A stretch of DNA of 64,000 nt from Nitrospiraceae bacterium (GTDB lineage Bacteria; Nitrospirota; Nitrospiria; Nitrospirales; Nitrospiraceae): NCBI GenBank assembly GCA_035623075.1, contig DASPUC010000015.1, positions 1 through 64,000 of the forward strand. Direction: 5' to 3'. The notes below the pieces were generated by a model. It was not told the DNA's origin and did not search any database. It saw nothing but the letters and a program-made list of their open reading frames with translations. Position 1 is the stretch's first letter, and each line of letters begins with the position of its first letter. Position numbers and translations under genes: made by a program. Positions 1-64,000 of the stretch are shown in pieces.

Positions 1-1255
1 GATCGGCGGCGGCACTGGTCCTGCTACCGGCACCAATGCCACGACCTGCACGCCGGGGCCCTGGAACATTTATCGGATGCTGGAAGCATCGGACGGGATC
101 CCCATCAATCTGGGCTTTCTCGGAAAAGGCAACTCGTCGCAGCCCGAAGGATTGAACGAGCAGATTGAGGCTGGCGCGATCGGATTGAAGCTTCACGAAG
201 ACTGGGGCACGACACCGGCTGCGATCGACACCTGTTTGAGCGTCGCGGAACGTTACGACGTGCAGATTGCCATCCACACCGACACCTTGAATGAAGCCGG
301 TTTCGTGGAGGACACGATCAAAGCGTTCAAGGGTCGGACGATCCACTCCTTCCACACGGAAGGTGCCGGTGGTGGGCACGCGCCCGATATCATTAAGGTC
401 TGCGGTCAGCCCAATGTGCTGCCGTCCTCGACCAACCCGACGATGCCGTTCACCGTGAATACCATGGACGAGCATCTCGACATGCTGATCGTGTGCCACC
501 ATCTGAACAAGCGTGTGCCGGAAGACGTGGCGTTTGCCGAATCGCGCATCCGGCGCGAAACCATTGCGGCAGAAGACGTGCTGCATGATTTGGGGGCCAT
601 CAGCATGATGTCGTCCGACTCACAGGCGATGGGGCGGCTAGGAGAAGTGATCATCCGAACCTGGCAGACGGCCCATAAGATGAAAGTGCAGCGGGGACAT
701 CTGTCGGCTGGTGGAGGGAAGGACTCGTCACAGAACGACAATTTTCGGGCCAAACGCTACGTAGCCAAGTACACCATCAATCCGGCAATCACGCACGGGA
801 TTGCCCATGAGGTCGGATCCGTGGAAACCGGAAAGATTGCGGATCTTGTGATCTGGAAACCAGCCTTCTTCGGCGTCAAACCTGAAATGGTCCTCAAGAG
901 CGGGTTCATTGCGCAGGCCCAGATGGGGGACCCGAACGCCTCGATCCCGACGCCGGAACCGATCATCAGCCGGCCGATGTTTGGGTCGTTCGGGCGGGCT
1001 CTGTCCAGCACCAGCATGACCTTCCTGTCGCAGGCCGGATTGGATCGGGAAATTCCCAAGAAGCTCGGTCTTCAGAAACGCGTGGCCGCGGTGAAGAATT
1101 GTCGGAGTGTGAAGAAGCGCGATTTGAAGCTGAACGACTATCTGCCCAAGATAGAGGTCGATCCCGAAACCTATGTCGTCACGGCGGACGGTGTGCGGCT
1201 GACCTGCGAGCCGGCGGCGGTGCTCCCGATGGCGCAGCGGTATTTTTTATTTTAG
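1..1255 (+). CDS. ureC: Urease subunit alpha, 5'-truncated by window edge
   Basis: Catalytic subunit of nickel urease, which hydrolyses urea to ammonia and carbamate in the cytoplasm. The frame is open from base 2 and about 417 of the usual ~570 residues are present; the N-terminus and any ureA/ureB lie upstream. Visible active-site elements are the carbamylated lysine in GLKLHEDWG, the histidine in IHTDT, the glycine-rich [12 protein letters not shown] stretch, the flap VCHHL and the metal aspartate in SSDSQAMGR. All are intact, so the enzyme should be functional. The ORF ends in the usual urease tail (QRYFLF). It is followed by a hairpin repeat and then ureF, so it heads the visible part of a urease operon. 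The family assignment is certain; only the true start is missing. Confidence 0.98.
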
Positions 1256-1266
1256 GCTGGGGGCAT

Positions 1267-1314
1267 GGGGCTAGGGGCGAGAGGACATACTGTCTGAACC
1301 CCTTGCCTCTCGCC
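1267..1314. repeat. Intergenic hairpin repeat, family A
   Basis: Inverted repeat with arms GGCGAGAGG (1276-1284) and CCTCTCGCC (1306-1314) in the ureC-ureF gap, with GGGGCTAGGGGCGAG-type sequence on the left. Related hairpins occur at about 7167-7252, 20300-20373, 50045-50162 and 58185-58266, always between genes. Function unknown. Confidence 0.7.
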
Positions 1315-1324
1315 GGAATACGAT

Positions 1325-2011
1325 ATGAACACCATTTCGCTCATACAGGGCCTTCGTTTCATCGACAGTTTCTTCCCCTCCGGCGGCTATGCCTACTCAT
1401 CGGGACTCGAGGCGGCGATACAAGCTGGCGCGGTGAAAGACAGTGTTGGGCTATCCCGGTATGTCGAAGACCTATTGCACAGCGGAATGAGCCGGCGCGA
1501 GGCTCTCGCGGCGAAAATAGCAAACGAGGCTGGGTTAGCGGGACATCTTGAGAAGGCACTGAAGGTCGATCTCGAGCTAGAATCCATGAAGACCGGCCGC
1601 GAAACGCGCTTGGCCAGCCGCCAGATGGGACGGCAGGTCATCAAGATTGCGGCTGAGCAGGCGGAAGGGAAGGCAATCTTGAAGAAGTATCTCGCCAAAG
1701 TGGTGGCAGGCCAAACCCCCGGTCACTTAGCAGTGAGCTTAGGGCTGACACTCGGCGCCGCTGGTTGGAAGAGCGAGGAGACCGTCGCAGTCTTCTTGTA
1801 CCAAACAGCGGTGGGATTCGTGTCGGCTGCGATGCGACTGCTTCCGATCGGGCAGCGTGAAGGCCAACGCGTGCTTGATGGCTGGCTCCCACTGATCGGC
1901 CGAATCAGCCGACAAGCCAGAACCGGGGCTGGATTGAGTTCCTGGTCGCCGGTCCAGGATATCTATGGGATGCGCCATGGCCAATTGGAGTGGAGGTTGT
2001 TTCGGTCATAA
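1325..2011 (+). CDS. ureF: Urease accessory protein UreF
   Basis: UreF acts with UreD and UreG as the chaperone complex that delivers nickel and CO2 to apo-urease. The 228-residue protein has the family's N-terminal signature around residues 8-28 (FIDSFFPSGGYAYSSGLE) and is largely helical, as expected. It lies about 70 bp after ureC, separated by a family A hairpin, and ureG follows after another hairpin-bearing gap. The length is normal and no defect is visible. The start chosen is the ATG at 1325; there is no strong Shine-Dalgarno sequence, but the signature begins only a few residues later, so a later start is unlikely. Confidence 0.93.
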   Translation: MNTISLIQGLRFIDSFFPSGGYAYSSGLEAAIQAGAVKDSVGLSRYVEDLLHSGMSRREALAAKIANEAGLAGHLEKALKVDLELESMKTGRETRLASRQMGRQVIKIAAEQAEGKAILKKYLAKVVAGQTPGHLAVSLGLTLGAAGWKSEETVAVFLYQTAVGFVSAAMRLLPIGQREGQRVLDGWLPLIGRISRQARTGAGLSSWSPVQDIYGMRHGQLEWRLFRS

Positions 2012-2023
2012 GGGGAGCAGATG

Positions 2024-2107
2024 GCTGATGGCGTATAGCACGAACGAAATCCTGATTAGATGTTAGGTTTTGTTTCTGCTATATGCCATACGCTATAAGC
2101 TATCAGC
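2024..2107. repeat. Intergenic hairpin repeat, family B
   Basis: The left arm GCTGATGGCGTATAGC (2024-2039) pairs with the right part GCTATATGCCATACGC and the following TATCAGC (2078-2107). Related 'CATAAGCTAT..GC/CAGC' sequences occur at 42940-42965, 59884-59960 and 60925-60957. It lies between ureF and ureG. Function unknown. Confidence 0.65.
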
Positions 2108-2140
2108 TCTTCACTTGTGCCATAAGCTCTTCGAGGACTC

Positions 2141-2812
2141 ATGCATCGAGCCGATGAACATCATAGTGGTGGCGGCCGCGCGACCATGGCTCGCGCCAAG
2201 CATGTCCCGGTCATCGGGGTCGGAGGCCCGGTCGGATCGGGCAAAACGGCGCTGGTAGAAGCCTTATGTCGGAAACTCCGCGATCGCTTCAGCATGGCCG
2301 CCGTCACCAATGACATCTTCACGAAAATCGATGCTGAGATTTTGACCACCCACGGGGCCTTGCCTCCTGACCGGATCCTCGGCGTGGAGACAGGCGGCTG
2401 TCCCCATACAGCGATCCGAGAGGACGCCTCGCACAACCAGGAAGCCATCGATGAATTAGTGCGCAGACATCCGGATCTAGAGTTGATCTTCGTTGAAAGT
2501 GGAGGAGACAATTTGGCGGCGACGTTCAGTCCCGAACTCGTGGACCACGTGATTTACGTGATCGACGTCGCCGAGGGCGATAAGATTCCCCGCAAGGGTG
2601 GTCCTGGCATCACGCGATCGGACCTCCTGGTGATCAACAAAATGGATCTTGCACCCTACGTGCGGGCCGACTTGTCCGTCATGGAACGGGACAGCCGGCG
2701 CATGCGTGGCAACCTGCCGTTCGTGTTTACCAATCTGCTGACCGGGGAGGGGCTGGATCGAGTGGTGGACTGGGTGGAGCAGCGAATTCCCCAGCGCGTG
2801 CGACGGTCCTGA
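2141..2812 (+). CDS. ureG: Urease accessory GTPase UreG
   Basis: SIMIBI-class GTPase that drives nickel insertion into urease. Visible motifs are the P-loop GPVGSGKT (residues 29-36), the metal-binding Cys-Pro-His in [11 protein letters not shown], the [12 protein letters not shown] switch region and the guanine-specificity NKMD. Two starts are possible. The ATG at 2141 adds a short His-rich leader (HRADEHH) and has a GAGGA just upstream; the ATG at 2186 gives the minimal protein starting MARAKHV. I use 2141 because of the ribosome-binding site and because His-rich UreG N-termini are known in other bacteria as nickel stores. No ureE (nickel chaperone) is visible in the window, which would make such a leader useful; that link is inference. 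Confidence 0.95.
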
Positions 2813-2829
2813 TTGTTTCATCGCTTCCA

Positions 2830-3705
2830 GTGGTACGGACAAGAAAGGGGGGCGAAGCCGCCCACATCTCTTCCGTCGGACGCACCGGAGAGCTGCGGCT
2901 TAGCTACGCCAGGCGTAATCACAAGACGATCATTGCCCGCTCCCACTGCACCAGTCCCTGGCATCTCCTCCCACCGATTTATCTGGACGAATCGGGGGCA
3001 GCGTATACACTGTTGCTCAATCCTTCCGGCGGACTGGTCGGCGGTGATCACCTGTCCATCAACATGGAACTGGACGAGGATGCGCACGTCCTCATTTCTG
3101 CTCCCTCTGCGAACCGCATCTACCGATCGTTGGGTGAGGTGTCGGTTCAGGAGATTGATCTTCGTCTTGGGCCTGGTGCCATTCTCGAGTGGCTCCCGGA
3201 CCATACTATCCCTTTTGCCGGCTCGCGCTTTCGCCAAACCATCGAAGTGAAGTTGGCTGCCGGTGCGTCTGTGTTGTTGTGGGACGCGATCGCTTCAGGC
3301 CGGATCGCCCGCGGAGAACGATGGAAATTCAAGAGCCTCGAGAACGATATCCGAATCAGAACGGCAGCTGGCGCATCGGTGAGGGAACGTTATGTGCTCG
3401 CGCCGGCCGATAAGCTAATCGGTCATGGGTTAGCAGAGGAGTGGGACTATGTTGGATCGCTATTTGTAATCGGAGATCAAGTCGAGTCGAGCGTCTGGAC
3501 TTCGCTCGAAGCAGCCCTCGCAGCAATTCTTGAGGAATATCCCGATCATGTGCTTGGCGGCGTATCTCAACCGGCGGTTCCCGGTCTGGTGGTGAAATTG
3601 GTCTCCAGGTCTGCCCCGGACCTGACGTCGACGTTGACTGCTCTATGGGGAGCGGTGCGCAAGGCTCTCTGGAACTTACCTCCTGCGACCTTGCGGAAGT
3701 ATTGA
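2830..3705 (+). CDS. ureD: Urease accessory protein UreD
   Basis: UreD (UreH) is the scaffold that binds apo-urease and recruits UreF and UreG. The 291-residue protein starts at a GTG 17 bp after the ureG stop. It carries the family hallmark around residues 57-75 (LLLNPSGGLVGGDHL), followed by the beta-rich region expected for UreD. It is the last gene of the visible urease operon, giving the order ureC-F-G-D. The next feature downstream is an ANTAR-type leader belonging to the nadE-amtB operon, so urease transcription probably ends near 3706-3780, though I see no separate strong terminator there. The family assignment is firm; the exact start is less certain because GTG and TTG alternatives exist. 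Confidence 0.9.
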   Translation: MVRTRKGGEAAHISSVGRTGELRLSYARRNHKTIIARSHCTSPWHLLPPIYLDESGAAYTLLLNPSGGLVGGDHLSINMELDEDAHVLISAPSANRIYRSLGEVSVQEIDLRLGPGAILEWLPDHTIPFAGSRFRQTIEVKLAAGASVLLWDAIASGRIARGERWKFKSLENDIRIRTAAGASVRERYVLAPADKLIGHGLAEEWDYVGSLFVIGDQVESSVWTSLEAALAAILEEYPDHVLGGVSQPAVPGLVVKLVSRSAPDLTSTLTALWGAVRKALWNLPPATLRKY

Positions 3706-3786
3706 TTACCGGGACCGGTGTACTAATCGGCTCGGGAAAGAGGTTTGACACCCCGCGAGCCCCGATGGTATTCTTGGCACGCGTCC

Positions 3787-3875
3787 GGAGACAACGGAGT
3801 CTCCATATTAAACCAGCACTTATCACGGACAATGGCGTCCTCGGTCCTCTCTTGGGATTGAGGGCGTTTTTTTTT
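3787..3875 (+). promoter_or_regulatory. ANTAR-type two-hexaloop antitermination leader 1
   Basis: P1 is stem GGAGAC/GTCTCC with loop AACGGA (3787-3804). P2 is stem GGAC/GTCC with loop AATGGC (3827-3840). Both six-base loops have A at position 1 and G at position 4, the known requirement for ANTAR protein recognition. The P2 right arm overlaps the left arm of an intrinsic terminator (3836-3847 with 3855-3866, then nine T), so P2 and the terminator exclude each other. It precedes nadE-amtB-glnB-glnD-glnA. The structure is visible in the sequence; the binding protein (NasR/NasT type) is inferred and not encoded in the window. Confidence 0.82.
3836..3875 (+). terminator. Intrinsic terminator of leader 1
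   Basis: A 12-bp stem with G-U pairs (CGTCCTCGGTCC with GGATTGAGGGCG), a 7-base loop and a run of nine T at 3867-3875. It lies upstream of a coding operon rather than downstream, as expected for an attenuator. Confidence 0.8.
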
Positions 3876-3878
3876 GAC

Positions 3879-4001
3879 AGGCTGTTGAAAATGGCCTCCA
3901 ACAGCGTTCTCGGTGGCTCAGACCACTCAACGTACTCCGAGGAAGTACGCCTCGCGGTCTTCGCTTCCTGCGGCCTTGTTGGAAAGCCATTTTGAACACC
4001 C
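3879..4001. repeat. Palindromic intergenic element (REP/MITE-like)
   Basis: Begins AGGCTGTTGAAAATGGCC and ends GCCATTTTGAACACCC, near-inverted ends around a ~95-bp internal part that contains smaller palindromes (for example GTACTCCGAGGAAGTAC). It sits between the leader 1 terminator and nadE. A short similar stretch (AGGCTATTGAAAAGCC) is at 22930-22945. No ORF is present. It may be a non-autonomous mobile or REP-type repeat; this is a guess from shape only. Confidence 0.5.
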
Positions 4002-4019
4002 TTAATTGAGTGACCGAAA

Positions 4020-5813
4020 ATGCGCACGTTTCGTATCGCCATGGCTCAGATCAATCCGACGGTCGGCGATATCGCCGGGAATTCCCGTCTGATCAGGGCC
4101 TGGATCAAAGAAGCACGCAAAGCCAAGGCTGATCTGGTGGCGTTTCCTGAACTGGCCGTGACGGGGTATCCCCCCGAGGATCTTCTCTTGAAGCCTGGTT
4201 TCGTGGATGACAACCGGCGCGCACTTGATGAGATTGCCCATGACTGTAGCGGAATCGTCGCGGTCATCGGTTATGTCGGACAGGGGGCGATGGCCCGGGA
4301 GAAATCTGGACCACCGTCGGTCGTTTCAGCCGATCGGCACGAATTGTACAATGCGGCGGCCATCATAGCCGAACGGCGTCTGGTAGCCACCTACAGCAAG
4401 TGGCTCCTGCCGAACTATGGGGTGTTCGACGAAGGCCGTTACTTCCACCCTGGCCGAAGGCTTTCACTGGTCGGTCTTCGTGGCGTCACGATCGCCGTCA
4501 ACATTTGTGAAGACATCTGGTTTCCCGACGGGCCGACGCGTGCACAGGCCGCGGCGGGAGCCGACGTCATCGTCAACATTAATGCGTCGCCGTTCCATAT
4601 CGGGAAGAGCCGATTCCGCGAGCAGATGCTGGTCACCAGGGCCCGGGAGAACGGGGTCATCGTGACCTACACCAATACCGTGGGTGGACAAGATGAACTG
4701 GTGTTCGACGGGAACAGTGTGATCGTGGACCCGGCTGGTGAGGTGGTGGCAAGAGGAAGAGCGTTCCAGGAGGATTTGGTGGTCGCCGACCTCAATGTGG
4801 ATGCGATGGTGCGTGCTCTCATGGCGCGCGAACGCAAAAAACCCCTCAGCGGAAAAATGGCGGCGGTCGTCGATCGGCTCACGGTGAAGCTTCCCGCGAC
4901 AAAGACGAAGCCGGCTCGTCTAGTGTCGTCTTTCGCGACGCCCCTGGGTGAGCTTGAAGAGGTCTATCTGGCGCTCGTGCTGGGGGTCAGGGATTATGTG
5001 CGGAAAAACGGGTTCAAACGCGTGGTCATCGGATTGAGTGGGGGGATCGACTCCGCGCTTACATCCGTCATTGCGGTCGATGCGATCGGGGCGGAGAACG
5101 TGGTCGGCCTGTTCATGCCATCGCCCTATACGTCCCAGGAAAGTGGCGAGGATGTGGCGGAGCTGGTTCGTCGATTGAAGATCGAGTGCCGGACTGTTCC
5201 GATCACCTCGACGTTCGAGGCCTATCTGCAGTCTTTGTCTCCCCTCTTTTCCGGAAAACCAGTCGACACGACCGAAGAGAATATCCAAGCGCGCATCCGC
5301 GGAAATCTGTTGATGGCGCTCTCGAACAAGTTTGGGCACCTTGTCTTGACCACCGGCAACAAGAGCGAGATGAGTGTCGGGTACGCCACACTGTACGGCG
5401 ATATGGCGGGCGGGTTTGCCGTCATCAAGGATGTGCCCAAGACGATGGTCTATGAACTGGCCACACTCCGCAATCGCCGGGACAGAACAGCCGTGATTCC
5501 CAAGCGCATTCTCGATCGACCGCCGACGGCGGAACTGCGACTCAATCAGAAAGATGAAGACAGTCTGCCGCCCTACGCGGTGCTCGATCCGATCCTCAAA
5601 TCATACGTGGAGGAAGATCGGTCGGTCGACGAAATCATCGCGATGGGATACGAGCGAGCCACGGTTCTGCGCGTCGTCGCGCTGGTGGATCGCAGCGAAT
5701 ATAAGCGAAGGCAGGCGCCGGTCGGCATCAAGATCACGCATCGCGGCTTGGGCAAAGATCGACGCATGCCGATCACGAACGCGTATCGAGGCATCGAATC
5801 GAGCGGATCATGA
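4020..5813 (+). CDS. nadE: Glutamine-dependent NAD+ synthetase
   Basis: Makes NAD+ from deamido-NAD+, ATP and glutamine in the cytoplasm. The 597-residue protein has an N-terminal nitrilase/CN-hydrolase glutaminase domain (about 1-270; catalytic Cys in NICEDIWFP, Glu in FPELAVTGYPPEDL) and a C-terminal NAD synthase domain with the ATP-pyrophosphatase loop GLSGGIDSAL near residue 338. Length and motifs are normal for the two-domain enzyme. It is the first gene after ANTAR leader 1 and only 10 bp separate it from amtB, so it appears co-transcribed with amtB-glnB-glnD-glnA. This is an unusual place for an NAD gene; its use of glutamine as nitrogen donor may explain the co-regulation (inference). 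Confidence 0.96.
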   Translation: MRTFRIAMAQINPTVGDIAGNSRLIRAWIKEARKAKADLVAFPELAVTGYPPEDLLLKPGFVDDNRRALDEIAHDCSGIVAVIGYVGQGAMAREKSGPPSVVSADRHELYNAAAIIAERRLVATYSKWLLPNYGVFDEGRYFHPGRRLSLVGLRGVTIAVNICEDIWFPDGPTRAQAAAGADVIVNINASPFHIGKSRFREQMLVTRARENGVIVTYTNTVGGQDELVFDGNSVIVDPAGEVVARGRAFQEDLVVADLNVDAMVRALMARERKKPLSGKMAAVVDRLTVKLPATKTKPARLVSSFATPLGELEEVYLALVLGVRDYVRKNGFKRVVIGLSGGIDSALTSVIAVDAIGAENVVGLFMPSPYTSQESGEDVAELVRRLKIECRTVPITSTFEAYLQSLSPLFSGKPVDTTEENIQARIRGNLLMALSNKFGHLVLTTGNKSEMSVGYATLYGDMAGGFAVIKDVPKTMVYELATLRNRRDRTAVIPKRILDRPPTAELRLNQKDEDSLPPYAVLDPILKSYVEEDRSVDEIIAMGYERATVLRVVALVDRSEYKRRQAPVGIKITHRGLGKDRRMPITNAYRGIESSGS

Positions 5814-5823
5814 GGAGGCTCTG

Positions 5824-7155
5824 ATGACAAGCCTGCATCGATCTTGGCTGTGGGTCAGCACAATGCTCATGAATCTGATCCTTTGGGCACCGATCGTCAC
5901 TGCCGAAGAAATGAGCCCTCGTTTGCCTCCGGGCGGAATCGACAGCGGCGATACGGCCTGGATGTTGGCGGCCTCGGCTTTGGTGCTGGGCATGATTATT
6001 CCCGGCATGGTGTTCTTCTATGGCGGATTGGTTCGCAGCAAGAACGTGATCGGGACGATGGTCCAGGCGTTCGCCATTCTCTGCGTGGTCAGTGTGCTCT
6101 GGGTGGTCTGTGGCTACAGTCTGGCGTTCGGGCCGGATCGTGGCGGCGTCATCGGCGGGCTCGATTGGGTGGGACTATCCGGCGTCGGTGCAATGCCCCA
6201 CCCGGTTTACGCACCGACAGTCCCGCACGAAGCCTTCATGCTGTTTCAAATGCTCTTTGCCGCCTTTACGCCGGTACTGATCGCCGGAGCATTCGCCGAG
6301 CGGATGAAATTCGGAGCGACTGTGTTGTTTGCCGCCCTGTGGTCCCTGTTCGTCTACGTGCCCCTAGCGCACTGGGTGTGGGGCGGAGGGTGGCTCAGTA
6401 AGTTGGGTGTGCTCGATTTTGCCGGAGGGACGGTTGTGCACATCAGTTCCGGTGTGAGTGCGCTGGCCTGCGCGATGGTGCTGGGTAAGCGTCGCGGGTG
6501 GCGGACCGATTACATGGCGCCGCATAATCTTCCGTTCGTTCTCCTCGGTGCCGGATTGCTTTGGTTGGGGTGGTTCGGGTTTAACGGCGGCAGTGCCCGA
6601 GGGGCGAATGCCGTGGCGATCGGCGCCGTGACGGTAACCCATGTGACAGCGGCGTCGGCAGCGCTGGCGTGGATGATCGTCGAGTGGCAACACCGGGGAA
6701 AGCCGACGGTGCTTGGGATTGCCAGTGGAGCGGTGGCCGGACTGGCCACCTCCACGGCCGGAGCCGGTTATCTCGGTCCGGGATCGGCCATGCTTGTGGG
6801 TATTGCAGCCGGTCTGTGCTCTTACGCCGCAATTGTTTGGAAGGGAAAGATCGGCTATGATGACAGCCTTGACGTCATGGGAACCCATGGCGTCGGCGGA
6901 ATTCTCGGGACCCTGGCGGTCGGGCTCTTTGCTTCGAAAGCCGTGAATCCTTCCGCATCAGACGGACTGTTCTTCGGAAATTCCGGTCAGTTCGGAATTC
7001 AGACCGTGGCGGTGGCAGCCGCTGTTATTTTTGCCTTTGTCGGGACATACTTGATTCTAAAGCTGGTCGAGGGTGGGATGGGATTGCGCGTCTCGCCGGA
7101 AGAAGAAGCCACAGGTCTGGATCTCACACAGCATAATGAGCGTGCGTATTCATAA
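5824..7155 (+). CDS. amtB: Ammonium transporter AmtB (copy 1)
   Basis: Trimeric inner-membrane ammonium channel. The start is the ATG at 5824 (MTSLHRSW) because of GAGGAGG directly upstream and the signal-peptide-like N-terminus ending near VTAEE; the open frame extends further upstream but only inside nadE. About 11 transmembrane helices follow. Pore residues are conserved: the Phe-gate context FQMLFAAF, Asp in LDFAGG, first pore His in VVHISSG, GWFGFNGGS and second pore His in MGTHGVGG. The C-terminus GLDLTQHNERAYS is the cytoplasmic tail typical of PII-regulated Amt proteins, and glnB is the next gene, the classic amtB-glnB pairing. Two further amtB paralogues lie at 15965 and 17565; this copy and copy 2 share the C-terminal tail. 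Confidence 0.96.
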   Translation: MTSLHRSWLWVSTMLMNLILWAPIVTAEEMSPRLPPGGIDSGDTAWMLAASALVLGMIIPGMVFFYGGLVRSKNVIGTMVQAFAILCVVSVLWVVCGYSLAFGPDRGGVIGGLDWVGLSGVGAMPHPVYAPTVPHEAFMLFQMLFAAFTPVLIAGAFAERMKFGATVLFAALWSLFVYVPLAHWVWGGGWLSKLGVLDFAGGTVVHISSGVSALACAMVLGKRRGWRTDYMAPHNLPFVLLGAGLLWLGWFGFNGGSARGANAVAIGAVTVTHVTAASAALAWMIVEWQHRGKPTVLGIASGAVAGLATSTAGAGYLGPGSAMLVGIAAGLCSYAAIVWKGKIGYDDSLDVMGTHGVGGILGTLAVGLFASKAVNPSASDGLFFGNSGQFGIQTVAVAAAVIFAFVGTYLILKLVEGGMGLRVSPEEEATGLDLTQHNERAYS

Positions 7156-7166
7156 TGGATGGACGT

Positions 7167-7252
7167 GAGGCGAGAGGCTTGGGGCTAGAGGGTCGGAAAG
7201 ATCGTGTCGTCTCTTTGCCTCTCGCCTCGTGCCACTCGCCTCTAGCCTATGA
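7167..7252. repeat. Intergenic hairpin repeat, family A
   Basis: Perfect 12-bp arms GAGGCGAGAGGC (7167-7178) and GCCTCTCGCCTC (7217-7228), followed by CTCGCCTCTAGCC that can pair with GGGGCTAGAGG at 7181-7191. It fills the amtB-glnB gap. Confidence 0.7.
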
Positions 7253-10287
<3,035 letters not shown>

Positions 10288-10335
10288 TCAGGGCTGTAAG
10301 GGATTCACTCGGCAGGGGTTGAAAGGAGGAGGGGG

Positions 10336-11745
10336 ATGAACGTTCGTGAGGTGTTGGAGTTTGCAAAGAAGAACAAGGTCCAGATTGTGGACCTCAAGTT
10401 TGTCGATCTCATCGGGACTTGGCAGCATTTCAGCATCCCCGTCAATGAATTGACGGAGGGGCTGTTCAAGGACGGGTCGGGAATGGACGGGTCATCCATC
10501 CGAGGGTGGAAGGCCATCAACAACAGCGACATGCTGGTCGTGCCGGACCCCGCCACAGCCTTCCTCGATCCTTTTTGTTCCGTGCCGACGTTGAGTCTGG
10601 TCGGCAATGTCGTCGACCCCATTTCCAGGGAAACCTACGACCGCGATCCGCGATTCATCGCCCAAAAGGCGGAGAAACATCTGCAAAGCACCAAGATCGG
10701 GGACATCTCCTATTGGGGACCAGAGGCCGAATTCTTCATCTTCGACCAGGCCCGCTACGACCAGACCAGTCACAGCGGCTATTACTTCATCGATTCGGAG
10801 GAAGGCGTCTGGAACTCAGGGCAGGAAGGGTTCAACCTGGGTGGAAAAATCCGCCACAAGGAGGGCTACTTCCCCGTGCCCCCGACCGATACCCAGCAGG
10901 ACATCCGGAGCGAGATGATCCTCGAGATGGAGAAGGCCGGAATCGAGATCGAGAAACATCACCACGAGGTCGCAACGGCCGGGCAGGCTGAAATTGACAT
11001 TCGGTTCGATTCGCTGGTCAGGACGGCCGACAAGATGATGATGTACAAGTACGTCGTCAAAAACGTCGCGCGCCGTCACGGGAAAACCGCGACGTTCATG
11101 CCGAAACCAATCTTCGGGGACAACGGGTCCGGCATGCACACCCACCAGAGCATTTGGAAGGAAGGCAAACCGCTGTTCGCCGGCAAGGAATATGCGGGTG
11201 TGTCGCAGATCTGCCTCCATTACATCGGCGGAATCTTAAAACATGCGCCGGCTCTGGCGGCCTTTACGAATCCATCGACGAATTCTTATAAACGCCTGAC
11301 ACCTGGCTTCGAAGCGCCGGTGTTATTGGCCTATTCGAGCCGCAACCGTTCTGCCGGCATCAGGATCCCGATGTATTCCCCCAGTCCCAAGGCGAAGCGG
11401 ATCGAAGTGCGGTTCCCTGATCCTGCCTGCAACCCTTATCTCTCGTTTGCCGCCATGCTGATGGCGGGATTGGACGGGATTGAGAACAAGATCAATCCGG
11501 GAGAACCGGCTGAAAAGGATCTCTACGATCTCGAGCCCAAGGAAGCAGCGAAGATCCGGACGATGCCGGGCAGTTTGGACGAAGCGTTGACTAATCTAGA
11601 GCGGGATCATCAATTCCTCCTGAAGGGCGGGGTTTTCTCGGAGGATCTGATCGATGCTTGGATCGGCTACAAGCGCAGCAAGGAAGTTGATACCATGCGA
11701 CTACGGCCGCATCCATACGAGTTCTTCCTGTATTACGACGTGTAA
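10336..11745 (+). CDS. glnA: Glutamine synthetase type I
   Basis: Dodecameric enzyme that makes glutamine from glutamate, ammonium and ATP. The 469-residue length is standard for GSI-beta. [30 protein letters not shown] and NRSAGIRIP motifs are present. Tyr397, the adenylylation target, is at exactly residue 397 (DLYDLEP), which fits regulation by a GlnE-type adenylyltransferase; two GlnE-like proteins are encoded at 32953-37021. A strong AAAGGAGGAGG lies just upstream of the ATG. It ends the nadE-amtB-glnB-glnD-glnA series and is followed within 80 bp by two tandem ANTAR-type leaders for the cyanate genes. Confidence 0.98.
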
Positions 11746-11821
11746 GGAGGTCTCGTCCTCTTGTAAAAGATGGGTTGACGGGTCAAGGAGAACCATGGTA
11801 CAAGTTCCGTCCAGGAGCTGA

Positions 11822-11912
11822 CTCGGGGCAATGACGCTTCGAGAGAGGCTCGTGAAAATCGAGCACGGACAATGGCGTCCGTCATTCTGAAAAGAGTGAC
11901 GGACGCTTTTTT
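11822..11912 (+). promoter_or_regulatory. ANTAR-type antitermination leader 2a (first of tandem pair)
   Basis: P1 is an 8-bp stem CTCGGGGC/GCTTCGAG with loop AATGAC (11822-11843). P2 is a 6-bp stem ACGGAC/GTCCGT with loop AATGGC (11865-11882). Both loops have A1 and G4. The P2 right arm is inside the left arm of a very strong terminator, GCGTCCGTCA (11875-11884) with TGACGGACGC (11897-11906), extended to 14 bp with a GAAA tetraloop and followed by six T. This is the clearest of the four leaders. Confidence 0.88.
11875..11912 (+). terminator. Intrinsic terminator of leader 2a
   Basis: A 14-bp stem capped by GAAA (11889-11892) with TTTTTT at 11907-11912. It could also terminate read-through from glnA. 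Confidence 0.88.
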
Positions 11913-11930
11913 ATTACGCCATATCTAAGG

Positions 11931-12031
11931 CTGGAGACGGCGATGTCTCCAGGGATGGGGTAGATGCTATCCCATCGTGTCGGACAATGACGTCCTTTCC
12001 CGCTTGAGCGGGAGAGGGCGTTTTCTTTTTT
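11931..12031 (+). promoter_or_regulatory. ANTAR-type antitermination leader 2b (second of tandem pair)
   Basis: P1 candidate: 8-bp perfect stem CTGGAGAC/GTCTCCAG with loop GGCGAT (11931-11952); the loop has G4 but G rather than A at position 1. P2: GGAC/GTCC with loop AATGAC (11982-11995), A1 and G4 present. The P2 right arm overlaps a 13-bp terminator stem. A further hairpin GATGGG...CCCATC lies between P1 and P2. It follows leader 2a directly and precedes the cyanate transporter operon. Confidence 0.78.
11991..12031 (+). terminator. Intrinsic terminator of leader 2b
   Basis: CGTCCTTTCCCGC (11991-12003) pairs with GCGGGAGAGGGCG (12008-12020) over 13 bp with a TTGA loop, followed by TTTTCTTTTTT. 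Confidence 0.85.
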
Positions 12032-12106
12032 GCGAGAACGTGGAAGCGGCTTAGTCGCATTCGTTCCAGTGTCGGATAAGGCGTCGAGACAGAAGGGAGT
12101 CCGGTC

Positions 12107-13429
12107 ATGTCGAATAGGCGCAGTAACAGCACGGACAACGTAAACCCGCACGAGTCTGTAATACCGTCCTCCGAGGAGTACTTTGACCGAACGATGGAAC
12201 AATCCGTCGTTGCAGCGGTGTTGCAAGCTGCGGGGCCGACGCGTCGGCAATTGCTGGCAGGGCTTGGCGGAGCTGCGTTGGTCACCCTGATCGGAGAGGT
12301 ACTTCCGCTCGACAAGCTCAATGCCTTCGCGGCCGATCCGGTCGGAAAGCCGGAAAAGAAGGACGTCGTGGTCGGCTTCATCCCGATCACCTGCGGGACT
12401 CCCATCATCATGGCGGAGCCTTTGGGGTTCTACAAGAAACACGGACTCAACGCGTCGGTGAAACGGGCCGCGGGCTGGGCAATGATCCGAGACTGGGCCG
12501 TGAACAAGGAAGTTGACGCGGCCCACATGCTGACGCCCATGCCGCTGGCGATCACGTTGGGGGCCGGATCAGTACCGACACCCATCTACATGCCCGCGGT
12601 CGAGAACATCAACGGACAGGCGATTACGCTGCACATCAAGCACAAAGGTGTCAAGACGGCGGCGGATATGAAGGGCTTCCGGTTTTGCGTGCCGTTCGAT
12701 TTCTCCATGCACAATTACCTGCTTCGGTATTTCCTGGCTGAAGGCGGGGTCCATCCTGACAAGGATGTGCAGATTCGTGTTGTGCCGCCGCCCGAAATGG
12801 TGGCAAACCTTAAAGCCGGAAACGTGGACGGGTATCTGGGACCGGATCCGTTCAATCAGCGCGCCGTCTACGAAAACGTCGGGTTCATCTACAAACTGTC
12901 CAAGGAGATCTGGGACCGGCATCCCTGTTGCGCCTTTACCGTGACCAAAGAATTCGCGACGACATACCCAAACACGTTTCTTGCTATGTGGCGGGCAATC
13001 GTGGACGCGACTCATTACGCGTCCGACCCGTCGCACCGGAAGGAAATCGCGGCAGCAATCGCCCCGACCAATTATCTCAACCAGCCCGTGACGGTTTTGG
13101 AACAGGTGTTGACCGGTACCTATGCCGACGGACTCGGCGCGATCAAGAAAGAACCGAACCGGATCGATTTCGATCCGTATCCCTGGCATTCCATGGCGAT
13201 TTGGATCATGACCCAAATGAAGCGCTGGGGCCATCTCAAAGGAGACGTGAACTATAAAGCGGTTGCGGAACAGGTCTATCGTGCTGCCGATTGCGATCGC
13301 ATCGCGAAGGAACTCGGCTACCCGACGCATCAATCGACGAGTATGAAACACACGATCATGGGCAAGGTGTTCGACCCGGACCAAGCCGACGCCTACGTGA
13401 AGAGTTTTGCCATCCATAGCATGGCGTAA
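12107..13429 (+). CDS. Periplasmic solute-binding protein of cyanate/nitrate ABC transporter
   Basis: NrtA/CmpA/CynA-family binding protein, 440 residues. It captures the anionic substrate in the periplasm and passes it to the permease encoded next. A twin-arginine signal lies around residues 46-76 (TRRQLLAGLGGAAL ... NAFAADP), preceded by an unusually long hydrophilic leader of about 45 residues. The mature part has the family segments VVGFIPITCGTPIIMAEPLG and YLGPDPFNQRAVYE. It is followed by permease, ATPase and cyanase genes, so the substrate is most likely cyanate; nitrate, nitrite or bicarbonate uptake is a family alternative. Transcription should depend on the tandem ANTAR-type leaders just upstream. 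Family certain, substrate inferred. Confidence 0.88.
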   Translation: MSNRRSNSTDNVNPHESVIPSSEEYFDRTMEQSVVAAVLQAAGPTRRQLLAGLGGAALVTLIGEVLPLDKLNAFAADPVGKPEKKDVVVGFIPITCGTPIIMAEPLGFYKKHGLNASVKRAAGWAMIRDWAVNKEVDAAHMLTPMPLAITLGAGSVPTPIYMPAVENINGQAITLHIKHKGVKTAADMKGFRFCVPFDFSMHNYLLRYFLAEGGVHPDKDVQIRVVPPPEMVANLKAGNVDGYLGPDPFNQRAVYENVGFIYKLSKEIWDRHPCCAFTVTKEFATTYPNTFLAMWRAIVDATHYASDPSHRKEIAAAIAPTNYLNQPVTVLEQVLTGTYADGLGAIKKEPNRIDFDPYPWHSMAIWIMTQMKRWGHLKGDVNYKAVAEQVYRAADCDRIAKELGYPTHQSTSMKHTIMGKVFDPDQADAYVKSFAIHSMA

Positions 13430-13456
13430 CGGGCCCAGCCCACGAGAGGACATTTG

Positions 13457-14344
13457 ATGCCGAGCGGAACACAAAACAATCCGTGGTTGATCTCAGGATT
13501 TCTCCTCACGGTGTTTGTCCTGGGGTGGCATTTTTTTACGATGAGGCCGACGTTTGATGCGCGGGGTATGTCTGAGGAACAACTCCAACTGATGGAATTC
13601 AATGGCGACATCGTCAGAACGTCTGACGGTGGATATACGTGGAATCCGGAAAAGGAAAAAGTGAAGGGAGTGCCCGGTCCCTTGGCGGTACTGGAAAAGG
13701 CCAGGACCGAGCTGGCCGAGGCGTTCGAGAAAAAAGGAACGAACGACCATGGGATCGCGTATTTGGTGGGGTATACGGTCTCGCGGTTCGCCGCGGGATT
13801 TCTCGCGGCCTCGATCGTCGCCATCATGCTGGGCATTCTGCTCGGGCTGAACAAAGTCCTGTTTCGCGCGGTCAATCCGTACATTCAGATTCTCAAGCCG
13901 ATCTCTCCGTTAGCATGGATGCCCTTGTTGCTGTATACGGTGAAGGACCCGAAATGGACGGCGGTGCTCGTGGTCTTCATGGCGGCGCTCTGGCCCACCC
14001 TGGCCACGACGGCGTTTGGGGTCAATTCGTTGCGGAAGGACTACTTGCATGTCGCTGCCATTCTGCAACTCTCCTGGATTAAGCGGCTTTTCAAAGTCAT
14101 CCTGCCGGGAGCGGCACCGACCATCGTTAACGGCCTGCGGATTTCATTCGGAAGCGCACTCGTAGCGGTTGTGCCGGCCGAGATGCTGCTGGGAGAACTG
14201 GGCGTCGGCTACTTGAGCTGGATCGAATGGAATAACCTCGACATCGCGGGGGTGATTTTTGCGATCCTGGTGGTCGGGTTCGTCGGAGTGATCCTGGATT
14301 CAGGGTTTAACAAGCTGGCGGGTCTGGTTACGTACCAGGAGTGA
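13457..14344 (+). CDS. ABC transporter permease (cyanate/nitrate type)
   Basis: Inner-membrane permease of the NrtB/CynB family, about 295 residues. An N-terminal anchor (residues ~9-26) is followed by a hydrophilic segment of about 70 residues (rich in Glu/Lys, 28-95) before the transport core with five further helices; that spacer is longer than in most NrtB proteins. The core shows the LKPISPLAWMPLLLY and RISFGSALVAVVPAEML segments of the family, with the EAA-type loop between them. The ATG at 13457 follows GAGAGGA; a TTG three bases earlier is a poorer start. It lies 27 bp after the binding-protein gene in the same operon. Confidence 0.9.
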   Translation: MPSGTQNNPWLISGFLLTVFVLGWHFFTMRPTFDARGMSEEQLQLMEFNGDIVRTSDGGYTWNPEKEKVKGVPGPLAVLEKARTELAEAFEKKGTNDHGIAYLVGYTVSRFAAGFLAASIVAIMLGILLGLNKVLFRAVNPYIQILKPISPLAWMPLLLYTVKDPKWTAVLVVFMAALWPTLATTAFGVNSLRKDYLHVAAILQLSWIKRLFKVILPGAAPTIVNGLRISFGSALVAVVPAEMLLGELGVGYLSWIEWNNLDIAGVIFAILVVGFVGVILDSGFNKLAGLVTYQE

Positions 14345-14351
14345 GCGGTGA

Positions 14352-14423
14352 AGCCATCAGCAATCAGCAGTCAGCGCGGATCTCTTCAGCTGATAGCTGA
14401 GCGCCGAAGGCTGACAGCTGTGT
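14352..14423. repeat. Intergenic hairpin repeat (AGCTGATAGCTGA type)
   Basis: Run of CAGCAATCAGCAGTCAGCGC followed by CAGCTGATAGCTGAGCGC and GGCTGACAGCTG, able to fold back on itself, between the permease and ATPase genes. A related copy is at 19190-19248. Confidence 0.55.
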
Positions 14424-14437
14424 CCAAGGATTAATCC

Positions 14438-15322
14438 ATGGCCTTTCTTCAAGTCGATCATGCGACCAAATATTTCCCGAACCCGTCGGGAGAGGGGGAG
14501 GTCTGCATTTTCAGGGACGTGACGATCAAGATCGAGAAGGGTGAATTCGTCACAACCATCGGCCATTCCGGTTGCGGCAAGAGCACGTTGCTGAACATCA
14601 TCGCCGGTTTGGAGACGATGTCCGAAGGCGGCGTCATACTCAACGGACGGGAAGCATCGGGTCCGGGGTTGGACCGCATGGTCGTCTTTCAGAACTTCGC
14701 GCTCATGCCGTGGATGACGGTGTTTGAAAACATCGCATTGGCGGTCCGGTCGGCCTATCCGGATTGGAACCGCGAGCAAGTGACTGCGCATGTTCATAAA
14801 TATATTGCCTTGGTGGGACTCACAGGGGCTGAGAACAAACGACCGACGGCCCTCTCGGGTGGCATGAAGCAACGGGTCGGGTTGGCGCGAGCCTTCTCGA
14901 TCGAGCCGAAAGTGTTGTTGTTGGATGAGCCGTTCGCCCAAATCGATGCGTTGACCAGAGGGGTGATTCAGGAGGAACTGATCCAAATGTGGAACACCTC
15001 CCGAAACACCGTCTTCATGGTCACCCACGACGTGGATGAGGCTATCTTGCTGTCCGACCGTATCATGCTCATGACCAACGGTCCGGAGGCGCGCATCGCG
15101 GAAATTGTCGACGTGACGGTTCCACGGCCTCGTTCGCGTGCGACCATCATCGAGCACCCGCATTACTATCGAATCAGAAATCACATCATTCATTTCCTGG
15201 TTCGACACGCAAAGCATGAACCGAGCGATGAGGCCACGCCGGCAGAGGCCTCTGTCAGCGTGGCTCCAGTGGAAGTGAATTTCGAGAAAGAATCACCTCG
15301 TGCGCAGCTCACGGTGCTGTAG
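14438..15322 (+). CDS. ABC transporter ATP-binding protein (cyanate/nitrate type)
   Basis: NrtD/CynD-type ATPase, 294 residues, that powers the transporter encoded upstream. Walker A GHSGCGKST (residues ~44-52), the Q-loop region VVFQNFALMPW, signature LSGGMKQRV, Walker B VLLLDEP and the switch His in MVTHDVDEA are all present. The C-terminal ~60 residues after HFLVRHAK are low-complexity (EATPAEASVSVAPVE) and not needed for ATPase function. It lacks the extra NrtA-like C-terminal domain of NrtC. cynS follows after 27 bp, which supports cyanate as substrate. Confidence 0.92.
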   Translation: MAFLQVDHATKYFPNPSGEGEVCIFRDVTIKIEKGEFVTTIGHSGCGKSTLLNIIAGLETMSEGGVILNGREASGPGLDRMVVFQNFALMPWMTVFENIALAVRSAYPDWNREQVTAHVHKYIALVGLTGAENKRPTALSGGMKQRVGLARAFSIEPKVLLLDEPFAQIDALTRGVIQEELIQMWNTSRNTVFMVTHDVDEAILLSDRIMLMTNGPEARIAEIVDVTVPRPRSRATIIEHPHYYRIRNHIIHFLVRHAKHEPSDEATPAEASVSVAPVEVNFEKESPRAQLTVL

Positions 15323-15349
15323 CGCATTACAGACACCAGGAGGAGGATC

Positions 15350-15790
15350 ATGGAGAAGGATGCGGTGAGAAAGGCGATCAAGGCGAAGCGACTCGCCAAA
15401 AAAGTCACGATTGCGGACGTCGCTAAAGCTGTCGGGAGGAATCCAACGTTCGTGGCAGCGGTGTTGCAGGGGAATCACAAACTGCCGGCAGAGGAAGCGA
15501 AAAAGGTCGGCGATCTGTTGGGCCTGGATGCTGAATTGACCACCTCGTTGAGCAAGTTCCCAGTCCGCACCGATTTCCCGAATACGACTGATCCCTTCAA
15601 GTATCGCTTGATGGAAATCATCGGGGTCTATGGAGATTCGATGCGCGAGCAGGCAAACGAAATGTTCGGCGACGGCATCATGAGCGCGATCGACTTCACG
15701 CTGGACATGGAAAAAGTGACGGGCAGTCAAGGAGAAGCCCGGTGCAAGATCACGCTGAACGGCAAGTGGCTGGAGTACAAAACGTTCTAA
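15350..15790 (+). CDS. cynS: Cyanate hydratase (cyanase)
   Basis: Decameric cytoplasmic enzyme converting cyanate and bicarbonate to ammonia and CO2. The 146-residue protein has the N-terminal helical (HTH-like) domain (1-75) and the catalytic C-terminal domain. The three catalytic residues align with the known Arg, Glu and Ser: Arg86 and Glu89 in KYRLMEIIGVYG and Ser112 in FGDGIMSAIDF. AGGAGGA precedes the ATG. It is the last gene of the ABC transporter operon and gives the cell ammonium from cyanate. The next 60 bp lead into another ANTAR-type leader. Confidence 0.98.
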   Translation: MEKDAVRKAIKAKRLAKKVTIADVAKAVGRNPTFVAAVLQGNHKLPAEEAKKVGDLLGLDAELTTSLSKFPVRTDFPNTTDPFKYRLMEIIGVYGDSMREQANEMFGDGIMSAIDFTLDMEKVTGSQGEARCKITLNGKWLEYKTF

Positions 15791-15851
15791 TTCGGAGGAC
15801 CGAAAACCGAAGCGATACAAGAGAGCAACACTGAACGCACGCTGGCGGCAA

Positions 15852-15950
15852 GAGCTGGGACGATGAAGTCCTCGGCTCGTACCCTCCGTACCATGCAAAT
15901 CGGACAAGGGCGTCCGTCATTCGTTTTGAGTGGTGGGCCCCTTTCTGTTT
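15852..15950 (+). promoter_or_regulatory. ANTAR-type antitermination leader 3
   Basis: P1: 10-bp stem with one bulged T, GAGCTGGGAC/GTCCTCGGCTC, loop GATGAA (15852-15878); G4 is present but position 1 is G. P2: CGGAC/GTCCG with loop AAGGGC (15901-15916), A1 and G4 present. The P2 right arm lies in a weaker terminator-like stem, 15912-15922 with 15928-15938 (11 bp, several G-U), followed by CCCTTTCTGTTT. It precedes amtB2 and the amtB3-Rieske-cytochrome operon. Confidence 0.72.
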
Positions 15951-15964
15951 GTGGAGTTGATGCG

Positions 15965-17326
15965 ATGACGGTCAAGAGAACGGAGCGGCTCATGTGGACA
16001 TGGATGGGAACGTGGGTACGAACGGCGATGTTCGCCGCAGGTCTGGGAGTCATCGCGCCGGAATTGAGCCGGGCGGAGACGGGCACGCTGGGAGCGGGGG
16101 TGTTAACGATGAGTGGAGCGGATACCGCATGGGTGTTGATTTCTTCCGCACTGGTGTTGGCGATGATCGTCCCCGGTTTAGCGTTGTTCTACGGTGGGCT
16201 GGTACGGAGCAAGAACGTTCTTGGCACGATCATGCACAGTTTTGTGATCTTGTGCCTCGTCAGTCTGCTGTGGGTATTGGGGGGCTATAGTCTGGCCTTC
16301 GGTCCGGACGTGAGGGGGCTGATCGGTAACCTCGACTGGGTCGGCTTGAGCGGAGTCGGGCTGACTCCCCATGCGACCTATGGGCCGACGATCCCGCATC
16401 AGGCCTTCATGGTCTTTCAACTGATGTTTGCGGCGATCACTCCTGCCCTGATTACCGGAGCCTTTGCCGAACGGATGAAGTTCAGCGCGCTACTGATCTT
16501 TTCCGCACTCTGGTCTCTTCTCATCTATTGCCCCATCGCCCATTGGCTGTGGGGAGGCGGCTGGCTGGCGGGATTGGGAGCGCTGGACTTTGCCGGCGGT
16601 GCGGTCGTGCACATCAGTTCGGGAATCAGCGCCTTGGTCTGTGCGTTGGTCCTGGGATCTCGCCAGGGGTACGGAGTGGATTACATGGCGCCGCACAACC
16701 TGCCGATGGTGCTGTTGGGAACAGGACTCCTGTGGTTCGGATGGTTCGGATTTAACGCGGGCAGCGCACTAGGTGCCAATGAGACCGCCGTCGTTGCATT
16801 TGTGGCGACGCATACCGCTGCAGTCACGGCGGCGCTGGGCTGGATGGCAGTCGAATGGTGGCATCGTGGCGCGCCTACCGTCCTCGGCATCGCCAGCGGT
16901 GCCATCGCTGGATTAGCCATGGTCACGCCGGGGGCTGGATATGTCAGCCCGTTTTCCGCGCTCCTGATCGGGCTGGTTGCCGGCGGGCTCTCCTACCTTG
17001 CCATCATGAAGAAGGGGCGGTTTGGCTATGACGACTCTCTGGATGTGGTCGGGATTCACGGTGTCTCCGGCGTGGTGGGTATTCTCATGACCGGTGTCCT
17101 GGCCTCCAAAGCGGTAAATCCAGGAGGTGCGGATGGATTGATGTTTGGGAACGCGGCGTTCTTCGGCGCGCAGGTTCTGACGGCCATGGTTGTCGTCGTG
17201 TTCTCCGCTCTCGGGACGTTCGTCATTCTCAAGCTTGTCGATCGGGCGGTCGGGCTGCGCGTTCAGCCGGAAGAAGAACGAATGGGCCTCGATATCAGCC
17301 AACACAACGAACGGGCTTACTCATAG
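15965..17326 (+). CDS. amtB: Ammonium transporter AmtB (copy 2)
   Basis: Second AmtB paralogue, about 453 residues from the ATG at 15965, which has GGAG eight bases upstream. The open frame extends up to 15863 but that part lies inside leader 3, so it should not be translated. The N-terminus is a signal peptide (to about ELSRAE), then 11 transmembrane helices. Conserved pore features are FQLMFAAIT (Phe gate), LDFAGGAVVHISSG (Asp and first pore His), GWFGFNAGS and VGIHGVSG (second pore His). The C-terminal GLDISQHNERAYS tail matches copy 1, suggesting PII control. It is very similar in organisation to copy 1 and probably arose by duplication. Confidence 0.95.
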   Translation: MTVKRTERLMWTWMGTWVRTAMFAAGLGVIAPELSRAETGTLGAGVLTMSGADTAWVLISSALVLAMIVPGLALFYGGLVRSKNVLGTIMHSFVILCLVSLLWVLGGYSLAFGPDVRGLIGNLDWVGLSGVGLTPHATYGPTIPHQAFMVFQLMFAAITPALITGAFAERMKFSALLIFSALWSLLIYCPIAHWLWGGGWLAGLGALDFAGGAVVHISSGISALVCALVLGSRQGYGVDYMAPHNLPMVLLGTGLLWFGWFGFNAGSALGANETAVVAFVATHTAAVTAALGWMAVEWWHRGAPTVLGIASGAIAGLAMVTPGAGYVSPFSALLIGLVAGGLSYLAIMKKGRFGYDDSLDVVGIHGVSGVVGILMTGVLASKAVNPGGADGLMFGNAAFFGAQVLTAMVVVVFSALGTFVILKLVDRAVGLRVQPEEERMGLDISQHNERAYS

Positions 17327-17346
17327 AAGGAGGAGGTATGAACATA

Positions 17347-17568
17347 ATGTCACTGGAGAGGACTGACAGATCCGCGAGTGAGCAACGACTCCTGGAAGTG
17401 CTGCGCGAAAATGGGCCACAGACGCTCGAAAGCCTGTGCACGCTTCCCGATATGAGTTGGGCGCAGGTACTGATGGCGGTGGATCATCTCAGCCGGTCTC
17501 GCGAGGTGGCCATTGAGCTGATCGCACCCAGCGAGTACCAAGTGTCTCTGAGTGTGGCGAACGCATGA
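17347..17568 (+). CDS. Small winged-helix-like protein between amtB genes
   Basis: A 73-residue protein (76 if translated from the ATG at 17338). I prefer 17347 because the strong GGAGGAGG ends only one base before the first ATG but about ten bases before the second. The sequence reads like a small winged-helix/MarR-type fold: a helix EQRLLEVLRENG, a helix ESLCTLPDMSWAQVLMAVDHLSRS, then a beta wing REVAIELIAPSEYQVSL. I do not recognise a named family. It overlaps amtB3 by four bases, so it is made together with that transporter. A DNA-binding or adaptor role is possible; no function can be assigned. Confidence 0.75.
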   Translation: MSLERTDRSASEQRLLEVLRENGPQTLESLCTLPDMSWAQVLMAVDHLSRSREVAIELIAPSEYQVSLSVANA

Positions 17569-18737
17569 CGCAGTTCTCCGATCAGACGTTGTGGCTATTG
17601 ATTTCCACGACATTGCTGGTGCTGACCGTGCCGGGCGTTGCCCTTTTCTACGGCGGCATGGTGCGGAAGAAGAACGTCATGAACACCATCGCGCTGCCGT
17701 TCGTCGCGCTGGCGCTTGTCTCCATTGAATGGGGACTCTTCGGCGATGCGCTGGCGTTCGGCCGAGAGACAGGCAGCCCGATTGGTCGCGAGGCAGGTAT
17801 GGAGCCGTTGCGGCTGGTGTATCACGGGATGATGGCAGCGATTGCGTTGGCATTAGTGGCCGGGGGAATCGTGGAACGAGTTCGATTTTCATTTTTTCTT
17901 CTCTTCGGGCTGCTGTGGGTCGTTGCTGTGTTCATTCCGTTGGCGCATTGGTTCTGGGGAAACGGGTGGCTGGCCAATTCGGGAGGACTCGATTTCGCCG
18001 GCGGTGCCGTGATTCACATCAGTGCCGGCGTCAGCGCGTTAGTGGCGGCGATGGTGATCGGTCCCCGCAAAGGGTATGGACGAATCGAAATGATGCCAAA
18101 CCATCTGCCCTTCTCATTCTGCGGAGCGGCCTTGATGTGGGTGGGCTGGTTCGGGTTCACGGGTGCCCATGCCGCGACGTCGATGGCGACGGCCACCGGC
18201 GCGTTTGTGGCAATTCAGATGTCGGCGGTCGCGGCTTCGCTGACCTGGATGGCGGTGGAGTGGCTGCAGCGGGACAAGCCGACGGCGTTAGGAACGGTGA
18301 GCGGAGCGGTCGCAGGACTCGTGGCGATCTCTCCTGGCGCTGGTTACGTGAGCCCCCTTTCAGCGATCGTGATCGGGATAGGGGCGGGGGGGTTCTGCTA
18401 CATGGTCGTCAATTACGTCAAATTGATTCTGAGCTACGACGATTCGTTGGATGTCTTCGGTATGCACGGCGTCGGAGGAACGTGGGGCGTGATCGCCACT
18501 GGTCTGTTTGCGTCGACCCAAGTCAACCCGAGTGGAAGCGACGGACTATTCTACGGCTATCCCTATCAATTCTTTATTCAAATGGTCGCCGCACTCGTCG
18601 CATGGACGGTGGCCGGGATAATGAGCTGGGTGTTGGTCAGAGCGCTCATGTTGATCCTGTCGCCGCGCGTGGATGAAGAGGCCGAGATCATGGGGCTGGA
18701 CCTCCATCAACACGGAGAGAAAGGATACACAGGGTAA
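17565..18737 (+). CDS. Divergent ammonium transporter family protein (copy 3)
   Basis: Amt/MEP/Rh-family channel of 390 residues without a signal peptide, starting MTQFSDQTLW. Both pore histidines are kept (GGAVIHISAG and FGMHGVGG), as is the Asp of LDFAGG. The external recruitment site differs from copies 1 and 2: the Phe-gate position aligned with E. coli Phe107 reads Met (YHGMMAAIA) and the position aligned with Ser219 reads His (GWFGFTGAHA). The tail ends LHQHGEKGYTG. It overlaps the small protein before it and lies 3 bp from the Rieske gene, so it is tied to the redox genes downstream. A different substrate range or a sensory role is possible; this is inference. Confidence 0.9.
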   Translation: MTQFSDQTLWLLISTTLLVLTVPGVALFYGGMVRKKNVMNTIALPFVALALVSIEWGLFGDALAFGRETGSPIGREAGMEPLRLVYHGMMAAIALALVAGGIVERVRFSFFLLFGLLWVVAVFIPLAHWFWGNGWLANSGGLDFAGGAVIHISAGVSALVAAMVIGPRKGYGRIEMMPNHLPFSFCGAALMWVGWFGFTGAHAATSMATATGAFVAIQMSAVAASLTWMAVEWLQRDKPTALGTVSGAVAGLVAISPGAGYVSPLSAIVIGIGAGGFCYMVVNYVKLILSYDDSLDVFGMHGVGGTWGVIATGLFASTQVNPSGSDGLFYGYPYQFFIQMVAALVAWTVAGIMSWVLVRALMLILSPRVDEEAEIMGLDLHQHGEKGYTG

Positions 18738-18740
18738 GCC

Positions 18741-19187
18741 ATGGCCGTTGTTCACGATGATGCCGGTCGACGCCAATTTCTCAGTCAGGCGGTGATGGGG
18801 TTTGGACTCCTGTTCGGCGTGGGGACGCTCGGATTTCGGTTCCTTCAGTTTCTGATGCCGAATCGCCGGGAGCGGCAGGCGGAGACGGTGTTGATCGGCG
18901 CCGAATCCAAGATTCCAATGGGTGAAGCCGTTCCGGTGGATCTCGGAGGCCACAAGATGTTGGTGCTGAGAACGAATGAAGGAACCGTGGCGTTCTCCCG
19001 GCGTTGCACGGACCTTGGGTGTCTCGTCTCCTGGAGCAAAGAGCGGGAGCAATTCGTCTGTCCTTGTCACCAGGGAGTCTTTGACAAGACAGGCCGGAAC
19101 ATCTCCGGACCTCCTCCGCGGCCGCTCGACCGGTTCAACATTATCAAGCGAGGAGAACAGTTGTACGTGAACATCCAGAGCGCATAG
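18741..19187 (+). CDS. Rieske iron-sulfur protein with altered ligand motif
   Basis: Membrane-anchored Rieske-type [2Fe-2S] subunit of a bc/b6f-like complex, 148 residues. The N-terminus carries a twin-arginine-like motif GRRQFLSQ and one transmembrane helix (about 18-38). The second cluster box is canonical (CPCHQG), but the first reads CTDLGC instead of CTHLGC, so the His ligand is replaced by Asp (codon GAC at 19011-19013). The two disulfide cysteines are present. The gene follows amtB3 by 3 bp and precedes cytochrome b. It probably transfers electrons between the quinone pool and the octaheme cytochrome encoded downstream; the altered ligand may change or abolish the usual cluster (inference). 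Confidence 0.9.
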   Translation: MAVVHDDAGRRQFLSQAVMGFGLLFGVGTLGFRFLQFLMPNRRERQAETVLIGAESKIPMGEAVPVDLGGHKMLVLRTNEGTVAFSRRCTDLGCLVSWSKEREQFVCPCHQGVFDKTGRNISGPPPRPLDRFNIIKRGEQLYVNIQSA

Positions 19188-19189
19188 CG

Positions 19190-19248
19190 GTCAGCGTTCA
19201 GCTGTCAGCTTCTCTCAAAGTGCTGATGGCCGATAGCTGAAGGCTAAA
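19190..19248. repeat. Intergenic hairpin repeat (AGCTGATAGCTGA type)
   Basis: CAGCGTTCAGCTGTCAGCTTCT and GCTGATGGCCGATAGCTGAAGGC can pair; same type as 14352-14423. It lies between the Rieske and cytochrome b genes. Confidence 0.5.
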
Positions 19249-19273
19249 TGCATGGCATGGCAGGAAGGCATAA

Positions 19274-20296
19274 ATGACAACTCAAGCAGCACAGACCGAA
19301 AAGCCCGTCGGAGAGAAGAGCTGGATTGACTACATCCAGAAGGATCTGCCCGAGCATCTGGAATGGTGGCCCTACACGTTGGGCGCGATTCCGCTCACGC
19401 TCTTCGGGATTCTCGTCGCGACCGGCCTGCTGTTGACGTTCTACTATGTGCCCTCGCCGGAGAAGGCGTACGAAAGCGTCGATCAGATCACGAACGAGGT
19501 CTATCTCGGATGGTTTGTGCGGGGGCTGCACAAGACCTCCGTGGACCTCATGATTCTGTTCTTGCTCTTCCATGTGATCAGAGTGTTTCTCACGCGCGCC
19601 TATCGAGCGCCGGGGGAATTGAAGTGGGTCAGCGGGTCGATCGTGTTGTTCGTGACGTTTGCGATGGGGTTTACCGGTTATTCGCTCGTGTTCGATAACG
19701 TCTCGTATTGGGGCATGACGGTCGTCACCAACATGATCGGTACGCTTCCCGTGGTCGGGACTCCCTTGTTGTATCTGTTACGGGGTGGTGAAGAAGTGTC
19801 CGGCGTCACGCTGCTGAGGCTCTACGATCTCCATACGAAACTCTTGCCCGTGCTACTAGGAGGCCTGGTCATCGGCCATATCGTGGTTGTGCGCTTGATG
19901 GGGTTTGCGGACGTAAAAGGAAGCCGCCACTTCCATCCATTTTATCCCGAGCACACCTTGAAGATGGGGGCCATCGCCGTCGGGCTGCTGGTGCTGATCG
20001 TCGACATCGTCATGATCTTCCCGCCGGTGCTCGGACCTCCGGCCAATCCGCAGGAGGTGGCGTCGGATGTTTCACCTCCCTGGTATTTCTCCGCTCCATA
20101 CATGTGGATTTCATTGTTGCCTGGACCGATGGCCCTGTGGAGTCTGATGGCAGGAGCCGGTCTGTTCGTTGTGTACCCGTTCGTTGACCGGGCTCTGGTT
20201 GAACGAGGATGGCCGATGGAGTTGGTGAATGCAGTCGTTGCCGCCGTGGCTGTCGCGGCGATGGTGGTCCTTATGTACTTGGATATGAAGATGTAA
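19274..20296 (+). CDS. Cytochrome b (b6-type) of Rieske/cytochrome b complex
   Basis: Integral membrane di-heme cytochrome b, 340 residues. Four heme-ligand histidines are visible in two helices: RGLHKTSVDL...LLFHVIR (13 residues apart) and YDLHTKLLPV...VIGHIVV (14 residues apart). The 14-residue spacing in the second pair is that of b6f-type cytochromes. The quinol-oxidation loop reads PPWY rather than the common PEWY. The C-terminal part adds three further helices, so b6 and subunit IV-like regions are fused. Placed between the Rieske and octaheme cytochrome genes, it likely moves electrons between membrane quinones and the octaheme protein. Confidence 0.93.
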   Translation: MTTQAAQTEKPVGEKSWIDYIQKDLPEHLEWWPYTLGAIPLTLFGILVATGLLLTFYYVPSPEKAYESVDQITNEVYLGWFVRGLHKTSVDLMILFLLFHVIRVFLTRAYRAPGELKWVSGSIVLFVTFAMGFTGYSLVFDNVSYWGMTVVTNMIGTLPVVGTPLLYLLRGGEEVSGVTLLRLYDLHTKLLPVLLGGLVIGHIVVVRLMGFADVKGSRHFHPFYPEHTLKMGAIAVGLLVLIVDIVMIFPPVLGPPANPQEVASDVSPPWYFSAPYMWISLLPGPMALWSLMAGAGLFVVYPFVDRALVERGWPMELVNAVVAAVAVAAMVVLMYLDMKM

Positions 20297-20299
20297 CAA

Positions 20300-20373
20300 G
20301 AGGCTAGGGGCGAGGGGCGAGAGGGAAGAGAGCTGTTTCCGAACCCCTAGCCCCTTGCCTCGCGCCTCTCGCC
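20300..20373. repeat. Intergenic hairpin repeat, family A
   Basis: GGCGAGAGG (20316-20324) pairs with CCTCTCGCC (20365-20373); GAGGCTAGGGGC on the left resembles the inverse of CCCCTAGCCCC on the right. It lies between cytochrome b and the octaheme gene. Confidence 0.7.
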
Positions 20374-20392
20374 GTTTGGTAAGGAGGCCCAG

Positions 20393-21811
20393 ATGGGTGA
20401 GTTCACTACAGAGCACAGCAACAACGACGATAGCCGTTCGAGTAACGGGAAGAAAAACTTCACCCGCTACATGATCGGTGGCCTGTGCTTGATCTTGTTT
20501 CTGGCTCTGACCGGAGTCGGCTACGTCCAGGTCGAAGAGCGCCGTGGCGGCGGCCTCAGACCGTTCGTTTCGGCTGAGAACAAGAAGTGTATCGATTGCC
20601 ATACGACCAAGGATGTGGCGGTCGGTGGCATCAACGATTGGAAAGTCAGTCGCCATGCGCCGAAGGGAATCGGGTGCGTGGAGTGCCATCGCGCCGAGAA
20701 AGGCGACGCCGATGCCTATGATCATGAGGGGTTCTTGATCTCCACACTGGTGACGCCGAAAGATTGCATGCGTTGCCATGACAGAGAGGCCAAGGAGTTT
20801 GGCAAATCCCATCACGCGAAGGCGGCCCAGTTTACCGGTTCACTCGACAATTTCCTCGGCAATGTCGTGGAAGGGCCGGAAATCGTGACGACTGGGTGCG
20901 CGGGCTGTCATGGAAGCATCATCAAAATGATGGAAAACGGCAAGCTGCACCCTGCCACATGGCCGAATTCGGGCATTGGCCGGGTCAACCCCGACGGATC
21001 CAAAGGCACCTGTTCGGCGTGTCACGCGCGACACAGTTTTTCGATCGCTCAGGCGCGGCAGCCGGAGAGCTGTGGCCGCTGTCATATGGGACCGGATCAT
21101 CCGCAGATCGAGGCCTACTACGAGAGCAAGCACGGCGTGATGTACGAAGCGAATAAGGAAAAATTGAAGCTCGCGGATCCGTCGGAGAAATGGCATCCGG
21201 GAAAAGATTATCTCTATCCGACCTGCGCCACGTGCCATATGAGCGCCACCACGACTCAGGAAGTCACCCACGACGTCGGGGATCGCATCAGTTGGACTCT
21301 CCGCCCGGTGATCTCAACCAGGCTGGAGAATTACGAGGACCGGCGGAAAGCGATGAGACAAGTCTGCTCTTCCTGTCACAGCGAGCAGATCGTGGACCGG
21401 TTCTTCACCTCGATGGACGAGGGCATTAATTTGTACAACGACAAATTCGGCAAGCCGGCGAAAGCGGCGATGGACAAACTGCTGGCTCTGAAGAAGATCA
21501 CGCCGACGCCGTACGATGAAAAGATCGAATGGGTGTTCTATGAACTCTGGCACCACGAGGGGCGGCGGGCCAGACACGGACTTTCCAAGGTGGCGCCGGA
21601 CTATGTGCACTGGCAGGGCTTCTACGAGGTGGCCAAGAGTTTCTACACCAAGTTCCTGCCGTTGGTACGAGAGCTGTCACCGCAGGTGGCCGAAGAGATG
21701 CTTCGCACTGAGGGCCACAGGTGGGTCGAGAAGGGCCTGACCAAAGAGGAGATCGCCGACATGGTCCAGTTCTATGAGAAGGAGATGCAGGGGAAACGCG
21801 GAGGCGGCTGA
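20393..21811 (+). CDS. Octaheme cytochrome c, HAO family, membrane-anchored
   Basis: Multiheme c-type cytochrome of 472 residues with one N-terminal transmembrane anchor (about 24-46) and exactly eight CXXCH motifs, whose first cysteines are residues 66, 95, 125, 169, 207, 227, 278 and 325. The order and the CGRCHMGPDHPQ segment match the hydroxylamine oxidoreductase (HAO)/octaheme nitrite reductase superfamily. No CXXCK heme is present. A C-terminal PDYVHWQGFYE segment (Tyr404) lies where, as I recall, oxidative HAOs carry their cross-linking Tyr; I could not verify the alignment. Context with ammonium and cyanate genes and an ANTAR leader suggests assimilatory nitrite reduction to ammonium with electrons from quinol, but hydroxylamine or NO chemistry is possible. 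Confidence 0.9.
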   Translation: MGEFTTEHSNNDDSRSSNGKKNFTRYMIGGLCLILFLALTGVGYVQVEERRGGGLRPFVSAENKKCIDCHTTKDVAVGGINDWKVSRHAPKGIGCVECHRAEKGDADAYDHEGFLISTLVTPKDCMRCHDREAKEFGKSHHAKAAQFTGSLDNFLGNVVEGPEIVTTGCAGCHGSIIKMMENGKLHPATWPNSGIGRVNPDGSKGTCSACHARHSFSIAQARQPESCGRCHMGPDHPQIEAYYESKHGVMYEANKEKLKLADPSEKWHPGKDYLYPTCATCHMSATTTQEVTHDVGDRISWTLRPVISTRLENYEDRRKAMRQVCSSCHSEQIVDRFFTSMDEGINLYNDKFGKPAKAAMDKLLALKKITPTPYDEKIEWVFYELWHHEGRRARHGLSKVAPDYVHWQGFYEVAKSFYTKFLPLVRELSPQVAEEMLRTEGHRWVEKGLTKEEIADMVQFYEKEMQGKRGGG

Positions 21812-21820
21812 AGAAGAAAG

Positions 21821-21945
21821 ACGGAACAACTGGGGAGTGCCTTCTTTGCTCGCCCACCGCGCACACATGAACAGTCAGACTTTCCATGGAAGTGGGCGGT
21901 GCTCGATGGATGCGCGCAGTTGAGGACACTCCCCAGTTGTTCCGT
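21821..21945. repeat. 3'-UTR hairpin element, copy 1
   Basis: Perfect 19-bp inverted repeat: 21821-21839 (starts ACGGAAC, ends GGGAGTG) with 21927-21945. The enclosed core contains TGCTCGC, CACATGAAC, GTGCTCGATG and GCGCGCAGTTGA, shared with the copies at 48928, 53026 and 60540. It starts 10 bases after the octaheme stop codon and could act as a terminator or RNA-stabilising structure. The core here is longer than in the other copies. Confidence 0.75.
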
Positions 21946-21968
21946 TGTCGATCGCGGCAGGAAAGGGG

Positions 21969-22014
21969 ACTCACCTAAGCAAGGTGAGTTTCGGCGCGCC
22001 CAGGGTGGGCGCGC
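21969..22014. other. Two adjacent hairpins upstream of CBS gene
   Basis: ACTCACCT (21969-21976) pairs with AGGTGAGT (21982-21989), loop AAGCA. GCGCGCCCA (21994-22002) pairs with TGGGCGCGC (22006-22014), loop GGG. Both are perfect and only four bases apart, in the ~190-bp gap before the CBS-domain gene. Role unknown; the second has no T-run. Confidence 0.6.
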
Positions 22015-22135
22015 TGAGAAGGTGCGTGCGGGACAGGGCGAGATAAGCTACTCTGCCGAGAGAGCGTAGTCTCCTCTTGAGCGGGTGAGGGTCGATGCGC
22101 TATTCTCCCCTCCTTACCAAGGAGAGAAGACCTGT

Positions 22136-22921
22136 ATGCCACGACGTACCAGGACCGGTCTGCAACGGCGAGATATCCTGCAACGGAATCTTGCACGGTT
22201 TCGGAAACATTTGACCCTCTTTCAACCCTTCCTCTCACGAAAACGTCCCGCTACCACTCTGGAGGAGTTTGACGAGGCCGCTGAAGAACTCATTAGCCAG
22301 GTCTACGGCCAGGCATCGGATGAATTGGAAGCCTACTACTATGCCAAGACCGGCGAATCCGCGATTGTGCCGGAGGAGGCGCAGGAAAGCGGAACTCACG
22401 ACATCGAGCGGGAAAGTCTGCATCAGCGCCGCCAAATTCTCGAGGGGTGCGTAGCAGACTTGGAGATGCGCTACAGTCTCCATGCGGGTAGACAACCTGA
22501 GCTGGACGGCCAAGCCCTACGGCGACGGACTGTGGAAGACTACATGTGCCACGATGTGCGGAGCATCCATTATGCGGCCACGATCAAAGAAGCCGGGCGG
22601 TTGTTGCAGAAGTATCGAGTCGGTTCGCTGATCGTGGACGACGGCTCGCGCTACATCGGGATCGTCACGGATTCCGACCTCAGTCGCAAAGCCGTGGCCA
22701 AGGGGCTCGATCCCAACACGACGACCGTCGTGTCCTGCATGAGCAAGCCGGTCGTCACAATTGAAGAAACTGAACCATTGGCCGAGGCCATCGCGGTCAT
22801 GAAAAAGGAAGGAATCCGCCACCTTGCCGTCACGGCCGATCGCACGATCATCGGCGTGCTGTCCATTTCGGATGTGTTGCGGGCGTATGAAGATGTGACC
22901 GCTCCTCGTTCGGGCTCGTAG
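22136..22921 (+). CDS. CBS-domain protein
   Basis: A 261-residue protein from the ATG at 22136 (MPRRTRTG), which has AAGGAGAGA upstream; an in-frame extension to 22085 is less likely. The N-terminal ~130 residues are basic then acidic/helical with no family I recognise. The last ~120 residues are a CBS pair: [20 protein letters not shown] with [21 protein letters not shown], then [18 protein letters not shown] with [24 protein letters not shown] pairs bind adenine nucleotides and regulate partner proteins or act alone as energy sensors. It stands alone between the octaheme gene and the Anbu operon; the partner is unknown. Confidence 0.88.
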
Positions 22922-23046
22922 TCCTTACCAGGCTATTGAAAAGCCACTCTTCTCGCCCGCCCAACCCCGGCGCGCCGAAACGCGTCCTTACCCGCGCGTC
23001 ATTGATGTGTGGCGAGATCGACAGCCCCGGTCACAAGTGGTCTACC

Positions 23047-24471
23047 ATGAAATTCTCACAGTATGACCCGGGAGATTTCTACGACGAGCTGTACGAGGGG
23101 ATCGGTCAGCCACGACCCGGTAGCGCCCTCTTACTGAGAAAGTTTGCATCCCTGCCGGAAGGAGAACTTAAAAAGCGCCAGCAAGCGGCAGAGCGAGTGA
23201 TCCTCAACCTAGGGATGACGTTCGGCGTCTATGGCAGCGAAGCCGGTCATGAGCAGATCTTCCCCTTCGACATTGTGCCTCGGATCGTCGAACCGGCGGA
23301 TTGGGAGCACATCGAATCGGGGCTTTGCCAGCGCCTCCGCGCGTTAAATTTATTTATTGACGATGTATACCAAGAACAAAAGATCGTCAAAGATGGAGTC
23401 ATCCCCAGCGACCTTATCTATTCCAGCAGAGGGTTTCTTAAAGCGTGCTGGGGCCTCAGACCCCCGCGAGGCATCTGGTGTCACATCGCTGGAATCGATC
23501 TCGTCCGCATCAAGGATGGCCAGTATTACGTTCTTGAGGACAACCTGCGGTGCCCGTCTGGTGTGGCCTATGTGTTAGAAGCTCGGCAGGTCATGAAGCG
23601 GACGTTTCCGGAGCTCTTCCATGCGTACCGCGTGCGGCCAGTTGATGATTATCCGAACCATCTCCTCGATACACTTCGGTATCTTTCAGATCTTCCCGAT
23701 CCAACCATTGTGATTCTCACCCCAGGAATCTTCAACTCGGCGTACTATGAACATTCTTTGCTCGCGCAAAAGATGGGAGTGGAACTGGTTGAAGCCAATG
23801 ATCTCGTGGTGATGGATGGGTACGTCCACATGCGAACCACGAAAGGATCCCAGCGAGTGGACGTCATCTACAGGCGAATCAACGACGACTACTTAGACCC
23901 CCTTGTGTTTCGTCGAGATTCCGTGCTCGGCGTCCCCGGTCTTATGGAGGCCTACCAAAAAGGCCGGGTGGCGCTTGTCAATGCGCCCGGCACAGGAGTG
24001 TCGGACGACAAGGCGATCTACGCCTATGTTCCAAAGATCATCAATTACTATCTGGCGGAGGAAGCGATACTTAAAAATGTGCCAACCTATCTCTGTTCAG
24101 TAAGACAAGACCGGACCTACGTCTTGGAACATTTGGACCAACTGGTGGTGAAGGCCACCAACGAAGCTGGAGGGTATGGAATGATGATCGGGCCGCAGGC
24201 TTCGAAGCAAGAGCAAGCGGATTATGCCCGGCGCATTGAGGCCGACCCGCGCAACTATATCGCCCAACCCACCCTTGCGCTTTCGCGAGTGCCAACTCTC
24301 GTGGACGATCATTTGGAAGGGCGTCATGTCGACCTGCGCCCGTATGTGCTGTATGGTCGCGATGTGTATGTCTTACCGGGAGGCATGACACGGGTTGCGT
24401 TGAGGAAAGGTTCCCTGGTGGTGAATTCGTCCCAAGGCGGGGGAAACAAAGATACGTGGGTCCTCTCATGA
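23047..24471 (+). CDS. Circularly permuted ATP-grasp protein (COG2308 type)
   Basis: About 474 residues from the ATG at 23047 ([16 protein letters not shown]); the frame is open to 22936 but the family begins near this Met. It belongs to the DUF404/DUF407 circularly permuted ATP-grasp family, recognisable by [45 protein letters not shown] and NEAGGYGM. Such proteins are thought to ligate amino acids or peptides. It is followed by an alpha-E protein and a proteasome-like Anbu protein, the conserved Anbu gene set. The usual fourth partner, a transglutaminase-like protein, is not seen here. Confidence 0.92.
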
Positions 24472-24543
24472 ACACGTCATCAGACTCAGGGCTCTCACGG
24501 GTACCGAGTTCAGGATGGTGAAGCGAGCAAGGTCTGGTCACCG

Positions 24544-25524
24544 ATGCTGAGCCGCGTGGCGAGTTCCATCTATTGGTTGAACCGCTATATCGAACGCGCG
24601 GAGAACTATGCCCGGTTCATCGAGGTCAATCTCAATCTCACGCTTGATTTGCCAAGAGGAACGACCGAGCAATGGGAACCGTTGGTGGCGACCACAGGCG
24701 ATCATGAGAATTTTGGCGTCCGGTTTGGTAAGGCAACAAAGGACAACGTGATTCAATTCCTCTCCTCCGATGCCGCCAATCCCAATTCGATCTTGTCCTG
24801 CCTTATTGCCGCGCGAGAGAACGCTCGATCGGTCCGGGAAATAATTTCCACCGACATGTGGGAGCAGGTGAACCGTTTCCACTTGATGGTCAGAAACGCC
24901 GTCTCTCACGGGCTGGCCAGTCACAATCTCCATACATTTTTGATGGAGGTCAAAGCTGCTAGCCATCTATTTCTGGGAATTACCGATGCGACCATGTCGC
25001 ACGGGGAAGGCTGGCATTTTGCCAGACTCGGCCGCCTCCTAGAACGAGCGGACAAGACCTCGCGGATTCTTGACGTGAAGTACTTCATGCTGCTCCCGAC
25101 CGTGGCCGAGGTCGGCACGCCGTTCGACATTATTCAGTGGTCCGCCCTCTTGAAGTCGGCGAGCGCGCTCGAAATGTACTACAAACGCTTTGGCCGCATT
25201 TCGCCCAACGACGTGAGCGCGTTCTTGATCCTCGACTCCACGTTTCCGCGAGCCATTCGGTACTGCCTCATCAAGAGCGAGGATTCGTTACATGCCATTT
25301 CCGGCTCCGAGCATGGGTCCTATCAGAACCAAGCCGAAAAACGGCTGGGTCGTTTGCGCGCACAGCTGGACTTCGGCGATGTTGAGGAATACGTTGCTGA
25401 CGGTCTGCACGAATTTCTGGATCAATTCCAAAAGCAGCTAAACGGTGTCGGGGAGGCTATCTTCGAAACCTTCTTTGCGCCGCGCCCGATTCACAGTACA
25501 ATCTTACCAGGGGAGGCACAATGA
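24544..25524 (+). CDS. Alpha-E domain protein (DUF403/COG2307)
   Basis: A 326-residue mostly helical protein that always accompanies the circularly permuted ATP-grasp protein in Anbu-type operons. It starts MLSRVASSIYWLNRYIERAEN, the characteristic N-terminus of the family, and retains the RENARSVREIIS and RLLERADKTSRILDVKY segments. The ATG at 24544 is 72 bp after the ATP-grasp stop, and the 3' end overlaps the Anbu start by four bases (ATGA-type), indicating coupled translation. Its biochemical role is unknown; a part in peptide ligation with the ATP-grasp protein has been proposed for the family. Confidence 0.92.
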   Translation: MLSRVASSIYWLNRYIERAENYARFIEVNLNLTLDLPRGTTEQWEPLVATTGDHENFGVRFGKATKDNVIQFLSSDAANPNSILSCLIAARENARSVREIISTDMWEQVNRFHLMVRNAVSHGLASHNLHTFLMEVKAASHLFLGITDATMSHGEGWHFARLGRLLERADKTSRILDVKYFMLLPTVAEVGTPFDIIQWSALLKSASALEMYYKRFGRISPNDVSAFLILDSTFPRAIRYCLIKSEDSLHAISGSEHGSYQNQAEKRLGRLRAQLDFGDVEEYVADGLHEFLDQFQKQLNGVGEAIFETFFAPRPIHSTILPGEAQ

Positions 25525-26291
25525 CGTTTTGCTTGGGCATGAAAGTCGAGGATGGCTTGATCGGCATTGCCGATACTCGGGTCACGACCGGGGTGGAGTG
25601 CATCACGGCACGGAAGGTCTCCATCCATCAGCATGGACGGCATTCGATGTTTCTCATGACATCGGGCCTACGCTCCGTGCGCGACAAAGCCGTGACCTAC
25701 TTCGACGAAGCCATTAGCGAAAGCGATCAGACGTTCGACAAACTGTTTAAGGCGGTCAACGTGTTCGCCGCACAGATCCGTCGAGTCGCGCAAGAGGATA
25801 AAGAAGCGCTCGACAAGGCAAGTCTGACCTTCAACCTCCACGCTCTGGTCGGCGGACAGTTAGAGAACGACCAGGAGCACAAACTCTATCTCATTTACCC
25901 GCAAGGGAACTGGGTCGAGGTAAGTGAGGGCACACCCTACTGCATCATCGGGGAATCCGGTTATGGAAAACCGCTCCTCGATCGTGTGTTGCGGTACCAC
26001 TCTAGCATGGACCTTGCTGTGAAGGTGGGCTTCCTCGCCTTCGATGCTACGCGCACCAGCTCAACCAGCGTCGAATATCCCATCGATATCGTGCTGTATC
26101 GTCATGATACCTTCGACATCGTCGAGCATCGGTTCGAGAAAGAGGACCTCGCCGAGATCTCGTCCTGGTGGCAATCCAGAATTTACGACTCCGTGGAAAA
26201 GCTGCCGTCGAAGTGGGTCGATCGCCTGCTGGAGTCACTGCCGCATGCTACGAGATCTTCCTCCAATAGCTCTGGAAATGTATCTTCGTGA
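25521..26291 (+). CDS. Anbu proteasome-like peptidase
   Basis: Member of the Anbu (ancestral beta subunit) branch of the Ntn-hydrolase peptidases, 256 residues, related to HslV and proteasome beta subunits. After Met removal the N-terminal nucleophile would be Thr2 (MTFCLGMK); Asp18 (ADTR) and Lys32 (ARKVS) fit the proteasome catalytic set. GGQLENDQEHKLYLIYPQG and IGESGYGKPLLDR are family segments. The start overlaps the alpha-E gene. Anbu assembles into open helical or ring structures in other bacteria and its substrates are unknown. The usual partners are present apart from the transglutaminase-like one. Confidence 0.93.
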   Translation: MTFCLGMKVEDGLIGIADTRVTTGVECITARKVSIHQHGRHSMFLMTSGLRSVRDKAVTYFDEAISESDQTFDKLFKAVNVFAAQIRRVAQEDKEALDKASLTFNLHALVGGQLENDQEHKLYLIYPQGNWVEVSEGTPYCIIGESGYGKPLLDRVLRYHSSMDLAVKVGFLAFDATRTSSTSVEYPIDIVLYRHDTFDIVEHRFEKEDLAEISSWWQSRIYDSVEKLPSKWVDRLLESLPHATRSSSNSSGNVSS

Positions 26292-26383
26292 GAGCGTTGC
26301 GCCGCCACTCGCCGCCGTTCGACACGTGTTACACTGCGACGGATCAGTGCTCACTTAACAAGTGAACGGACCGAGGGTCTACC

Positions 26384-26692
26384 ATGCTGGAGCTCAGACC
26401 GACCTGTGAGCATTGCAATGTGCCATTGCCGCCCGATTCGCTCGACGCGCGCATCTGCTCGTTCGAATGCACGTTCTGCGCGGCCTGTGTAGAGAAGATT
26501 TTAGGAAACGTCTGTCCCAACTGCGGTGGCGGGTTCGCTCCAAGGCCCATCAGACCATCGCAGAACTGGAAGGGTGACAACTTTCTGGTCGCCTATCCAG
26601 CCAGAACGACGGTGAAACACAGGCCGATCAATCCGAAGGATCACGCCCAATTCGCGGAACGCCTGACCGTCATCCCGCCAGAGAAACGATAA
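26384..26692 (+). CDS. DUF1272-type zinc-ribbon protein
   Basis: A 102-residue protein whose first 60 residues match the DUF1272 family: LELRPTCEHCNVPLPPDS, ARICSFECTFCAACVE and CPNCGGGF. Eight cysteines in CxxC-type pairs should bind two zinc ions. The C-terminal 40 residues (KGDNFLVAYPARTTVKHRP...) are an extension I do not recognise. It stands alone, 90 bp after the Anbu gene. Function unknown for the whole family. Confidence 0.85.
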   Translation: MLELRPTCEHCNVPLPPDSLDARICSFECTFCAACVEKILGNVCPNCGGGFAPRPIRPSQNWKGDNFLVAYPARTTVKHRPINPKDHAQFAERLTVIPPEKR

Positions 26693-26958
26693 CAGCGCCG
26701 AACGCGGTAAAACGATTCGGTACTCCGTTTTCTTCACTTGAGCCGAAGCCCTCTTACTGCAATCAGGCTACCTCCGGTGTCGCGTACCATTCCGACCAGT
26801 CTTGTGCACGGTTTCATCCGGTCGAACCACGACTGAACCGGCTAAATGATTGATTTGTCAATCAAGCATGGATCTATGGCGGGGCGTTGTTCTTGCTCCC
26901 TCCTCATCAGTCAAAATTTGTCATTAATACCGGTTTGTGACGAAGGGGGGAAACACGC
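26693..26958. other. Intergenic region, no recognised feature
   Basis: About 265 bases between the DUF1272 gene and the TPR-PilZ gene. It has a GATTTGTCAATC-type AT-rich patch near 26850 that may hold a promoter, and AAGGGGGGAAA ahead of the next start. No convincing hairpin with T-run. Confidence 0.4.
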
Positions 26959-27948
26959 ATGGCAGAGGCGAAGTCCGCATTCGAGCACTATGAGCGCGGT
27001 CGCGTGCTCAAGCAGAATCAAATGTTCAAGGAGGCGATCGACGAGTTCAAACTGGCGGCTGATGATCCCCGATATATAGGGAAAGCTCATGTGCAGATTG
27101 CCCTGTGCTTGAGGTCAGCCGACCGTGGCGAAGCAGCAGTCGTGGCATTCCGGCGCGCTCTGACGTTGGCCACGTTCTCATCCCAAGAAAAGGCCCACAT
27201 TTTGTATCTCCTGGGGCAAACGTTGGAGTCACTCGGCCGGTATGCGGAAGCACTGGAAGCCTATGGCTGGACCAGAAAAGAGGATCCCGGATTGCAGGAC
27301 GTGGAGCAGCGGATAAAACATCTGGTCTCAGGTGGGCGCGGCCCGCTCCCTCAGCATCGGCTAGCGTCCCAGTCCGCGGTCAGGGGCCTGATCAGACTGG
27401 GGCAGCAAGTGACGCCCCATGTGCTGGGTCTGCTGGGTCAGGCCTGGAACTCGATCAGCCAGTATGCGGACAAGCTGGGAGGCACTCGAGGGGGCCAAGG
27501 ACAGGGTCCCAGCTTCCGAGACGGGGGCTATCAGAATGGCCATCGGGAGCTCACACCGGCGCGCTGCGCTCCGTCCGCCTCACGGGTTCGCAGGAAAGAA
27601 ACACGTAAGCATGTCCGCGTGGCCGTCCGCTTGCGCAGCCATTTTTCCTCGAAGAGTCGAACGGTCGCCGGTGACGGAGAGCTGCGAGACCTTTCACCTG
27701 GAGGCTGTCGCGTCAAAAGTTCTGTGGCCGTTCCCGTGGGAGCCGAGTTGGAGTGTTGCATCTTTCCGGAGGATGCCATCAACCCGTTCACCATCGAAGG
27801 TGCGATGGTTCGCTGGAGCCGTCCTCAAGAATTCGGATTGGCCTTCACGAACGTCCGCCCCGGCGTGCAGCGGCAGATCGCACAGCTATGCAGAACACGG
27901 ACACCGCTCGGAGTCGAAGTATTGGACGGGTCGCAGCGTTCGGTCTAG
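26959..27948 (+). CDS. TPR-PilZ fusion protein
   Basis: A 329-residue cytoplasmic protein with two parts. Residues ~1-120 form three TPR-like helical pairs (FEHYERGRVLKQNQMFKEAIDEF, VAFRRALTLATFS, LGQTLESLGRYAEALEAY). Residues ~210-320 are a PilZ domain with RKETRKHVRV (RxxxR) and RDLSPGGCRV (DxSxxG), the two c-di-GMP contacts, both present. The middle linker is Gly/Gln-rich. It could couple c-di-GMP level to a protein-protein interaction, for example in motility or exopolysaccharide control. It stands alone; the converging gene beyond 28080 is on the other strand. Domains firm, process unknown. Confidence 0.85.
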   Translation: MAEAKSAFEHYERGRVLKQNQMFKEAIDEFKLAADDPRYIGKAHVQIALCLRSADRGEAAVVAFRRALTLATFSSQEKAHILYLLGQTLESLGRYAEALEAYGWTRKEDPGLQDVEQRIKHLVSGGRGPLPQHRLASQSAVRGLIRLGQQVTPHVLGLLGQAWNSISQYADKLGGTRGGQGQGPSFRDGGYQNGHRELTPARCAPSASRVRRKETRKHVRVAVRLRSHFSSKSRTVAGDGELRDLSPGGCRVKSSVAVPVGAELECCIFPEDAINPFTIEGAMVRWSRPQEFGLAFTNVRPGVQRQIAQLCRTRTPLGVEVLDGSQRSV

Positions 27949-28079
27949 AGATAACCGTCGGCTTCTACGTCATTGCAAGCAACAAACCGATCAGCTGATC
28001 TCCGCACGTCGCGAAGCGGTTCTTGGCAACGAGTTTTTCCCCGTCTGGTCCGCCTCGAACTGAAGCGCCATTGCCTGTC

Positions 28080-28571
28080 TCATCCTCGGCTGAGGATCAT
28101 GCGGCGGAGCGTATCTTCTCCGAGACGCCGGTCGATTCCACGGTAGAGGTGGTAACAGCCGAAGACGAGGCCGACAATGATGACTTTGGCCGCCACGACG
28201 TTTCGATCCATATGCGTCCACGCCTCGAGGACAGCTTCACCGAGCGCGCCGCTCTCTCGGTAATAGTGCCACACCCTTTCCGCGAACAGCACGGGGGTGC
28301 TGACGACGCAATAGAACAGCGTCTTATACAGCGTGGCCACCCAGATCGAATGTCTGGTGTCGAGACGGGCGGCGACGGGTGTCATGTCGAGCAGTACAAC
28401 GACCTTCGCGAGGGCAAGAGTGCCGATCACTGTCGGCAAGAGGGCGGAGTATTCGATCTGATAGGTGGCGAGGAACAGCTTTTTCAGCGTTGTAAAGATG
28501 CCGAAGCACACGAACAAATAGAGAGCGACGCTGCCGGTGTGCCAGGCTTCGCGTTTTATCCTAGAGAGCAT
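28080..28571 (-). CDS. Integral membrane protein of unknown function
   Basis: About 163 residues from the ATG at 28571 (MLSRIKREAW). That start has GAGGAGG eight bases upstream; an ATG six bases earlier and a longer frame to 28652 are alternatives. Three to four hydrophobic helices are visible (SVALYLFVCFGIFTT, LLPTVIGTLALAKVVVLL, SIWVATLYKTLFYCVVST, AAKVIIVGLVFGCYH). It resembles general 'putative membrane protein' families, but I cannot name one. It lies downstream of the LOG-family gene on the same strand, about 108 bp apart, and may be co-transcribed. Confidence 0.75.
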   Translation of the reverse strand: MLSRIKREAWHTGSVALYLFVCFGIFTTLKKLFLATYQIEYSALLPTVIGTLALAKVVVLLDMTPVAARLDTRHSIWVATLYKTLFYCVVSTPVLFAERVWHYYRESGALGEAVLEAWTHMDRNVVAAKVIIVGLVFGCYHLYRGIDRRLGEDTLRRMILSRG

Positions 28572-28679
28572 GGCCATATCCTCCTCGAGCCCGTGGGCCT
28601 CTGCGCGTCGTGAATCGGAAAATGTCTCCGCTCTCCGAGCTAACGGCGCCAACGGCCGTCTTGTCAGATTCCAAGATGG

Positions 28680-29444
28680 TCACCGCTTCAGTGTCAGTCC
28701 CATGTTGGCGAGTTGCTGCACCCGCCGCTTCTGGAATGCGATCGGTCTTTTCAGGCCTCCTTGAATGACTGTTACGGCCTCCTTAGGCGAATCGGTGGCA
28801 TACCACAAAGCCAGATCATCGAGGTTGATGGTTTTCTCCTGGACAAGCGAGTTCCTGACAAACTCCTGCATGTTTTTCCAGAAGCGTGAACCCATCACAA
28901 CAATCGGAAACTTCTCGATTTTCCCGGTCTGCATCAGTGTCATAGCCTCGAAGATCTCGTCCAGTGTGCCGAAGCCGCCCGGCATCAGGACGAAAGCGGA
29001 TGAATACTTCACCAGCATGACCTTGCGGACAAAGAAATGATCAAATTCCACAAATCGATCTATATACGGGTTCGGCTTCTGTTCGAAAGGAAGTTTGATG
29101 TTGCATCCGATGCTGAGACCACCGGCCTCCTTTGCCCCGCGGTTCGCCGCCTCCATGACACCAGGACCACCGCCGGTCATGACCGCAAAGCCGGCTCTCG
29201 CTAGGGTGCGGCCAAGTTCACGGGCCATTTTATAGTAGGGATGGGTAGGCTTGAACCGCGCCGACCCGAAGACCGTGACGGACGGCTGGCCGATTTCTAG
29301 AGACTCGAAGCCTCGCAGAAACTCGAGGAAGATCCGAACGGCGCTTTCGAGATCAGCCGTGCGCTCTCGCTTTCCGGACAGAAACTGTTTTTCCACGCCG
29401 GCGACGTGTTCCAGCAATGACGGCTTACGCGGTCGTCTCTGCAT
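28680..29444 (-). CDS. LOG-family nucleotide 5'-monophosphate nucleosidase
   Basis: A 254-residue Rossmann-fold protein of the TIGR00730/LOG family. Signature motifs are VTVFGSARF, TGGGPGVMEAANRGA and PGGFGTLDEIFE; the last two form the active site that hydrolyses nucleoside 5'-monophosphates such as AMP or cytokinin ribotides. The N-terminal ~60 residues are a basic, helical extension. In bacteria these proteins are usually annotated 'possible lysine decarboxylase', which is a historical misnomer. Transcribed leftwards with the membrane-protein gene downstream. Confidence 0.92.
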   Translation of the reverse strand: MQRRPRKPSLLEHVAGVEKQFLSGKRERTADLESAVRIFLEFLRGFESLEIGQPSVTVFGSARFKPTHPYYKMARELGRTLARAGFAVMTGGGPGVMEAANRGAKEAGGLSIGCNIKLPFEQKPNPYIDRFVEFDHFFVRKVMLVKYSSAFVLMPGGFGTLDEIFEAMTLMQTGKIEKFPIVVMGSRFWKNMQEFVRNSLVQEKTINLDDLALWYATDSPKEAVTVIQGGLKRPIAFQKRRVQQLANMGLTLKR

Positions 29445-29678
29445 ATTAGGCCACTCCTTCTTGCATCAGCGCGTGAAGTTGCGTGTAGTCGGAACGCAAA
29501 TTGGGGACAGGCTACTGATGGAGGAGAGTGGTGTCAACGGGACGGGCAAGGATTCGCTGGTATCTCAAGTGCTGGAACGCCGCGCGCCGCAAAATGAGTT
29601 TGCATAAACGCTGGGTTCTGCTCATAAGTTCTCACTCCTAGGGGTTAAGAAACTTCTGCTACACTTTAAGCAGGAAAG
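29445..29678. other. Divergent intergenic region
   Basis: About 230 bases between the leftward LOG gene and the rightward IPT/TIG gene. It should contain promoters for both, but I cannot single out -35/-10 boxes with confidence. Confidence 0.35.
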
Positions 29679-29703
29679 CCACCCGTAGAAAAAGGTGGTT
29701 TTT
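29679..29703 (+). terminator. Short hairpin with T-run in 5' leader
   Basis: CCACC (29679-29683) pairs with GGTGG (29694-29698), followed by TTTTTG. It sits 35 bases before the IPT/TIG start codon, so it may be an attenuator rather than an end of transcription. The stem is only 5 bp. Confidence 0.4.
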
Positions 29704-29737
29704 GTCGCTGTTTCAACCCTGCATAGGAAGGAGACAA

Positions 29738-30151
29738 ATGATGACAGAACCTATGAATAGTCAGCGCAGCGTGACGTACTTTTGTGTCATAGCTGGTCTG
29801 ATCGGGGTCCTTCTCTGGGCGTCAAAGGCTGATGCGAAATCCTCCTCGGCCCCCCCCAGTACGGCTGCTAAAGCGGAAACGTGCGATTATCGCTCTCACC
29901 CGACCATTACCATGGTGACGCCGAATCAGGCCAAGCCGGGTCAGAAGATCACCATTAGCGGTAAGAATTTTGGAACCAAGAAGTGCTTACATAGCGTGTC
30001 GTTTGGCTCCAAGAGCACAAATGAGTTCACATACGTGAGCCCAACGATGCTAGAAGCAACCGTACCGAATCTCCTGCCTGGCTCTGTTCCAGTCACGGTC
30101 TCCACCGAGGCTGGTACATCGCAATTTAAACTTGAAGTACAGGCAAAGTAG
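29738..30151 (+). CDS. Secreted IPT/TIG-domain protein
   Basis: About 137 residues from the ATG at 29738, preceded by GGAAGGAG. An N-terminal signal peptide (hydrophobic VTYFCVIAGLIGVLLWASKADA) leads into one IPT/TIG immunoglobulin-like domain: HPTITMVTPNQAKPGQKITI, SGKNFG and VPNLLPGSVPVTVST. Two cysteines (CDYRSHP and KKCLHS) may form a disulfide. Such small single-domain proteins are often periplasmic or surface associated; a specific role cannot be given. The next gene rightwards is also a small exported protein. Confidence 0.82.
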   Translation: MMTEPMNSQRSVTYFCVIAGLIGVLLWASKADAKSSSAPPSTAAKAETCDYRSHPTITMVTPNQAKPGQKITISGKNFGTKKCLHSVSFGSKSTNEFTYVSPTMLEATVPNLLPGSVPVTVSTEAGTSQFKLEVQAK

Positions 30152-30395
30152 GCACGGCTGTATCATCAACACGAGGAGCCGGGGGTCTCAGAGGCCTCTG
30201 GCTCCCACGTGTCGAATCCTCTATCTCGTCTCTTCAGGTCTGCTGGAATTCCCACCGTCACGATTTGCTCCATAAACCTTCCGAAATTCTCATTTGCAAC
30301 AATACGGATCGTTCGGCCTTTTCTTCCTAACTGTGTCGAGATATTCTGATACATCCCTCGAACAAGACGTGATGAATGTAAGAGGAGGATGCCGT

Positions 30396-30788
30396 ATGTT
30401 TAGAAATATTATTGGGCTTGGGTTTTTGGTGCTGGGAATCCTACTAAGCACCGCTCAGGGGAATGCTCAGAAAGAGATGGCCCCGATATTGGTACCAAAA
30501 AGCTTCTTGAGCGGAAAAGATTGGCGAGGATTAAGCAAAGGGGAACAACAGGCCTATGCCGTTGGAGTCGTTGACGGACTCGACCTTGCCTTCGCCTACG
30601 GAAAGCAAGGGATCGACCTTGGCTGGATCAATGCCTGCGTGACCGGCATGTCTTCGGATCAAGTCCGCACCATGCTCAAAGCGGAAATTGACGCGAACCC
30701 CGGAGAGTGGAATATGCTCACTGTTCACCAGGCGATGTACCACGCGCTGAAAAAGTCCTGCCGGCGGGGGCTCGGAGATAGTCGATAG
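30396..30788 (+). CDS. Small exported protein, possibly Rap1a/Tai-like
   Basis: A 130-residue protein starting at the ATG at 30396, preceded by AGAGGAGGA. The signal peptide is MFRNIIGLGFLVLGILLSTAQGNAQ. The mature part has a pattern GEQQAYAVGVVDGLDLAF ... CVTGMSSDQVRTMLKAEIDANPG ... HQAMYHALKKSC. This helical pattern with two cysteines recalls the Rap1a/Tai family of periplasmic immunity-like proteins, but the match is from memory and weak. There is no toxin gene nearby. Function unknown. Confidence 0.7.
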   Translation: MFRNIIGLGFLVLGILLSTAQGNAQKEMAPILVPKSFLSGKDWRGLSKGEQQAYAVGVVDGLDLAFAYGKQGIDLGWINACVTGMSSDQVRTMLKAEIDANPGEWNMLTVHQAMYHALKKSCRRGLGDSR

Positions 30789-31079
30789 TCAGCAAAGTCG
30801 GTCTGCGATCACCAAAACGGAAAGAGCGTGCGAAAGTCTCAAGCCCCCGCGCGCCGTGAAACCTCTTGATGTTGGATTGCAAGACCTGATCGTCAACTAA
30901 CAATCGCTGGTGAATCAATCTCTCCAGTCAACAGAATCCATTCTGATACATATTTCGATCTTGCCCTAACGCGCCATCTATTGTTCACTCAATAAATCAT
31001 AGGTAAACAACCACCAGCGTCACTGGCACAGTCTTCGCTGGGAGTGTGATGCATGAATGGATCTCACGGGAGGAACGCC
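30789..31079. other. Intergenic region with short repeat
   Basis: About 290 bases. It contains the 20-base sequence at 30845-30864 repeated at 31790-31809, and an AT-rich stretch near 30990 (CACTCAATAAATCATAGG) that may hold the promoter of the lipoprotein gene. Confidence 0.4.
30845..30864. repeat. 20-bp direct repeat, left copy
   Basis: CCCCGCGCGCCGTGAAACCT, identical to 31790-31809. The two copies flank the lipoprotein gene. Probably part of a dispersed intergenic repeat. Confidence 0.75.
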
Positions 31080-31736
31080 ATGAGATTGAGCATGACAGGA
31101 TTGGTGGTTTTGTGGGCGCTCTTAATTACAGCCTGTGCTAACCCACCTATCACGGACATCAGTGGTTTCAAAGAAGGTGAGAAACTCGGGGTTCAGGATG
31201 GACTTCTGGTTGGAGCCATCAGATGGCAGCAGGGAGAAAAAGAAGTGGCTACGGATGTAGGGGATTATCACGAGGTTCCTGATACTGGTATTCAAATTAG
31301 AAATATGGCGACCAATGAAGTTGTTCGCCTTTGGCTCAAGACATCCGACCTCTGCCTAGCTCTTCCGAGAGGGACCTATGTATTCGAGAAAATAAGTGGT
31401 TCGCAGTTAGCTGTTCGAGTCGATAGGACCACGAGTGAAAGGGTGGCACCGTGGTTGACAAATGTACTAACCCTTCCTTTGGGAGGAGTGGTCATCCCAA
31501 GTGAAAAGGTTGGTGCGGCTTTCACACCGCATTTAGCGCAGTTTGTTATCAAGGAAGGTGAAGCATCGTACATGGGGATATTAACTATCCATCTTCCTGA
31601 CCCTCTGCCTAAAGGACCGTTCAAAATTGGAGTGAGTACTTCGGATGAAGGAGAGGAGATGCTCGGAAGATTGCGAGCTCGATTCGAAGGGATTGCGCGA
31701 GTTGAGAAGCGGTTACTCAATGGCGAGCATCAGTAA
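31080..31736 (+). CDS. Putative lipoprotein of unknown function
   Basis: About 218 residues from the ATG at 31080 (MRLSMTGLV). A signal peptide ends in the lipobox-like LITAC, so the mature protein should be lipidated at that Cys and tethered to a membrane. The rest is beta-rich with no family I recognise; segments such as KTSDLCLALPRGTYVFEKI and LTIHLPDPLPKGPFKI suggest a small beta-sandwich. Base composition is lower in GC than the flanking nitrogen and purine genes. It is flanked by identical 20-bp repeats. Confidence 0.72.
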   Translation: MRLSMTGLVVLWALLITACANPPITDISGFKEGEKLGVQDGLLVGAIRWQQGEKEVATDVGDYHEVPDTGIQIRNMATNEVVRLWLKTSDLCLALPRGTYVFEKISGSQLAVRVDRTTSERVAPWLTNVLTLPLGGVVIPSEKVGAAFTPHLAQFVIKEGEASYMGILTIHLPDPLPKGPFKIGVSTSDEGEEMLGRLRARFEGIARVEKRLLNGEHQ

Positions 31737-31789
31737 ATTCCTCGGCATGCTCTGATTGGTTTTAAGCGCAAGTTTGTTTAGCGGCGGGA

Positions 31790-31809
31790 CCCCGCGCGCC
31801 GTGAAACCT
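31790..31809. repeat. 20-bp direct repeat, right copy
   Basis: Identical to 30845-30864; followed by GTAATCCGTGAGGCGTGATGCGTGAC, similar in style to the GTGACAGGTGACG repeat at 53633. Confidence 0.75.
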
Positions 31810-31963
31810 GTAATCCGTGAGGCGTGATGCGTGACACGAAGGAAGCAACGCTGCACGCCGTTAAACGGTTTCTTAGCACAGTTCGCCCCTGATGAGGTCT
31901 TTCTTCAAGTGGGCTATAATGTGTATTCGTTGAGCTTAACAATCTTAATCGTTGTCATGGGGA

Positions 31964-32932
31964 ATGGCTGAACGAATAAAGAGCACCACGCATAAACCCA
32001 AGGACTACTTTTGTTTTCTTAGCTCCGGAGAGAATTCTTATCCCGCGTTAGATGCATTGATCGAGTCGTTGCCCGAACAAATCCGTACCCCTGTTCAGGC
32101 GTTCAAGAGGAACCTTAGGGCAACTGCTCTTACTGCAACAATCCCATGTCAAATGGCTTTCGCAAGTCTCTGGAGGCGCACTTTCGAACTTAATTTGCTC
32201 ATAGAACAAATGGAGAGTAGCCGTAATGCCCATGTGAGAGCTAATGAGAAGCTCAAGCGGGAGATGAGTTCTAAGAGAGGACGGAAGCGAAACGTTGATT
32301 ACATTCTGCATATCTTGAGTCAAGACCTAGAAAGGGAGGAGGCAAGATTTGCGGCGCGTGAGCTAATTCGTCAATGCAGTGTACAAATTTGGAGCGCTTT
32401 TGAAGTTTTCGCTTCCGATATTTTTGAATCGTTCCTTAATGCAAAGCCGGATCTGGTGCGTCGCTTGATGCAGAACGAAAGTATTAAGAAGCTTTTTCAG
32501 CTTCGCGGCATACCTTTCGAGATACTTACTGAATATCAGTTTAATCTCTCATCGAAAATGGGGAGCTTGCTATTGGAACACAGCCCGATTGATACTATTC
32601 CGTCTATGAAAGCTGTCTTCGGGGGGATTTTGCCCAATCACAAAGAGGTAGCCGCCGCTCTGAGCGAGAAAAATCTGTGGTTGTTATTCCAGCGGCGTCA
32701 CTTGATTGTTCACCGACGTGGTATCGTTGATCGCAGGTATCTTGCGGCTACAGGAGAAAAGCTCTCATTGGGCACAGATCTTGTCGTTTTTCCGAGTGAG
32801 TTGCAAAGTTATATGGAGACGGTACTTAAGGCTGGCAGCACCATTGGGCTAGGAGTTGCTTTTGAATTGAGGAAGCCTTCAAGAGGGAAGTGGCAAGTGC
32901 AAATTGAATTTGTGTTAGGTCCTGCGACCTAA
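31964..32932 (+). CDS. HEPN-like protein, orphan
   Basis: About 322 residues from the ATG at 31964 (MAERIKST); a TTG at 31952 is a poorer start. It is helical and AT-richer than its neighbours. A C-terminal FQRRHLIVHRRGIVDRRYL carries an RX4H pattern (Arg-His-Leu-Ile-Val-His) typical of HEPN-domain RNases and related toxins. The central part (ARELIRQCSVQIWSAFEVFASDIFESFLN) resembles the first helices of the RiboL-PSP/MAE_28990-type HEPN families. No partner antitoxin or nucleotidyltransferase gene is adjacent. A defence or RNA-cleavage role is possible; the family call rests on motif and pattern only. Confidence 0.65.
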   Translation: MAERIKSTTHKPKDYFCFLSSGENSYPALDALIESLPEQIRTPVQAFKRNLRATALTATIPCQMAFASLWRRTFELNLLIEQMESSRNAHVRANEKLKREMSSKRGRKRNVDYILHILSQDLEREEARFAARELIRQCSVQIWSAFEVFASDIFESFLNAKPDLVRRLMQNESIKKLFQLRGIPFEILTEYQFNLSSKMGSLLLEHSPIDTIPSMKAVFGGILPNHKEVAAALSEKNLWLLFQRRHLIVHRRGIVDRRYLAATGEKLSLGTDLVVFPSELQSYMETVLKAGSTIGLGVAFELRKPSRGKWQVQIEFVLGPAT

Positions 32933-32952
32933 CAGCAGATACGGTGGCTTCA

Positions 32953-35226
32953 TTACAACGATCCGAAAGTCCGTTTAAAGTAAGTCTTTGTTGCAGTCAT
33001 GTGCTGCTCGATGTCGGTCTGAAGATGCCCTGCTCCGGCTTTCCAATCGTCGGTGGCGTAGCCCACGCGTCGGGCCAGGAAGATGAACTCATCCGAATCG
33101 GCCGGCGGTAAAACCAAATCCTTAGCGTTGCCTCGAACCATCCGCAAGCCGTCGATCAGCATGCGAGTAAAGAGATAGGCTTTTCGAAGATTCTCTCCAT
33201 CCTGTCGGCTCACGATCCCACAGTCCACCAGTCCTGCCAGGGCCTGCATGGTGTTGGGCGTGCGCAACGCCGGATGCTCATGACCATGCAACACTTGGAG
33301 GTATTGCACGGCATATTCGATGTCGATGACGCCTCCCGGGCTCTGTTTCACGTTGACGGTGCCCGGTTCAACCAGCTGCTTGATCTGCTGCCGGCGAAGA
33401 TCGAGGGCGATGGGGAGATCCCAAGGCTTTCCGCTATAGACATAGCGATCGCGATGGGCTTCGACCTGTTTGCCGAGTGATACATCGCCCGCGACGTGAC
33501 GAAGCTTGATCAAGGCTTGCCGTTCGAACGGGGCGGCCAATCCCTTGTCGCTGTAGTAGCTGGTGATTTCGTCGAGTGGATTGGTGAGAGACCCTTTACC
33601 GCCGTGGGGTCTCAAGCGCACGTCGAGGTGAAAAATACCTTCCTGCTTCGCCTCGATCCACTGCAACAATTCCTGCATGAGCCGTTCAAAGTACTCGCTG
33701 TTGTCGATACCGTGTTGGCCGCTTGTCCGTCCCGCGCCTCCGTATACGAATAGGACTTCGATATCAGACGCGTAGCCGAGTTCCCGGCCGCCAAATTTCC
33801 CCATGCCGAGGATCGCAAAGGGACAGGGCTTCTTGGTGATGAGGCGGGGCGCACCATACTGCTTGTTCAGCTTGGCCTGGCAGTCTTTCAAACTCCGGTC
33901 CAGGATCACTTCGGCGAGCTCGGTCAGCGCGAGCGAGAAGTCGGCCAGGCTGGTAGCGGGCTCGACGATGTGTTTCATGTCGATGCGGAAGAGTTCCTGG
34001 TCCTTAAACCGATTGAGCGTCTCTTTCCGCGCGATGTCGGTCTTGGCACAACCTACCAGCCGATCGAGTTCCTTGCGAAGAGCCGCCTTTGGCTTGATGA
34101 GCGGGGCGTTGCGGTAGCCTTGCAACAGGGGCAGCAGGTTTCCGTGTTGCCGGCGTAAAAATTCCTCCCACAGAAAATCGCTGGCGCCCAGGAGTCGAGC
34201 AAGCAACGGAAACGTCGTCTTATCGCTGAGAACATCCAGACCCTCTTTCTTCCCCTTCCCTTTATTGTTTTCCACGAGCACATCGAGGAATTGGTCGAAC
34301 GATTCGAGCGCCTTTGCCGGGTCGGGAGCCCACGTCAGGGCGTGTGTGAATTGTTTGATCAGGACTGCCGTCAGACGGAGCTGTTGCTGCTCCGCCTGTT
34401 CGGTCAGCTTCTGGCCGTAGCGGTTGCGCACGTGGAATCGATCATGCAACTTGCTGCCGTCGATCTCGAATCGTGCCTTCGTGATGTAGATATTGCGCAT
34501 CGCGAGCGCATTCGCGAAGGCGTAGAGGAATGCCGGGGTGTCGTCTGATCGAATGTCCATGATGGTGTCGGTTGCCGAGTGGCTGTTGTCAAAGGTGATG
34601 TGGATGGTGTGGAGCAAGCCGGTAAAGGCAGCACGTCGCTTGCCGAGTTGTTCGACCAAACGTCGGTTCACTTGCTGGCGGGCCTCTTCGAACTTGCCGG
34701 CGTCCAGGAGCCGGATCATGCCGGTCAATTCCTTGCGCAAGTGGGTTTGGTCGGATGCCGTGAACGGGTGGTCCGATGCGGGACGTACCACGAACATGTC
34801 GACGATTTTCTTCCGGCGCAGCCCTGGCCTGACCTGTGGTCGTCTGGTCGGCCAGGATGTGCATACCGGCTTCTGGGCTGAGGGGATGGCCTCGGCAAAG
34901 GTGTAGATGCGGCCTTCTTCGATATTCAAACCGAATGTGGACAGGAGTCCGCAGATCGTCGCGAACTCCGAGAAGTAGTCGTAGGCCACCACAGTGATCT
35001 CGAAACGGCCGCCTTCGCTGGGTCTGATCGACAGTTCGCAGGGGTGCTCGAGCGTCAGCGCGGCGACGAGGTGGAGATGTTGCGCGATGGTCTTAAGGTC
35101 CATCTGCGTGAAATACTCGGGGTCCATCCGCGACACGAAGTCACGCAGGACCTCGTTGTCGATGTCCTGGCAGAGAGGACCAAGTTGTGAGATCAGGTCG
35201 TGGGAGGCGAGGGGTTCGCGGGTCAT
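32953..35226 (-). CDS. ACT-GlnE-like nucleotidyltransferase (split GlnE, part A)
   Basis: A 757-residue protein. Residues ~75-115 (VVAYDYFSEFATICGLLSTFG) and ~215-275 (DIRSDDTPAFLYAFANALAM) look like two ACT domains of the GlnD type. Residues ~440-757 form one GlnE-like nucleotidyltransferase module: GMGKFGGRELGYASDIEVLFV (474-494), then the helical domain with QSPGGVIDIEYAVQYLQVLHG. The metal motif reads SDIE rather than SDxD. Normal GlnE (~950 aa) has two such modules in one chain; here the second is the divergent gene at 35294. Likely role: (de)adenylylation of glutamine synthetase, whose Tyr397 is present. The ACT fusion suggests direct glutamine sensing (inference). Confidence 0.82.
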   Translation of the reverse strand: MTREPLASHDLISQLGPLCQDIDNEVLRDFVSRMDPEYFTQMDLKTIAQHLHLVAALTLEHPCELSIRPSEGGRFEITVVAYDYFSEFATICGLLSTFGLNIEEGRIYTFAEAIPSAQKPVCTSWPTRRPQVRPGLRRKKIVDMFVVRPASDHPFTASDQTHLRKELTGMIRLLDAGKFEEARQQVNRRLVEQLGKRRAAFTGLLHTIHITFDNSHSATDTIMDIRSDDTPAFLYAFANALAMRNIYITKARFEIDGSKLHDRFHVRNRYGQKLTEQAEQQQLRLTAVLIKQFTHALTWAPDPAKALESFDQFLDVLVENNKGKGKKEGLDVLSDKTTFPLLARLLGASDFLWEEFLRRQHGNLLPLLQGYRNAPLIKPKAALRKELDRLVGCAKTDIARKETLNRFKDQELFRIDMKHIVEPATSLADFSLALTELAEVILDRSLKDCQAKLNKQYGAPRLITKKPCPFAILGMGKFGGRELGYASDIEVLFVYGGAGRTSGQHGIDNSEYFERLMQELLQWIEAKQEGIFHLDVRLRPHGGKGSLTNPLDEITSYYSDKGLAAPFERQALIKLRHVAGDVSLGKQVEAHRDRYVYSGKPWDLPIALDLRRQQIKQLVEPGTVNVKQSPGGVIDIEYAVQYLQVLHGHEHPALRTPNTMQALAGLVDCGIVSRQDGENLRKAYLFTRMLIDGLRMVRGNAKDLVLPPADSDEFIFLARRVGYATDDWKAGAGHLQTDIEQHMTATKTYFKRTFGSL

Positions 35227-35293
35227 AGTGACGGCAGTATACCCGAAGTCCCTTCATTGTGCGGTGATCCATGCGCCAGTATAATGACGGCTC
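35227..35293. promoter_or_regulatory. Divergent promoter region between the two GlnE-like genes
   Basis: Only 67 bp separate the two start codons. A TATAAT sequence (35280-35285) precedes the rightward gene and a TATACC lies near 35240. No hexaloop leader is seen. The short shared region suggests co-regulation. Confidence 0.5.
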
Positions 35294-37021
35294 ATGGCGC
35301 GCCGGATTACCGAACCGAAGAGGAGCCGTTCGCAGCCTCCTCCTGTCCCTCCACGCATCCTCCCGGACCCCACGCCGCTCCTGATGGCCTCGGGACCGGA
35401 GACCGCCCAAGTGGCGGCTCTCCTGAAACCCTACGGCATTCGAGCGCCCAAGGAAGCTGATGGCAATCTGCAGTCCATGGCCGGAGACCCACTTACCCGG
35501 CGTCAACTGGCTGACATCTTGCCGATGCTGCTCGAATCGATCGGGCGAACCGCCGATCCGGATCAAGCGTTGAACCATTGGGAACGATGGCTTGCCAGCG
35601 GAATGAGTCGATCGGCGGTGCTGGAATATTTGCGCAGCTCACCTCGCATGTTGGATCTGGTCTGCGCGATTTTCGGCAACAGTGACGCGCTGGCCTTTAC
35701 GCTCATCCGCGACCCCATGCTCGTCTATTGGCTGGCCGAGCAGAACGTGTTGTCCAAACCGTCGACCAAAGCGGCGATGGAACGGACGATTCACCAGACT
35801 CTTGCCCATGTGACCGCGAGTGAACTGAAATTAGACGCGCTGCGACGGTTTCGACGACGCGAGATGCTGCGCATCGGCGTGCGAGATTTACTTCGTCTGG
35901 CCGATGTGACGGAAACAACCGCCTCCCTCTCAGATCTGGCCTCGGTCCTCATCGATGCCGCCTACCGTGTTGTGAATGCAGATCTTCGAGCTCAGTACGG
36001 AGCTCCGATGCATAAGAACCGGCAGGGACGATGGGTGGAAACCGGCTTCGCGGTCATCGGCATGGGGAAACTGGGCGGGCATGAACTCAACTACAGTTCC
36101 GATGTGGACGTACTCTATGTGTGTGAATCCCATGAGGGGGAAACCCATTCCCTTGGAGGCGGTCGCGCAAAGGCCAGGGCCGGGATATCGAACGAGGAAT
36201 ATTTCGAGATTCTCGCCCGGCAATTGACGAAGGTACTGACTGAACAAACCCATGAGGGATACGTCTATCGAGTCGATCTTCGCTTGCGCGCTGAAGGCTC
36301 AGTCGGCCAGCTGACCCGTTCGCTGGACGACTACCGAAAATACTATTCGGCTCGGGGGCAGGTGTGGGAACGGCTGGCGTTGCTCAAGGCCTGGCCAGTT
36401 GCCGGCTCCCTGGATGTGGGCACGCAGTTTGTCAGAATGGTGAGGCCCTTTGTGCTGACTTCTTCGAGCGACAAGCTCGATATCAACCGGTGTCTTGCGA
36501 TTGTGCAGGATGTTCGCTCTGTTAAAGAACGGATCGATGCCAAGATGGCGGACCGCGGGCATGAACATCGCAACGTCAAGCTGGGCGTCGGAGGGATTCG
36601 AGAAATCGAGTTTCTGGTCCAGACGATTCAGGTCTTGGCCGGCCGGCGCTTGCCCGGTTTGTTGGATCGGAGCACGTTGGGATCGCTGGTGCGACTGCAG
36701 AAGGCGGGCATACTTTCAGTGACGCAACAGGGCCAACTAACGCGCGCCTACAATTTTCTTCGGGACGTGGAGCATCGACTTCAGATGGTGCACGAGCTCC
36801 AGACGCACGCGCTGCCGGATCAACATGACGAACTTGAACGGTGTGCGATCCGGATGGGGTATGGTGAAGAAGATCGCACAGAAGCCCTTCAACGATTCCA
36901 GGCCGACCATGCCCGACACACCAAGCTGGTCCATGATGCATTTCGGGACTTATTCCACACTCCTGCTCGGGCCAGGCTCCTGAAGGCAATGTTGCGGGCG
37001 ATGCAAGCTTCACGTCTATAA
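35294..37021 (+). CDS. GlnE-like nucleotidyltransferase (split GlnE, part B)
   Basis: A 575-residue protein with one GlnE-type nucleotidyltransferase module: GMGKLGGHELNYSSDVDVLYV (residues 256-276, DxD intact) and the following helical domain with KLGVGGIREIEFLVQTIQVLAG. The N-terminal ~240 residues resemble the helical region before the catalytic core of GlnE. It lacks the second catalytic module of full-length GlnE and lacks ACT domains; the other module is on the divergent neighbour. Together the pair may supply adenylylating and deadenylylating activities for glutamine synthetase. Which one does which cannot be told from sequence. Confidence 0.85.
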   Translation: MARRITEPKRSRSQPPPVPPRILPDPTPLLMASGPETAQVAALLKPYGIRAPKEADGNLQSMAGDPLTRRQLADILPMLLESIGRTADPDQALNHWERWLASGMSRSAVLEYLRSSPRMLDLVCAIFGNSDALAFTLIRDPMLVYWLAEQNVLSKPSTKAAMERTIHQTLAHVTASELKLDALRRFRRREMLRIGVRDLLRLADVTETTASLSDLASVLIDAAYRVVNADLRAQYGAPMHKNRQGRWVETGFAVIGMGKLGGHELNYSSDVDVLYVCESHEGETHSLGGGRAKARAGISNEEYFEILARQLTKVLTEQTHEGYVYRVDLRLRAEGSVGQLTRSLDDYRKYYSARGQVWERLALLKAWPVAGSLDVGTQFVRMVRPFVLTSSSDKLDINRCLAIVQDVRSVKERIDAKMADRGHEHRNVKLGVGGIREIEFLVQTIQVLAGRRLPGLLDRSTLGSLVRLQKAGILSVTQQGQLTRAYNFLRDVEHRLQMVHELQTHALPDQHDELERCAIRMGYGEEDRTEALQRFQADHARHTKLVHDAFRDLFHTPARARLLKAMLRAMQASRL

Positions 37022-37248
37022 GACACTTTGCACAGCCAAATCCCTCTTTGCAGCGCAGAGACGTATCAGTTTAGGTACTTGGTGTTATCAGAAGTGATTC
37101 AGGTGTATCCTCACCTCACTTTGCTCTAACCATTCGGCCTTGTTCAATGTTTCAGTTTCGCCCCGCCTGGTATAAGAAATGCCCCGTCATAGTATGTGCG
37201 CAACGGAACGGCACGCTCACCGTTGGTATATGTCTTAAGAGGTGCACC

Positions 37249-39225
37249 ATGAAATTAGAAAAGGAAGCGCTGCAGAACCAGATGATATCGCATTTGCTGT
37301 GGGGTGTTCTTTGCTTGATGACCTTCGTGGCAACAGGGCTTGCCTGCACCTTACAAGGCAGTGTCGATGGAAATCTGGAGATTCACAAAGTTCTACAAGA
37401 GGCAAGAAAAGCGGCCACCGGCACCCCAGAAGGTTGTAATCTGCTGAGGAGAATCGCAAGAACACAAGCGAAAGCAGGTGATATGGAGGGGGCAGTTCAG
37501 ACGGCCGCAGATAGCCCTGATTCGTGCAGTCGCTACGCCTTTCAGGAGGTTAATGCTGTCCTCGGAGACGTGAACAGAGCGTTGCAGATTGCCGCAGGAA
37601 TCGGAGACGATCATGCGAAGACGAACGCTCTATGGGCAATCGTAGAGTCTCAAGCAGCGGCGGGTCACGTGCATGTCGCGGAACAAGCCGCTGTAGAAAT
37701 CCCAGATGGGACAGATTGGAAAGCGACGGTCCTGGCGACTGTCGCACGAGCGCAGATAAAAGCAGGAGATCGTAGAGGCGCCCTGCAGACACTTGAACAG
37801 GCGCTCCAGGCTGCCACCCACCTTCGAAAGGATTCCAGAAGAGCCTCTGCGCTGGAGGAGATCGCAAGCGCACAAGCAGAGGCAGGAGACATCCTCGGTG
37901 CTCTAACGACCGTTCAGCAGGTTCCTGAAGCGCAAAAGTATCATTACGTACTCCATTCCGACTTGATGACCCAGCTGGCTGAGGCAGGTGATGTGAAAGG
38001 AGCGCTGCAGATTGCCGCCGAGATTGGAAATGCCACTGTCAGAGATTCCGCTTGGCAGGAAATTGCAGCCGCACAAGCGAAGGCAGGTGAGATGCGCGAG
38101 GCGATGCAGACCGCTGACCACATTCGCGGTGAAACCGAGAAGGCCAACGCGTTGAGAATGATCGGAGCGGTTCAATGGAGTGCAGGGGACCACGCAGGTG
38201 CCACCAAGACCTTTGAGCAGGTTCTTCGGACTGCCACTCACATCCAGAAGCCTGTCGACAAATGGAATACCTTGAGTGAAATCGCTGAGGCCCAAGCGGA
38301 AACGAGGGACTATCGCGGTGCAGTGCAAACCGCGGACACTATTCTGGATGAACCAGCGAAGGATAGAGCCCTGAGCGCGATCGCGATGATCCAAGTGAAG
38401 GCTGGCGACAACGAGAGGGCCCTGCGAACGGCGGCCCGTGCTCGAAGTAATTTCGTGAAACCCAACGTACTGTGGGCTATTGCACAGGCTCAGCTTAAGA
38501 CGGGCAATGTGCAGGGGGCGCTAGAGACGGTTGCCAGCTTCCCATCGAACATGCAGAAGGCCAGCTTCATTTGTTCCACCGGGGCAGCTCAGGCGAGGGC
38601 AGGCGACCACGCTGGAGTTGCCAAGATGGTCGAAATGGTTCTTCAGACCGCAGCTACTATTCAGGCCGGTTCTGAGAAGGCGAACTTTTTAATTGCAGGC
38701 GCGTCGCCAATCTGGGGAGCGCAGGCGAGGGTGGGAGACCGAACCGGGGCCACAAAGACCCTTGAGCAGACTTTCCAAGCTGTCGCCACTATCCGGCTTG
38801 ACATTCCTGAGAGGGCGTCAGCGCTGGGAGTCATTGCACGGGATCAATCGGGGCGTTCTGTAGTGGATTACGTTGGGGCCGCCAAGACCATTGAGCAGGC
38901 CCTGCGAACTGTTGATCTCATCCGGGAGTCCTTCAAAGGCAAGGAGAGGGTTTTGGCGAACATCGCGGCCGCTCAGGCCGCAGTGGGTGACATCCACGGG
39001 GCAATGCAGACGTTTTCCGGTATCAAAGGGGAGGGAGACAGGGGGCAGGCGCTCAATGCAATCGCGCGGGCTCAGGCTAAGTCAGGAGATCTACGGGGAG
39101 CATACGCGCTGGCCACCAGTCAGCGCTCCTCTTCTGGAAAAGCGAACGCTCTACTGGATGTGGCGGAGGGGATACTAGATCGAGGGAATGCGGAACAATC
39201 TCGGATTGTCTCGGTCAAGCGGTGA
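37249..39225 (+). CDS. Exported alpha-solenoid repeat protein
   Basis: About 658 residues from the ATG at 37249, preceded by AGAGG. An N-terminal hydrophobic segment (HLLWGVLCLMTFVATGLAC) is a signal peptide or lipoprotein signal. The rest is built of tandem ~33-37-residue helical repeats of the type 'A..IA.AQA.AGD..GA..TA..I', recurring more than a dozen times (for example AQAKAGEMREAMQTADHI and AQAEAGDILGALTTVQQV). This resembles TPR/Sel1-like solenoids. Likely a periplasmic or outer-membrane scaffold; no enzyme motif. No operon partner is visible. Confidence 0.75.
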   Translation: MKLEKEALQNQMISHLLWGVLCLMTFVATGLACTLQGSVDGNLEIHKVLQEARKAATGTPEGCNLLRRIARTQAKAGDMEGAVQTAADSPDSCSRYAFQEVNAVLGDVNRALQIAAGIGDDHAKTNALWAIVESQAAAGHVHVAEQAAVEIPDGTDWKATVLATVARAQIKAGDRRGALQTLEQALQAATHLRKDSRRASALEEIASAQAEAGDILGALTTVQQVPEAQKYHYVLHSDLMTQLAEAGDVKGALQIAAEIGNATVRDSAWQEIAAAQAKAGEMREAMQTADHIRGETEKANALRMIGAVQWSAGDHAGATKTFEQVLRTATHIQKPVDKWNTLSEIAEAQAETRDYRGAVQTADTILDEPAKDRALSAIAMIQVKAGDNERALRTAARARSNFVKPNVLWAIAQAQLKTGNVQGALETVASFPSNMQKASFICSTGAAQARAGDHAGVAKMVEMVLQTAATIQAGSEKANFLIAGASPIWGAQARVGDRTGATKTLEQTFQAVATIRLDIPERASALGVIARDQSGRSVVDYVGAAKTIEQALRTVDLIRESFKGKERVLANIAAAQAAVGDIHGAMQTFSGIKGEGDRGQALNAIARAQAKSGDLRGAYALATSQRSSSGKANALLDVAEGILDRGNAEQSRIVSVKR

Positions 39226-39445
39226 CAAGTTCCGCGACCACGCATTTGCGAGACTTACGGAGGGAGAACGCTTCTAGAGAAAAGTCATTGCTTGATTTAA
39301 TGTGCTGATCGAGAGCTGTTGGTAGTCAAATGTGAGGTACATCTTGGTAGATAGATCGGTTCGCGCAAGACGGTTTCACTCGTGACGCCGAAGGCAGGAC
39401 GGCGGAAGAGTGTCGGAGAACAAGCCTTGCCGATCCGAGAGCTGG
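39226..39445. other. Convergent intergenic region
   Basis: About 220 bases between the converging solenoid and MlaC-like genes. No strong terminator hairpin or other feature recognised. Confidence 0.35.
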
Positions 39446-40174
39446 CTAGTGGGATGACGTGCTCGCTTCTGAAATGCTGGTCTTCACGTTATGTTGCGCA
39501 ATCTTATTGCGCAGAGTCACGACTAACTGGTCGTATGATGATGAACGAAGAATCGCTGTGAACTGCGTTCGATAATTCTGGACGAGGCTGATTCCGTCCA
39601 CCACCACATCGTACGCTTTCCAGTCGCCGCCTTTCATCATGAGCCTGTAGTCCATGGGAGTGTCCGTTTTCTTCCCAATCATCACGGTCTTCACCTCCGC
39701 ATAGTTTCCTTCGAGCCGTTCGTTGAGAAACGTCACCTCTTCTCCAGAGTAGGTGTGTATCTTCTCTACATAGGTTGCTGTCAAAAACTCCGTGAACAGG
39801 TCGACAAACTCTTGCTGTTCCTTCTCTCCTAATCTGTTCAACTGGATCCCCAGTGACCGTTTGGCCATTTCCCCGTAGTCGAAGCGGGCATCAGCGATCT
39901 TCTTGAGCCGCGTGACAAGCTCATCCATGCGCTCTGGTTTCTTCAGCTCTCGATCCCGCAATAGTTTGAGCGCTTGACCGGTGGTAGTCCTCATCGCCTC
40001 GGTGGGGGTCTGCACAGCCGACGATGGTTCTGGTTCAGCTATAGCCCTGCTTGCCCAGAGGATCGGTGTTGCGCATATGAGTGAAAGGAAGAGGCGGCCG
40101 AGGATCGTGAGTCCTGTCCTCTCGCGCGACGGAAGCCCAATGCCCTCCGAGTCGATCTGAGGTGCACAGGTCAT
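39446..40174 (-). CDS. MlaC/Ttg2D-family phospholipid- or hopanoid-transport protein
   Basis: A 242-residue exported protein of the MlaC/Ttg2D family. The signal region is around residues 22-46 (LTILGRLFLSLICATPILWASRAIAE). Family features are RFDYGEMAKRSLG, FVDLFTEFLTATYVEKI, VKTVMIGKKTDTPMDYRL and WKAYDVVVDGISLVQNYRTQF. MlaC shuttles phospholipids across the periplasm. A subfamily, HpnM, occurs with hopanoid genes, and a HpnP-like enzyme is encoded just upstream on the same strand, so this could be HpnM; the 315-bp gap between them argues against a tight operon. No MlaEFD ABC genes are nearby. Confidence 0.88.
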   Translation of the reverse strand: MTCAPQIDSEGIGLPSRERTGLTILGRLFLSLICATPILWASRAIAEPEPSSAVQTPTEAMRTTTGQALKLLRDRELKKPERMDELVTRLKKIADARFDYGEMAKRSLGIQLNRLGEKEQQEFVDLFTEFLTATYVEKIHTYSGEEVTFLNERLEGNYAEVKTVMIGKKTDTPMDYRLMMKGGDWKAYDVVVDGISLVQNYRTQFTAILRSSSYDQLVVTLRNKIAQHNVKTSISEASTSSH

Positions 40175-40489
40175 AGGTGGTCCAACCTGCTTAATTATTG
40201 GTCAGCGTCTTACTCGTGCTTGGCCATCCGTTTCGCAGGGAACTGGTCGCGTTTGTGACTCCGCTTCCAAGGGGCATTCAATCTGCGCCAGCCAGGCTTT
40301 TGCACAGATTGCGACCGACGCTTCTTCTGATTATTCTACCAAATGATATGTCGCAGCGGCGTCAATCAGCCCGCCTGAGGAATGCTCCCTGTCCAATCAT
40401 TAGGTGGATCTCAACACTGTTCCTGTCGAACCGCTCAAAATAGGTAGAGATTGCCCTGAGATGGTGAACAATTCTGTGGGTAACTCGAC
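40175..40489. other. Intergenic region, no recognised feature
   Basis: About 315 bases between the MlaC-like and radical SAM genes. No ORF, hairpin with T-run or repeat that I can support. It presumably contains the promoter of the MlaC-like gene. Confidence 0.35.
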
Positions 40490-42166
40490 TTACGTGGCCG
40501 CTTGACGACTGCCGGTTGGAGACAGGGAAAGGAGATCACGTGAAAGCAGTACCGGATCCTGTTCCTCGCGCCGACGGGCGGAATACGCAGAGACCTGCAC
40601 GTCGCGGGTGAGGCACTCGCGACCGAAGGTGATCAGGTGATGTGCGACCATCGCGATCTGGAACACCGACTCGATGTTCCCTCGGCACAGCTCCCTCCAG
40701 GCCATCTTCCAGAACTCAGCCCGGTAATCGCTAGAGATGCCGACCTGCCGGGCGATGCGCGAGAAGATATCGAGCGCGCGCCGGACATTGACCCAGGTAA
40801 GCTGCTCTAGTGGACGGGTCGGCCGCTTACGGTACGGATACGTCTTCCTCGCCTGGGTCGCGTATCGCTCATAGATCTTTCGCGGCTCGTACACCTCGCG
40901 GATCACCCGCTTCCAGCTCGCTGCCACGTCCTCGTAAGGCTGCAGGTATTCGATGTTCGAGTCACGCCCTTCACCCGAGTTCAGGCGGCCCACCTTGCGG
41001 AGCCGCTCGTAGAGCGGCGTATGTGGGAGGGCGACGAGCAGATTCGGCGTCACGATCGGGATTTGGGAGGCCTCGATAAACTCCAGGATCGCATCCGGTG
41101 TCTCAGGGGTGTCGGTGTCCAGACCAAGGATGATCCCGGCGGCGACTTCGATTCCGTAACTATTGATCGTGTCCACGGCCTGGAGCATCGGCGTGCGGAG
41201 GTTCTGGGTCTTTTTCATGGCACGCAAAGCGGCTGGCTCCACCGTTTCGATGCCGCAGAAGACGTTCGTCATAAAGGCGTCGCGCATGAGCTTCAGGATC
41301 TCGGGGTACTCGGCGACGTTCAGCGTGAGCTCGCAGGAGAGCCGAACGGAACAATCGCGGCGCCGCTGCCACTCGACGAGGTGCGGTAGAAGGTCCAGTG
41401 CGGCTCGGGGATTCGCGATGAAGTTATCGTCTACAAAGTAGATCGACGGCGTCCCGCCATCGGCGAGCTGATCGAGCTCTGCCAAGATCTGGTGCGGGCT
41501 CTTGAGCCTGGGGTTTCTCCCGTAGAGCGCGGGAATGTCGCAGAACTCGCAGGTGAAGGGGCAGCCGCTGGAATATTGGACGCACCCGAGGAGATACTGG
41601 CGGATGTCGATCAGGTGATAGGCAGGTGTCGGGAAGTCGGTCATCGGAAGACGGTCGACCGTACGGTACACGATCTGCCGCTCGGGGCGCGCCACGGTCT
41701 CGTCGAGCCGGCAGAACAACTCGAGTGTCCCGTCGCCCACCTCGCCGCAATGGAGGAGATCGATCTCCGCGTAGTGCTCGGGCGCCGCGGAGACTGATGG
41801 CCCGCCGAGGGCGACCACCTTCCCTTCGCGATGGGCGCGGCGCACGAGATCAAGAATCTGCCTGCGTTGGATGTGCATGCCCGACACAAGGACGGCGTCG
41901 GCCCAGTCTAGCTCGCTCTCCATCACTGGGCGGATGTTCTCATCAACGAATCGGACTTGCCATTCCCGGGGCATGAGCGCTGCGATAAGGAGGATCCCCT
42001 GTGGCGGCATGAAGGCCTTGACGGGACCCATCAGAGGAAAGGCGTGATCGAAGGTGCCGAACGCCTTCGTGTAGGCAGGAAACACACAAAGAATGCGCCG
42101 GACGCTGGCTGGACGAAATGTCCGTACATTGACTGTCGGGGCAAAGGGTATCGAGGGTGCCGACAT
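40490..42166 (-). CDS. hpnP: B12-binding radical SAM protein, HpnP-like
   Basis: A 558-residue protein with an N-terminal cobalamin-binding domain, a radical SAM core with CPFTCEFC (CX3CX2C, 4Fe-4S) and a C-terminal DUF4070-type domain. The segments ILCVFPAYTKAFGTFDHAFPLMG, FMPPQGILLIAA, CDIPALYGRNPRLKSPHQI and SQIPIVTPNLLVALPHTPLYERL are those I associate with HpnP, the enzyme that methylates hopanoids at C-2. This is recollection of the family, not an alignment; paralogues with other substrates share these features. AGAGAGG precedes the start. No squalene-hopene cyclase is in the window, so the hopanoid role is unproven. Confidence 0.7.
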   Translation of the reverse strand: MSAPSIPFAPTVNVRTFRPASVRRILCVFPAYTKAFGTFDHAFPLMGPVKAFMPPQGILLIAALMPREWQVRFVDENIRPVMESELDWADAVLVSGMHIQRRQILDLVRRAHREGKVVALGGPSVSAAPEHYAEIDLLHCGEVGDGTLELFCRLDETVARPERQIVYRTVDRLPMTDFPTPAYHLIDIRQYLLGCVQYSSGCPFTCEFCDIPALYGRNPRLKSPHQILAELDQLADGGTPSIYFVDDNFIANPRAALDLLPHLVEWQRRRDCSVRLSCELTLNVAEYPEILKLMRDAFMTNVFCGIETVEPAALRAMKKTQNLRTPMLQAVDTINSYGIEVAAGIILGLDTDTPETPDAILEFIEASQIPIVTPNLLVALPHTPLYERLRKVGRLNSGEGRDSNIEYLQPYEDVAASWKRVIREVYEPRKIYERYATQARKTYPYRKRPTRPLEQLTWVNVRRALDIFSRIARQVGISSDYRAEFWKMAWRELCRGNIESVFQIAMVAHHLITFGRECLTRDVQVSAYSARRREEQDPVLLSRDLLSLSPTGSRQAAT

Positions 42167-42479
42167 GGGTGCCTCTCTCTAGCAGATACCCAACCAAGGC
42201 GAGTGTACTGCCCTAATGAAATTTGTCCTAGTTAATTCTAAGTTAAACTGTGCAGTCCACAATTTGCTTATACACAGTTCTCGAATTTTTAGATAGGAAT
42301 CTGGGGCATGCTCGTCAGCTCCTGAGCAGAGCACTCCAAATGGGAGCCATGCGAGCATTGCATAGCTAGGTCTGTGACCGTTCGAGGATGGCCGTGGTCG
42401 TAATGGGATACGGAAGAGAATGAGATATCGCTTAACCCCTCTCGCGACAACTCAATGTCATTCGATTCGAGGCAGAGAG
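42167..42479. other. Intergenic region, no recognised feature
   Basis: About 310 bases, AT-rich near 42220-42290. It probably holds the radical SAM gene promoter. No ORF with a convincing start, no strong hairpin. Confidence 0.35.
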
Positions 42480-42836
42480 CTAGTCGGCGTAGCGTAGATC
42501 GCGATTGTCGGCTAGCGAGAGGTAGGCTTCTCCCCATTGTCGAGGACTTTCGAGACTCCAGGGTTCGTCCATGTCGAGGGGCTTGAAGCGGAGGCCGAAG
42601 ATTCCTCCATAGACCAAGTGAGTCAGTCCTGCTCCAGAATCTTCAACCAGCTGGGCGTACGCCGGACAGACAGGTGCCTGAGGATTATCGTTCCAGCCCG
42701 TGACCCAATACCACTCGCCGGTCGGATTACGATCATAGAGTCGAACTTGCAGGACCGGTCTGACGGGGCCGGCTTCTTTGAATCGCGCGAAGAAGCTGAT
42801 TTCGCAATTCTCGTTCGATTCAACCTCAACGATCAC
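42480..42836 (-). CDS. Hypothetical protein
   Basis: A 118-residue soluble protein starting at a GTG preceded by GAGGAAGG. It has no signal peptide or transmembrane helix. It is acidic and aromatic-rich (GEWYWVTGWNDNPQAPVCPAYAQLVEDSG, RQWGEAYLSLADNRDLRYAD). I do not recognise a family. It lies downstream of groEL on the same strand but after the groEL terminator hairpin, so it is probably transcribed separately. Confidence 0.6.
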   Translation of the reverse strand: MIVEVESNENCEISFFARFKEAGPVRPVLQVRLYDRNPTGEWYWVTGWNDNPQAPVCPAYAQLVEDSGAGLTHLVYGGIFGLRFKPLDMDEPWSLESPRQWGEAYLSLADNRDLRYAD

Positions 42837-42898
42837 GGAAACCTTCCTCAGGCGTTCCAGCTAGATGTATTCTAGCGCACGAATCACTCCAGAAACAC

Positions 42899-42932
42899 GA
42901 AGGGCTCGGTGGTTTGCCACCGAGCCCTTCGC
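42899..42932 (-). terminator. Terminator downstream of groEL
   Basis: Perfect 15-bp stem: 42899-42913 (CGAAGGGCTCGGTGG) with 42918-42932, 4-base loop. On the minus strand it is followed by TGTTTCTGG, a poor T-run, so termination may be partial. A family B-like sequence CATAAGCTATACGCTATTAGC (42941-42961) lies between it and groEL. Confidence 0.75.
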
Positions 42933-42970
42933 TCCGAGCCATAAGCTATACGCTATTAGCTCTTCTCTTC

Positions 42971-44617
<1,647 letters not shown>

Positions 44618-44647
44618 TTATAAGTCAGTAGTCGTGTTGGTGATCAA

Positions 44648-44947
44648 TTAGCTGGTGAAGACACCGAGGATATCTTCTTCCTTGAGGATCAAGCATTCCT
44701 CATCCTCGATCCGGAGCTTGCTGCCTGAGTACTTGTCGAAGAGAACTTGGTCGCCGACCTTCACGTTCTCGACCTTTTTGCCGATTGCCTGGACAATGCC
44801 TCGTTGCGGCTTCTCTTTCGCAGAATCCGGCACGTAGATGCCGCCCGCGGTCCGCTCCAATTCCTCGGTGTAGGTGACGAACACCCGGTCCCCCAGGGGC
44901 TGAAATCCCTTGGCGACGTTCTTCTTTTCCTTCGCTGCTGTAGTCAT
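44648..44947 (-). CDS. groES: Co-chaperonin GroES
   Basis: Hsp10 lid of the GroEL chamber, 99 residues from the ATG at 44947 (MTTAAKEKKN), which has GGAGGG eight bases upstream; an in-frame TTG nine bases earlier is less likely. The mobile loop EELERTAGGIYVPDSAKEKPQ and the C-terminal ILKEEDILGVF are conserved. First gene of the groESL operon. Confidence 0.98.
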   Translation of the reverse strand: MTTAAKEKKNVAKGFQPLGDRVFVTYTEELERTAGGIYVPDSAKEKPQRGIVQAIGKKVENVKVGDQVLFDKYSGSKLRIEDEECLILKEEDILGVFTS

Positions 44948-44949
44948 AT

Positions 44950-45239
44950 GCAACACCCTCCTCGTGCTGATTAATAAACGGGGTTAGAGATATATGATAT
45001 ATATCGTGACGATTTGGTACCGGTTCAAACTCGATGGCGTGTACATGTATAACCCACGCCCGAACGAGCAGAAGCCCTTGTCCGCAAACTTGGGGATAGA
45101 GATAGCCTCAGGTCAGTCCAAGTCAAGGGGGGAACTCAGGAATTTCTTTCCAGCTCCATATCGTCTTAACAGTTGGTATCATAACCCATTGAGATTTCAT
45201 TATTCTAGTCCTATTTCTGGCTGGCGGAATATCCAGGAA
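44950..45239. other. groES upstream region
   Basis: About 290 bases between groES and the end of rpoH. No CIRCE element (the 9-bp inverted repeat bound by HrcA) is visible. A small AT palindrome GATATATGATATATATC lies near 44989-45005. Heat-shock control is therefore more likely through RpoH than HrcA (inference). Confidence 0.5.
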
Positions 45240-46238
45240 TTAGATCCGTAAGCGGTCGAAATCCTTGACGTCCTTTTTGATATAGTCACGAAGCCGCTTG
45301 ATGATCCTGGCTTCCAACTGACGGGTGCGTTCCTTCGTAATGCCGTACTTGGCCCCCAGATCATCGAGGGTTAAGGGGGTGTCCGAGAGGATTCGATTGC
45401 GGAGGATGTCCTCATCCCGTTCCTCGAGCGTTTTGATAAATTCCGCCAACTTGGCTCGAAAGAGCGATTTGAGCTGATGGTCGGCGATCTGCTCGTCTGC
45501 TCCGATTTGCTGAGCCGGGAGCACGTCGAGCAGAGTGCCTTCCTGATCTTCGCCGATCGGTTGGTCCAGGGACAGTTCCCAATTGCCGAGTCGCTGATCC
45601 ATCTCGATGACGTCGCGTTCGCGTACGTTCAAACGGTCCGCGAGCAGTTTCGTATCGGGAGCGAATCCTTCCCGTTCGAGTTTCGCCTTCTCTTTTTTCA
45701 GGTTGTAGAACAGCTTTCGCTGATCCTGGGTCGTTCCGATCTTGACCAGACGGTAGTTATTCAGCAGGTAGCGCAGGATATAGGCCCGCGACCACCAGGC
45801 GGCATAGGCATAGAAGCGCACGTTTTTCGACGAGTCGAACTTCTTGATCGCCTGCATCAGCCCGATGTTGCCTTCTTGGATCAAGTCCATGTGATCGGCG
45901 CCGGTGTGAAGATATTCGGCGGCGATCGCGACCGAGACGCGCAAGTTGGCCATAATCAATTTCACGGCTGCTTCCCTGCTGCCGTGGGTACGGTATTCAT
46001 GGAAGAGCTGTAGTTCTTCTTCTTTGGAGAGGTAAGGATACCGGCGGACTTCGGCGAGGTACTGTTGAAGCGCGGTAACCGGCACCACGGCGGTCGAATC
46101 TGACTTCTCACGGCCGTCGGACCTGGCTGGTTCAGCTCCTGCGGGCAGCGGAGCCAGTTCCACGACCTCGTCGTCCGACGGGTCCAGGATCTCCGGCTCG
46201 AGCGCTTCTTCGTCGAGTTCGTCGTCAGATTTGGCCAT
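45240..46238 (-). CDS. rpoH: RpoH-type heat-shock sigma factor
   Basis: Sigma-70 family group 3 factor, 332 residues. Region 2 shows LRVSVAIAAEYLHTGADHMDLIQEGNIGLMQAIKKFD and YAYAAWWSRAYILRYLL. The segment QRKLFYNLKKEK matches the 'RpoH box' specific for sigma-32. Region 4 shows LTLDDLGAKYGITKERTRQLEARI. The first ~55 residues are a strongly acidic extension (DDELDEEALEPEILDPSDDEVVE) absent from E. coli RpoH. The gene is next to groES-groEL on the same strand. The assignment rests on the RpoH box and context; a related alternative sigma factor cannot be excluded. Confidence 0.85.
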   Translation of the reverse strand: MAKSDDELDEEALEPEILDPSDDEVVELAPLPAGAEPARSDGREKSDSTAVVPVTALQQYLAEVRRYPYLSKEEELQLFHEYRTHGSREAAVKLIMANLRVSVAIAAEYLHTGADHMDLIQEGNIGLMQAIKKFDSSKNVRFYAYAAWWSRAYILRYLLNNYRLVKIGTTQDQRKLFYNLKKEKAKLEREGFAPDTKLLADRLNVRERDVIEMDQRLGNWELSLDQPIGEDQEGTLLDVLPAQQIGADEQIADHQLKSLFRAKLAEFIKTLEERDEDILRNRILSDTPLTLDDLGAKYGITKERTRQLEARIIKRLRDYIKKDVKDFDRLRI

Positions 46239-46404
46239 ATGACGCGATGACTATAACAGAACCTTGTTCGAGGACAAACCATCCCTGAAAGGGAGAGCGG
46301 GACAGGCAATCTTGCAGGAGCGAAAGCCTGTCTCCTATAGTGGAGTTTCCGCCGGCTCGCACGAAGGACGTGAACGGTCGCGATCAAGGATCCCGGATGA
46401 TTTC

Positions 46405-47610
46405 ATGAAGACGATTCTCTCGGCGTTACGCAGCGGCCACTGGCCGTCATTGGTCGGAGCCTGGTTACATTTCGAGGTCAGCTTCATGGCCTGGCTCCTG
46501 ATCGGAGCCCTGGGAATTTCGATCGCCGAGGAACTGGGCTTGAACTCCACAGAAAAGGGTTTGCTCGTGGCCTGCCCGCTCCTCGGGGGCGCCTTTTTGA
46601 GAGTGGGTGTCGGTCTCGCGAGCGACCGGTTCGGGGCCAAGCGAACGGGATTGTGCCTGCTCGGTGGTGTGATCATCGCGGTGATGTGGGGATGGTTGGG
46701 CGTGACGAGTTTCGTGCAGGCCCTCGGGATGGGGTTGCTGCTGGGCGTGGCCGGAGCCAGTTTTGCGGTGGCCCTTCCCATCGCGAGCCGGGCTTATCCG
46801 CCGGCGCACCAGGGATTTGCGTTGGGAGTCGCGGCATCGGCGAACAGTGGCACCGTCCTGGCCATGTTCTTCGCGCCGCGCGTGTCCGAACTGGTCGGTT
46901 GGCACGGCGTGTTCGGCTTGATGATCGTTCCGCTCGTCGGGACATTTCTGCTCTTCTGGTTTCTTGTCCGATCTGATGCGCGGTTCGCTCGGACAGAACG
47001 CCAGCCGCAATGGTGGTACGAGGTCACCGCCATGCTGCGGCAGCCTTCCGTGTATTGGCTCTGTCTGCTCTATGCAGTCACGTTTGGGGGGTTTGTCGGG
47101 TTATGCAGTACGCTCCCCATTTTCCTTCACGATCAGTATGGATTGACTCTCGTGGAGGCCGGTTCTGTGACGGCCCTGTGCGGATTGCTCGGAAGCCTGA
47201 TCCGTCCGTTCGGCGGGTTTGTTGCAGACCGGTTTGGGGGAATCGTCGTGCTGGGGCCGGTCTTTGCAGCAATCGCCGGGCTCATCGCTAGCTTGGGAGA
47301 ACTGCCTTCCGTCGGATGGGCAGTGTCACTGTTGATCGGTGCCATTGCCACGATGGGGTTCGGCAACGGTGTGGTCTTTCAAGTGGTGTCGGAGCGGTTT
47401 CCGAAACAAATCGGCCTGGCTTCCGGCGTGATCGGCGCAGCCGGTGGTTTCGGCGGGTTTCTCCTCCCTGTCTGGCTGGGGGTGCTGAAAGATCTGTCCG
47501 GCAGCTACCGCACGGGGCTGTGGCTATTTGCGGCTGTATCGGTGGCTGCCGCTGTCAGCGTGGCCTTGATCATTCGACGAACGGAGGACAGAAACGACGA
47601 GGGCTCGTGA
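46405..47610 (+). CDS. Nitrate/nitrite MFS transporter (NarK/NasA type)
   Basis: A 401-residue major-facilitator protein with 12 transmembrane helices, from the ATG at 46405; the frame is open further upstream but lacks membrane character. The nitrate signature GAAGGFGGFLLP in helix 11 and GFGNGVVFQVVSERFP mark it as NarK/NasA/Nrt family. It moves nitrate or nitrite across the inner membrane. In a nitrite oxidiser it could import nitrite, export nitrate, or feed assimilation. No ANTAR-type leader is upstream; a GACAGGC/GCCTGTC hairpin lies near 46305-46340. It stands alone between rpoH and ribBA. Confidence 0.92.
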   Translation: MKTILSALRSGHWPSLVGAWLHFEVSFMAWLLIGALGISIAEELGLNSTEKGLLVACPLLGGAFLRVGVGLASDRFGAKRTGLCLLGGVIIAVMWGWLGVTSFVQALGMGLLLGVAGASFAVALPIASRAYPPAHQGFALGVAASANSGTVLAMFFAPRVSELVGWHGVFGLMIVPLVGTFLLFWFLVRSDARFARTERQPQWWYEVTAMLRQPSVYWLCLLYAVTFGGFVGLCSTLPIFLHDQYGLTLVEAGSVTALCGLLGSLIRPFGGFVADRFGGIVVLGPVFAAIAGLIASLGELPSVGWAVSLLIGAIATMGFGNGVVFQVVSERFPKQIGLASGVIGAAGGFGGFLLPVWLGVLKDLSGSYRTGLWLFAAVSVAAAVSVALIIRRTEDRNDEGS

Positions 47611-47713
47611 CCGTTCTGTTCCCTGTTGTCAGTCTAGGGCCAAAAAAAGAATGTTACATGGTCGATATTAAATGATAAATTGATTGTCTGTTTGAACAGT
47701 CGCCATTGAAATT

Positions 47714-48922
47714 ATGCCTGCACCATTTAACAGCATCGAAGACGCGATCCGGGACATTAAGAAGGGGAAATTCGTCATCCTGGTGGATGATGAAGACCGG
47801 GAAAATGAAGGGGATCTCGTCATTGCCGCCGAGAAGGTCACCCCCCCCTCGATCAACTTCATGGCCAAGTACGCGCGTGGGCTGATCTGCCTCGCGCTCA
47901 CGCCGGAGCGAGTCGACGAACTCCATCTGCCTCAGCAAGCGGTTGAGAACACCGCGACGTTCGGTACAGCGTTCACCGTCTCGATTGATGCGCGAAAGGA
48001 TATCACCACCGGCATTTCCGCGGCCGATCGCGCGACGACGATTCATGTCGCCATCGATCCGAAATCCAAATCGACGGACCTCGCGCGACCCGGACACATT
48101 TTCCCATTGAAAGCTCAGCAGGGCGGGGTATTGCGACGCGCGGGACAAACGGAAGGCTCGGTCGATCTGGCGCGAATGGCCGGCCTCAACCCTGCCGGGG
48201 TCATTTGCGAGATTATGAACGAAGACGGCACGATGGCCCGGGTGCCGGAGCTGGCGAAATTCGCCAAAGTCCACAAGCTGAAGATGGTGACGGTGAAGGC
48301 GTTGATCGAATACCGGATGCGCCGCGAGACCTTCGTCAAGCGGGTCGCCAGCGCACGGATGCCGACCATGTTCGGCGAGTTCGACGCGGTGGCCTTTGAG
48401 AACGAAATCGACAACGTCACGCACATCGCGCTGGTGAAAGGGCGGGTCGATAGCGGAGCCCCGACATTGGTGCGCGTCCATTCCGGGTGCCTCACGGCCG
48501 ATGCGTTGGGATCGCTGCGTTGCGATTGTCGCGATCAGCTTCATACGGCCATGGAGATCATTCAAAAGGAAGGACGGGGAATCCTGCTCTACCTCAACCA
48601 GGAAGGACGCGGTATCGGGCTGCTGAACAAGATCAAGGCCTACTCGCTGCAAGATCAGGGGAGCGATACGGTTGAAGCGAATATCAAGCTCGGGTTCAAA
48701 GCCGACTTACGTGATTACGGCGTGGGGGCGCAGATTCTGGCGAACCTCGGCCTCCACCAGATTAAACTGATTACGAACAACCCCCGCAAGATCGTTGGCA
48801 TCGAGGGGTACGGCTTGAAAGTGGTCGAGCGCGTGCCGATCGAGATTCAGCCGCGGGATGCTAATGTGAAGTACTTGCGGACGAAGAAGAAGAAGCTGGG
48901 GCACATTCTCAAGAAGGTATGA
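47714..48922 (+). CDS. ribBA: Bifunctional DHBP synthase / GTP cyclohydrolase II
   Basis: Catalyses the two entry steps of riboflavin synthesis. The N-terminal RibB domain (about 1-205) has [11 protein letters not shown] and the [11 protein letters not shown] and RAGQTEG active-site segments. The C-terminal RibA domain has [18 protein letters not shown] (zinc cysteines), [18 protein letters not shown] and NNPRKI. The 402-residue length is standard and both halves look active. It precedes ribH after a 3'-UTR hairpin element. No FMN riboswitch is recognisable upstream. Confidence 0.97.
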
Positions 48923-48927
48923 GGAGG

Positions 48928-49023
48928 GGGAGCAGCTAGCCCGCCCTTCCGTGCTCGCGGAGCCCCCACAATGAAGCTGTGGTCGCTCAACGCGCGCAAT
49001 CGAAGGGCAAGCTAGCCGCTCCC
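48928..49023. repeat. 3'-UTR hairpin element, copy 2
   Basis: Outer arms of 22 bases, 48928-48949 and 49002-49023, pair with few mismatches (GGGAGC.GCTAGC..GCCCTTC against GAAGGGC..GCTAGC.GCTCCC). The core GTGCTCGCGGAGCCCCCAC, AATGAAGCTGTGG, CGCTCAACGCGCGCA matches copies at 53026 and 60540. It begins 5 bases after the ribBA stop. Confidence 0.78.
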
Positions 49024-49064
49024 TTCTAATGTGGTGAACGTGCCCAAGGAGAAGACGTAAAAGG

Positions 49065-49610
49065 ATGAAGCTGCGGAAAGGAAGTCACGATGCGACGGGG
49101 TTGCGGTTCGGCATCGTGGTAAGCAAGTTCAATAAGTTTGTGACGAGCAAGTTGCTGTCGTCCTGCGCGGAGGCATTGACGAAGCACGGCGTGAAGGCCG
49201 AGGACATTGAAGTGGTCCGGGTGCCCGGTGCCTTCGAGATTCCAATCGTGGCACGCACTATGGCGCGATCGCAGCAATTCGATGCGGTGATCTGTCTGGG
49301 CGCCGTCATTCGCGGTGATACACCGCACTTCGACTATATCAGCGCGGAAGCGAGTCGGGGAATCGGCCAAGCGGCGTTGGATGCCGATGTGCCCGTGATC
49401 TTCGGGGTGCTCACCACGGATACTGTCGCACAGGCGATCGAGCGGGCCGATCCGGCCAAGTTCAACCGCGGGGGCGAGGCGGCTAAGTCGGCGATCGAAA
49501 TGGCCTCGGTCATGAGACTGCTCAAGACCGCCGATCAGCCACGATCGACGAAGGCGGTGGTGACCTCGAATGGCAGAGGGCGTCAGGGTCGGCGTCGATC
49601 GACGACGTAA
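49065..49610 (+). CDS. ribH: 6,7-dimethyl-8-ribityllumazine synthase
   Basis: Penultimate enzyme of riboflavin synthesis, forming 60-mer or pentameric shells. The 181-residue protein has [17 protein letters not shown] and [13 protein letters not shown], and the catalytic His region is intact. About 20 residues at the C-terminus ([12 protein letters not shown]) are a basic tail not typical of the family. It lies 2 bp before nusB, the common ribH-nusB pairing. Confidence 0.96.
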
Positions 49611-49612
49611 CT

Positions 49613-50077
49613 ATGGGATCACGCCATCAAGCCCGCGAACACGCACTCCAAATCTTGTTTCAGTACGATATCCACGGTAAGCCGGATGTCTGGCTCGACG
49701 AGTTTTGGAAAACCGTCAAGACGACCGATGAGATCAAGGCGTTCACTCAGAAAATCGTGCAGGGTGTGCTGGAGCACAAGAAGGAACTCGATGCGTTAAT
49801 CGGCAAACATGCCACGAATTGGAAAGTCAGCCGCATGCCGATCGTGGACCGGAACATCTTGCGAGCGGGCCTGTACGAGTTGCTCTGGATGGGAGAGGTA
49901 CCGGCGAAGGTGACGATGAATGAAGCGATTGAGCTGGCCAAAAGCTTCGGTGATGACGAGGCGTCGAAATTTGTGAACGGCATTCTGGACAAAATTTTGT
50001 TGTCTGATCCGCGTCTGGAAGCGAAGCGTGCCGAAGCTATAGGCGTGAGGCAAGGGGCAAGAGGCAAGGGGCCATGA
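49613..50077 (+). CDS. nusB: Transcription antitermination factor NusB
   Basis: RNA-binding factor that joins NusE (S10) on boxA in rRNA antitermination. The 154-residue all-helical protein starts [19 protein letters not shown], the standard NusB N-terminus, and has [19 protein letters not shown] and [33 protein letters not shown]. The final ~12 residues ([11 protein letters not shown]) are read from a family A repeat, so the repeat has extended the C-terminus. Coupled to ribH. Confidence 0.96.
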
Positions 50078-50162
50078 ATTGCATCCTTCAAAATAGGCCT
50101 TGGCACTGTCGGAGAGCTTATGCGCGGGTGTCTCTAGCCACTAGCCCCACGCCTCTAGCCTC
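50045..50162. repeat. Intergenic repeat, family A, overlapping nusB end
   Basis: GTGAGGCAAGGGGCAAGAGGCAAGGGGC on the left and CTCTAGCCACTAGCCCCACGCCTCTAGCC on the right can pair in part. The left arm is inside the nusB 3' end. Confidence 0.6.
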
Positions 50163-50177
50163 CATTCGGAGAATGCG

Positions 50178-51488
50178 ATGATCGATCGATACTCCCGTCC
50201 CAAGATGAAGGCGCTCTGGGAGCTCAAGCACAAATACGAGATTTGGCTGGAGGTCGAGTTGCAGGCGTGCGCCGCGTTTGAACGGGCAGGTCAGGTACCG
50301 CGTGGAACGTCCGCCAAGATTCGGAAAAAGGCCAGGATCGACGTCGATTTGATTGCTGAGATCGAGAAGGTCACGAAGCACGACGTCATTGCTTTTCTCG
50401 AATCCCTCATGGAGTCGGTCGGACCGGAGCATCGGTTCCTTCACATGGGGCTGACCTCGTCGGACATCGTGGATACGTCTCTGGCCATCCAAATGACCGA
50501 GGCGCTCGACATCATCTTGGAGGATCTCGACGGTTTGTTGACGGTCCTTCAGCGGCAGGCGCTCCGCTACAAGAACACGGTGATGGTCGGCCGCTCGCAC
50601 GGCATTCATGGTGAGCCGATCTCGTTCGGCTTCAAGCTGGCCATCTGGTATGAGGAAGTGTGCCGGCATCGGGAACGGCTGGGACGCGTGCGCGACGAAA
50701 TTGCCGTGGGAAAGCTGTCCGGCGCGATGGGAACGTTCGCGCACCAGGGGCCAGACATCGAAGAGTATGTCTGTGCCAAGCTGGGCCTCAAACCCGATCC
50801 CGTCTCGAGTCAGGTGGTCCAACGGGATCGCCATGCCGCCTATGCCACGGCGCTTGCCCTGCTCGCGGCGAGTATCGAGAAGTTTGCGACCGAAATTCGC
50901 CACCTTCAGCGGACGGAAGTTCTGGAAGCGGAGGAGTATTTCTCGGAGGGGCAGAAGGGTTCGTCGGCGATGCCGCACAAGCGCAATCCGATCGCCTCCG
51001 AGAATCTCTGCGGCCTCGCACGAGTCGTGCGAGCCAACAGCCTCGCCGCAATGGAGGACGTGGCGTTGTGGCATGAGCGCGACATTAGCCATTCATCGGT
51101 CGAACGCGTCATCATGCCGGACAGCACGATTCTCATGGATTACATGCTGGCGCGAATTACCGATGTCATCAAGAACCTCGTGGTCTATCCTGCGAACATG
51201 AAGCGGAACCTCGAGTTGACCGGCGGGTTGGTCTACTCACAACGGCTTCTGCTTGCGCTCATCGAAAAGGGCGCGCAGCGCACGGAATCCTACGAAGCCG
51301 TCCAGCGAAACGCGATGGCCTCGTGGAACGGTGAAGGGGATCTGCAGACGTTGGCGAGCAAGGACCCGTTCATCACAAAGCATCTGAAGGCGAGCGAGAT
51401 CAAGGCCTGCTTCAATCCCAAGTACTATCTGCGGCACATCGACCAGATTTATCGACGGGTGTTCGGACCAAGGGGGAAGACACGATGA
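50178..51488 (+). CDS. purB: Adenylosuccinate lyase
   Basis: Acts twice in purine synthesis, releasing fumarate from SAICAR and from adenylosuccinate. The 436-residue protein has the fumarase/aspartase superfamily signature SSAMPHKRNP near residue 265, plus MGLTSSDIVDT and GRSHGIHGEPISFG. Length and motifs are normal. It begins the purine series purB-(cld)-purC-purS-purQ-purL-purF, and its stop overlaps the start of the chlorite dismutase gene. Confidence 0.97.
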   Translation: MIDRYSRPKMKALWELKHKYEIWLEVELQACAAFERAGQVPRGTSAKIRKKARIDVDLIAEIEKVTKHDVIAFLESLMESVGPEHRFLHMGLTSSDIVDTSLAIQMTEALDIILEDLDGLLTVLQRQALRYKNTVMVGRSHGIHGEPISFGFKLAIWYEEVCRHRERLGRVRDEIAVGKLSGAMGTFAHQGPDIEEYVCAKLGLKPDPVSSQVVQRDRHAAYATALALLAASIEKFATEIRHLQRTEVLEAEEYFSEGQKGSSAMPHKRNPIASENLCGLARVVRANSLAAMEDVALWHERDISHSSVERVIMPDSTILMDYMLARITDVIKNLVVYPANMKRNLELTGGLVYSQRLLLALIEKGAQRTESYEAVQRNAMASWNGEGDLQTLASKDPFITKHLKASEIKACFNPKYYLRHIDQIYRRVFGPRGKTR

Positions 51489-52282
51489 TGCAGGCGATCG
51501 CATACGGCACAGCACTGTGCATGGCTGCGGTGTGGCTGGCGATGCCGGCCACGGTGTCCGGTGCGGCGGATCGGGATAAGCTCCTGAGCGAACCGGGAGT
51601 CTACGGGACCTTTGCGGCCTTCAGTTTTGATGAAGATTGGACGAAGGAGGACCAGCGGACGCGCATCGCGCACTTGATGGTGCTGAAGGGTGTGGTCGAA
51701 CAGTATCAGGAGAAGCTGGCCATCGATCTGTATCTTCTCCGTGGGCTCTCCGATCACGCCGACCTACTGTTTCGTATCCATGCGACCGAACTGCGCGATA
51801 CGCAGAAATTTCTCGTAGATCTTCAAGCGAGCCTGTTCGGATCACATTTAAAGACAGCCGTGATTTTGAATGGTCTGACCAAGAAGGCCAACTACGTGCC
51901 GGGGTTTCCGGAACAGATGAAAGCCGATCTCAAGGCTGCGAGTGAGCCTGGTGCCAAACCCTATGCGATCGTCATTCCCATCAGAAAGAGTGCGGAATGG
52001 TGGAGCCTTGATCAGGACAAGCGGGCCGAGATGATGAAGGAACACACTGAAGCGGCGCTGCCGTATCATAAGACGGTGAAGCGAAAATTATACCATTCAA
52101 GCGGTCTGGACGATCTGGACTTCATCACCTATTTCGAAACGTCCAAGCTCGAGGATTTTCACAGTCTCATTCTGTCGCTGGAGAAAGTTAAAGAGTTTCA
52201 GTATACACGCCGATTCGGCCATCCGACGTTGATCGGCACGGTGAGATCGTTGGACGAAGTGATCGAAATATTGGCGCAGTAA
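51485..52282 (+). CDS. cld: Chlorite dismutase, periplasmic
   Basis: Heme b enzyme that converts chlorite to chloride and O2. The 265-residue precursor has a signal peptide cleaved near VSGA-ADRDK. The proximal heme His (His187 in EHTEAALP) and the distal catalytic Arg (Arg200 in KTVKR) are both present; after removing 27 residues they become 160 and 173, the numbers used for the Nitrospira defluvii enzyme. LLRGLSDHADLLFR and DFITYFE are further family segments, so the enzyme is likely active. The ATG overlaps the purB stop and purC follows after 23 bp, so a detoxification enzyme sits inside a purine operon. Confidence 0.95.
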   Translation: MMQAIAYGTALCMAAVWLAMPATVSGAADRDKLLSEPGVYGTFAAFSFDEDWTKEDQRTRIAHLMVLKGVVEQYQEKLAIDLYLLRGLSDHADLLFRIHATELRDTQKFLVDLQASLFGSHLKTAVILNGLTKKANYVPGFPEQMKADLKAASEPGAKPYAIVIPIRKSAEWWSLDQDKRAEMMKEHTEAALPYHKTVKRKLYHSSGLDDLDFITYFETSKLEDFHSLILSLEKVKEFQYTRRFGHPTLIGTVRSLDEVIEILAQ

Positions 52283-52305
52283 CGCACGGGGGATAAGAAC
52301 AGGCG

Positions 52306-53010
52306 ATGACTGCAGGCACAATGCTCTACGAAGGCAAGGCGAAGAAAATCTTTGCCACCGACAAACCTGACCAAGTTGTGCAGTATTTCAAGGACGACGC
52401 AACGGCCTTCAACGCCCAGAAGCGTGGCACGATCCTCGAGAAAGGCATTATCAATAATAAAGTGTCGGAACGCCTGTTCCGGCTGGTGGAGCAGGCGGGT
52501 GTGCCGACCCATTTCGTTGAACGGCTCAGCGACCGGGAAATGCTGACGAAGAAAGTGACGATCGTGCCGGTGGAGGTCGTGGTGCGGAACGTCGTGGCGG
52601 GAAGCTTGGCGAAGCGCCTTGGTCTCAAAGAAGGCGAGCCGATCGAACCGGCGATCGTCGAATGGTATTACAAGAACGATGCGTTGGGTGATCCGCTTAT
52701 CGCGGATGATCATGTCCGGCTGATGAAATTGGCGACGCCGGAGCAGATGGCGGAGATCAAGCGCCTGGCGTTGAAAGTGAACAGCCTCCTGCAGCCCTTC
52801 TTCCGCGAACGGAAGATGATCCTCGTTGATTTCAAGTTGGAATTCGGAATGCACAACGGCAAGCTGATGTTGGCCGACGAGATTTCTCCGGACACCAGCC
52901 GGTTTTGGGATATGACGACGAAGGAGTCGATGGACAAGGATCGGTTCAGGAAGGATTTGGGGAAGATAGAGGAGGCATATCAAGAGGTACTAAAAAGAGT
53001 GTGTGGATGA
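52306..53010 (+). CDS. purC: SAICAR synthetase
   Basis: Ligates aspartate to CAIR in purine synthesis. The 234-residue protein has YEGKAKKIF at the N-terminus, TIVPVEVVVRNVVAGS and LADEISPDTSRFWD. Start ATG 52306; a second Met at residue 6 is an alternative. It follows cld in the same operon and is followed by a 3'-UTR hairpin element. Confidence 0.97.
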   Translation: MTAGTMLYEGKAKKIFATDKPDQVVQYFKDDATAFNAQKRGTILEKGIINNKVSERLFRLVEQAGVPTHFVERLSDREMLTKKVTIVPVEVVVRNVVAGSLAKRLGLKEGEPIEPAIVEWYYKNDALGDPLIADDHVRLMKLATPEQMAEIKRLALKVNSLLQPFFRERKMILVDFKLEFGMHNGKLMLADEISPDTSRFWDMTTKESMDKDRFRKDLGKIEEAYQEVLKRVCG

Positions 53011-53025
53011 AGAACAGACAGTGGT

Positions 53026-53120
53026 GAGGGACGCGGTGCCGGTTTCTGTGCTCGCGGAGCCCCCACGATGAAACAGTGGTCGCTCGACGCGCGCAGTTGA
53101 AACCGTTCACCGCATCCCTC
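53026..53120. repeat. 3'-UTR hairpin element, copy 3
   Basis: Arms 53026-53046 (GAGGGACGCGGTGCCGGTTTC) and 53099-53120 pair with few mismatches. The core TGTGCTCGCGGAGCCCCCAC, GATGAAACAGTGG, CGCTCGACGCGCGCAG is nearly identical to copy 2, while the outer arms are entirely different in sequence. It begins 15 bases after the purC stop. Confidence 0.8.
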
Positions 53121-53174
53121 ATCTAGAACCCAACGACCTTTCCTCACTGGGGGTGGGGGAGGGAAAGGATAAGG

Positions 53175-53390
53175 ATGCTGCGGGCGTTTTTGAATTATGG
53201 GCTGGTGGCGGCGGTGTTGGTATGGGCGGCGGTCGTGGCCATGATGGCCTATCATCTCGATGAGTCGCCCTGGCGATGGGCCTTTGCTGCGCTATCGGTC
53301 GGTGGCCTCGTCACAGTGGCGGGAATCTTCTGGATCAGGAAGTATGTCGACGGATTGAACAAGGCATCGGATCAGGGGAGTAAATCGTGA
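53175..53390 (+). CDS. Small membrane protein
   Basis: A 71-residue protein with two predicted transmembrane helices (LNYGLVAAVLVWAAVVAMMAYHL and WAFAALSVGGLVTVAGIFWI) and a charged C-terminal tail. No family recognised. GGGAAAGGA lies upstream. Its stop overlaps the GTG start of purS by three bases, so it is made with purS, although a role in purine synthesis is not evident. Confidence 0.7.
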   Translation: MLRAFLNYGLVAAVLVWAAVVAMMAYHLDESPWRWAFAALSVGGLVTVAGIFWIRKYVDGLNKASDQGSKS

Positions 53391-53626
53391 AGGCGAAGAT
53401 TCATGTGACACTGAAGCAAGGAATTCTCGATCCTCAAGGGAAGGCGATCGAGCACGCGCTCGATTCGCTCGGGTTCAAAAACGCGGCGAACGTCCGGGTT
53501 GGCAAGTATATGGAGTTGGATCTGGACGAAAAGGATAAGGCCAAGGCCGAGGTTGAGGTGAAGCAGATGTGCGAAAAGTTGCTTGCGAATACCATTATCG
53601 AAGAATACCGCTACGAACTACAGTGA
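53387..53626 (+). CDS. purS: Phosphoribosylformylglycinamidine synthase subunit PurS
   Basis: Small bridging subunit of the three-part FGAM synthase (PurS-PurQ-PurL). The 79-residue protein starts at a GTG and has the family pattern VTLKQGILDPQGKAIEHALDSLG and a final EEYRYEL. Its presence agrees with the short form of PurL encoded downstream. Confidence 0.95.
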   Translation: MKAKIHVTLKQGILDPQGKAIEHALDSLGFKNAANVRVGKYMELDLDEKDKAKAEVEVKQMCEKLLANTIIEEYRYELQ

Positions 53627-53632
53627 GAGGTG

Positions 53633-53716
53633 ATTGGTGACAGGTGACGGGTTGGTCAAGATTGCGACCTCGGAATGTCCGATGTTTGTCACGCGTCACT
53701 CGTCACGTGTCACTAG
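53633..53716. repeat. Intergenic hairpin repeat (GTGACAGGTGACG type)
   Basis: GATTGGTGACAGGTGACGGG on the left and GTCACGCGTCACTCGTCACGTGTCAC on the right can fold together, in the purS-purQ gap. Confidence 0.6.
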
Positions 53717-53725
53717 GGTGGCTTA

Positions 53726-54448
53726 ATGAATATCGGAGTGGTGGTTTTTCCGGGGAGTAATTGCGATCACGACTGCGAGCATGTCTTCAAGAATGTGCTT
53801 GGGCAGTACGTGGAGATGATCTGGCACAAAGAAACCCTGTTGAAAGGACTCGATGCCGTTGTGCTCCCCGGCGGATTTTCTTATGGGGACTACCTCCGCA
53901 CCGGAGCGATCGCGCGGTTTTCTCCGGTGATGGGAGCGGTGAAGGAATTTGCGAAAAGCGGTGGCATGGTGATCGGCATCTGCAACGGGTTTCAGATTCT
54001 GCTCGAAGCGGGGTTGCTGCCGGGCGCGATGTTACGAAATGAGTCGCTGAACTTTATCTGCAAGGACGTCTATGTGAAGGTCGAGAATGCGGCCACGGCG
54101 TTCACGGGAAGCTGTGAGTCCGGTCAGGTGTTGAAGCTCCCGATCGCCCACGCGGATGGCAATTATTACACCGATCCGGTGACCTTGGCAGCGATGCAGG
54201 CGAACGCGCAGATCGTGCTGCGTTATTGCACGCCGGAGGGCAAAGTAATGTCGGAATCGAATCCGAACGGCTCGCTCGACAATATCGCGGGGATCATTAA
54301 TCCGGAGGGCAACGTCCTCGGCATGATGCCGCACCCGGAACGTTGCGCGGAAGAGATGCTGGGCAACGAAGATGGGCGATTGATATTTGTGTCGATGTTG
54401 GAAGCGTTGAAGAAAGCGAAGCAGCCAAAGATGGTGGGAGCAGGGTGA
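53726..54448 (+). CDS. purQ: FGAM synthase glutaminase subunit PurQ
   Basis: Class I glutamine amidotransferase that supplies ammonia to PurL. The 240-residue protein has [14 protein letters not shown], the nucleophile Cys in [13 protein letters not shown], and the His/Glu pair in [13 protein letters not shown]. It normally lies next to purL, but here an mrr gene and a small glycosylase-like gene are inserted between them. Confidence 0.97.
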
Positions 54449-54655
54449 GGCATGGCCAACCGCTCCTATGCCTCCACGGTCACCCTTTGGGAGTTCGCCA
54501 AGTGGAAGCCTTCTGGAATTCCTTCCGCCACAGTCTTTTCAGACTGTGACGCGTCAGTCAGTTCCAGCTTTCCCTCCTGGCTCACTCTCGATGGGTCCCG
54601 ACCGCTCTCGGCAATGTCGCTCTGGCCTCGCCCTCACCACAACAAGGTTCGGTGA
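54449..54655. other. purQ-mrr spacer
   Basis: About 205 bases with three overlapping short frames, none with a good ribosome-binding site or family resemblance. CTTCCGCCACAGTCTTTTCAGACTGTGACGCG contains a short hairpin (CAGTC/GACTG). Probably the edge of the inserted segment. Confidence 0.35.
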
Positions 54656-55564
54656 ATGCCTATTCCTGAGTATCAGAAGTTCTTCTTGCCGGTGCTGAAA
54701 ATTGCTGGTGATGGGAAAAACCATTCATATGCAGAAATGTACAGCTCTGTTGCCACAGAGTTTAAACTAACAGAAGAAGACCGTGCGGAACTCCTCCCTA
54801 GTGGTACAGCACGAAAATTTGAAAATAGGGTCGCATGGGCTATTACCTATCTGAGTAAGGCCAGACTTCTTGACAGGGTAAGTCGAGGCATTTTCCGAAT
54901 TTCTGAAAGGGACGCCGAAGTTTTAAAGAAGAAGCCTGTTGAACTAGATAATAAATTCCTTCGACAGTTCCCAGAATTTCTTGAGTTCGCAAGAGGAACG
55001 AAAATATCAACGAAAAGAGATGAAGACACGGAAGAAGACACTTTGGGCACGCCATACGAAACTCTTGAAGAAGCCTATCAAAGCTTGCGCAGAACGTTGG
55101 CGCAAGAGCTTCTTGACCGTGTTAGGGCATGCTCTCCTCAGTTTTTCGAGCGACTAGTGGTGGACTTGCTGGTTGCCATTGGTTATGGAGGATCGAGAAA
55201 AGATGCTGGGCAGGCTGTAGGTCGGTCTGGAGACGGCGGGATTGATGGAATCATCAAAGAGGACAAACTTGGTCTCGATGCTATCTATATTCAAGCCAAA
55301 AGATGGGAAGCTACTGTTGGGAGACCAACTGTCCAAGAGTTTGCCGGAAGCTTAGAAGGACACAGAGCACGAAAGGGTGTCCTCATCACAACATCGAAAT
55401 TTTCTCAAGATGCCAAAGAGTACGTTGGGCGTATCGAGAAAAAGATCGTCCTTGTTGATGGTGAGCAACTGGCACAGCTCATGATTGACCACAAGATAGG
55501 TGTTACGGAGGTTGAAAATTATTGGGTGCATAGGGTTGACTCGGACTATTTCGAGGAAGGTTAA
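54656..55564 (+). CDS. mrr: Mrr-type restriction endonuclease
   Basis: A 302-residue protein like E. coli Mrr. Residues ~1-90 form the N-terminal winged-helix DNA-binding (Mrr_N) domain (FFLPVLKIAGDGKNHSYAEM, WAITYLSKARLLDRVSRGIF). Residues ~165-290 form the PD-(D/E)xK nuclease with FFERLVVDLLVAIGYGG, GDGGIDGII and the catalytic YIQAKRW. It cuts methylated DNA as a type IV system. The gene is clearly AT-richer than the purine genes on both sides and interrupts the purQ-purL pair, so recent acquisition is likely. Confidence 0.92.
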   Translation: MPIPEYQKFFLPVLKIAGDGKNHSYAEMYSSVATEFKLTEEDRAELLPSGTARKFENRVAWAITYLSKARLLDRVSRGIFRISERDAEVLKKKPVELDNKFLRQFPEFLEFARGTKISTKRDEDTEEDTLGTPYETLEEAYQSLRRTLAQELLDRVRACSPQFFERLVVDLLVAIGYGGSRKDAGQAVGRSGDGGIDGIIKEDKLGLDAIYIQAKRWEATVGRPTVQEFAGSLEGHRARKGVLITTSKFSQDAKEYVGRIEKKIVLVDGEQLAQLMIDHKIGVTEVENYWVHRVDSDYFEEG

Positions 55565-55597
55565 AGTCAAGTGGCTGCGTAGATTGACGTACGACCA

Positions 55598-55927
55598 ATG
55601 CGTATCTGGGATATCTCACCGAAGAGGCTCTGTCGAAATCATCTGTTGGGGGAGCATCGGGAGTTGCACGCGATTTGGTCGGTGCTCACGAACGGCAAGA
55701 AGGGCTATGCCCGCCATCCGGAGACGTTGCGGTGGAAGGGGAAATTGAAAGCCCTGTATGGACGGCATGAAGCGCTGGTTATCGAGATGAGTCATCGTGG
55801 CTATCGGTATCGTAGTCCACTAGCAAAGAAACAGGCGACGGGAAGTGCGAAGCAGACTATTTATGTGGATCAACCCCGGAAGCAAATCGTGATTCTTCGG
55901 AACAAACGTTGCCAGTGCGATGTGTAG
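55598..55927 (+). CDS. Pyrimidine-dimer glycosylase-like protein
   Basis: A 109-residue protein starting MRIWDISPKRLCRNHLLGEHREL, which matches the bacterial branch of the T4 endonuclease V (pyrimidine dimer DNA glycosylase) family. The Glu in GEHREL aligns with catalytic Glu23 of the phage enzyme. The N-terminal Thr nucleophile of T4 endonuclease V is not present here (residue 2 is Arg), so glycosylase activity is uncertain. It ends 10 bp before purL and lies with mrr in the purQ-purL gap. Family call moderate, activity unproven. Confidence 0.75.
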   Translation: MRIWDISPKRLCRNHLLGEHRELHAIWSVLTNGKKGYARHPETLRWKGKLKALYGRHEALVIEMSHRGYRYRSPLAKKQATGSAKQTIYVDQPRKQIVILRNKRCQCDV

Positions 55928-55936
55928 GAAGGACTT

Positions 55937-58201
55937 GTGAGCGTGACGCTGCCAGTGATTACCAAAGACCTCATCGCGCAGCACAATCTGACCGACGACG
56001 AGTACAAAAAGATCGTCGAGATTTTGGGGCGCGAGCCCAATTTGACCGAACTCGGCATGTTCTCCGTCATGTGGTCGGAGCACTGTTCCTATAAAAGTTC
56101 GCGCGTGCATTTGAAAAAGCTGCCGACGACAGGACCGCGGGTGGTGCAGGGGCCTGGGGAGAACGCTGGTGCAGTGGATATCGGCGACGGGCTCTGCGTC
56201 GTCTTTAAGATGGAATCACACAACCATCCTTCGTTCATCGAACCGTATCAGGGAGCCGCGACGGGAGTGGGAGGGATTCTGCGCGATATCTTCACGATGG
56301 GTGCGCGGCCGATTGCGTTGCTTGATTCGTTGCGCTTTGGGGAATTGGAGACGGCGAAGAATCGTCACTTGATGAAGGGCGTTGTGGCCGGCATCGCAGG
56401 CTATGGCAATTGCATGGGTGTGCCGACGGTGGGTGGCGAGATCGCGTTTAACGATATTTATTCGCTGAACCCGCTGGTGAACGTGTTCTGTCTCGGTGTT
56501 GCGGAGAAGAACAAGATTTTCCGTGGCACTGCGGCAGGGGTCGGCAATCCGGTCATCTATTTCGGTTCGAAGACAGGACGAGACGGCATTCACGGGGCGA
56601 CGATGGCCTCCGATTCGTTCGACGACGAATCCGAACAGAAACGGCCGACCGTGCAGGTCGGCGATCCCTTTACGGAGAAGCTCTTGTTGGAGGCCTGCCT
56701 TGAACTGATGGCGAATGATCTCCTGGTCGGCATTCAGGACATGGGAGCCGCGGGGCTGACCAGTTCGTCCTGCGAAATGGCCTCGCGCGCCGGCAACGGG
56801 ATTGAGTTGGATCTGACGCACGTACCACGTCGCGAGCCTGGCATGACACCCTATGAACTCATGCTCTCCGAGTCGCAAGAGCGGATGCTCATGGTGGCGA
56901 AAGCAGGCAAAGAAGACGAGTGCATCCGAATCTGCAAGAAGTGGGATCTCGATGTAGCAGTGGTGGGTCGCGTGACCGGTGATGGGATGCTCCGGGTAAA
57001 GGATCAGGGCAAAGTTGTGGCGGAGATTCCCGCGAAGTCGCTCGCCGATGATGGGCCTCGCTACGAGCGGCCCTACTCACCACCCGCGTATCAAGACATG
57101 TTGACAGGGTTGAACTACGATGCCATTCCGGATGTGAAGGATGCCACTGCGGCCCTCCTCTCGTTGCTGGCGTCGCCAACGATTGCGAGCAAGCACTGGG
57201 TCTATGAACAGTACGACCACATGGTGCGGACGAACACGATGGTCCGGCCAGGATCAGACGCAGCAGTCGTGCGGATCAAAGGCACGAACAAGGCTGTCGC
57301 GATAACGGTCGATTGCAACAGTCGTTATTGCCTCCTGCATCCCTATGAAGGGGCTCGACTTGCCGTGGCTGAAGCGGCGAGGAATCTGGTGTGTTCCGGC
57401 GCTGAGCCGATCGGGCTGACGGATTGTCTGAACTTTGGCAATCCCGAACGACCGGACATCATGTGGCAGTTTGTCTTGGCGATCGAGGGGATGAAAGATG
57501 CCTGTGAACATTTCGGTGTGCCGATCGTCAGCGGAAACGTCAGCTTCTACAATGAAACGAATGGGCTGTCGATCTATCCGACCCCGATGCTGGGGATGGT
57601 GGGGTTAATCGAGCAGGCTGATCAAACGGTGACTCAATGGTTCAAGCAAACAGGTGATGTGATTCTGCTTGTGGGCAAGACACGAGAAGATCTGGGGGGG
57701 AGTGCATACCTGAAAGTGCTGCACCATCGAGAACAGGGTTCTCCTCCGTTGCTCAATCCCGACACAGAGCATGCGCTCCATCAATTTATACTGAAAGTGA
57801 TTCGTGAGGGACTCGTTCGATCTGCCCATGATTGCTCTGATGGAGGATTGGCCGTGACGCTCGCCGAATGTTGCGTGTCGGAGCCGGGCGATGGACTGGG
57901 GGCTGTGATAAGATTATCTCTCGACGGCTTGCGACGTGATGCGCTCTTGTTCGGTGAAAGCCAGTCCCGCGTGGTCCTGTCGGTCAAGGCAGACGTTGCC
58001 GAGCAGGTGCTCAACCGGGCGTGGGATGCGGGCATTCTGGCAGCCAAGATCGGGACAGTCGGCAGGGACCGCTTGGTGATCGAGGTGCAGGGGGACGAAC
58101 GTTCGACCGGCTGTCGCATCGACGTTGAGATTCGGACGTTGCGAGACCGTTGGGCGAATTCGATCGAACGATCTCTTGATAGGCGAGAGGCGAGGGGCTA
58201 G
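55937..58201 (+). CDS. purL: FGAM synthase catalytic subunit PurL
   Basis: ATP-dependent enzyme forming FGAM, small-type PurL of 754 residues that needs PurS and PurQ. It starts at a GTG preceded by AGGAAGGA. Landmarks are [48 protein letters not shown] and [11 protein letters not shown]. The C-terminal codons run into a family A repeat (final residues SLDRREARG). Confidence 0.97.
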
Positions 58202-58266
58202 AGGCGAGAGGGTGGGAAAGGTTTTTCATTCGATTTCCCCTGGCCTCGTGCCACTTGCCTCGCGCC
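58185..58266. repeat. Intergenic repeat, family A, overlapping purL end
   Basis: GGCGAGAGGCGAGGGGCTAG on the left and GGCCTCGTGCCACTTGCCTCGCGCC on the right. It lies across the purL stop and just before purF, like the copy at the nusB end. Confidence 0.65.
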
Positions 58267-58275
58267 AAAAGAATT

Positions 58276-59694
58276 ATGCAACTGATCACCCCCGATAAAT
58301 TCCACGATGAATGTGCGGTGTTCGGGATCTATGGTCATCCTGAAGCCTCGAATCTGACCTACCTCGGTCTCTATGCGCTGCAACATCGCGGACAGGAAGC
58401 GTCGGGGATCGTCTCGGGCGACGGCGAGCATTTCTATGTGCAGAAGGGCATGGGCCTCGTCGCCGAAATCTACAACAAGGCCTCGCTCGACAAATTACCC
58501 GGAACGATGGCCATCGGTCACAACCGTTATTCGACCGCCGGCGGGCACGATCTCAAGAATGTTCAGCCGCTGATCGTCAATTTTGCCTTCGGCAACCTTG
58601 CTCTTGCGCATAACGGGAATTTGATCAACGCCCAAGTGTTGCGCAACGAGCTGGAAGCCTATGGCGCGATTTTTCAATCGACCTCTGACAGTGAAGTCAT
58701 TATTCACCTGATCGCCCACTCGCGCGCCGACACACTCTTGGCTCGTGTGATCGATGCATTGAGCCAGGTGCGCGGGGCGTTCTCTGTGGTCGTATTGACA
58801 GACGACGGTTTGATTGCGGCGCGTGACCCTCACGGGTTCCGTCCCCTTTGTCTGGGTCGATTCCGCGACAGCTGGCTCGTGGCATCGGAGACCTGTGCCT
58901 TCGACCTGCTCGATGCGACCTACGAACGGGAGATCGAACCGGGCGAGCTGGTGGTGTTGAACGACAAAGGCATGACGAGTTACCGGCCGTTTGCCCAGAT
59001 TGAGCCGGCAATGTGCGTGTTCGAGTATGTCTACTTCGCCAGGCCCGATAGCAAGATCTTCGGAGCGAATGCGGTTTACGCCACCAGGAAAGCCCTGGGT
59101 CGGCAGCTGGCGCAGGAGTCCTGGGTGCCGGCCGATGTGGTGATTCCGGTGCCGGATTCGGGCGTTCCGGCAGCGTTGGGTTACGCGGAGGGGGCGGGGA
59201 TTCCGTTCGAGACCGGCTTGATCCGCAATCATTATGTCGGGCGCACGTTCATCGAGCCGGAACAATCGATCCGTCACTTCGGTGTGAAGGTCAAGCTCAA
59301 CGCGGTGGCGGAGGTCCTGTGCGGCAAACGGGTCGTCGTGGTCGACGATTCATTAGTCCGAGGGACGACGAGCCGCAAGATCGTCAAAATGATCCGCGAT
59401 GCCGGCGCCAAAGAAGTCCATCTGCGGATCAGCTCCCCACCGATCGTGTCACCCTGCTTCTACGGCATCGATACACCGACCAAGAAGGAGCTCATTGCTT
59501 CCAGTCATTCCATCGAAGAGATTAAAAAATACGTCACCGCCGACAGTCTCGCCTACCTTAGCCTCGACGGTATGCTGAAGGCCGCTCCCGGTCGGCCTCA
59601 TCAGTATTGCAATGCCTGCTTCACCGAGAAGTATCCCATCTCCTTTACCCGAGCCGAAGAGTTACAGCTCGGCCTGTTCGAGTCTGCGTCGTAA
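58276..59694 (+). CDS. purF: Amidophosphoribosyltransferase
   Basis: First committed enzyme of purine synthesis. About 472 residues from the ATG at 58276 (MQLITPDKF); an upstream in-frame TTG lies in the repeat and is less likely. The N-terminal nucleophile Cys is in DECAVFGIYG (Cys13), so a 12-residue propeptide is cleaved. The PRPP loop VVVVDDSLVRGTTS is intact. Cysteines in SPCFYGID and QYCNACF suggest the Bacillus-type 4Fe-4S form. It ends the purine series. Confidence 0.96.
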   Translation: MQLITPDKFHDECAVFGIYGHPEASNLTYLGLYALQHRGQEASGIVSGDGEHFYVQKGMGLVAEIYNKASLDKLPGTMAIGHNRYSTAGGHDLKNVQPLIVNFAFGNLALAHNGNLINAQVLRNELEAYGAIFQSTSDSEVIIHLIAHSRADTLLARVIDALSQVRGAFSVVVLTDDGLIAARDPHGFRPLCLGRFRDSWLVASETCAFDLLDATYEREIEPGELVVLNDKGMTSYRPFAQIEPAMCVFEYVYFARPDSKIFGANAVYATRKALGRQLAQESWVPADVVIPVPDSGVPAALGYAEGAGIPFETGLIRNHYVGRTFIEPEQSIRHFGVKVKLNAVAEVLCGKRVVVVDDSLVRGTTSRKIVKMIRDAGAKEVHLRISSPPIVSPCFYGIDTPTKKELIASSHSIEEIKKYVTADSLAYLSLDGMLKAAPGRPHQYCNACFTEKYPISFTRAEELQLGLFESAS

Positions 59695-59995
59695 CGCACA
59701 ATCCATCCCGCAATGGGTCTCGTCGCGACGCCCCTGTTTCTGTTCTAGATCCTCCACTCCCTCAGAAAGTCCGTCACCAAAAGCAGTGACCGAGCCGGTT
59801 CTTCGTCAAGCACCGTGCGTCTTCGGATCACCTACCGTTGCCCACGAAAAAATCAGCGTGGTAGGATACCGCCAGTGAGCAAGAGCTGATGGCGTATAGC
59901 CTATAGCAGAAGCCTGAGCGAACGCGGATCGCTAATCCGCTGGTGCCATAGGCTATGAAGCATTCGCTTTTCGCTTTCCAATGAAGGAGGCAGCT
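59695..59995. other. Intergenic region with family B repeat
   Basis: About 300 bases after purF. The right half is a family B hairpin (59884-59960). No ORF that I can support. Confidence 0.45.
59884..59960. repeat. Intergenic hairpin repeat, family B
   Basis: GCTGATGGCGTATAGCCTATAGC on the left and GGTGCCATAGGCTATGAAGC on the right; resembles 2024-2107. Confidence 0.6.
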
Positions 59996-60529
59996 ATGAA
60001 ACGCATTACCGTCATCCTCAGTGTCCTCATGTTTCCGATCTTTGCCGCTCATCTGCTGTTTGCCGCCGGATTCTTCAAAGTTGGCGAGAAGGCGCCCCCC
60101 TTTACTCTGATTGCCATTACCGGTGAATCGGTGTCACTCGACGCCTTTAGAGGCAAGGTCGTGGTGCTGGGTTTGTTTCACATCTGCGATCCCTGCATGA
60201 TGCAAGGCACGAATTTACAGAAAGTCTTCGAGATGACGAAGGGCAAAGAGGTCACGGTGATCGGGGTGAATTCCAACGGAAATTCAAAAAAAGACGTGGG
60301 CGAGTTTCTCTCCGCCTTTCCTGTCAAAGTGACCTATCCCTATTTGTTAGATCCGGGCAAAACGACGGACAAGCTCTATGGCGGTGGGAAGTTTATTCCG
60401 AATGTCTATGTGATCGACCAAAACGGCGTGATCCGGTGGCAACGGGTGGGGGACATGGAATTGGCGGGAGCCGACGTGATTGTGGCGGAAGTCGAGAAGT
60501 TGTTAGCGGGCGGGAGCAACAAAATGTAA
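59996..60529 (+). CDS. Exported TlpA/ResA-like thioredoxin-fold protein
   Basis: About 177 residues from the ATG at 59996, which has AAGGAGG upstream. An N-terminal signal peptide or anchor (ITVILSVLMFPIFAAHLLFAA) leads into a thioredoxin fold of the TlpA/AhpC-TSA type: KVGEKAPPFTL, VVVLGLFHICDPCMMQG with a CDPC redox motif, and the cis-Pro loop FIPNVYVID. It probably reduces disulfides or apocytochrome cysteines in the periplasm, which would suit a cytochrome-rich organism. A 3'-UTR hairpin element follows. Confidence 0.9.
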   Translation: MKRITVILSVLMFPIFAAHLLFAAGFFKVGEKAPPFTLIAITGESVSLDAFRGKVVVLGLFHICDPCMMQGTNLQKVFEMTKGKEVTVIGVNSNGNSKKDVGEFLSAFPVKVTYPYLLDPGKTTDKLYGGGKFIPNVYVIDQNGVIRWQRVGDMELAGADVIVAEVEKLLAGGSNKM

Positions 60530-60539
60530 TTTTTGCGTC

Positions 60540-60619
60540 AGCCGGTGGTCCCACTGCTCGCGGAACGCGCACGGTGAGACTATGCTCGTTCGACGCGCGC
60601 AGGCTAGGACTATCCGGCT
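60540..60619. repeat. 3'-UTR hairpin element, copy 4
   Basis: Arms AGCCGGTGGTCC (60540-60551) and GGACTATCCGGCT (60607-60619). The core TGCTCGCGGAACGCGCAC, GGTGAGACTATG, CGTTCGACGCGCGCAG is close to copies 2 and 3. It begins 10 bases after the stop codon of the TlpA-like gene. Confidence 0.75.
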
Positions 60620-60674
60620 GCCACCAGTAGGAGTTGAGTCCCGCAGGTCTGGAGGATTGAAAGGAAAGAAGCTA

Positions 60675-60914
60675 ATGGATGAGATGGAAGAGGGAAAGCA
60701 GAGGTTTCTGCAGGTGGTGAAGGGGATCGATGCGACGGTGCAAGTCGTCATCCCTGTGACACCGTCGAACAGTATGTTTCTGATTTCTCTGACGAAAGGG
60801 CCAAATCGCAAGTTCATCACGGTGCCGGAAGACGACATCATCGATCTCCCGAATGAAGCCAGCATCCTGACGAAGGTCACGAAAATGGTCAAAGACGCCA
60901 TCGCAGCTTTGTGA
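60675..60914 (+). CDS. Hypothetical small protein
   Basis: A 79-residue protein from the ATG at 60675 (MDEMEEGKQRF), with GAAAGGAAAG upstream. It is a mixed alpha/beta soluble protein with no signal peptide: DATVQVVIPVTPSNSMFLI, KFITVPEDDIIDLPNEASILTKV. No family recognised. It is followed by a short family B repeat and then the beta-lactamase-fold gene, possibly in one operon. Confidence 0.7.
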   Translation: MDEMEEGKQRFLQVVKGIDATVQVVIPVTPSNSMFLISLTKGPNRKFITVPEDDIIDLPNEASILTKVTKMVKDAIAAL

Positions 60915-60924
60915 ATTTGTCTGT

Positions 60925-60957
60925 GCCATAAGCTATCAGCGATAAGCCATCAGCTCC
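60925..60957. repeat. Short family B repeat
   Basis: GTGCCATAAGCTATCAGCGATAAGCCATCAGCTCC, a half copy related to 2078-2107 and 42941-42961. Confidence 0.5.
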
Positions 60958-60961
60958 CGAT

Positions 60962-61555
60962 ATGAAACAGCTCCTCCCAGGTTTCTGGCAATGGTCCTGG
61001 TTCTCCGAAGAGAAGCAACTCGACTTCAACGGGCTGTTTCTCGTCGTGGGTGAACACAAGATTCTGATCGATCCTCCGCCCATGGTGGGAGAGGATCAAG
61101 CGTTCGTTCGTCGCAATGGCCCAGTCGACTATATTATCGTGACGAACAGAGACCATGCGCGTGAAGCCGGTTCGTGCCAGGGGACGTTTAATTGCCAATT
61201 ACAAGTTCCTGAGGCTGATGCCTCGCAAATGGAGCTCAAACCGACGAAGACGTATAAAGATCAGGAGTTGCTGCCGGGCGGTCTCTGGGTGGTTCATCTC
61301 AAAGATCAGAAGTCCCCCGGTGAATCGGCGCTCTTTATTCCCCAAGGGAAGGGTGTGTTGATCGTCGGTGATGCCTTGATCGGAAAGCCGGCCGGATCGG
61401 TCTCAATGTTGACAGCTGAAAAATACGCCGATGCCGGCAAGGCTCGCGAGGGGTTGAGACGGCTGCTGAAGTATAACTTTGACACTTTGCTGGTCGGCGA
61501 CGGGACGTCCATCATGACCGATGCAAAAGCGGTCGTCGAACGGGCGCTGCAATAG
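60962..61555 (+). CDS. Metallo-beta-lactamase-fold-like protein
   Basis: A 197-residue protein resembling the MBL fold: beta-rich start with DFNGLFLVVGEHKILIDPPPM, the metal-site strand IIVTNRDHAREAG, SPGESALFIPQ and LIVGDALIGKPAGS with a conserved Asp, and LLVGDGTSIM near the end. The usual HxHxDH reads TNRDHAREA, so the first His ligands are missing and only DH remains. The second half keeps the expected order. It may be a degenerate, non-zinc or altered-metal hydrolase. It lies 9 bp before the TPR gene. Confidence 0.75.
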   Translation: MKQLLPGFWQWSWFSEEKQLDFNGLFLVVGEHKILIDPPPMVGEDQAFVRRNGPVDYIIVTNRDHAREAGSCQGTFNCQLQVPEADASQMELKPTKTYKDQELLPGGLWVVHLKDQKSPGESALFIPQGKGVLIVGDALIGKPAGSVSMLTAEKYADAGKAREGLRRLLKYNFDTLLVGDGTSIMTDAKAVVERALQ

Positions 61556-61564
61556 GTTGGCGCG

Positions 61565-62389
61565 ATGCCGCTGCGAAACGGACTTTCAGAAGAACTGAAT
61601 CGTCAGGGCAACGAACATTTCGGGCGCGGGCACTACACCGACGCCTATGCATGCTACGCCAAGGCGCTGGAGTGCGATCGCATCACCGGCGATCGACGGG
61701 CGCTGGCGGCGACGCTTGGCAATATGGGAAATATCTGCGCCGTCAGCGGACGTCGTGAAGCGGCTCAGAATTACTATCAGGAAGTGCTAGAGTTGCAAAA
61801 AATCCTCGGCGACGAAAAGGGGATCGGTACGACGCTCGGGAATCTCGGCAACCTGCGCGCGGATGCCGGCGAGTGGGATCGGGCGCGAGCGTACTATCTT
61901 GAGGCGCTGGATCTGATGACCAAGACGCATGATGAAGCCGGTAAGGCCGTGCTATTTTCCGATCTGGGCCTGGTCGCTCGCGAAACGAAGCAGTTTGACG
62001 AGGCGTTGAAGTATTACGAGCAGTCGTTGGTTTTGATGCGGCGATTGGGCAATCAAGGCGGAGTTGCCGATGCCTGGCGTATGATGGGCCGAACATTCCT
62101 GATGCAGCAACGATACGAGGATGCGATTGCCTGTTGTCAGACCAGCCAATCCATTGCCGAGCGGACTCGCGACGAGCTTCGAGTCGGCGGTGCCCGCTAT
62201 GTGCTCGCGCAATGTCACGAGGAGATGGGGCGGCTCCGGGAAGCGGCCGATCTGTTAGAGCAGGTTGTCGCGATGGACCGGAAATACCAGTTGCCGAAAC
62301 TGGAAGAAAATACGAAGCGCTTGGAAGACTTGCGCGCCCGTCTCGCAGGTGAACCATCCGGAGCGCCTCAGCGCCGGAGTGCGACGTGA
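61565..62389 (+). CDS. TPR protein
   Basis: A 274-residue cytoplasmic protein made of about six tetratricopeptide repeats, for example NEQGNEHFGRGHYTDAYACY-type, GNMGNICAVSGRREAAQNYY, GNLGNLRADAGEWDRARAYY, LGLVARETKQFDEALKYY and AWRMMGRTFLMQQRYEDAI. Such solenoids bind partner proteins. The last residues overlap the GTG start of the next gene by four bases, so the two proteins may act together. No signal peptide or enzyme domain is seen. Confidence 0.88.
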   Translation: MPLRNGLSEELNRQGNEHFGRGHYTDAYACYAKALECDRITGDRRALAATLGNMGNICAVSGRREAAQNYYQEVLELQKILGDEKGIGTTLGNLGNLRADAGEWDRARAYYLEALDLMTKTHDEAGKAVLFSDLGLVARETKQFDEALKYYEQSLVLMRRLGNQGGVADAWRMMGRTFLMQQRYEDAIACCQTSQSIAERTRDELRVGGARYVLAQCHEEMGRLREAADLLEQVVAMDRKYQLPKLEENTKRLEDLRARLAGEPSGAPQRRSAT

Positions 62390-62823
62390 GTTCGTCTGGT
62401 TCCACCGATTGGGCCGACGTACGTGCCGCGCTGAAAAAGAGCGTCCCGCAGTTCTATGAGTTGGAACCAGGCGGAGCCCTGGCGCTTGATTTGGGGAATG
62501 ACGGATGGCTGTTGGAAGTCCGCCCGGACGGGCAGCTGCTCTGTCAGTACGGCGTCTCGATGGAGGACGTGAAGAGCTTGATGTCCGATGGAACGCCGGA
62601 AGATCTGGGAACTGACGAAATCGCCAAGCAGGCCAAATACTTTATTCAACCGGCAGTCGCGAAATTCCGTCCACTCCTGTTGCAGTCCGGGTTCGCTGAA
62701 GAAACGGAGATGAATGACGAGTACGTCGCCGTGACGTTCCAGCGGTCCGTCGATTTTCAAAACCTGTCGAACGTGCAAGGGCTTGTCCAGTGGTGCCGCC
62801 GCTCGATCGGAGCCGGCTCGTGA
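62386..62823 (+). CDS. Hypothetical protein
   Basis: A 145-residue soluble protein starting at a GTG that overlaps the TPR stop; its own stop overlaps the next gene. It has mixed alpha/beta composition with ALALDLGNDGWLLEVRPDGQL and EYVAVTFQRSVDF. No family recognised. The tight overlaps on both sides (TPR, this gene, methyltransferase) indicate one translationally coupled operon. Confidence 0.72.
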   Translation: MSSSGSTDWADVRAALKKSVPQFYELEPGGALALDLGNDGWLLEVRPDGQLLCQYGVSMEDVKSLMSDGTPEDLGTDEIAKQAKYFIQPAVAKFRPLLLQSGFAEETEMNDEYVAVTFQRSVDFQNLSNVQGLVQWCRRSIGAGS

Positions 62824-63896
62824 CCGGCATTACGACACCAATCCGCAACTTTGAAGAGTTCCGAGACGCATTGGCGGCCTATCGATTGCCACGGGTGATC
62901 ATTGCCGGACTTGAACTTGAGTTGTTCACAAAGATCGGCGACAAGACCTGGACGATTCCTGACCTAGCGAAGTGTTTGCAAGTGAGTGAACGGGGGCTGT
63001 CCATCCTCTGTCGCAATTTGGCGATGGCAGGTCTCTTGATCAAGAAGCGGACAACGTATCGAAATAGCCGGTTGGCAGCCACCGTGTTGAACGCGAATCA
63101 TCCCGCGTACCGCGGGAGCTATCTCGACCTCTTGAAAAATCATTGGGCCGATTGGGCGAGGCTCGTCGAATCCATACGGACGGGATCGCCGTTGGATCAG
63201 GATGTGCCGGAAGAGCCGGACTACCGTCGCCGTTTTACGTGGGCGATGCATGACCGGACTCTGGACGTAGCTCCCAATATTGCGTCGCAGGTTTCGTTGC
63301 GTGGTGTGAGAACCTTGTTGGATTTGGGTGGCGGCCCGGGCACCTTTGCGATGGCATTTCTTTCAAGGAATCCCCATCTCCAAGCCACGGTCTGCGACCG
63401 TCCTGACGCGCTGGAGGTCGCCCGGGAAATTGCCGCTACGCACAAAGCCGGCCGCCGGCTGTCCTATCTTCCTCTCGATCTGATGAAAGAAGAGATCCCG
63501 GGGACATTCGACGTCATCTGGTATTCCAACGTCCTACATATCTATTCACCGGAAGAAAATCAGGGTCTGTTCAAACGGGTGCATGCGGCACTAAATCCAG
63601 GCGGGAGGCTGATCATTCAGGATGCCTTTCTGCACGACCGCGAAGGGCTGTTTCCGGAAGAGGCCAGCCTCTTCGCCGTGACCATGCTACTTTTTACCGA
63701 AACAGGCAATACGTACTCGGTCAGGGAGACCAGCGATTGGCTGAAGCAGGCCGGGTTCACCGCCATTCGGATGCTTCGGATCAAGAAGGGGCTCGAGGAT
63801 TGGAAGGGCGGGATCCTGGAGGGGAGAGTTCCTGTGAAACATGCAAGAAGGAACGGCCGCCCATCAAGATCAAGAAAAAATTGGCGAGCCCGCTAA
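62820..63896 (+). CDS. SAM-dependent O-methyltransferase family protein
   Basis: About 358 residues from the GTG at 62820 (VTGITTPIRN). It follows the architecture of caffeate-type (family 2) O-methyltransferases: an N-terminal helical dimerisation/winged-helix domain (YRLPRVIIAGLELELFTKIG, LAKCLQVSERGLSILCRNL) and a C-terminal Rossmann domain with the SAM loop LLDLGGGPGTFAMAFL, DRPDALEVAR and NPGGRLIIQDAF. The substrate is unknown. The extreme C-terminus (about 40 basic residues after KGLEDWKGG) looks unlike the family and overlaps a candidate gene on the other strand, so the end may be altered by a frameshift. Confidence 0.87.
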   Translation: MTGITTPIRNFEEFRDALAAYRLPRVIIAGLELELFTKIGDKTWTIPDLAKCLQVSERGLSILCRNLAMAGLLIKKRTTYRNSRLAATVLNANHPAYRGSYLDLLKNHWADWARLVESIRTGSPLDQDVPEEPDYRRRFTWAMHDRTLDVAPNIASQVSLRGVRTLLDLGGGPGTFAMAFLSRNPHLQATVCDRPDALEVAREIAATHKAGRRLSYLPLDLMKEEIPGTFDVIWYSNVLHIYSPEENQGLFKRVHAALNPGGRLIIQDAFLHDREGLFPEEASLFAVTMLLFTETGNTYSVRETSDWLKQAGFTAIRMLRIKKGLEDWKGGILEGRVPVKHARRNGRPSRSRKNWRAR

Positions 63897-64000
63897 GGCT
63901 GCTCAGTATCACAGCGGACATCTCTCCGTCCGGATGCGTCGCGATACTCACCAGCGTGGCGAGATCGAGCGCCAAACCGATCGTGCCATAGACCACGCAG
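63781..64000 (-). CDS. Possible small membrane protein, cut by window edge
   Basis: Open frame from the right edge to 63781 with hydrophobic segments YGTIGLALDLATLVSIA and VILSSLSGLANFFLILMGG. It overlaps the methyltransferase 3' end by about 115 bases on the opposite strand. A GTG at 63996 could start it, or it may begin beyond the window. Coding status uncertain. Confidence 0.35.
   Translation of the reverse strand, partial: CVVYGTIGLALDLATLVSIATHPDGEMSAVILSSLSGLANFFLILMGGRSFLHVSQELSPPGSRPSNPRAPS

Follow-up and report, generated by a model that had tools for sequence, protein, structure and literature searches.

In Nitrospira moscoviensis, an octaheme cytochrome c lies in one locus with a Rieske protein and a cytochrome b, and this locus has been proposed to convert nitrite to ammonium (Koch 2015, as cited in PMC6606698); both the locus and the hypothesis reappear in the available excerpts of PMC5767232 (Ushiki 2018), PMC6606698 (Mundinger 2019), PMC6311188 (Koch 2018) and PMC12342949. 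As formulated in the excerpt of PMC6311188, a periplasmic octaheme reduces nitrite, with the quinone pool feeding it via Rieske/cytochrome b. These sources, as far as their text was available, further report that ONR (the octaheme) and Rieske/cytochrome b are strongly expressed in N. moscoviensis during aerobic nitrite-oxidising growth on nitrite as sole nitrogen source (PMC6606698), and that the octaheme transcript of N. japonica drops on ammonium addition (PMC7522533). Outside this group, the Thioalkalivibrio enzyme (ONR/TvNiR) shares the eight haems and the proposed reaction but binds them through seven CXXCH motifs and one CXXCK (PMC5433712), in contrast to the eight CXXCH of the protein studied here. 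The Lineage IV-type octaheme (PMC12342949; read in locus L104) is homologous, with about 55% identity in the core, and is likewise a proposed quinol-fed nitrite reductase, but it has a NapC-type cytochrome in place of Rieske/cytochrome b and no amt3 orthologue. On the regulatory side, the nearest counterparts are the dual-hairpin antiterminators read by the ANTAR proteins EutV and NasR (PMC3369931).

The locus analysed here lies in a window of 64,000 nucleotides, the whole stretch of DNA examined, from a Nitrospiraceae bacterium. Its genes, their order and their proposed function are identical to those of the ONR/OCC-Rieske/cytochrome b locus of N. moscoviensis and N. japonica, with no difference in gene content. 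Since the same genes, order and hypothesis have been published, the locus and its quinone electron route are already known, in the form of a published hypothesis. The remark of the first-pass annotation that no complex of this composition has been characterised is thus literally true, as neither a purified enzyme nor a knockout of this octaheme was found in the literature searched, but the novelty it implied does not hold. What appears not to have been described previously is the dedicated ammonium channel and the RNA switch of the Nitrospira cassette: the ANTAR leaders, the winged-helix ORF, the co-occurrence of amt3 and the Amt3 and Qo residues go unmentioned in the available excerpts of Ushiki 2018, Mundinger 2019 and Koch 2018, and a literature search for ANTAR leaders in Nitrospira found no report. 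The features of the window that bear on this are as follows:

3781..3873, + strand: low-scoring ANTAR-type leader upstream of nadE-amt1-glnK-glnD-glnA (35.7 bits with covariance model R1; E 2e-4 per genome / 1.6e-5)
5956..7155, + strand: amt1, ammonium channel (PF00909 match at 5956-7149 plus ORF; start uncertain)
7262-7600: glnK/glnB, behind amt1
10336..11745, + strand: glnA, putative glutamine synthetase named from its sequence (ORF; relatives carry orthologues at this position)
11818..11912, + strand: ANTAR-type leader A (covariance model, 82 bits)
12107..15322, + strand: nrtABC-type nitrate/nitrite (or cyanate) ABC transporter, comprising binding protein, permease and ATPase (TIGR01184 above cut-off)
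15350..15790, + strand: cynS, cyanase (TIGR00673 above cut-off)
15850..15946, + strand: ANTAR-type leader B, directly before amt2 (covariance model, 78 bits)
15965..17326, + strand: amt2 (PF00909; start codon inferred from the position of leader B)
17338..17568, + strand: 76-aa winged-helix protein (no Pfam/NCBIfam hit; conserved ORF; AlphaFold model)
17565..18737, + strand: amt3 (PF00909, 7.6e-101; alignment to E. coli AmtB chains; orthologues)
18741..19187, + strand: Rieske [2Fe-2S] protein (PF00355; motifs also in orthologues)
19274..20296, + strand: cytochrome b of b6 type, reaching as far as the Qo loop (PF00033/PF13631; PDB match)
20393..21811, + strand: HAO-family octaheme cytochrome c with an N-terminal membrane anchor (PF13447; literature name ONR or OCC)

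Direct gene reading with Pfam/NCBIfam typing places amt2, the winged-helix ORF, amt3, Rieske, the b6-type cytochrome b and the octaheme consecutively, 3' of glnK-glnD-glnA-nrtABC-cynS, in agreement with the run from amtB3 to octaheme that the first-pass annotation had read. For amt2, the ATG at 15965 is a likelier start than the ORF opening at 15863, because the latter falls inside leader B. The same gene order is kept in N. moscoviensis and many other Nitrospira genomes, and the arrangement is therefore not a matter of chance. Most likely, this locus is the cassette with which a canonical (non-comammox) Nitrospira reduces nitrite for assimilation, so that nitrite would double as energy substrate and nitrogen source. 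A small Rieske/cytochrome b complex would oxidise quinol and pass electrons, probably with no cytochrome c1 or f in between, to the membrane-anchored periplasmic octaheme, which would carry out the six-electron reduction of nitrite to ammonium; Amt3, and perhaps Amt2, would return the ammonium to the cytoplasm for glutamine synthetase. The single ANTAR protein may read the ANTAR-type leaders, placing island transcription under antitermination control.

The Rieske gene starts 3 bp after amt3, and its product carries the cluster motifs CTDLGC and CPCHQG behind an N-terminus with a GRRQFL twin-Arg-like motif and a hydrophobic segment. The assignment of the next gene as a b6-type cytochrome b is borne out by Pfam and by its best PDB match, cytochrome b6 (5e-46), to which it aligns over residues 19-212 with both bis-His haem pairs in register; the position of Cys35, which holds haem c_n in cytochrome b6f, is occupied by Thr. 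Its Qo site reads PPWY instead of PEWY in all orthologues covering the motif, and the genome's two other cytochromes b carry PEWY; on account of this substitution, quinol oxidation at Qo is an assumption. The operon encodes neither cytochrome c1 nor cytochrome f, the octaheme being the only other haem protein of the cassette.

Amt channels were judged by PF00909 and by the equivalents of E. coli AmtB Asp160 and the twin pore histidines His168/His318, and their high-affinity vestibule by Phe107 and Ser219. Amt3 retains the former set in alignment to the E. coli AmtB chains; it lacks the vestibule pair, with Met for Phe107 and His for Ser219, positions that vary among Amt3 orthologues. Across 49 genomes, amt3 and the locus-type cytochrome b are present in 17/17 with a close octaheme and in 0/32 others. 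It is conceivable, if unlikely, that Amt3 is chiefly a sensor of ammonium rather than a channel returning the product, a substitution at one step that would leave the rest of the explanation unaffected. The loss of the vestibule residues, though Amt1 and Amt2 keep both, and the translational overlap with a small winged-helix partner are in line with sensing; against it, the pore histidines and Asp160 are retained, no output domain is fused, and the strict tie to a periplasmic reductase is the pattern expected of a transporter.

That winged-helix gene is real, as indicated by the conservation of the ORF and by an AlphaFold model from eight orthologues (H-H-H-strand-strand topology, pLDDT 87). 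It overlaps the amt3 start by 4 nt (ATGA), and both this overlap and the 3-bp gap to Rieske are as originally annotated; the start at 17347 is, however, the second ATG of an ORF that begins at 17338. No family matches it in Pfam or NCBIfam, and a Foldseek search with the model returned unspecific winged-helix proteins, DsrD among them, with no hit at an E-value under 0.001. The ORF is also present in nirA-using relatives.

The criterion for an ANTAR-type leader was a pair of hexaloop hairpins with A1 and G4 in the loop, of which the second overlaps a terminator. Leader A shows the full arrangement, with AAUGAC (11830) and AAUGGC (11871) loops and the second hairpin overlapping a terminator at 11874-11907; tested against shuffles, it gave 1/500. 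The ANTAR-type leader of the first-pass annotation, named there without coordinates, is real, as the covariance matches show. That of leader B, at 15850-15946, directly precedes the amt2-to-octaheme block; its hairpin 2, CGGAC[AAGGGC]GUCCG, is accompanied by a terminator-like stem, and the loop of its hairpin 1 is degenerate (GAUGAA). The antiterminator stems covary at 0.307 versus 0.170 in shuffles (0/500 reach it), a signal that the first hairpin supplies, and an Rfam search of the window gave no match. Two strong leaders precede operons of the island, as they also do in nirA-using relatives. With the EutV and NasR systems they have in common the A1/G4 hexaloop pair, its second member on the terminator, and the position before nitrogen genes; the difference lies in the protein, since the sole ANTAR protein of this genome is GAF-GAF-ANTAR, without NIT or receiver domain.

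No NirA, NirB or NrfA was found in the 99.9% complete genome, so that the absence of another assimilatory nitrite reductase, which the earlier reading had called for, is observed. One NIR_SIR protein (contig C26) was rejected as NirA: it is an 833-aa TusA-fused sulfite reductase, the genome's only siroheme reductase, which lies in a cysH-cysD-cysN cluster for sulfate assimilation and occurs in all 49 genomes checked, including N. moscoviensis, itself reported to lack NirA (PMC6606698). Two weak NrfA matches were partial and to pentaheme-type cytochromes. NirA is present in 18/20 genomes without an octaheme match, and in the one no-octaheme locus read (L103) nirA occupies the octaheme's slot in the island. 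Because 5/17 close-octaheme genomes also carry NirA (directly after the octaheme in 4 of them), the octaheme need not be the only route in every genome. That it might instead be a respiratory, energy-conserving maker of ammonium, with assimilation a mere side product, is improbable: a route through Rieske and cytochrome b could allow energy conservation, and NrfAH of other Nitrospira has been proposed for such dissimilatory ammonium production (excerpt of PMC5767232), but the gene lies among glnA, glnK, amt and nrt, not among genes of respiration, and the published expression is that of aerobic nitrite oxidation with nitrite as sole nitrogen source (PMC6606698).

The octaheme belongs to the HAO-like octaheme family, defined by PF13447 above cut-off and eight CXXCH, as had been claimed: it scores 6.9e-31 (107.9 bits against a cut-off of 21.9), and every complete orthologue contains eight CXXCH motifs and lacks CXXCK. 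It is 81% identical to that of N. moscoviensis. Among solved structures, its sequence is nearest to that of the Ignicoccus hospitalis octaheme (4qo5, 1.5e-50), the alignment taking in the haem core and the C-terminal region; that protein differs in being archaeal and is not known to have a Rieske/cytochrome b partner. None of the 12 PDB sequences retrieved at an E-value of up to 10 was an ONR chain. ONR is defined by seven CXXCH and one CXXCK, with Tyr, Arg and Cys in its active site (PMC5433712), and, lacking CXXCK and an ONR match, the protein fails as an ONR in the strict Thioalkalivibrio sense; the name misfits its family. An AlphaFold2 model from nine orthologues reached pLDDT 36 and was not used. 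Comammox identity is ruled out, the locus octaheme being the genome's single HAO-family gene. In oxidative HAO, a tyrosine is cross-linked to haem 4 of the neighbouring subunit. At this position one alignment places Tyr411, opposite the TYTVGW tyrosine, and another His406; therefore, the sequence alone is compatible with an oxidative role. Least probable of all is that the octaheme oxidises or detoxifies hydroxylamine or NO, sending electrons to quinone via Rieske/cytochrome b while nitrogen is assimilated otherwise, for although it resembles HAO-family proteins most closely in sequence, oxidative ones included, and Tyr411 pairs with the HAO tyrosine in one alignment, the genome has no other nitrite-to-ammonium enzyme, the gene sits in a nitrogen-assimilation island with published expression lower with ammonium (PMC7522533), its nearest match in the PDB is the Ignicoccus protein rather than HAO, and His406 of the second alignment is the residue reported for reductive members (PMC12758564).

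The quinol-driven assimilatory conversion of nitrite to ammonium with Amt recovery, as first proposed, is supported by its nitrogen-assimilation context, the lack of another reductase, co-inheritance and published expression (PMC6606698, PMC7522533); its novelty is not. More tentatively, amt3, Rieske, cytochrome b and octaheme may form one co-inherited functional unit. Its c1-less Rieske/cytochrome b complex, with an altered Qo motif, would pass quinol electrons straight to the HAO-family nitrite reductase, and a specialised Amt variant lacking the customary periplasmic binding site would take up the ammonium produced alongside; an island-wide regulon of ANTAR antitermination would turn the unit on and would also govern the nirA version in related species, with the winged-helix protein as a shared extra regulator. 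The co-occurrence pattern links amt3 to the octaheme, not to nitrogen assimilation at large, and a single antitermination switch for the island is suggested by the leaders. Nitrite oxidisers without an ammonium supply depend on their own energy substrate as the source of all their ammonium. The cassette offers a testable answer as to how the quinone pool is connected to nitrite reduction in the periplasm, how the charged product is recovered and how the process is regulated.

The first 22 kb of the window, which lies on contig C15 of a genome of 3.39 Mb and 99.9% completeness, form a nitrogen-assimilation island in the order urease genes, nadE, amt1, glnK, glnD, glnA, nrtABC-type transporter, cynS, amt2, a 76-aa ORF, amt3, Rieske, cytochrome b, octaheme cytochrome c and a CBS-domain gene (urease, gln, nadE and CBS names are from ORF reading, without a family scan). 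The first-pass annotation saw in the stretch from the small ORF to the octaheme a quinol-driven assimilatory nitrite-to-ammonium module, with the Amt protein recovering or sensing ammonium. The gene set and arrangement that it described are confirmed by ORFs, distances and synteny with N. moscoviensis, and this cassette probably functions as it proposed. The relevant features are:

3781–3873, weaker leader match before nadE-amt1-glnK
11818–11912, ANTAR-type leader A, before nrtABC-cynS
15850–15946, ANTAR-type leader B, before amt2-amt3-octaheme
17338–17568, small winged-helix ORF, overlapping amt3, as first described, by 4 nt
20393–21811, forward strand, HAO-family octaheme
21821–21945, inverted repeat of 24 nt immediately 3' of the octaheme, its halves 77 nt apart and 92% complementary, with no second copy elsewhere in the genome

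In N. moscoviensis NSP M-1, the order glnA-nrtABC-cynS-amt2-wHTH-amt3-Rieske-cytb-octaheme-CBS is unchanged and the octaheme is 81% identical; the small ORF/amt3 overlap and the amt3/Rieske gap (Rieske starting 3 bp past the amt3 end, as originally noted) are likewise identical. Across 147 genomes of the order, a close octaheme occurs in 16, the window's own counted, and a homologue with ~55% core identity in 6, all of another family; the remaining matches are mostly HAOs at 32–41% identity. Among 49 genomes examined further, amt3 orthologues (66–82% identity) and the cassette cytochrome b (78–91%) are each present in 17/17 with a close octaheme and 0/32 others, and the Fisher p of 1.5e-13 overstates the evidence because the counts are of related genomes, not independent events. 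While amt2 lies 3' of the octaheme in some genomes, amt3 remains adjacent to Rieske wherever both are readable. One amt3 orthologue match (L072, genome G118) has an in-frame TAG, being a pseudogene or a sequence error. At a locus from another Nitrospirota family (L149, 3827–7552), a distant octaheme is followed by Amt and NapC-like genes, an apparently independent pairing. Copies of a GGCTAGGGGCGAGGGGCGAGAGG-like intergenic repeat, far more frequent in the window than chance would give, lie at 1262–1284, 20302–20324 and 58182–58211, one of them between cytochrome b and the octaheme.

The proposal was open to the objection that a separate assimilatory reductase serves nitrite. The sole NIR_SIR protein of the genome (contig C26, L028 5087–7588) is a sulfite reductase carrying a fused TusA domain; this fusion, its neighbours cysH, cysD and cysN, and its presence in 49/49 Nitrospirales genomes checked, including N. 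moscoviensis, which reportedly has no NirA (PMC6606698), rule it out as NirA. True NirA, scoring about 540–577 bits in other genomes, is absent from this one, and two weak NrfA matches are not NrfA. No other assimilatory nitrite reductase was thus found in the genome, so the objection does not apply. The octaheme is also the only HAO-family gene, and the genome is therefore not comammox. NirA is present in 18 of 20 genomes without any octaheme match; at L103, the sole such locus read out, the island ends cynS-[wHTH]-nirA, so nirA occupies the cassette's place. Five of 17 octaheme genomes also carry nirA, in four directly 3' of the octaheme. The small ORF has no Pfam or NCBIfam match; its structure model (pLDDT 87) has winged-helix topology, and Foldseek returned only generic winged helices, including MarR-like proteins and DsrD. 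Its homologues stand directly 5' of nirA in 10 of the 20 nirA loci L080–L099 (L082, L083, L085, L086, L088, L090, L093–L096), and its neighbourhood thus ties the ORF to nitrite assimilation whichever of the two enzymes is used.

The octaheme, like every complete orthologue, has eight CXXCH and no CXXCK, whereas members of the ONR family by definition carry seven CXXCH and one CXXCK (PMC5433712); the literature name ONR therefore does not fit, and OCC, as used in PMC6311188, is the better one. By profile, its best PDB chain is 4qo5 of Ignicoccus hospitalis (1.5e-50), ahead of HAOs (about 1e-23) and with no ONR chain at E up to 10, and a tree separates the Nitrospira octaheme clade from comammox HAO with full support. 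Reductive HAO-like enzymes reportedly have His at the cross-link Tyr position of oxidative members (PMC12758564); two alignments disagree here, giving Tyr411 and His406. The hydrophobic N-terminal stretch of the octaheme may serve as a membrane anchor.

The Rieske protein has intact motifs and a twin-Arg-like start. The cytochrome b best matches cytochrome b6, with the haem c_n Cys replaced by Thr and a Qo motif of PPWY in all orthologues covering it; the genome's two other cytochromes b carry PEWY. The cassette has no cytochrome c1 or f gene, which makes it plausible that Rieske passes electrons straight to the octaheme; quinol would be the donor, on family knowledge and a published hypothesis (PMC6311188). 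Relative to E. coli AmtB, Amt3 retains Asp160, His168 and His318 and changes Phe107 to Met and Ser219 to His, positions variable among its orthologues; Amt1 and Amt2 keep the usual residues. The changes in Amt3 point to a lost periplasmic recruitment site and may fit a channel beside a local ammonium source.

Rfam gave no match in the window. Direct search bore out the ANTAR-type leader of the first reading: a pair of hairpins with A1/G4 hexaloops, overlapping a terminator, precedes nrtA (1/500 shuffles), and such a pair, its first loop degenerate, precedes amt2. In an alignment of 14 leaders, covariation in the antiterminator stems exceeds that of every shuffle (0/500) and every slid control; the terminator is 95% paired with little variation. 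A covariance model scores leaders A and B, both in its training set, at 82 and 78 bits, with a reverse-strand image at 11869–11956 and weaker matches at 3781–3873 and on contig C38. It also scores highly in G076, G118, G002 and G068, whose leaders lie outside the training set and whose best matches are near octaheme or nirA, and finds none in the comammox genome G102; the motif occurs in nirA-type relatives too. It agrees with the published ANTAR antiterminator, widely tied to nitrogen genes (PMC3369931), and no report of such leaders for Nitrospira was found in the literature searched. The genome's only ANTAR protein (GAF-GAF-ANTAR) is on C38, away from the island. The first ATG of the amt2 ORF, at 15863, falls within leader B, and pipelines may annotate the start too early; the ATG at 15965 is the likelier one.

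The locus and its proposed function are already known. Koch 2015, as cited in later papers, proposed coupling of the octaheme to quinones; three papers give synteny and RT-PCR of the locus (PMC5767232), high expression of octaheme, Rieske/cytb and two of three ammonium transporters with nitrite as sole nitrogen source (PMC6606698), and a drawing of the island with a direct quinone link stated (PMC6311188). In a survey of 445 genomes, petBC adjoins the majority of ONRs, while lineage IV has NapC (PMC12342949). To this, the amt3 linkage and residues, PPWY, the ANTAR leaders and the winged-helix ORF add a modest extension.
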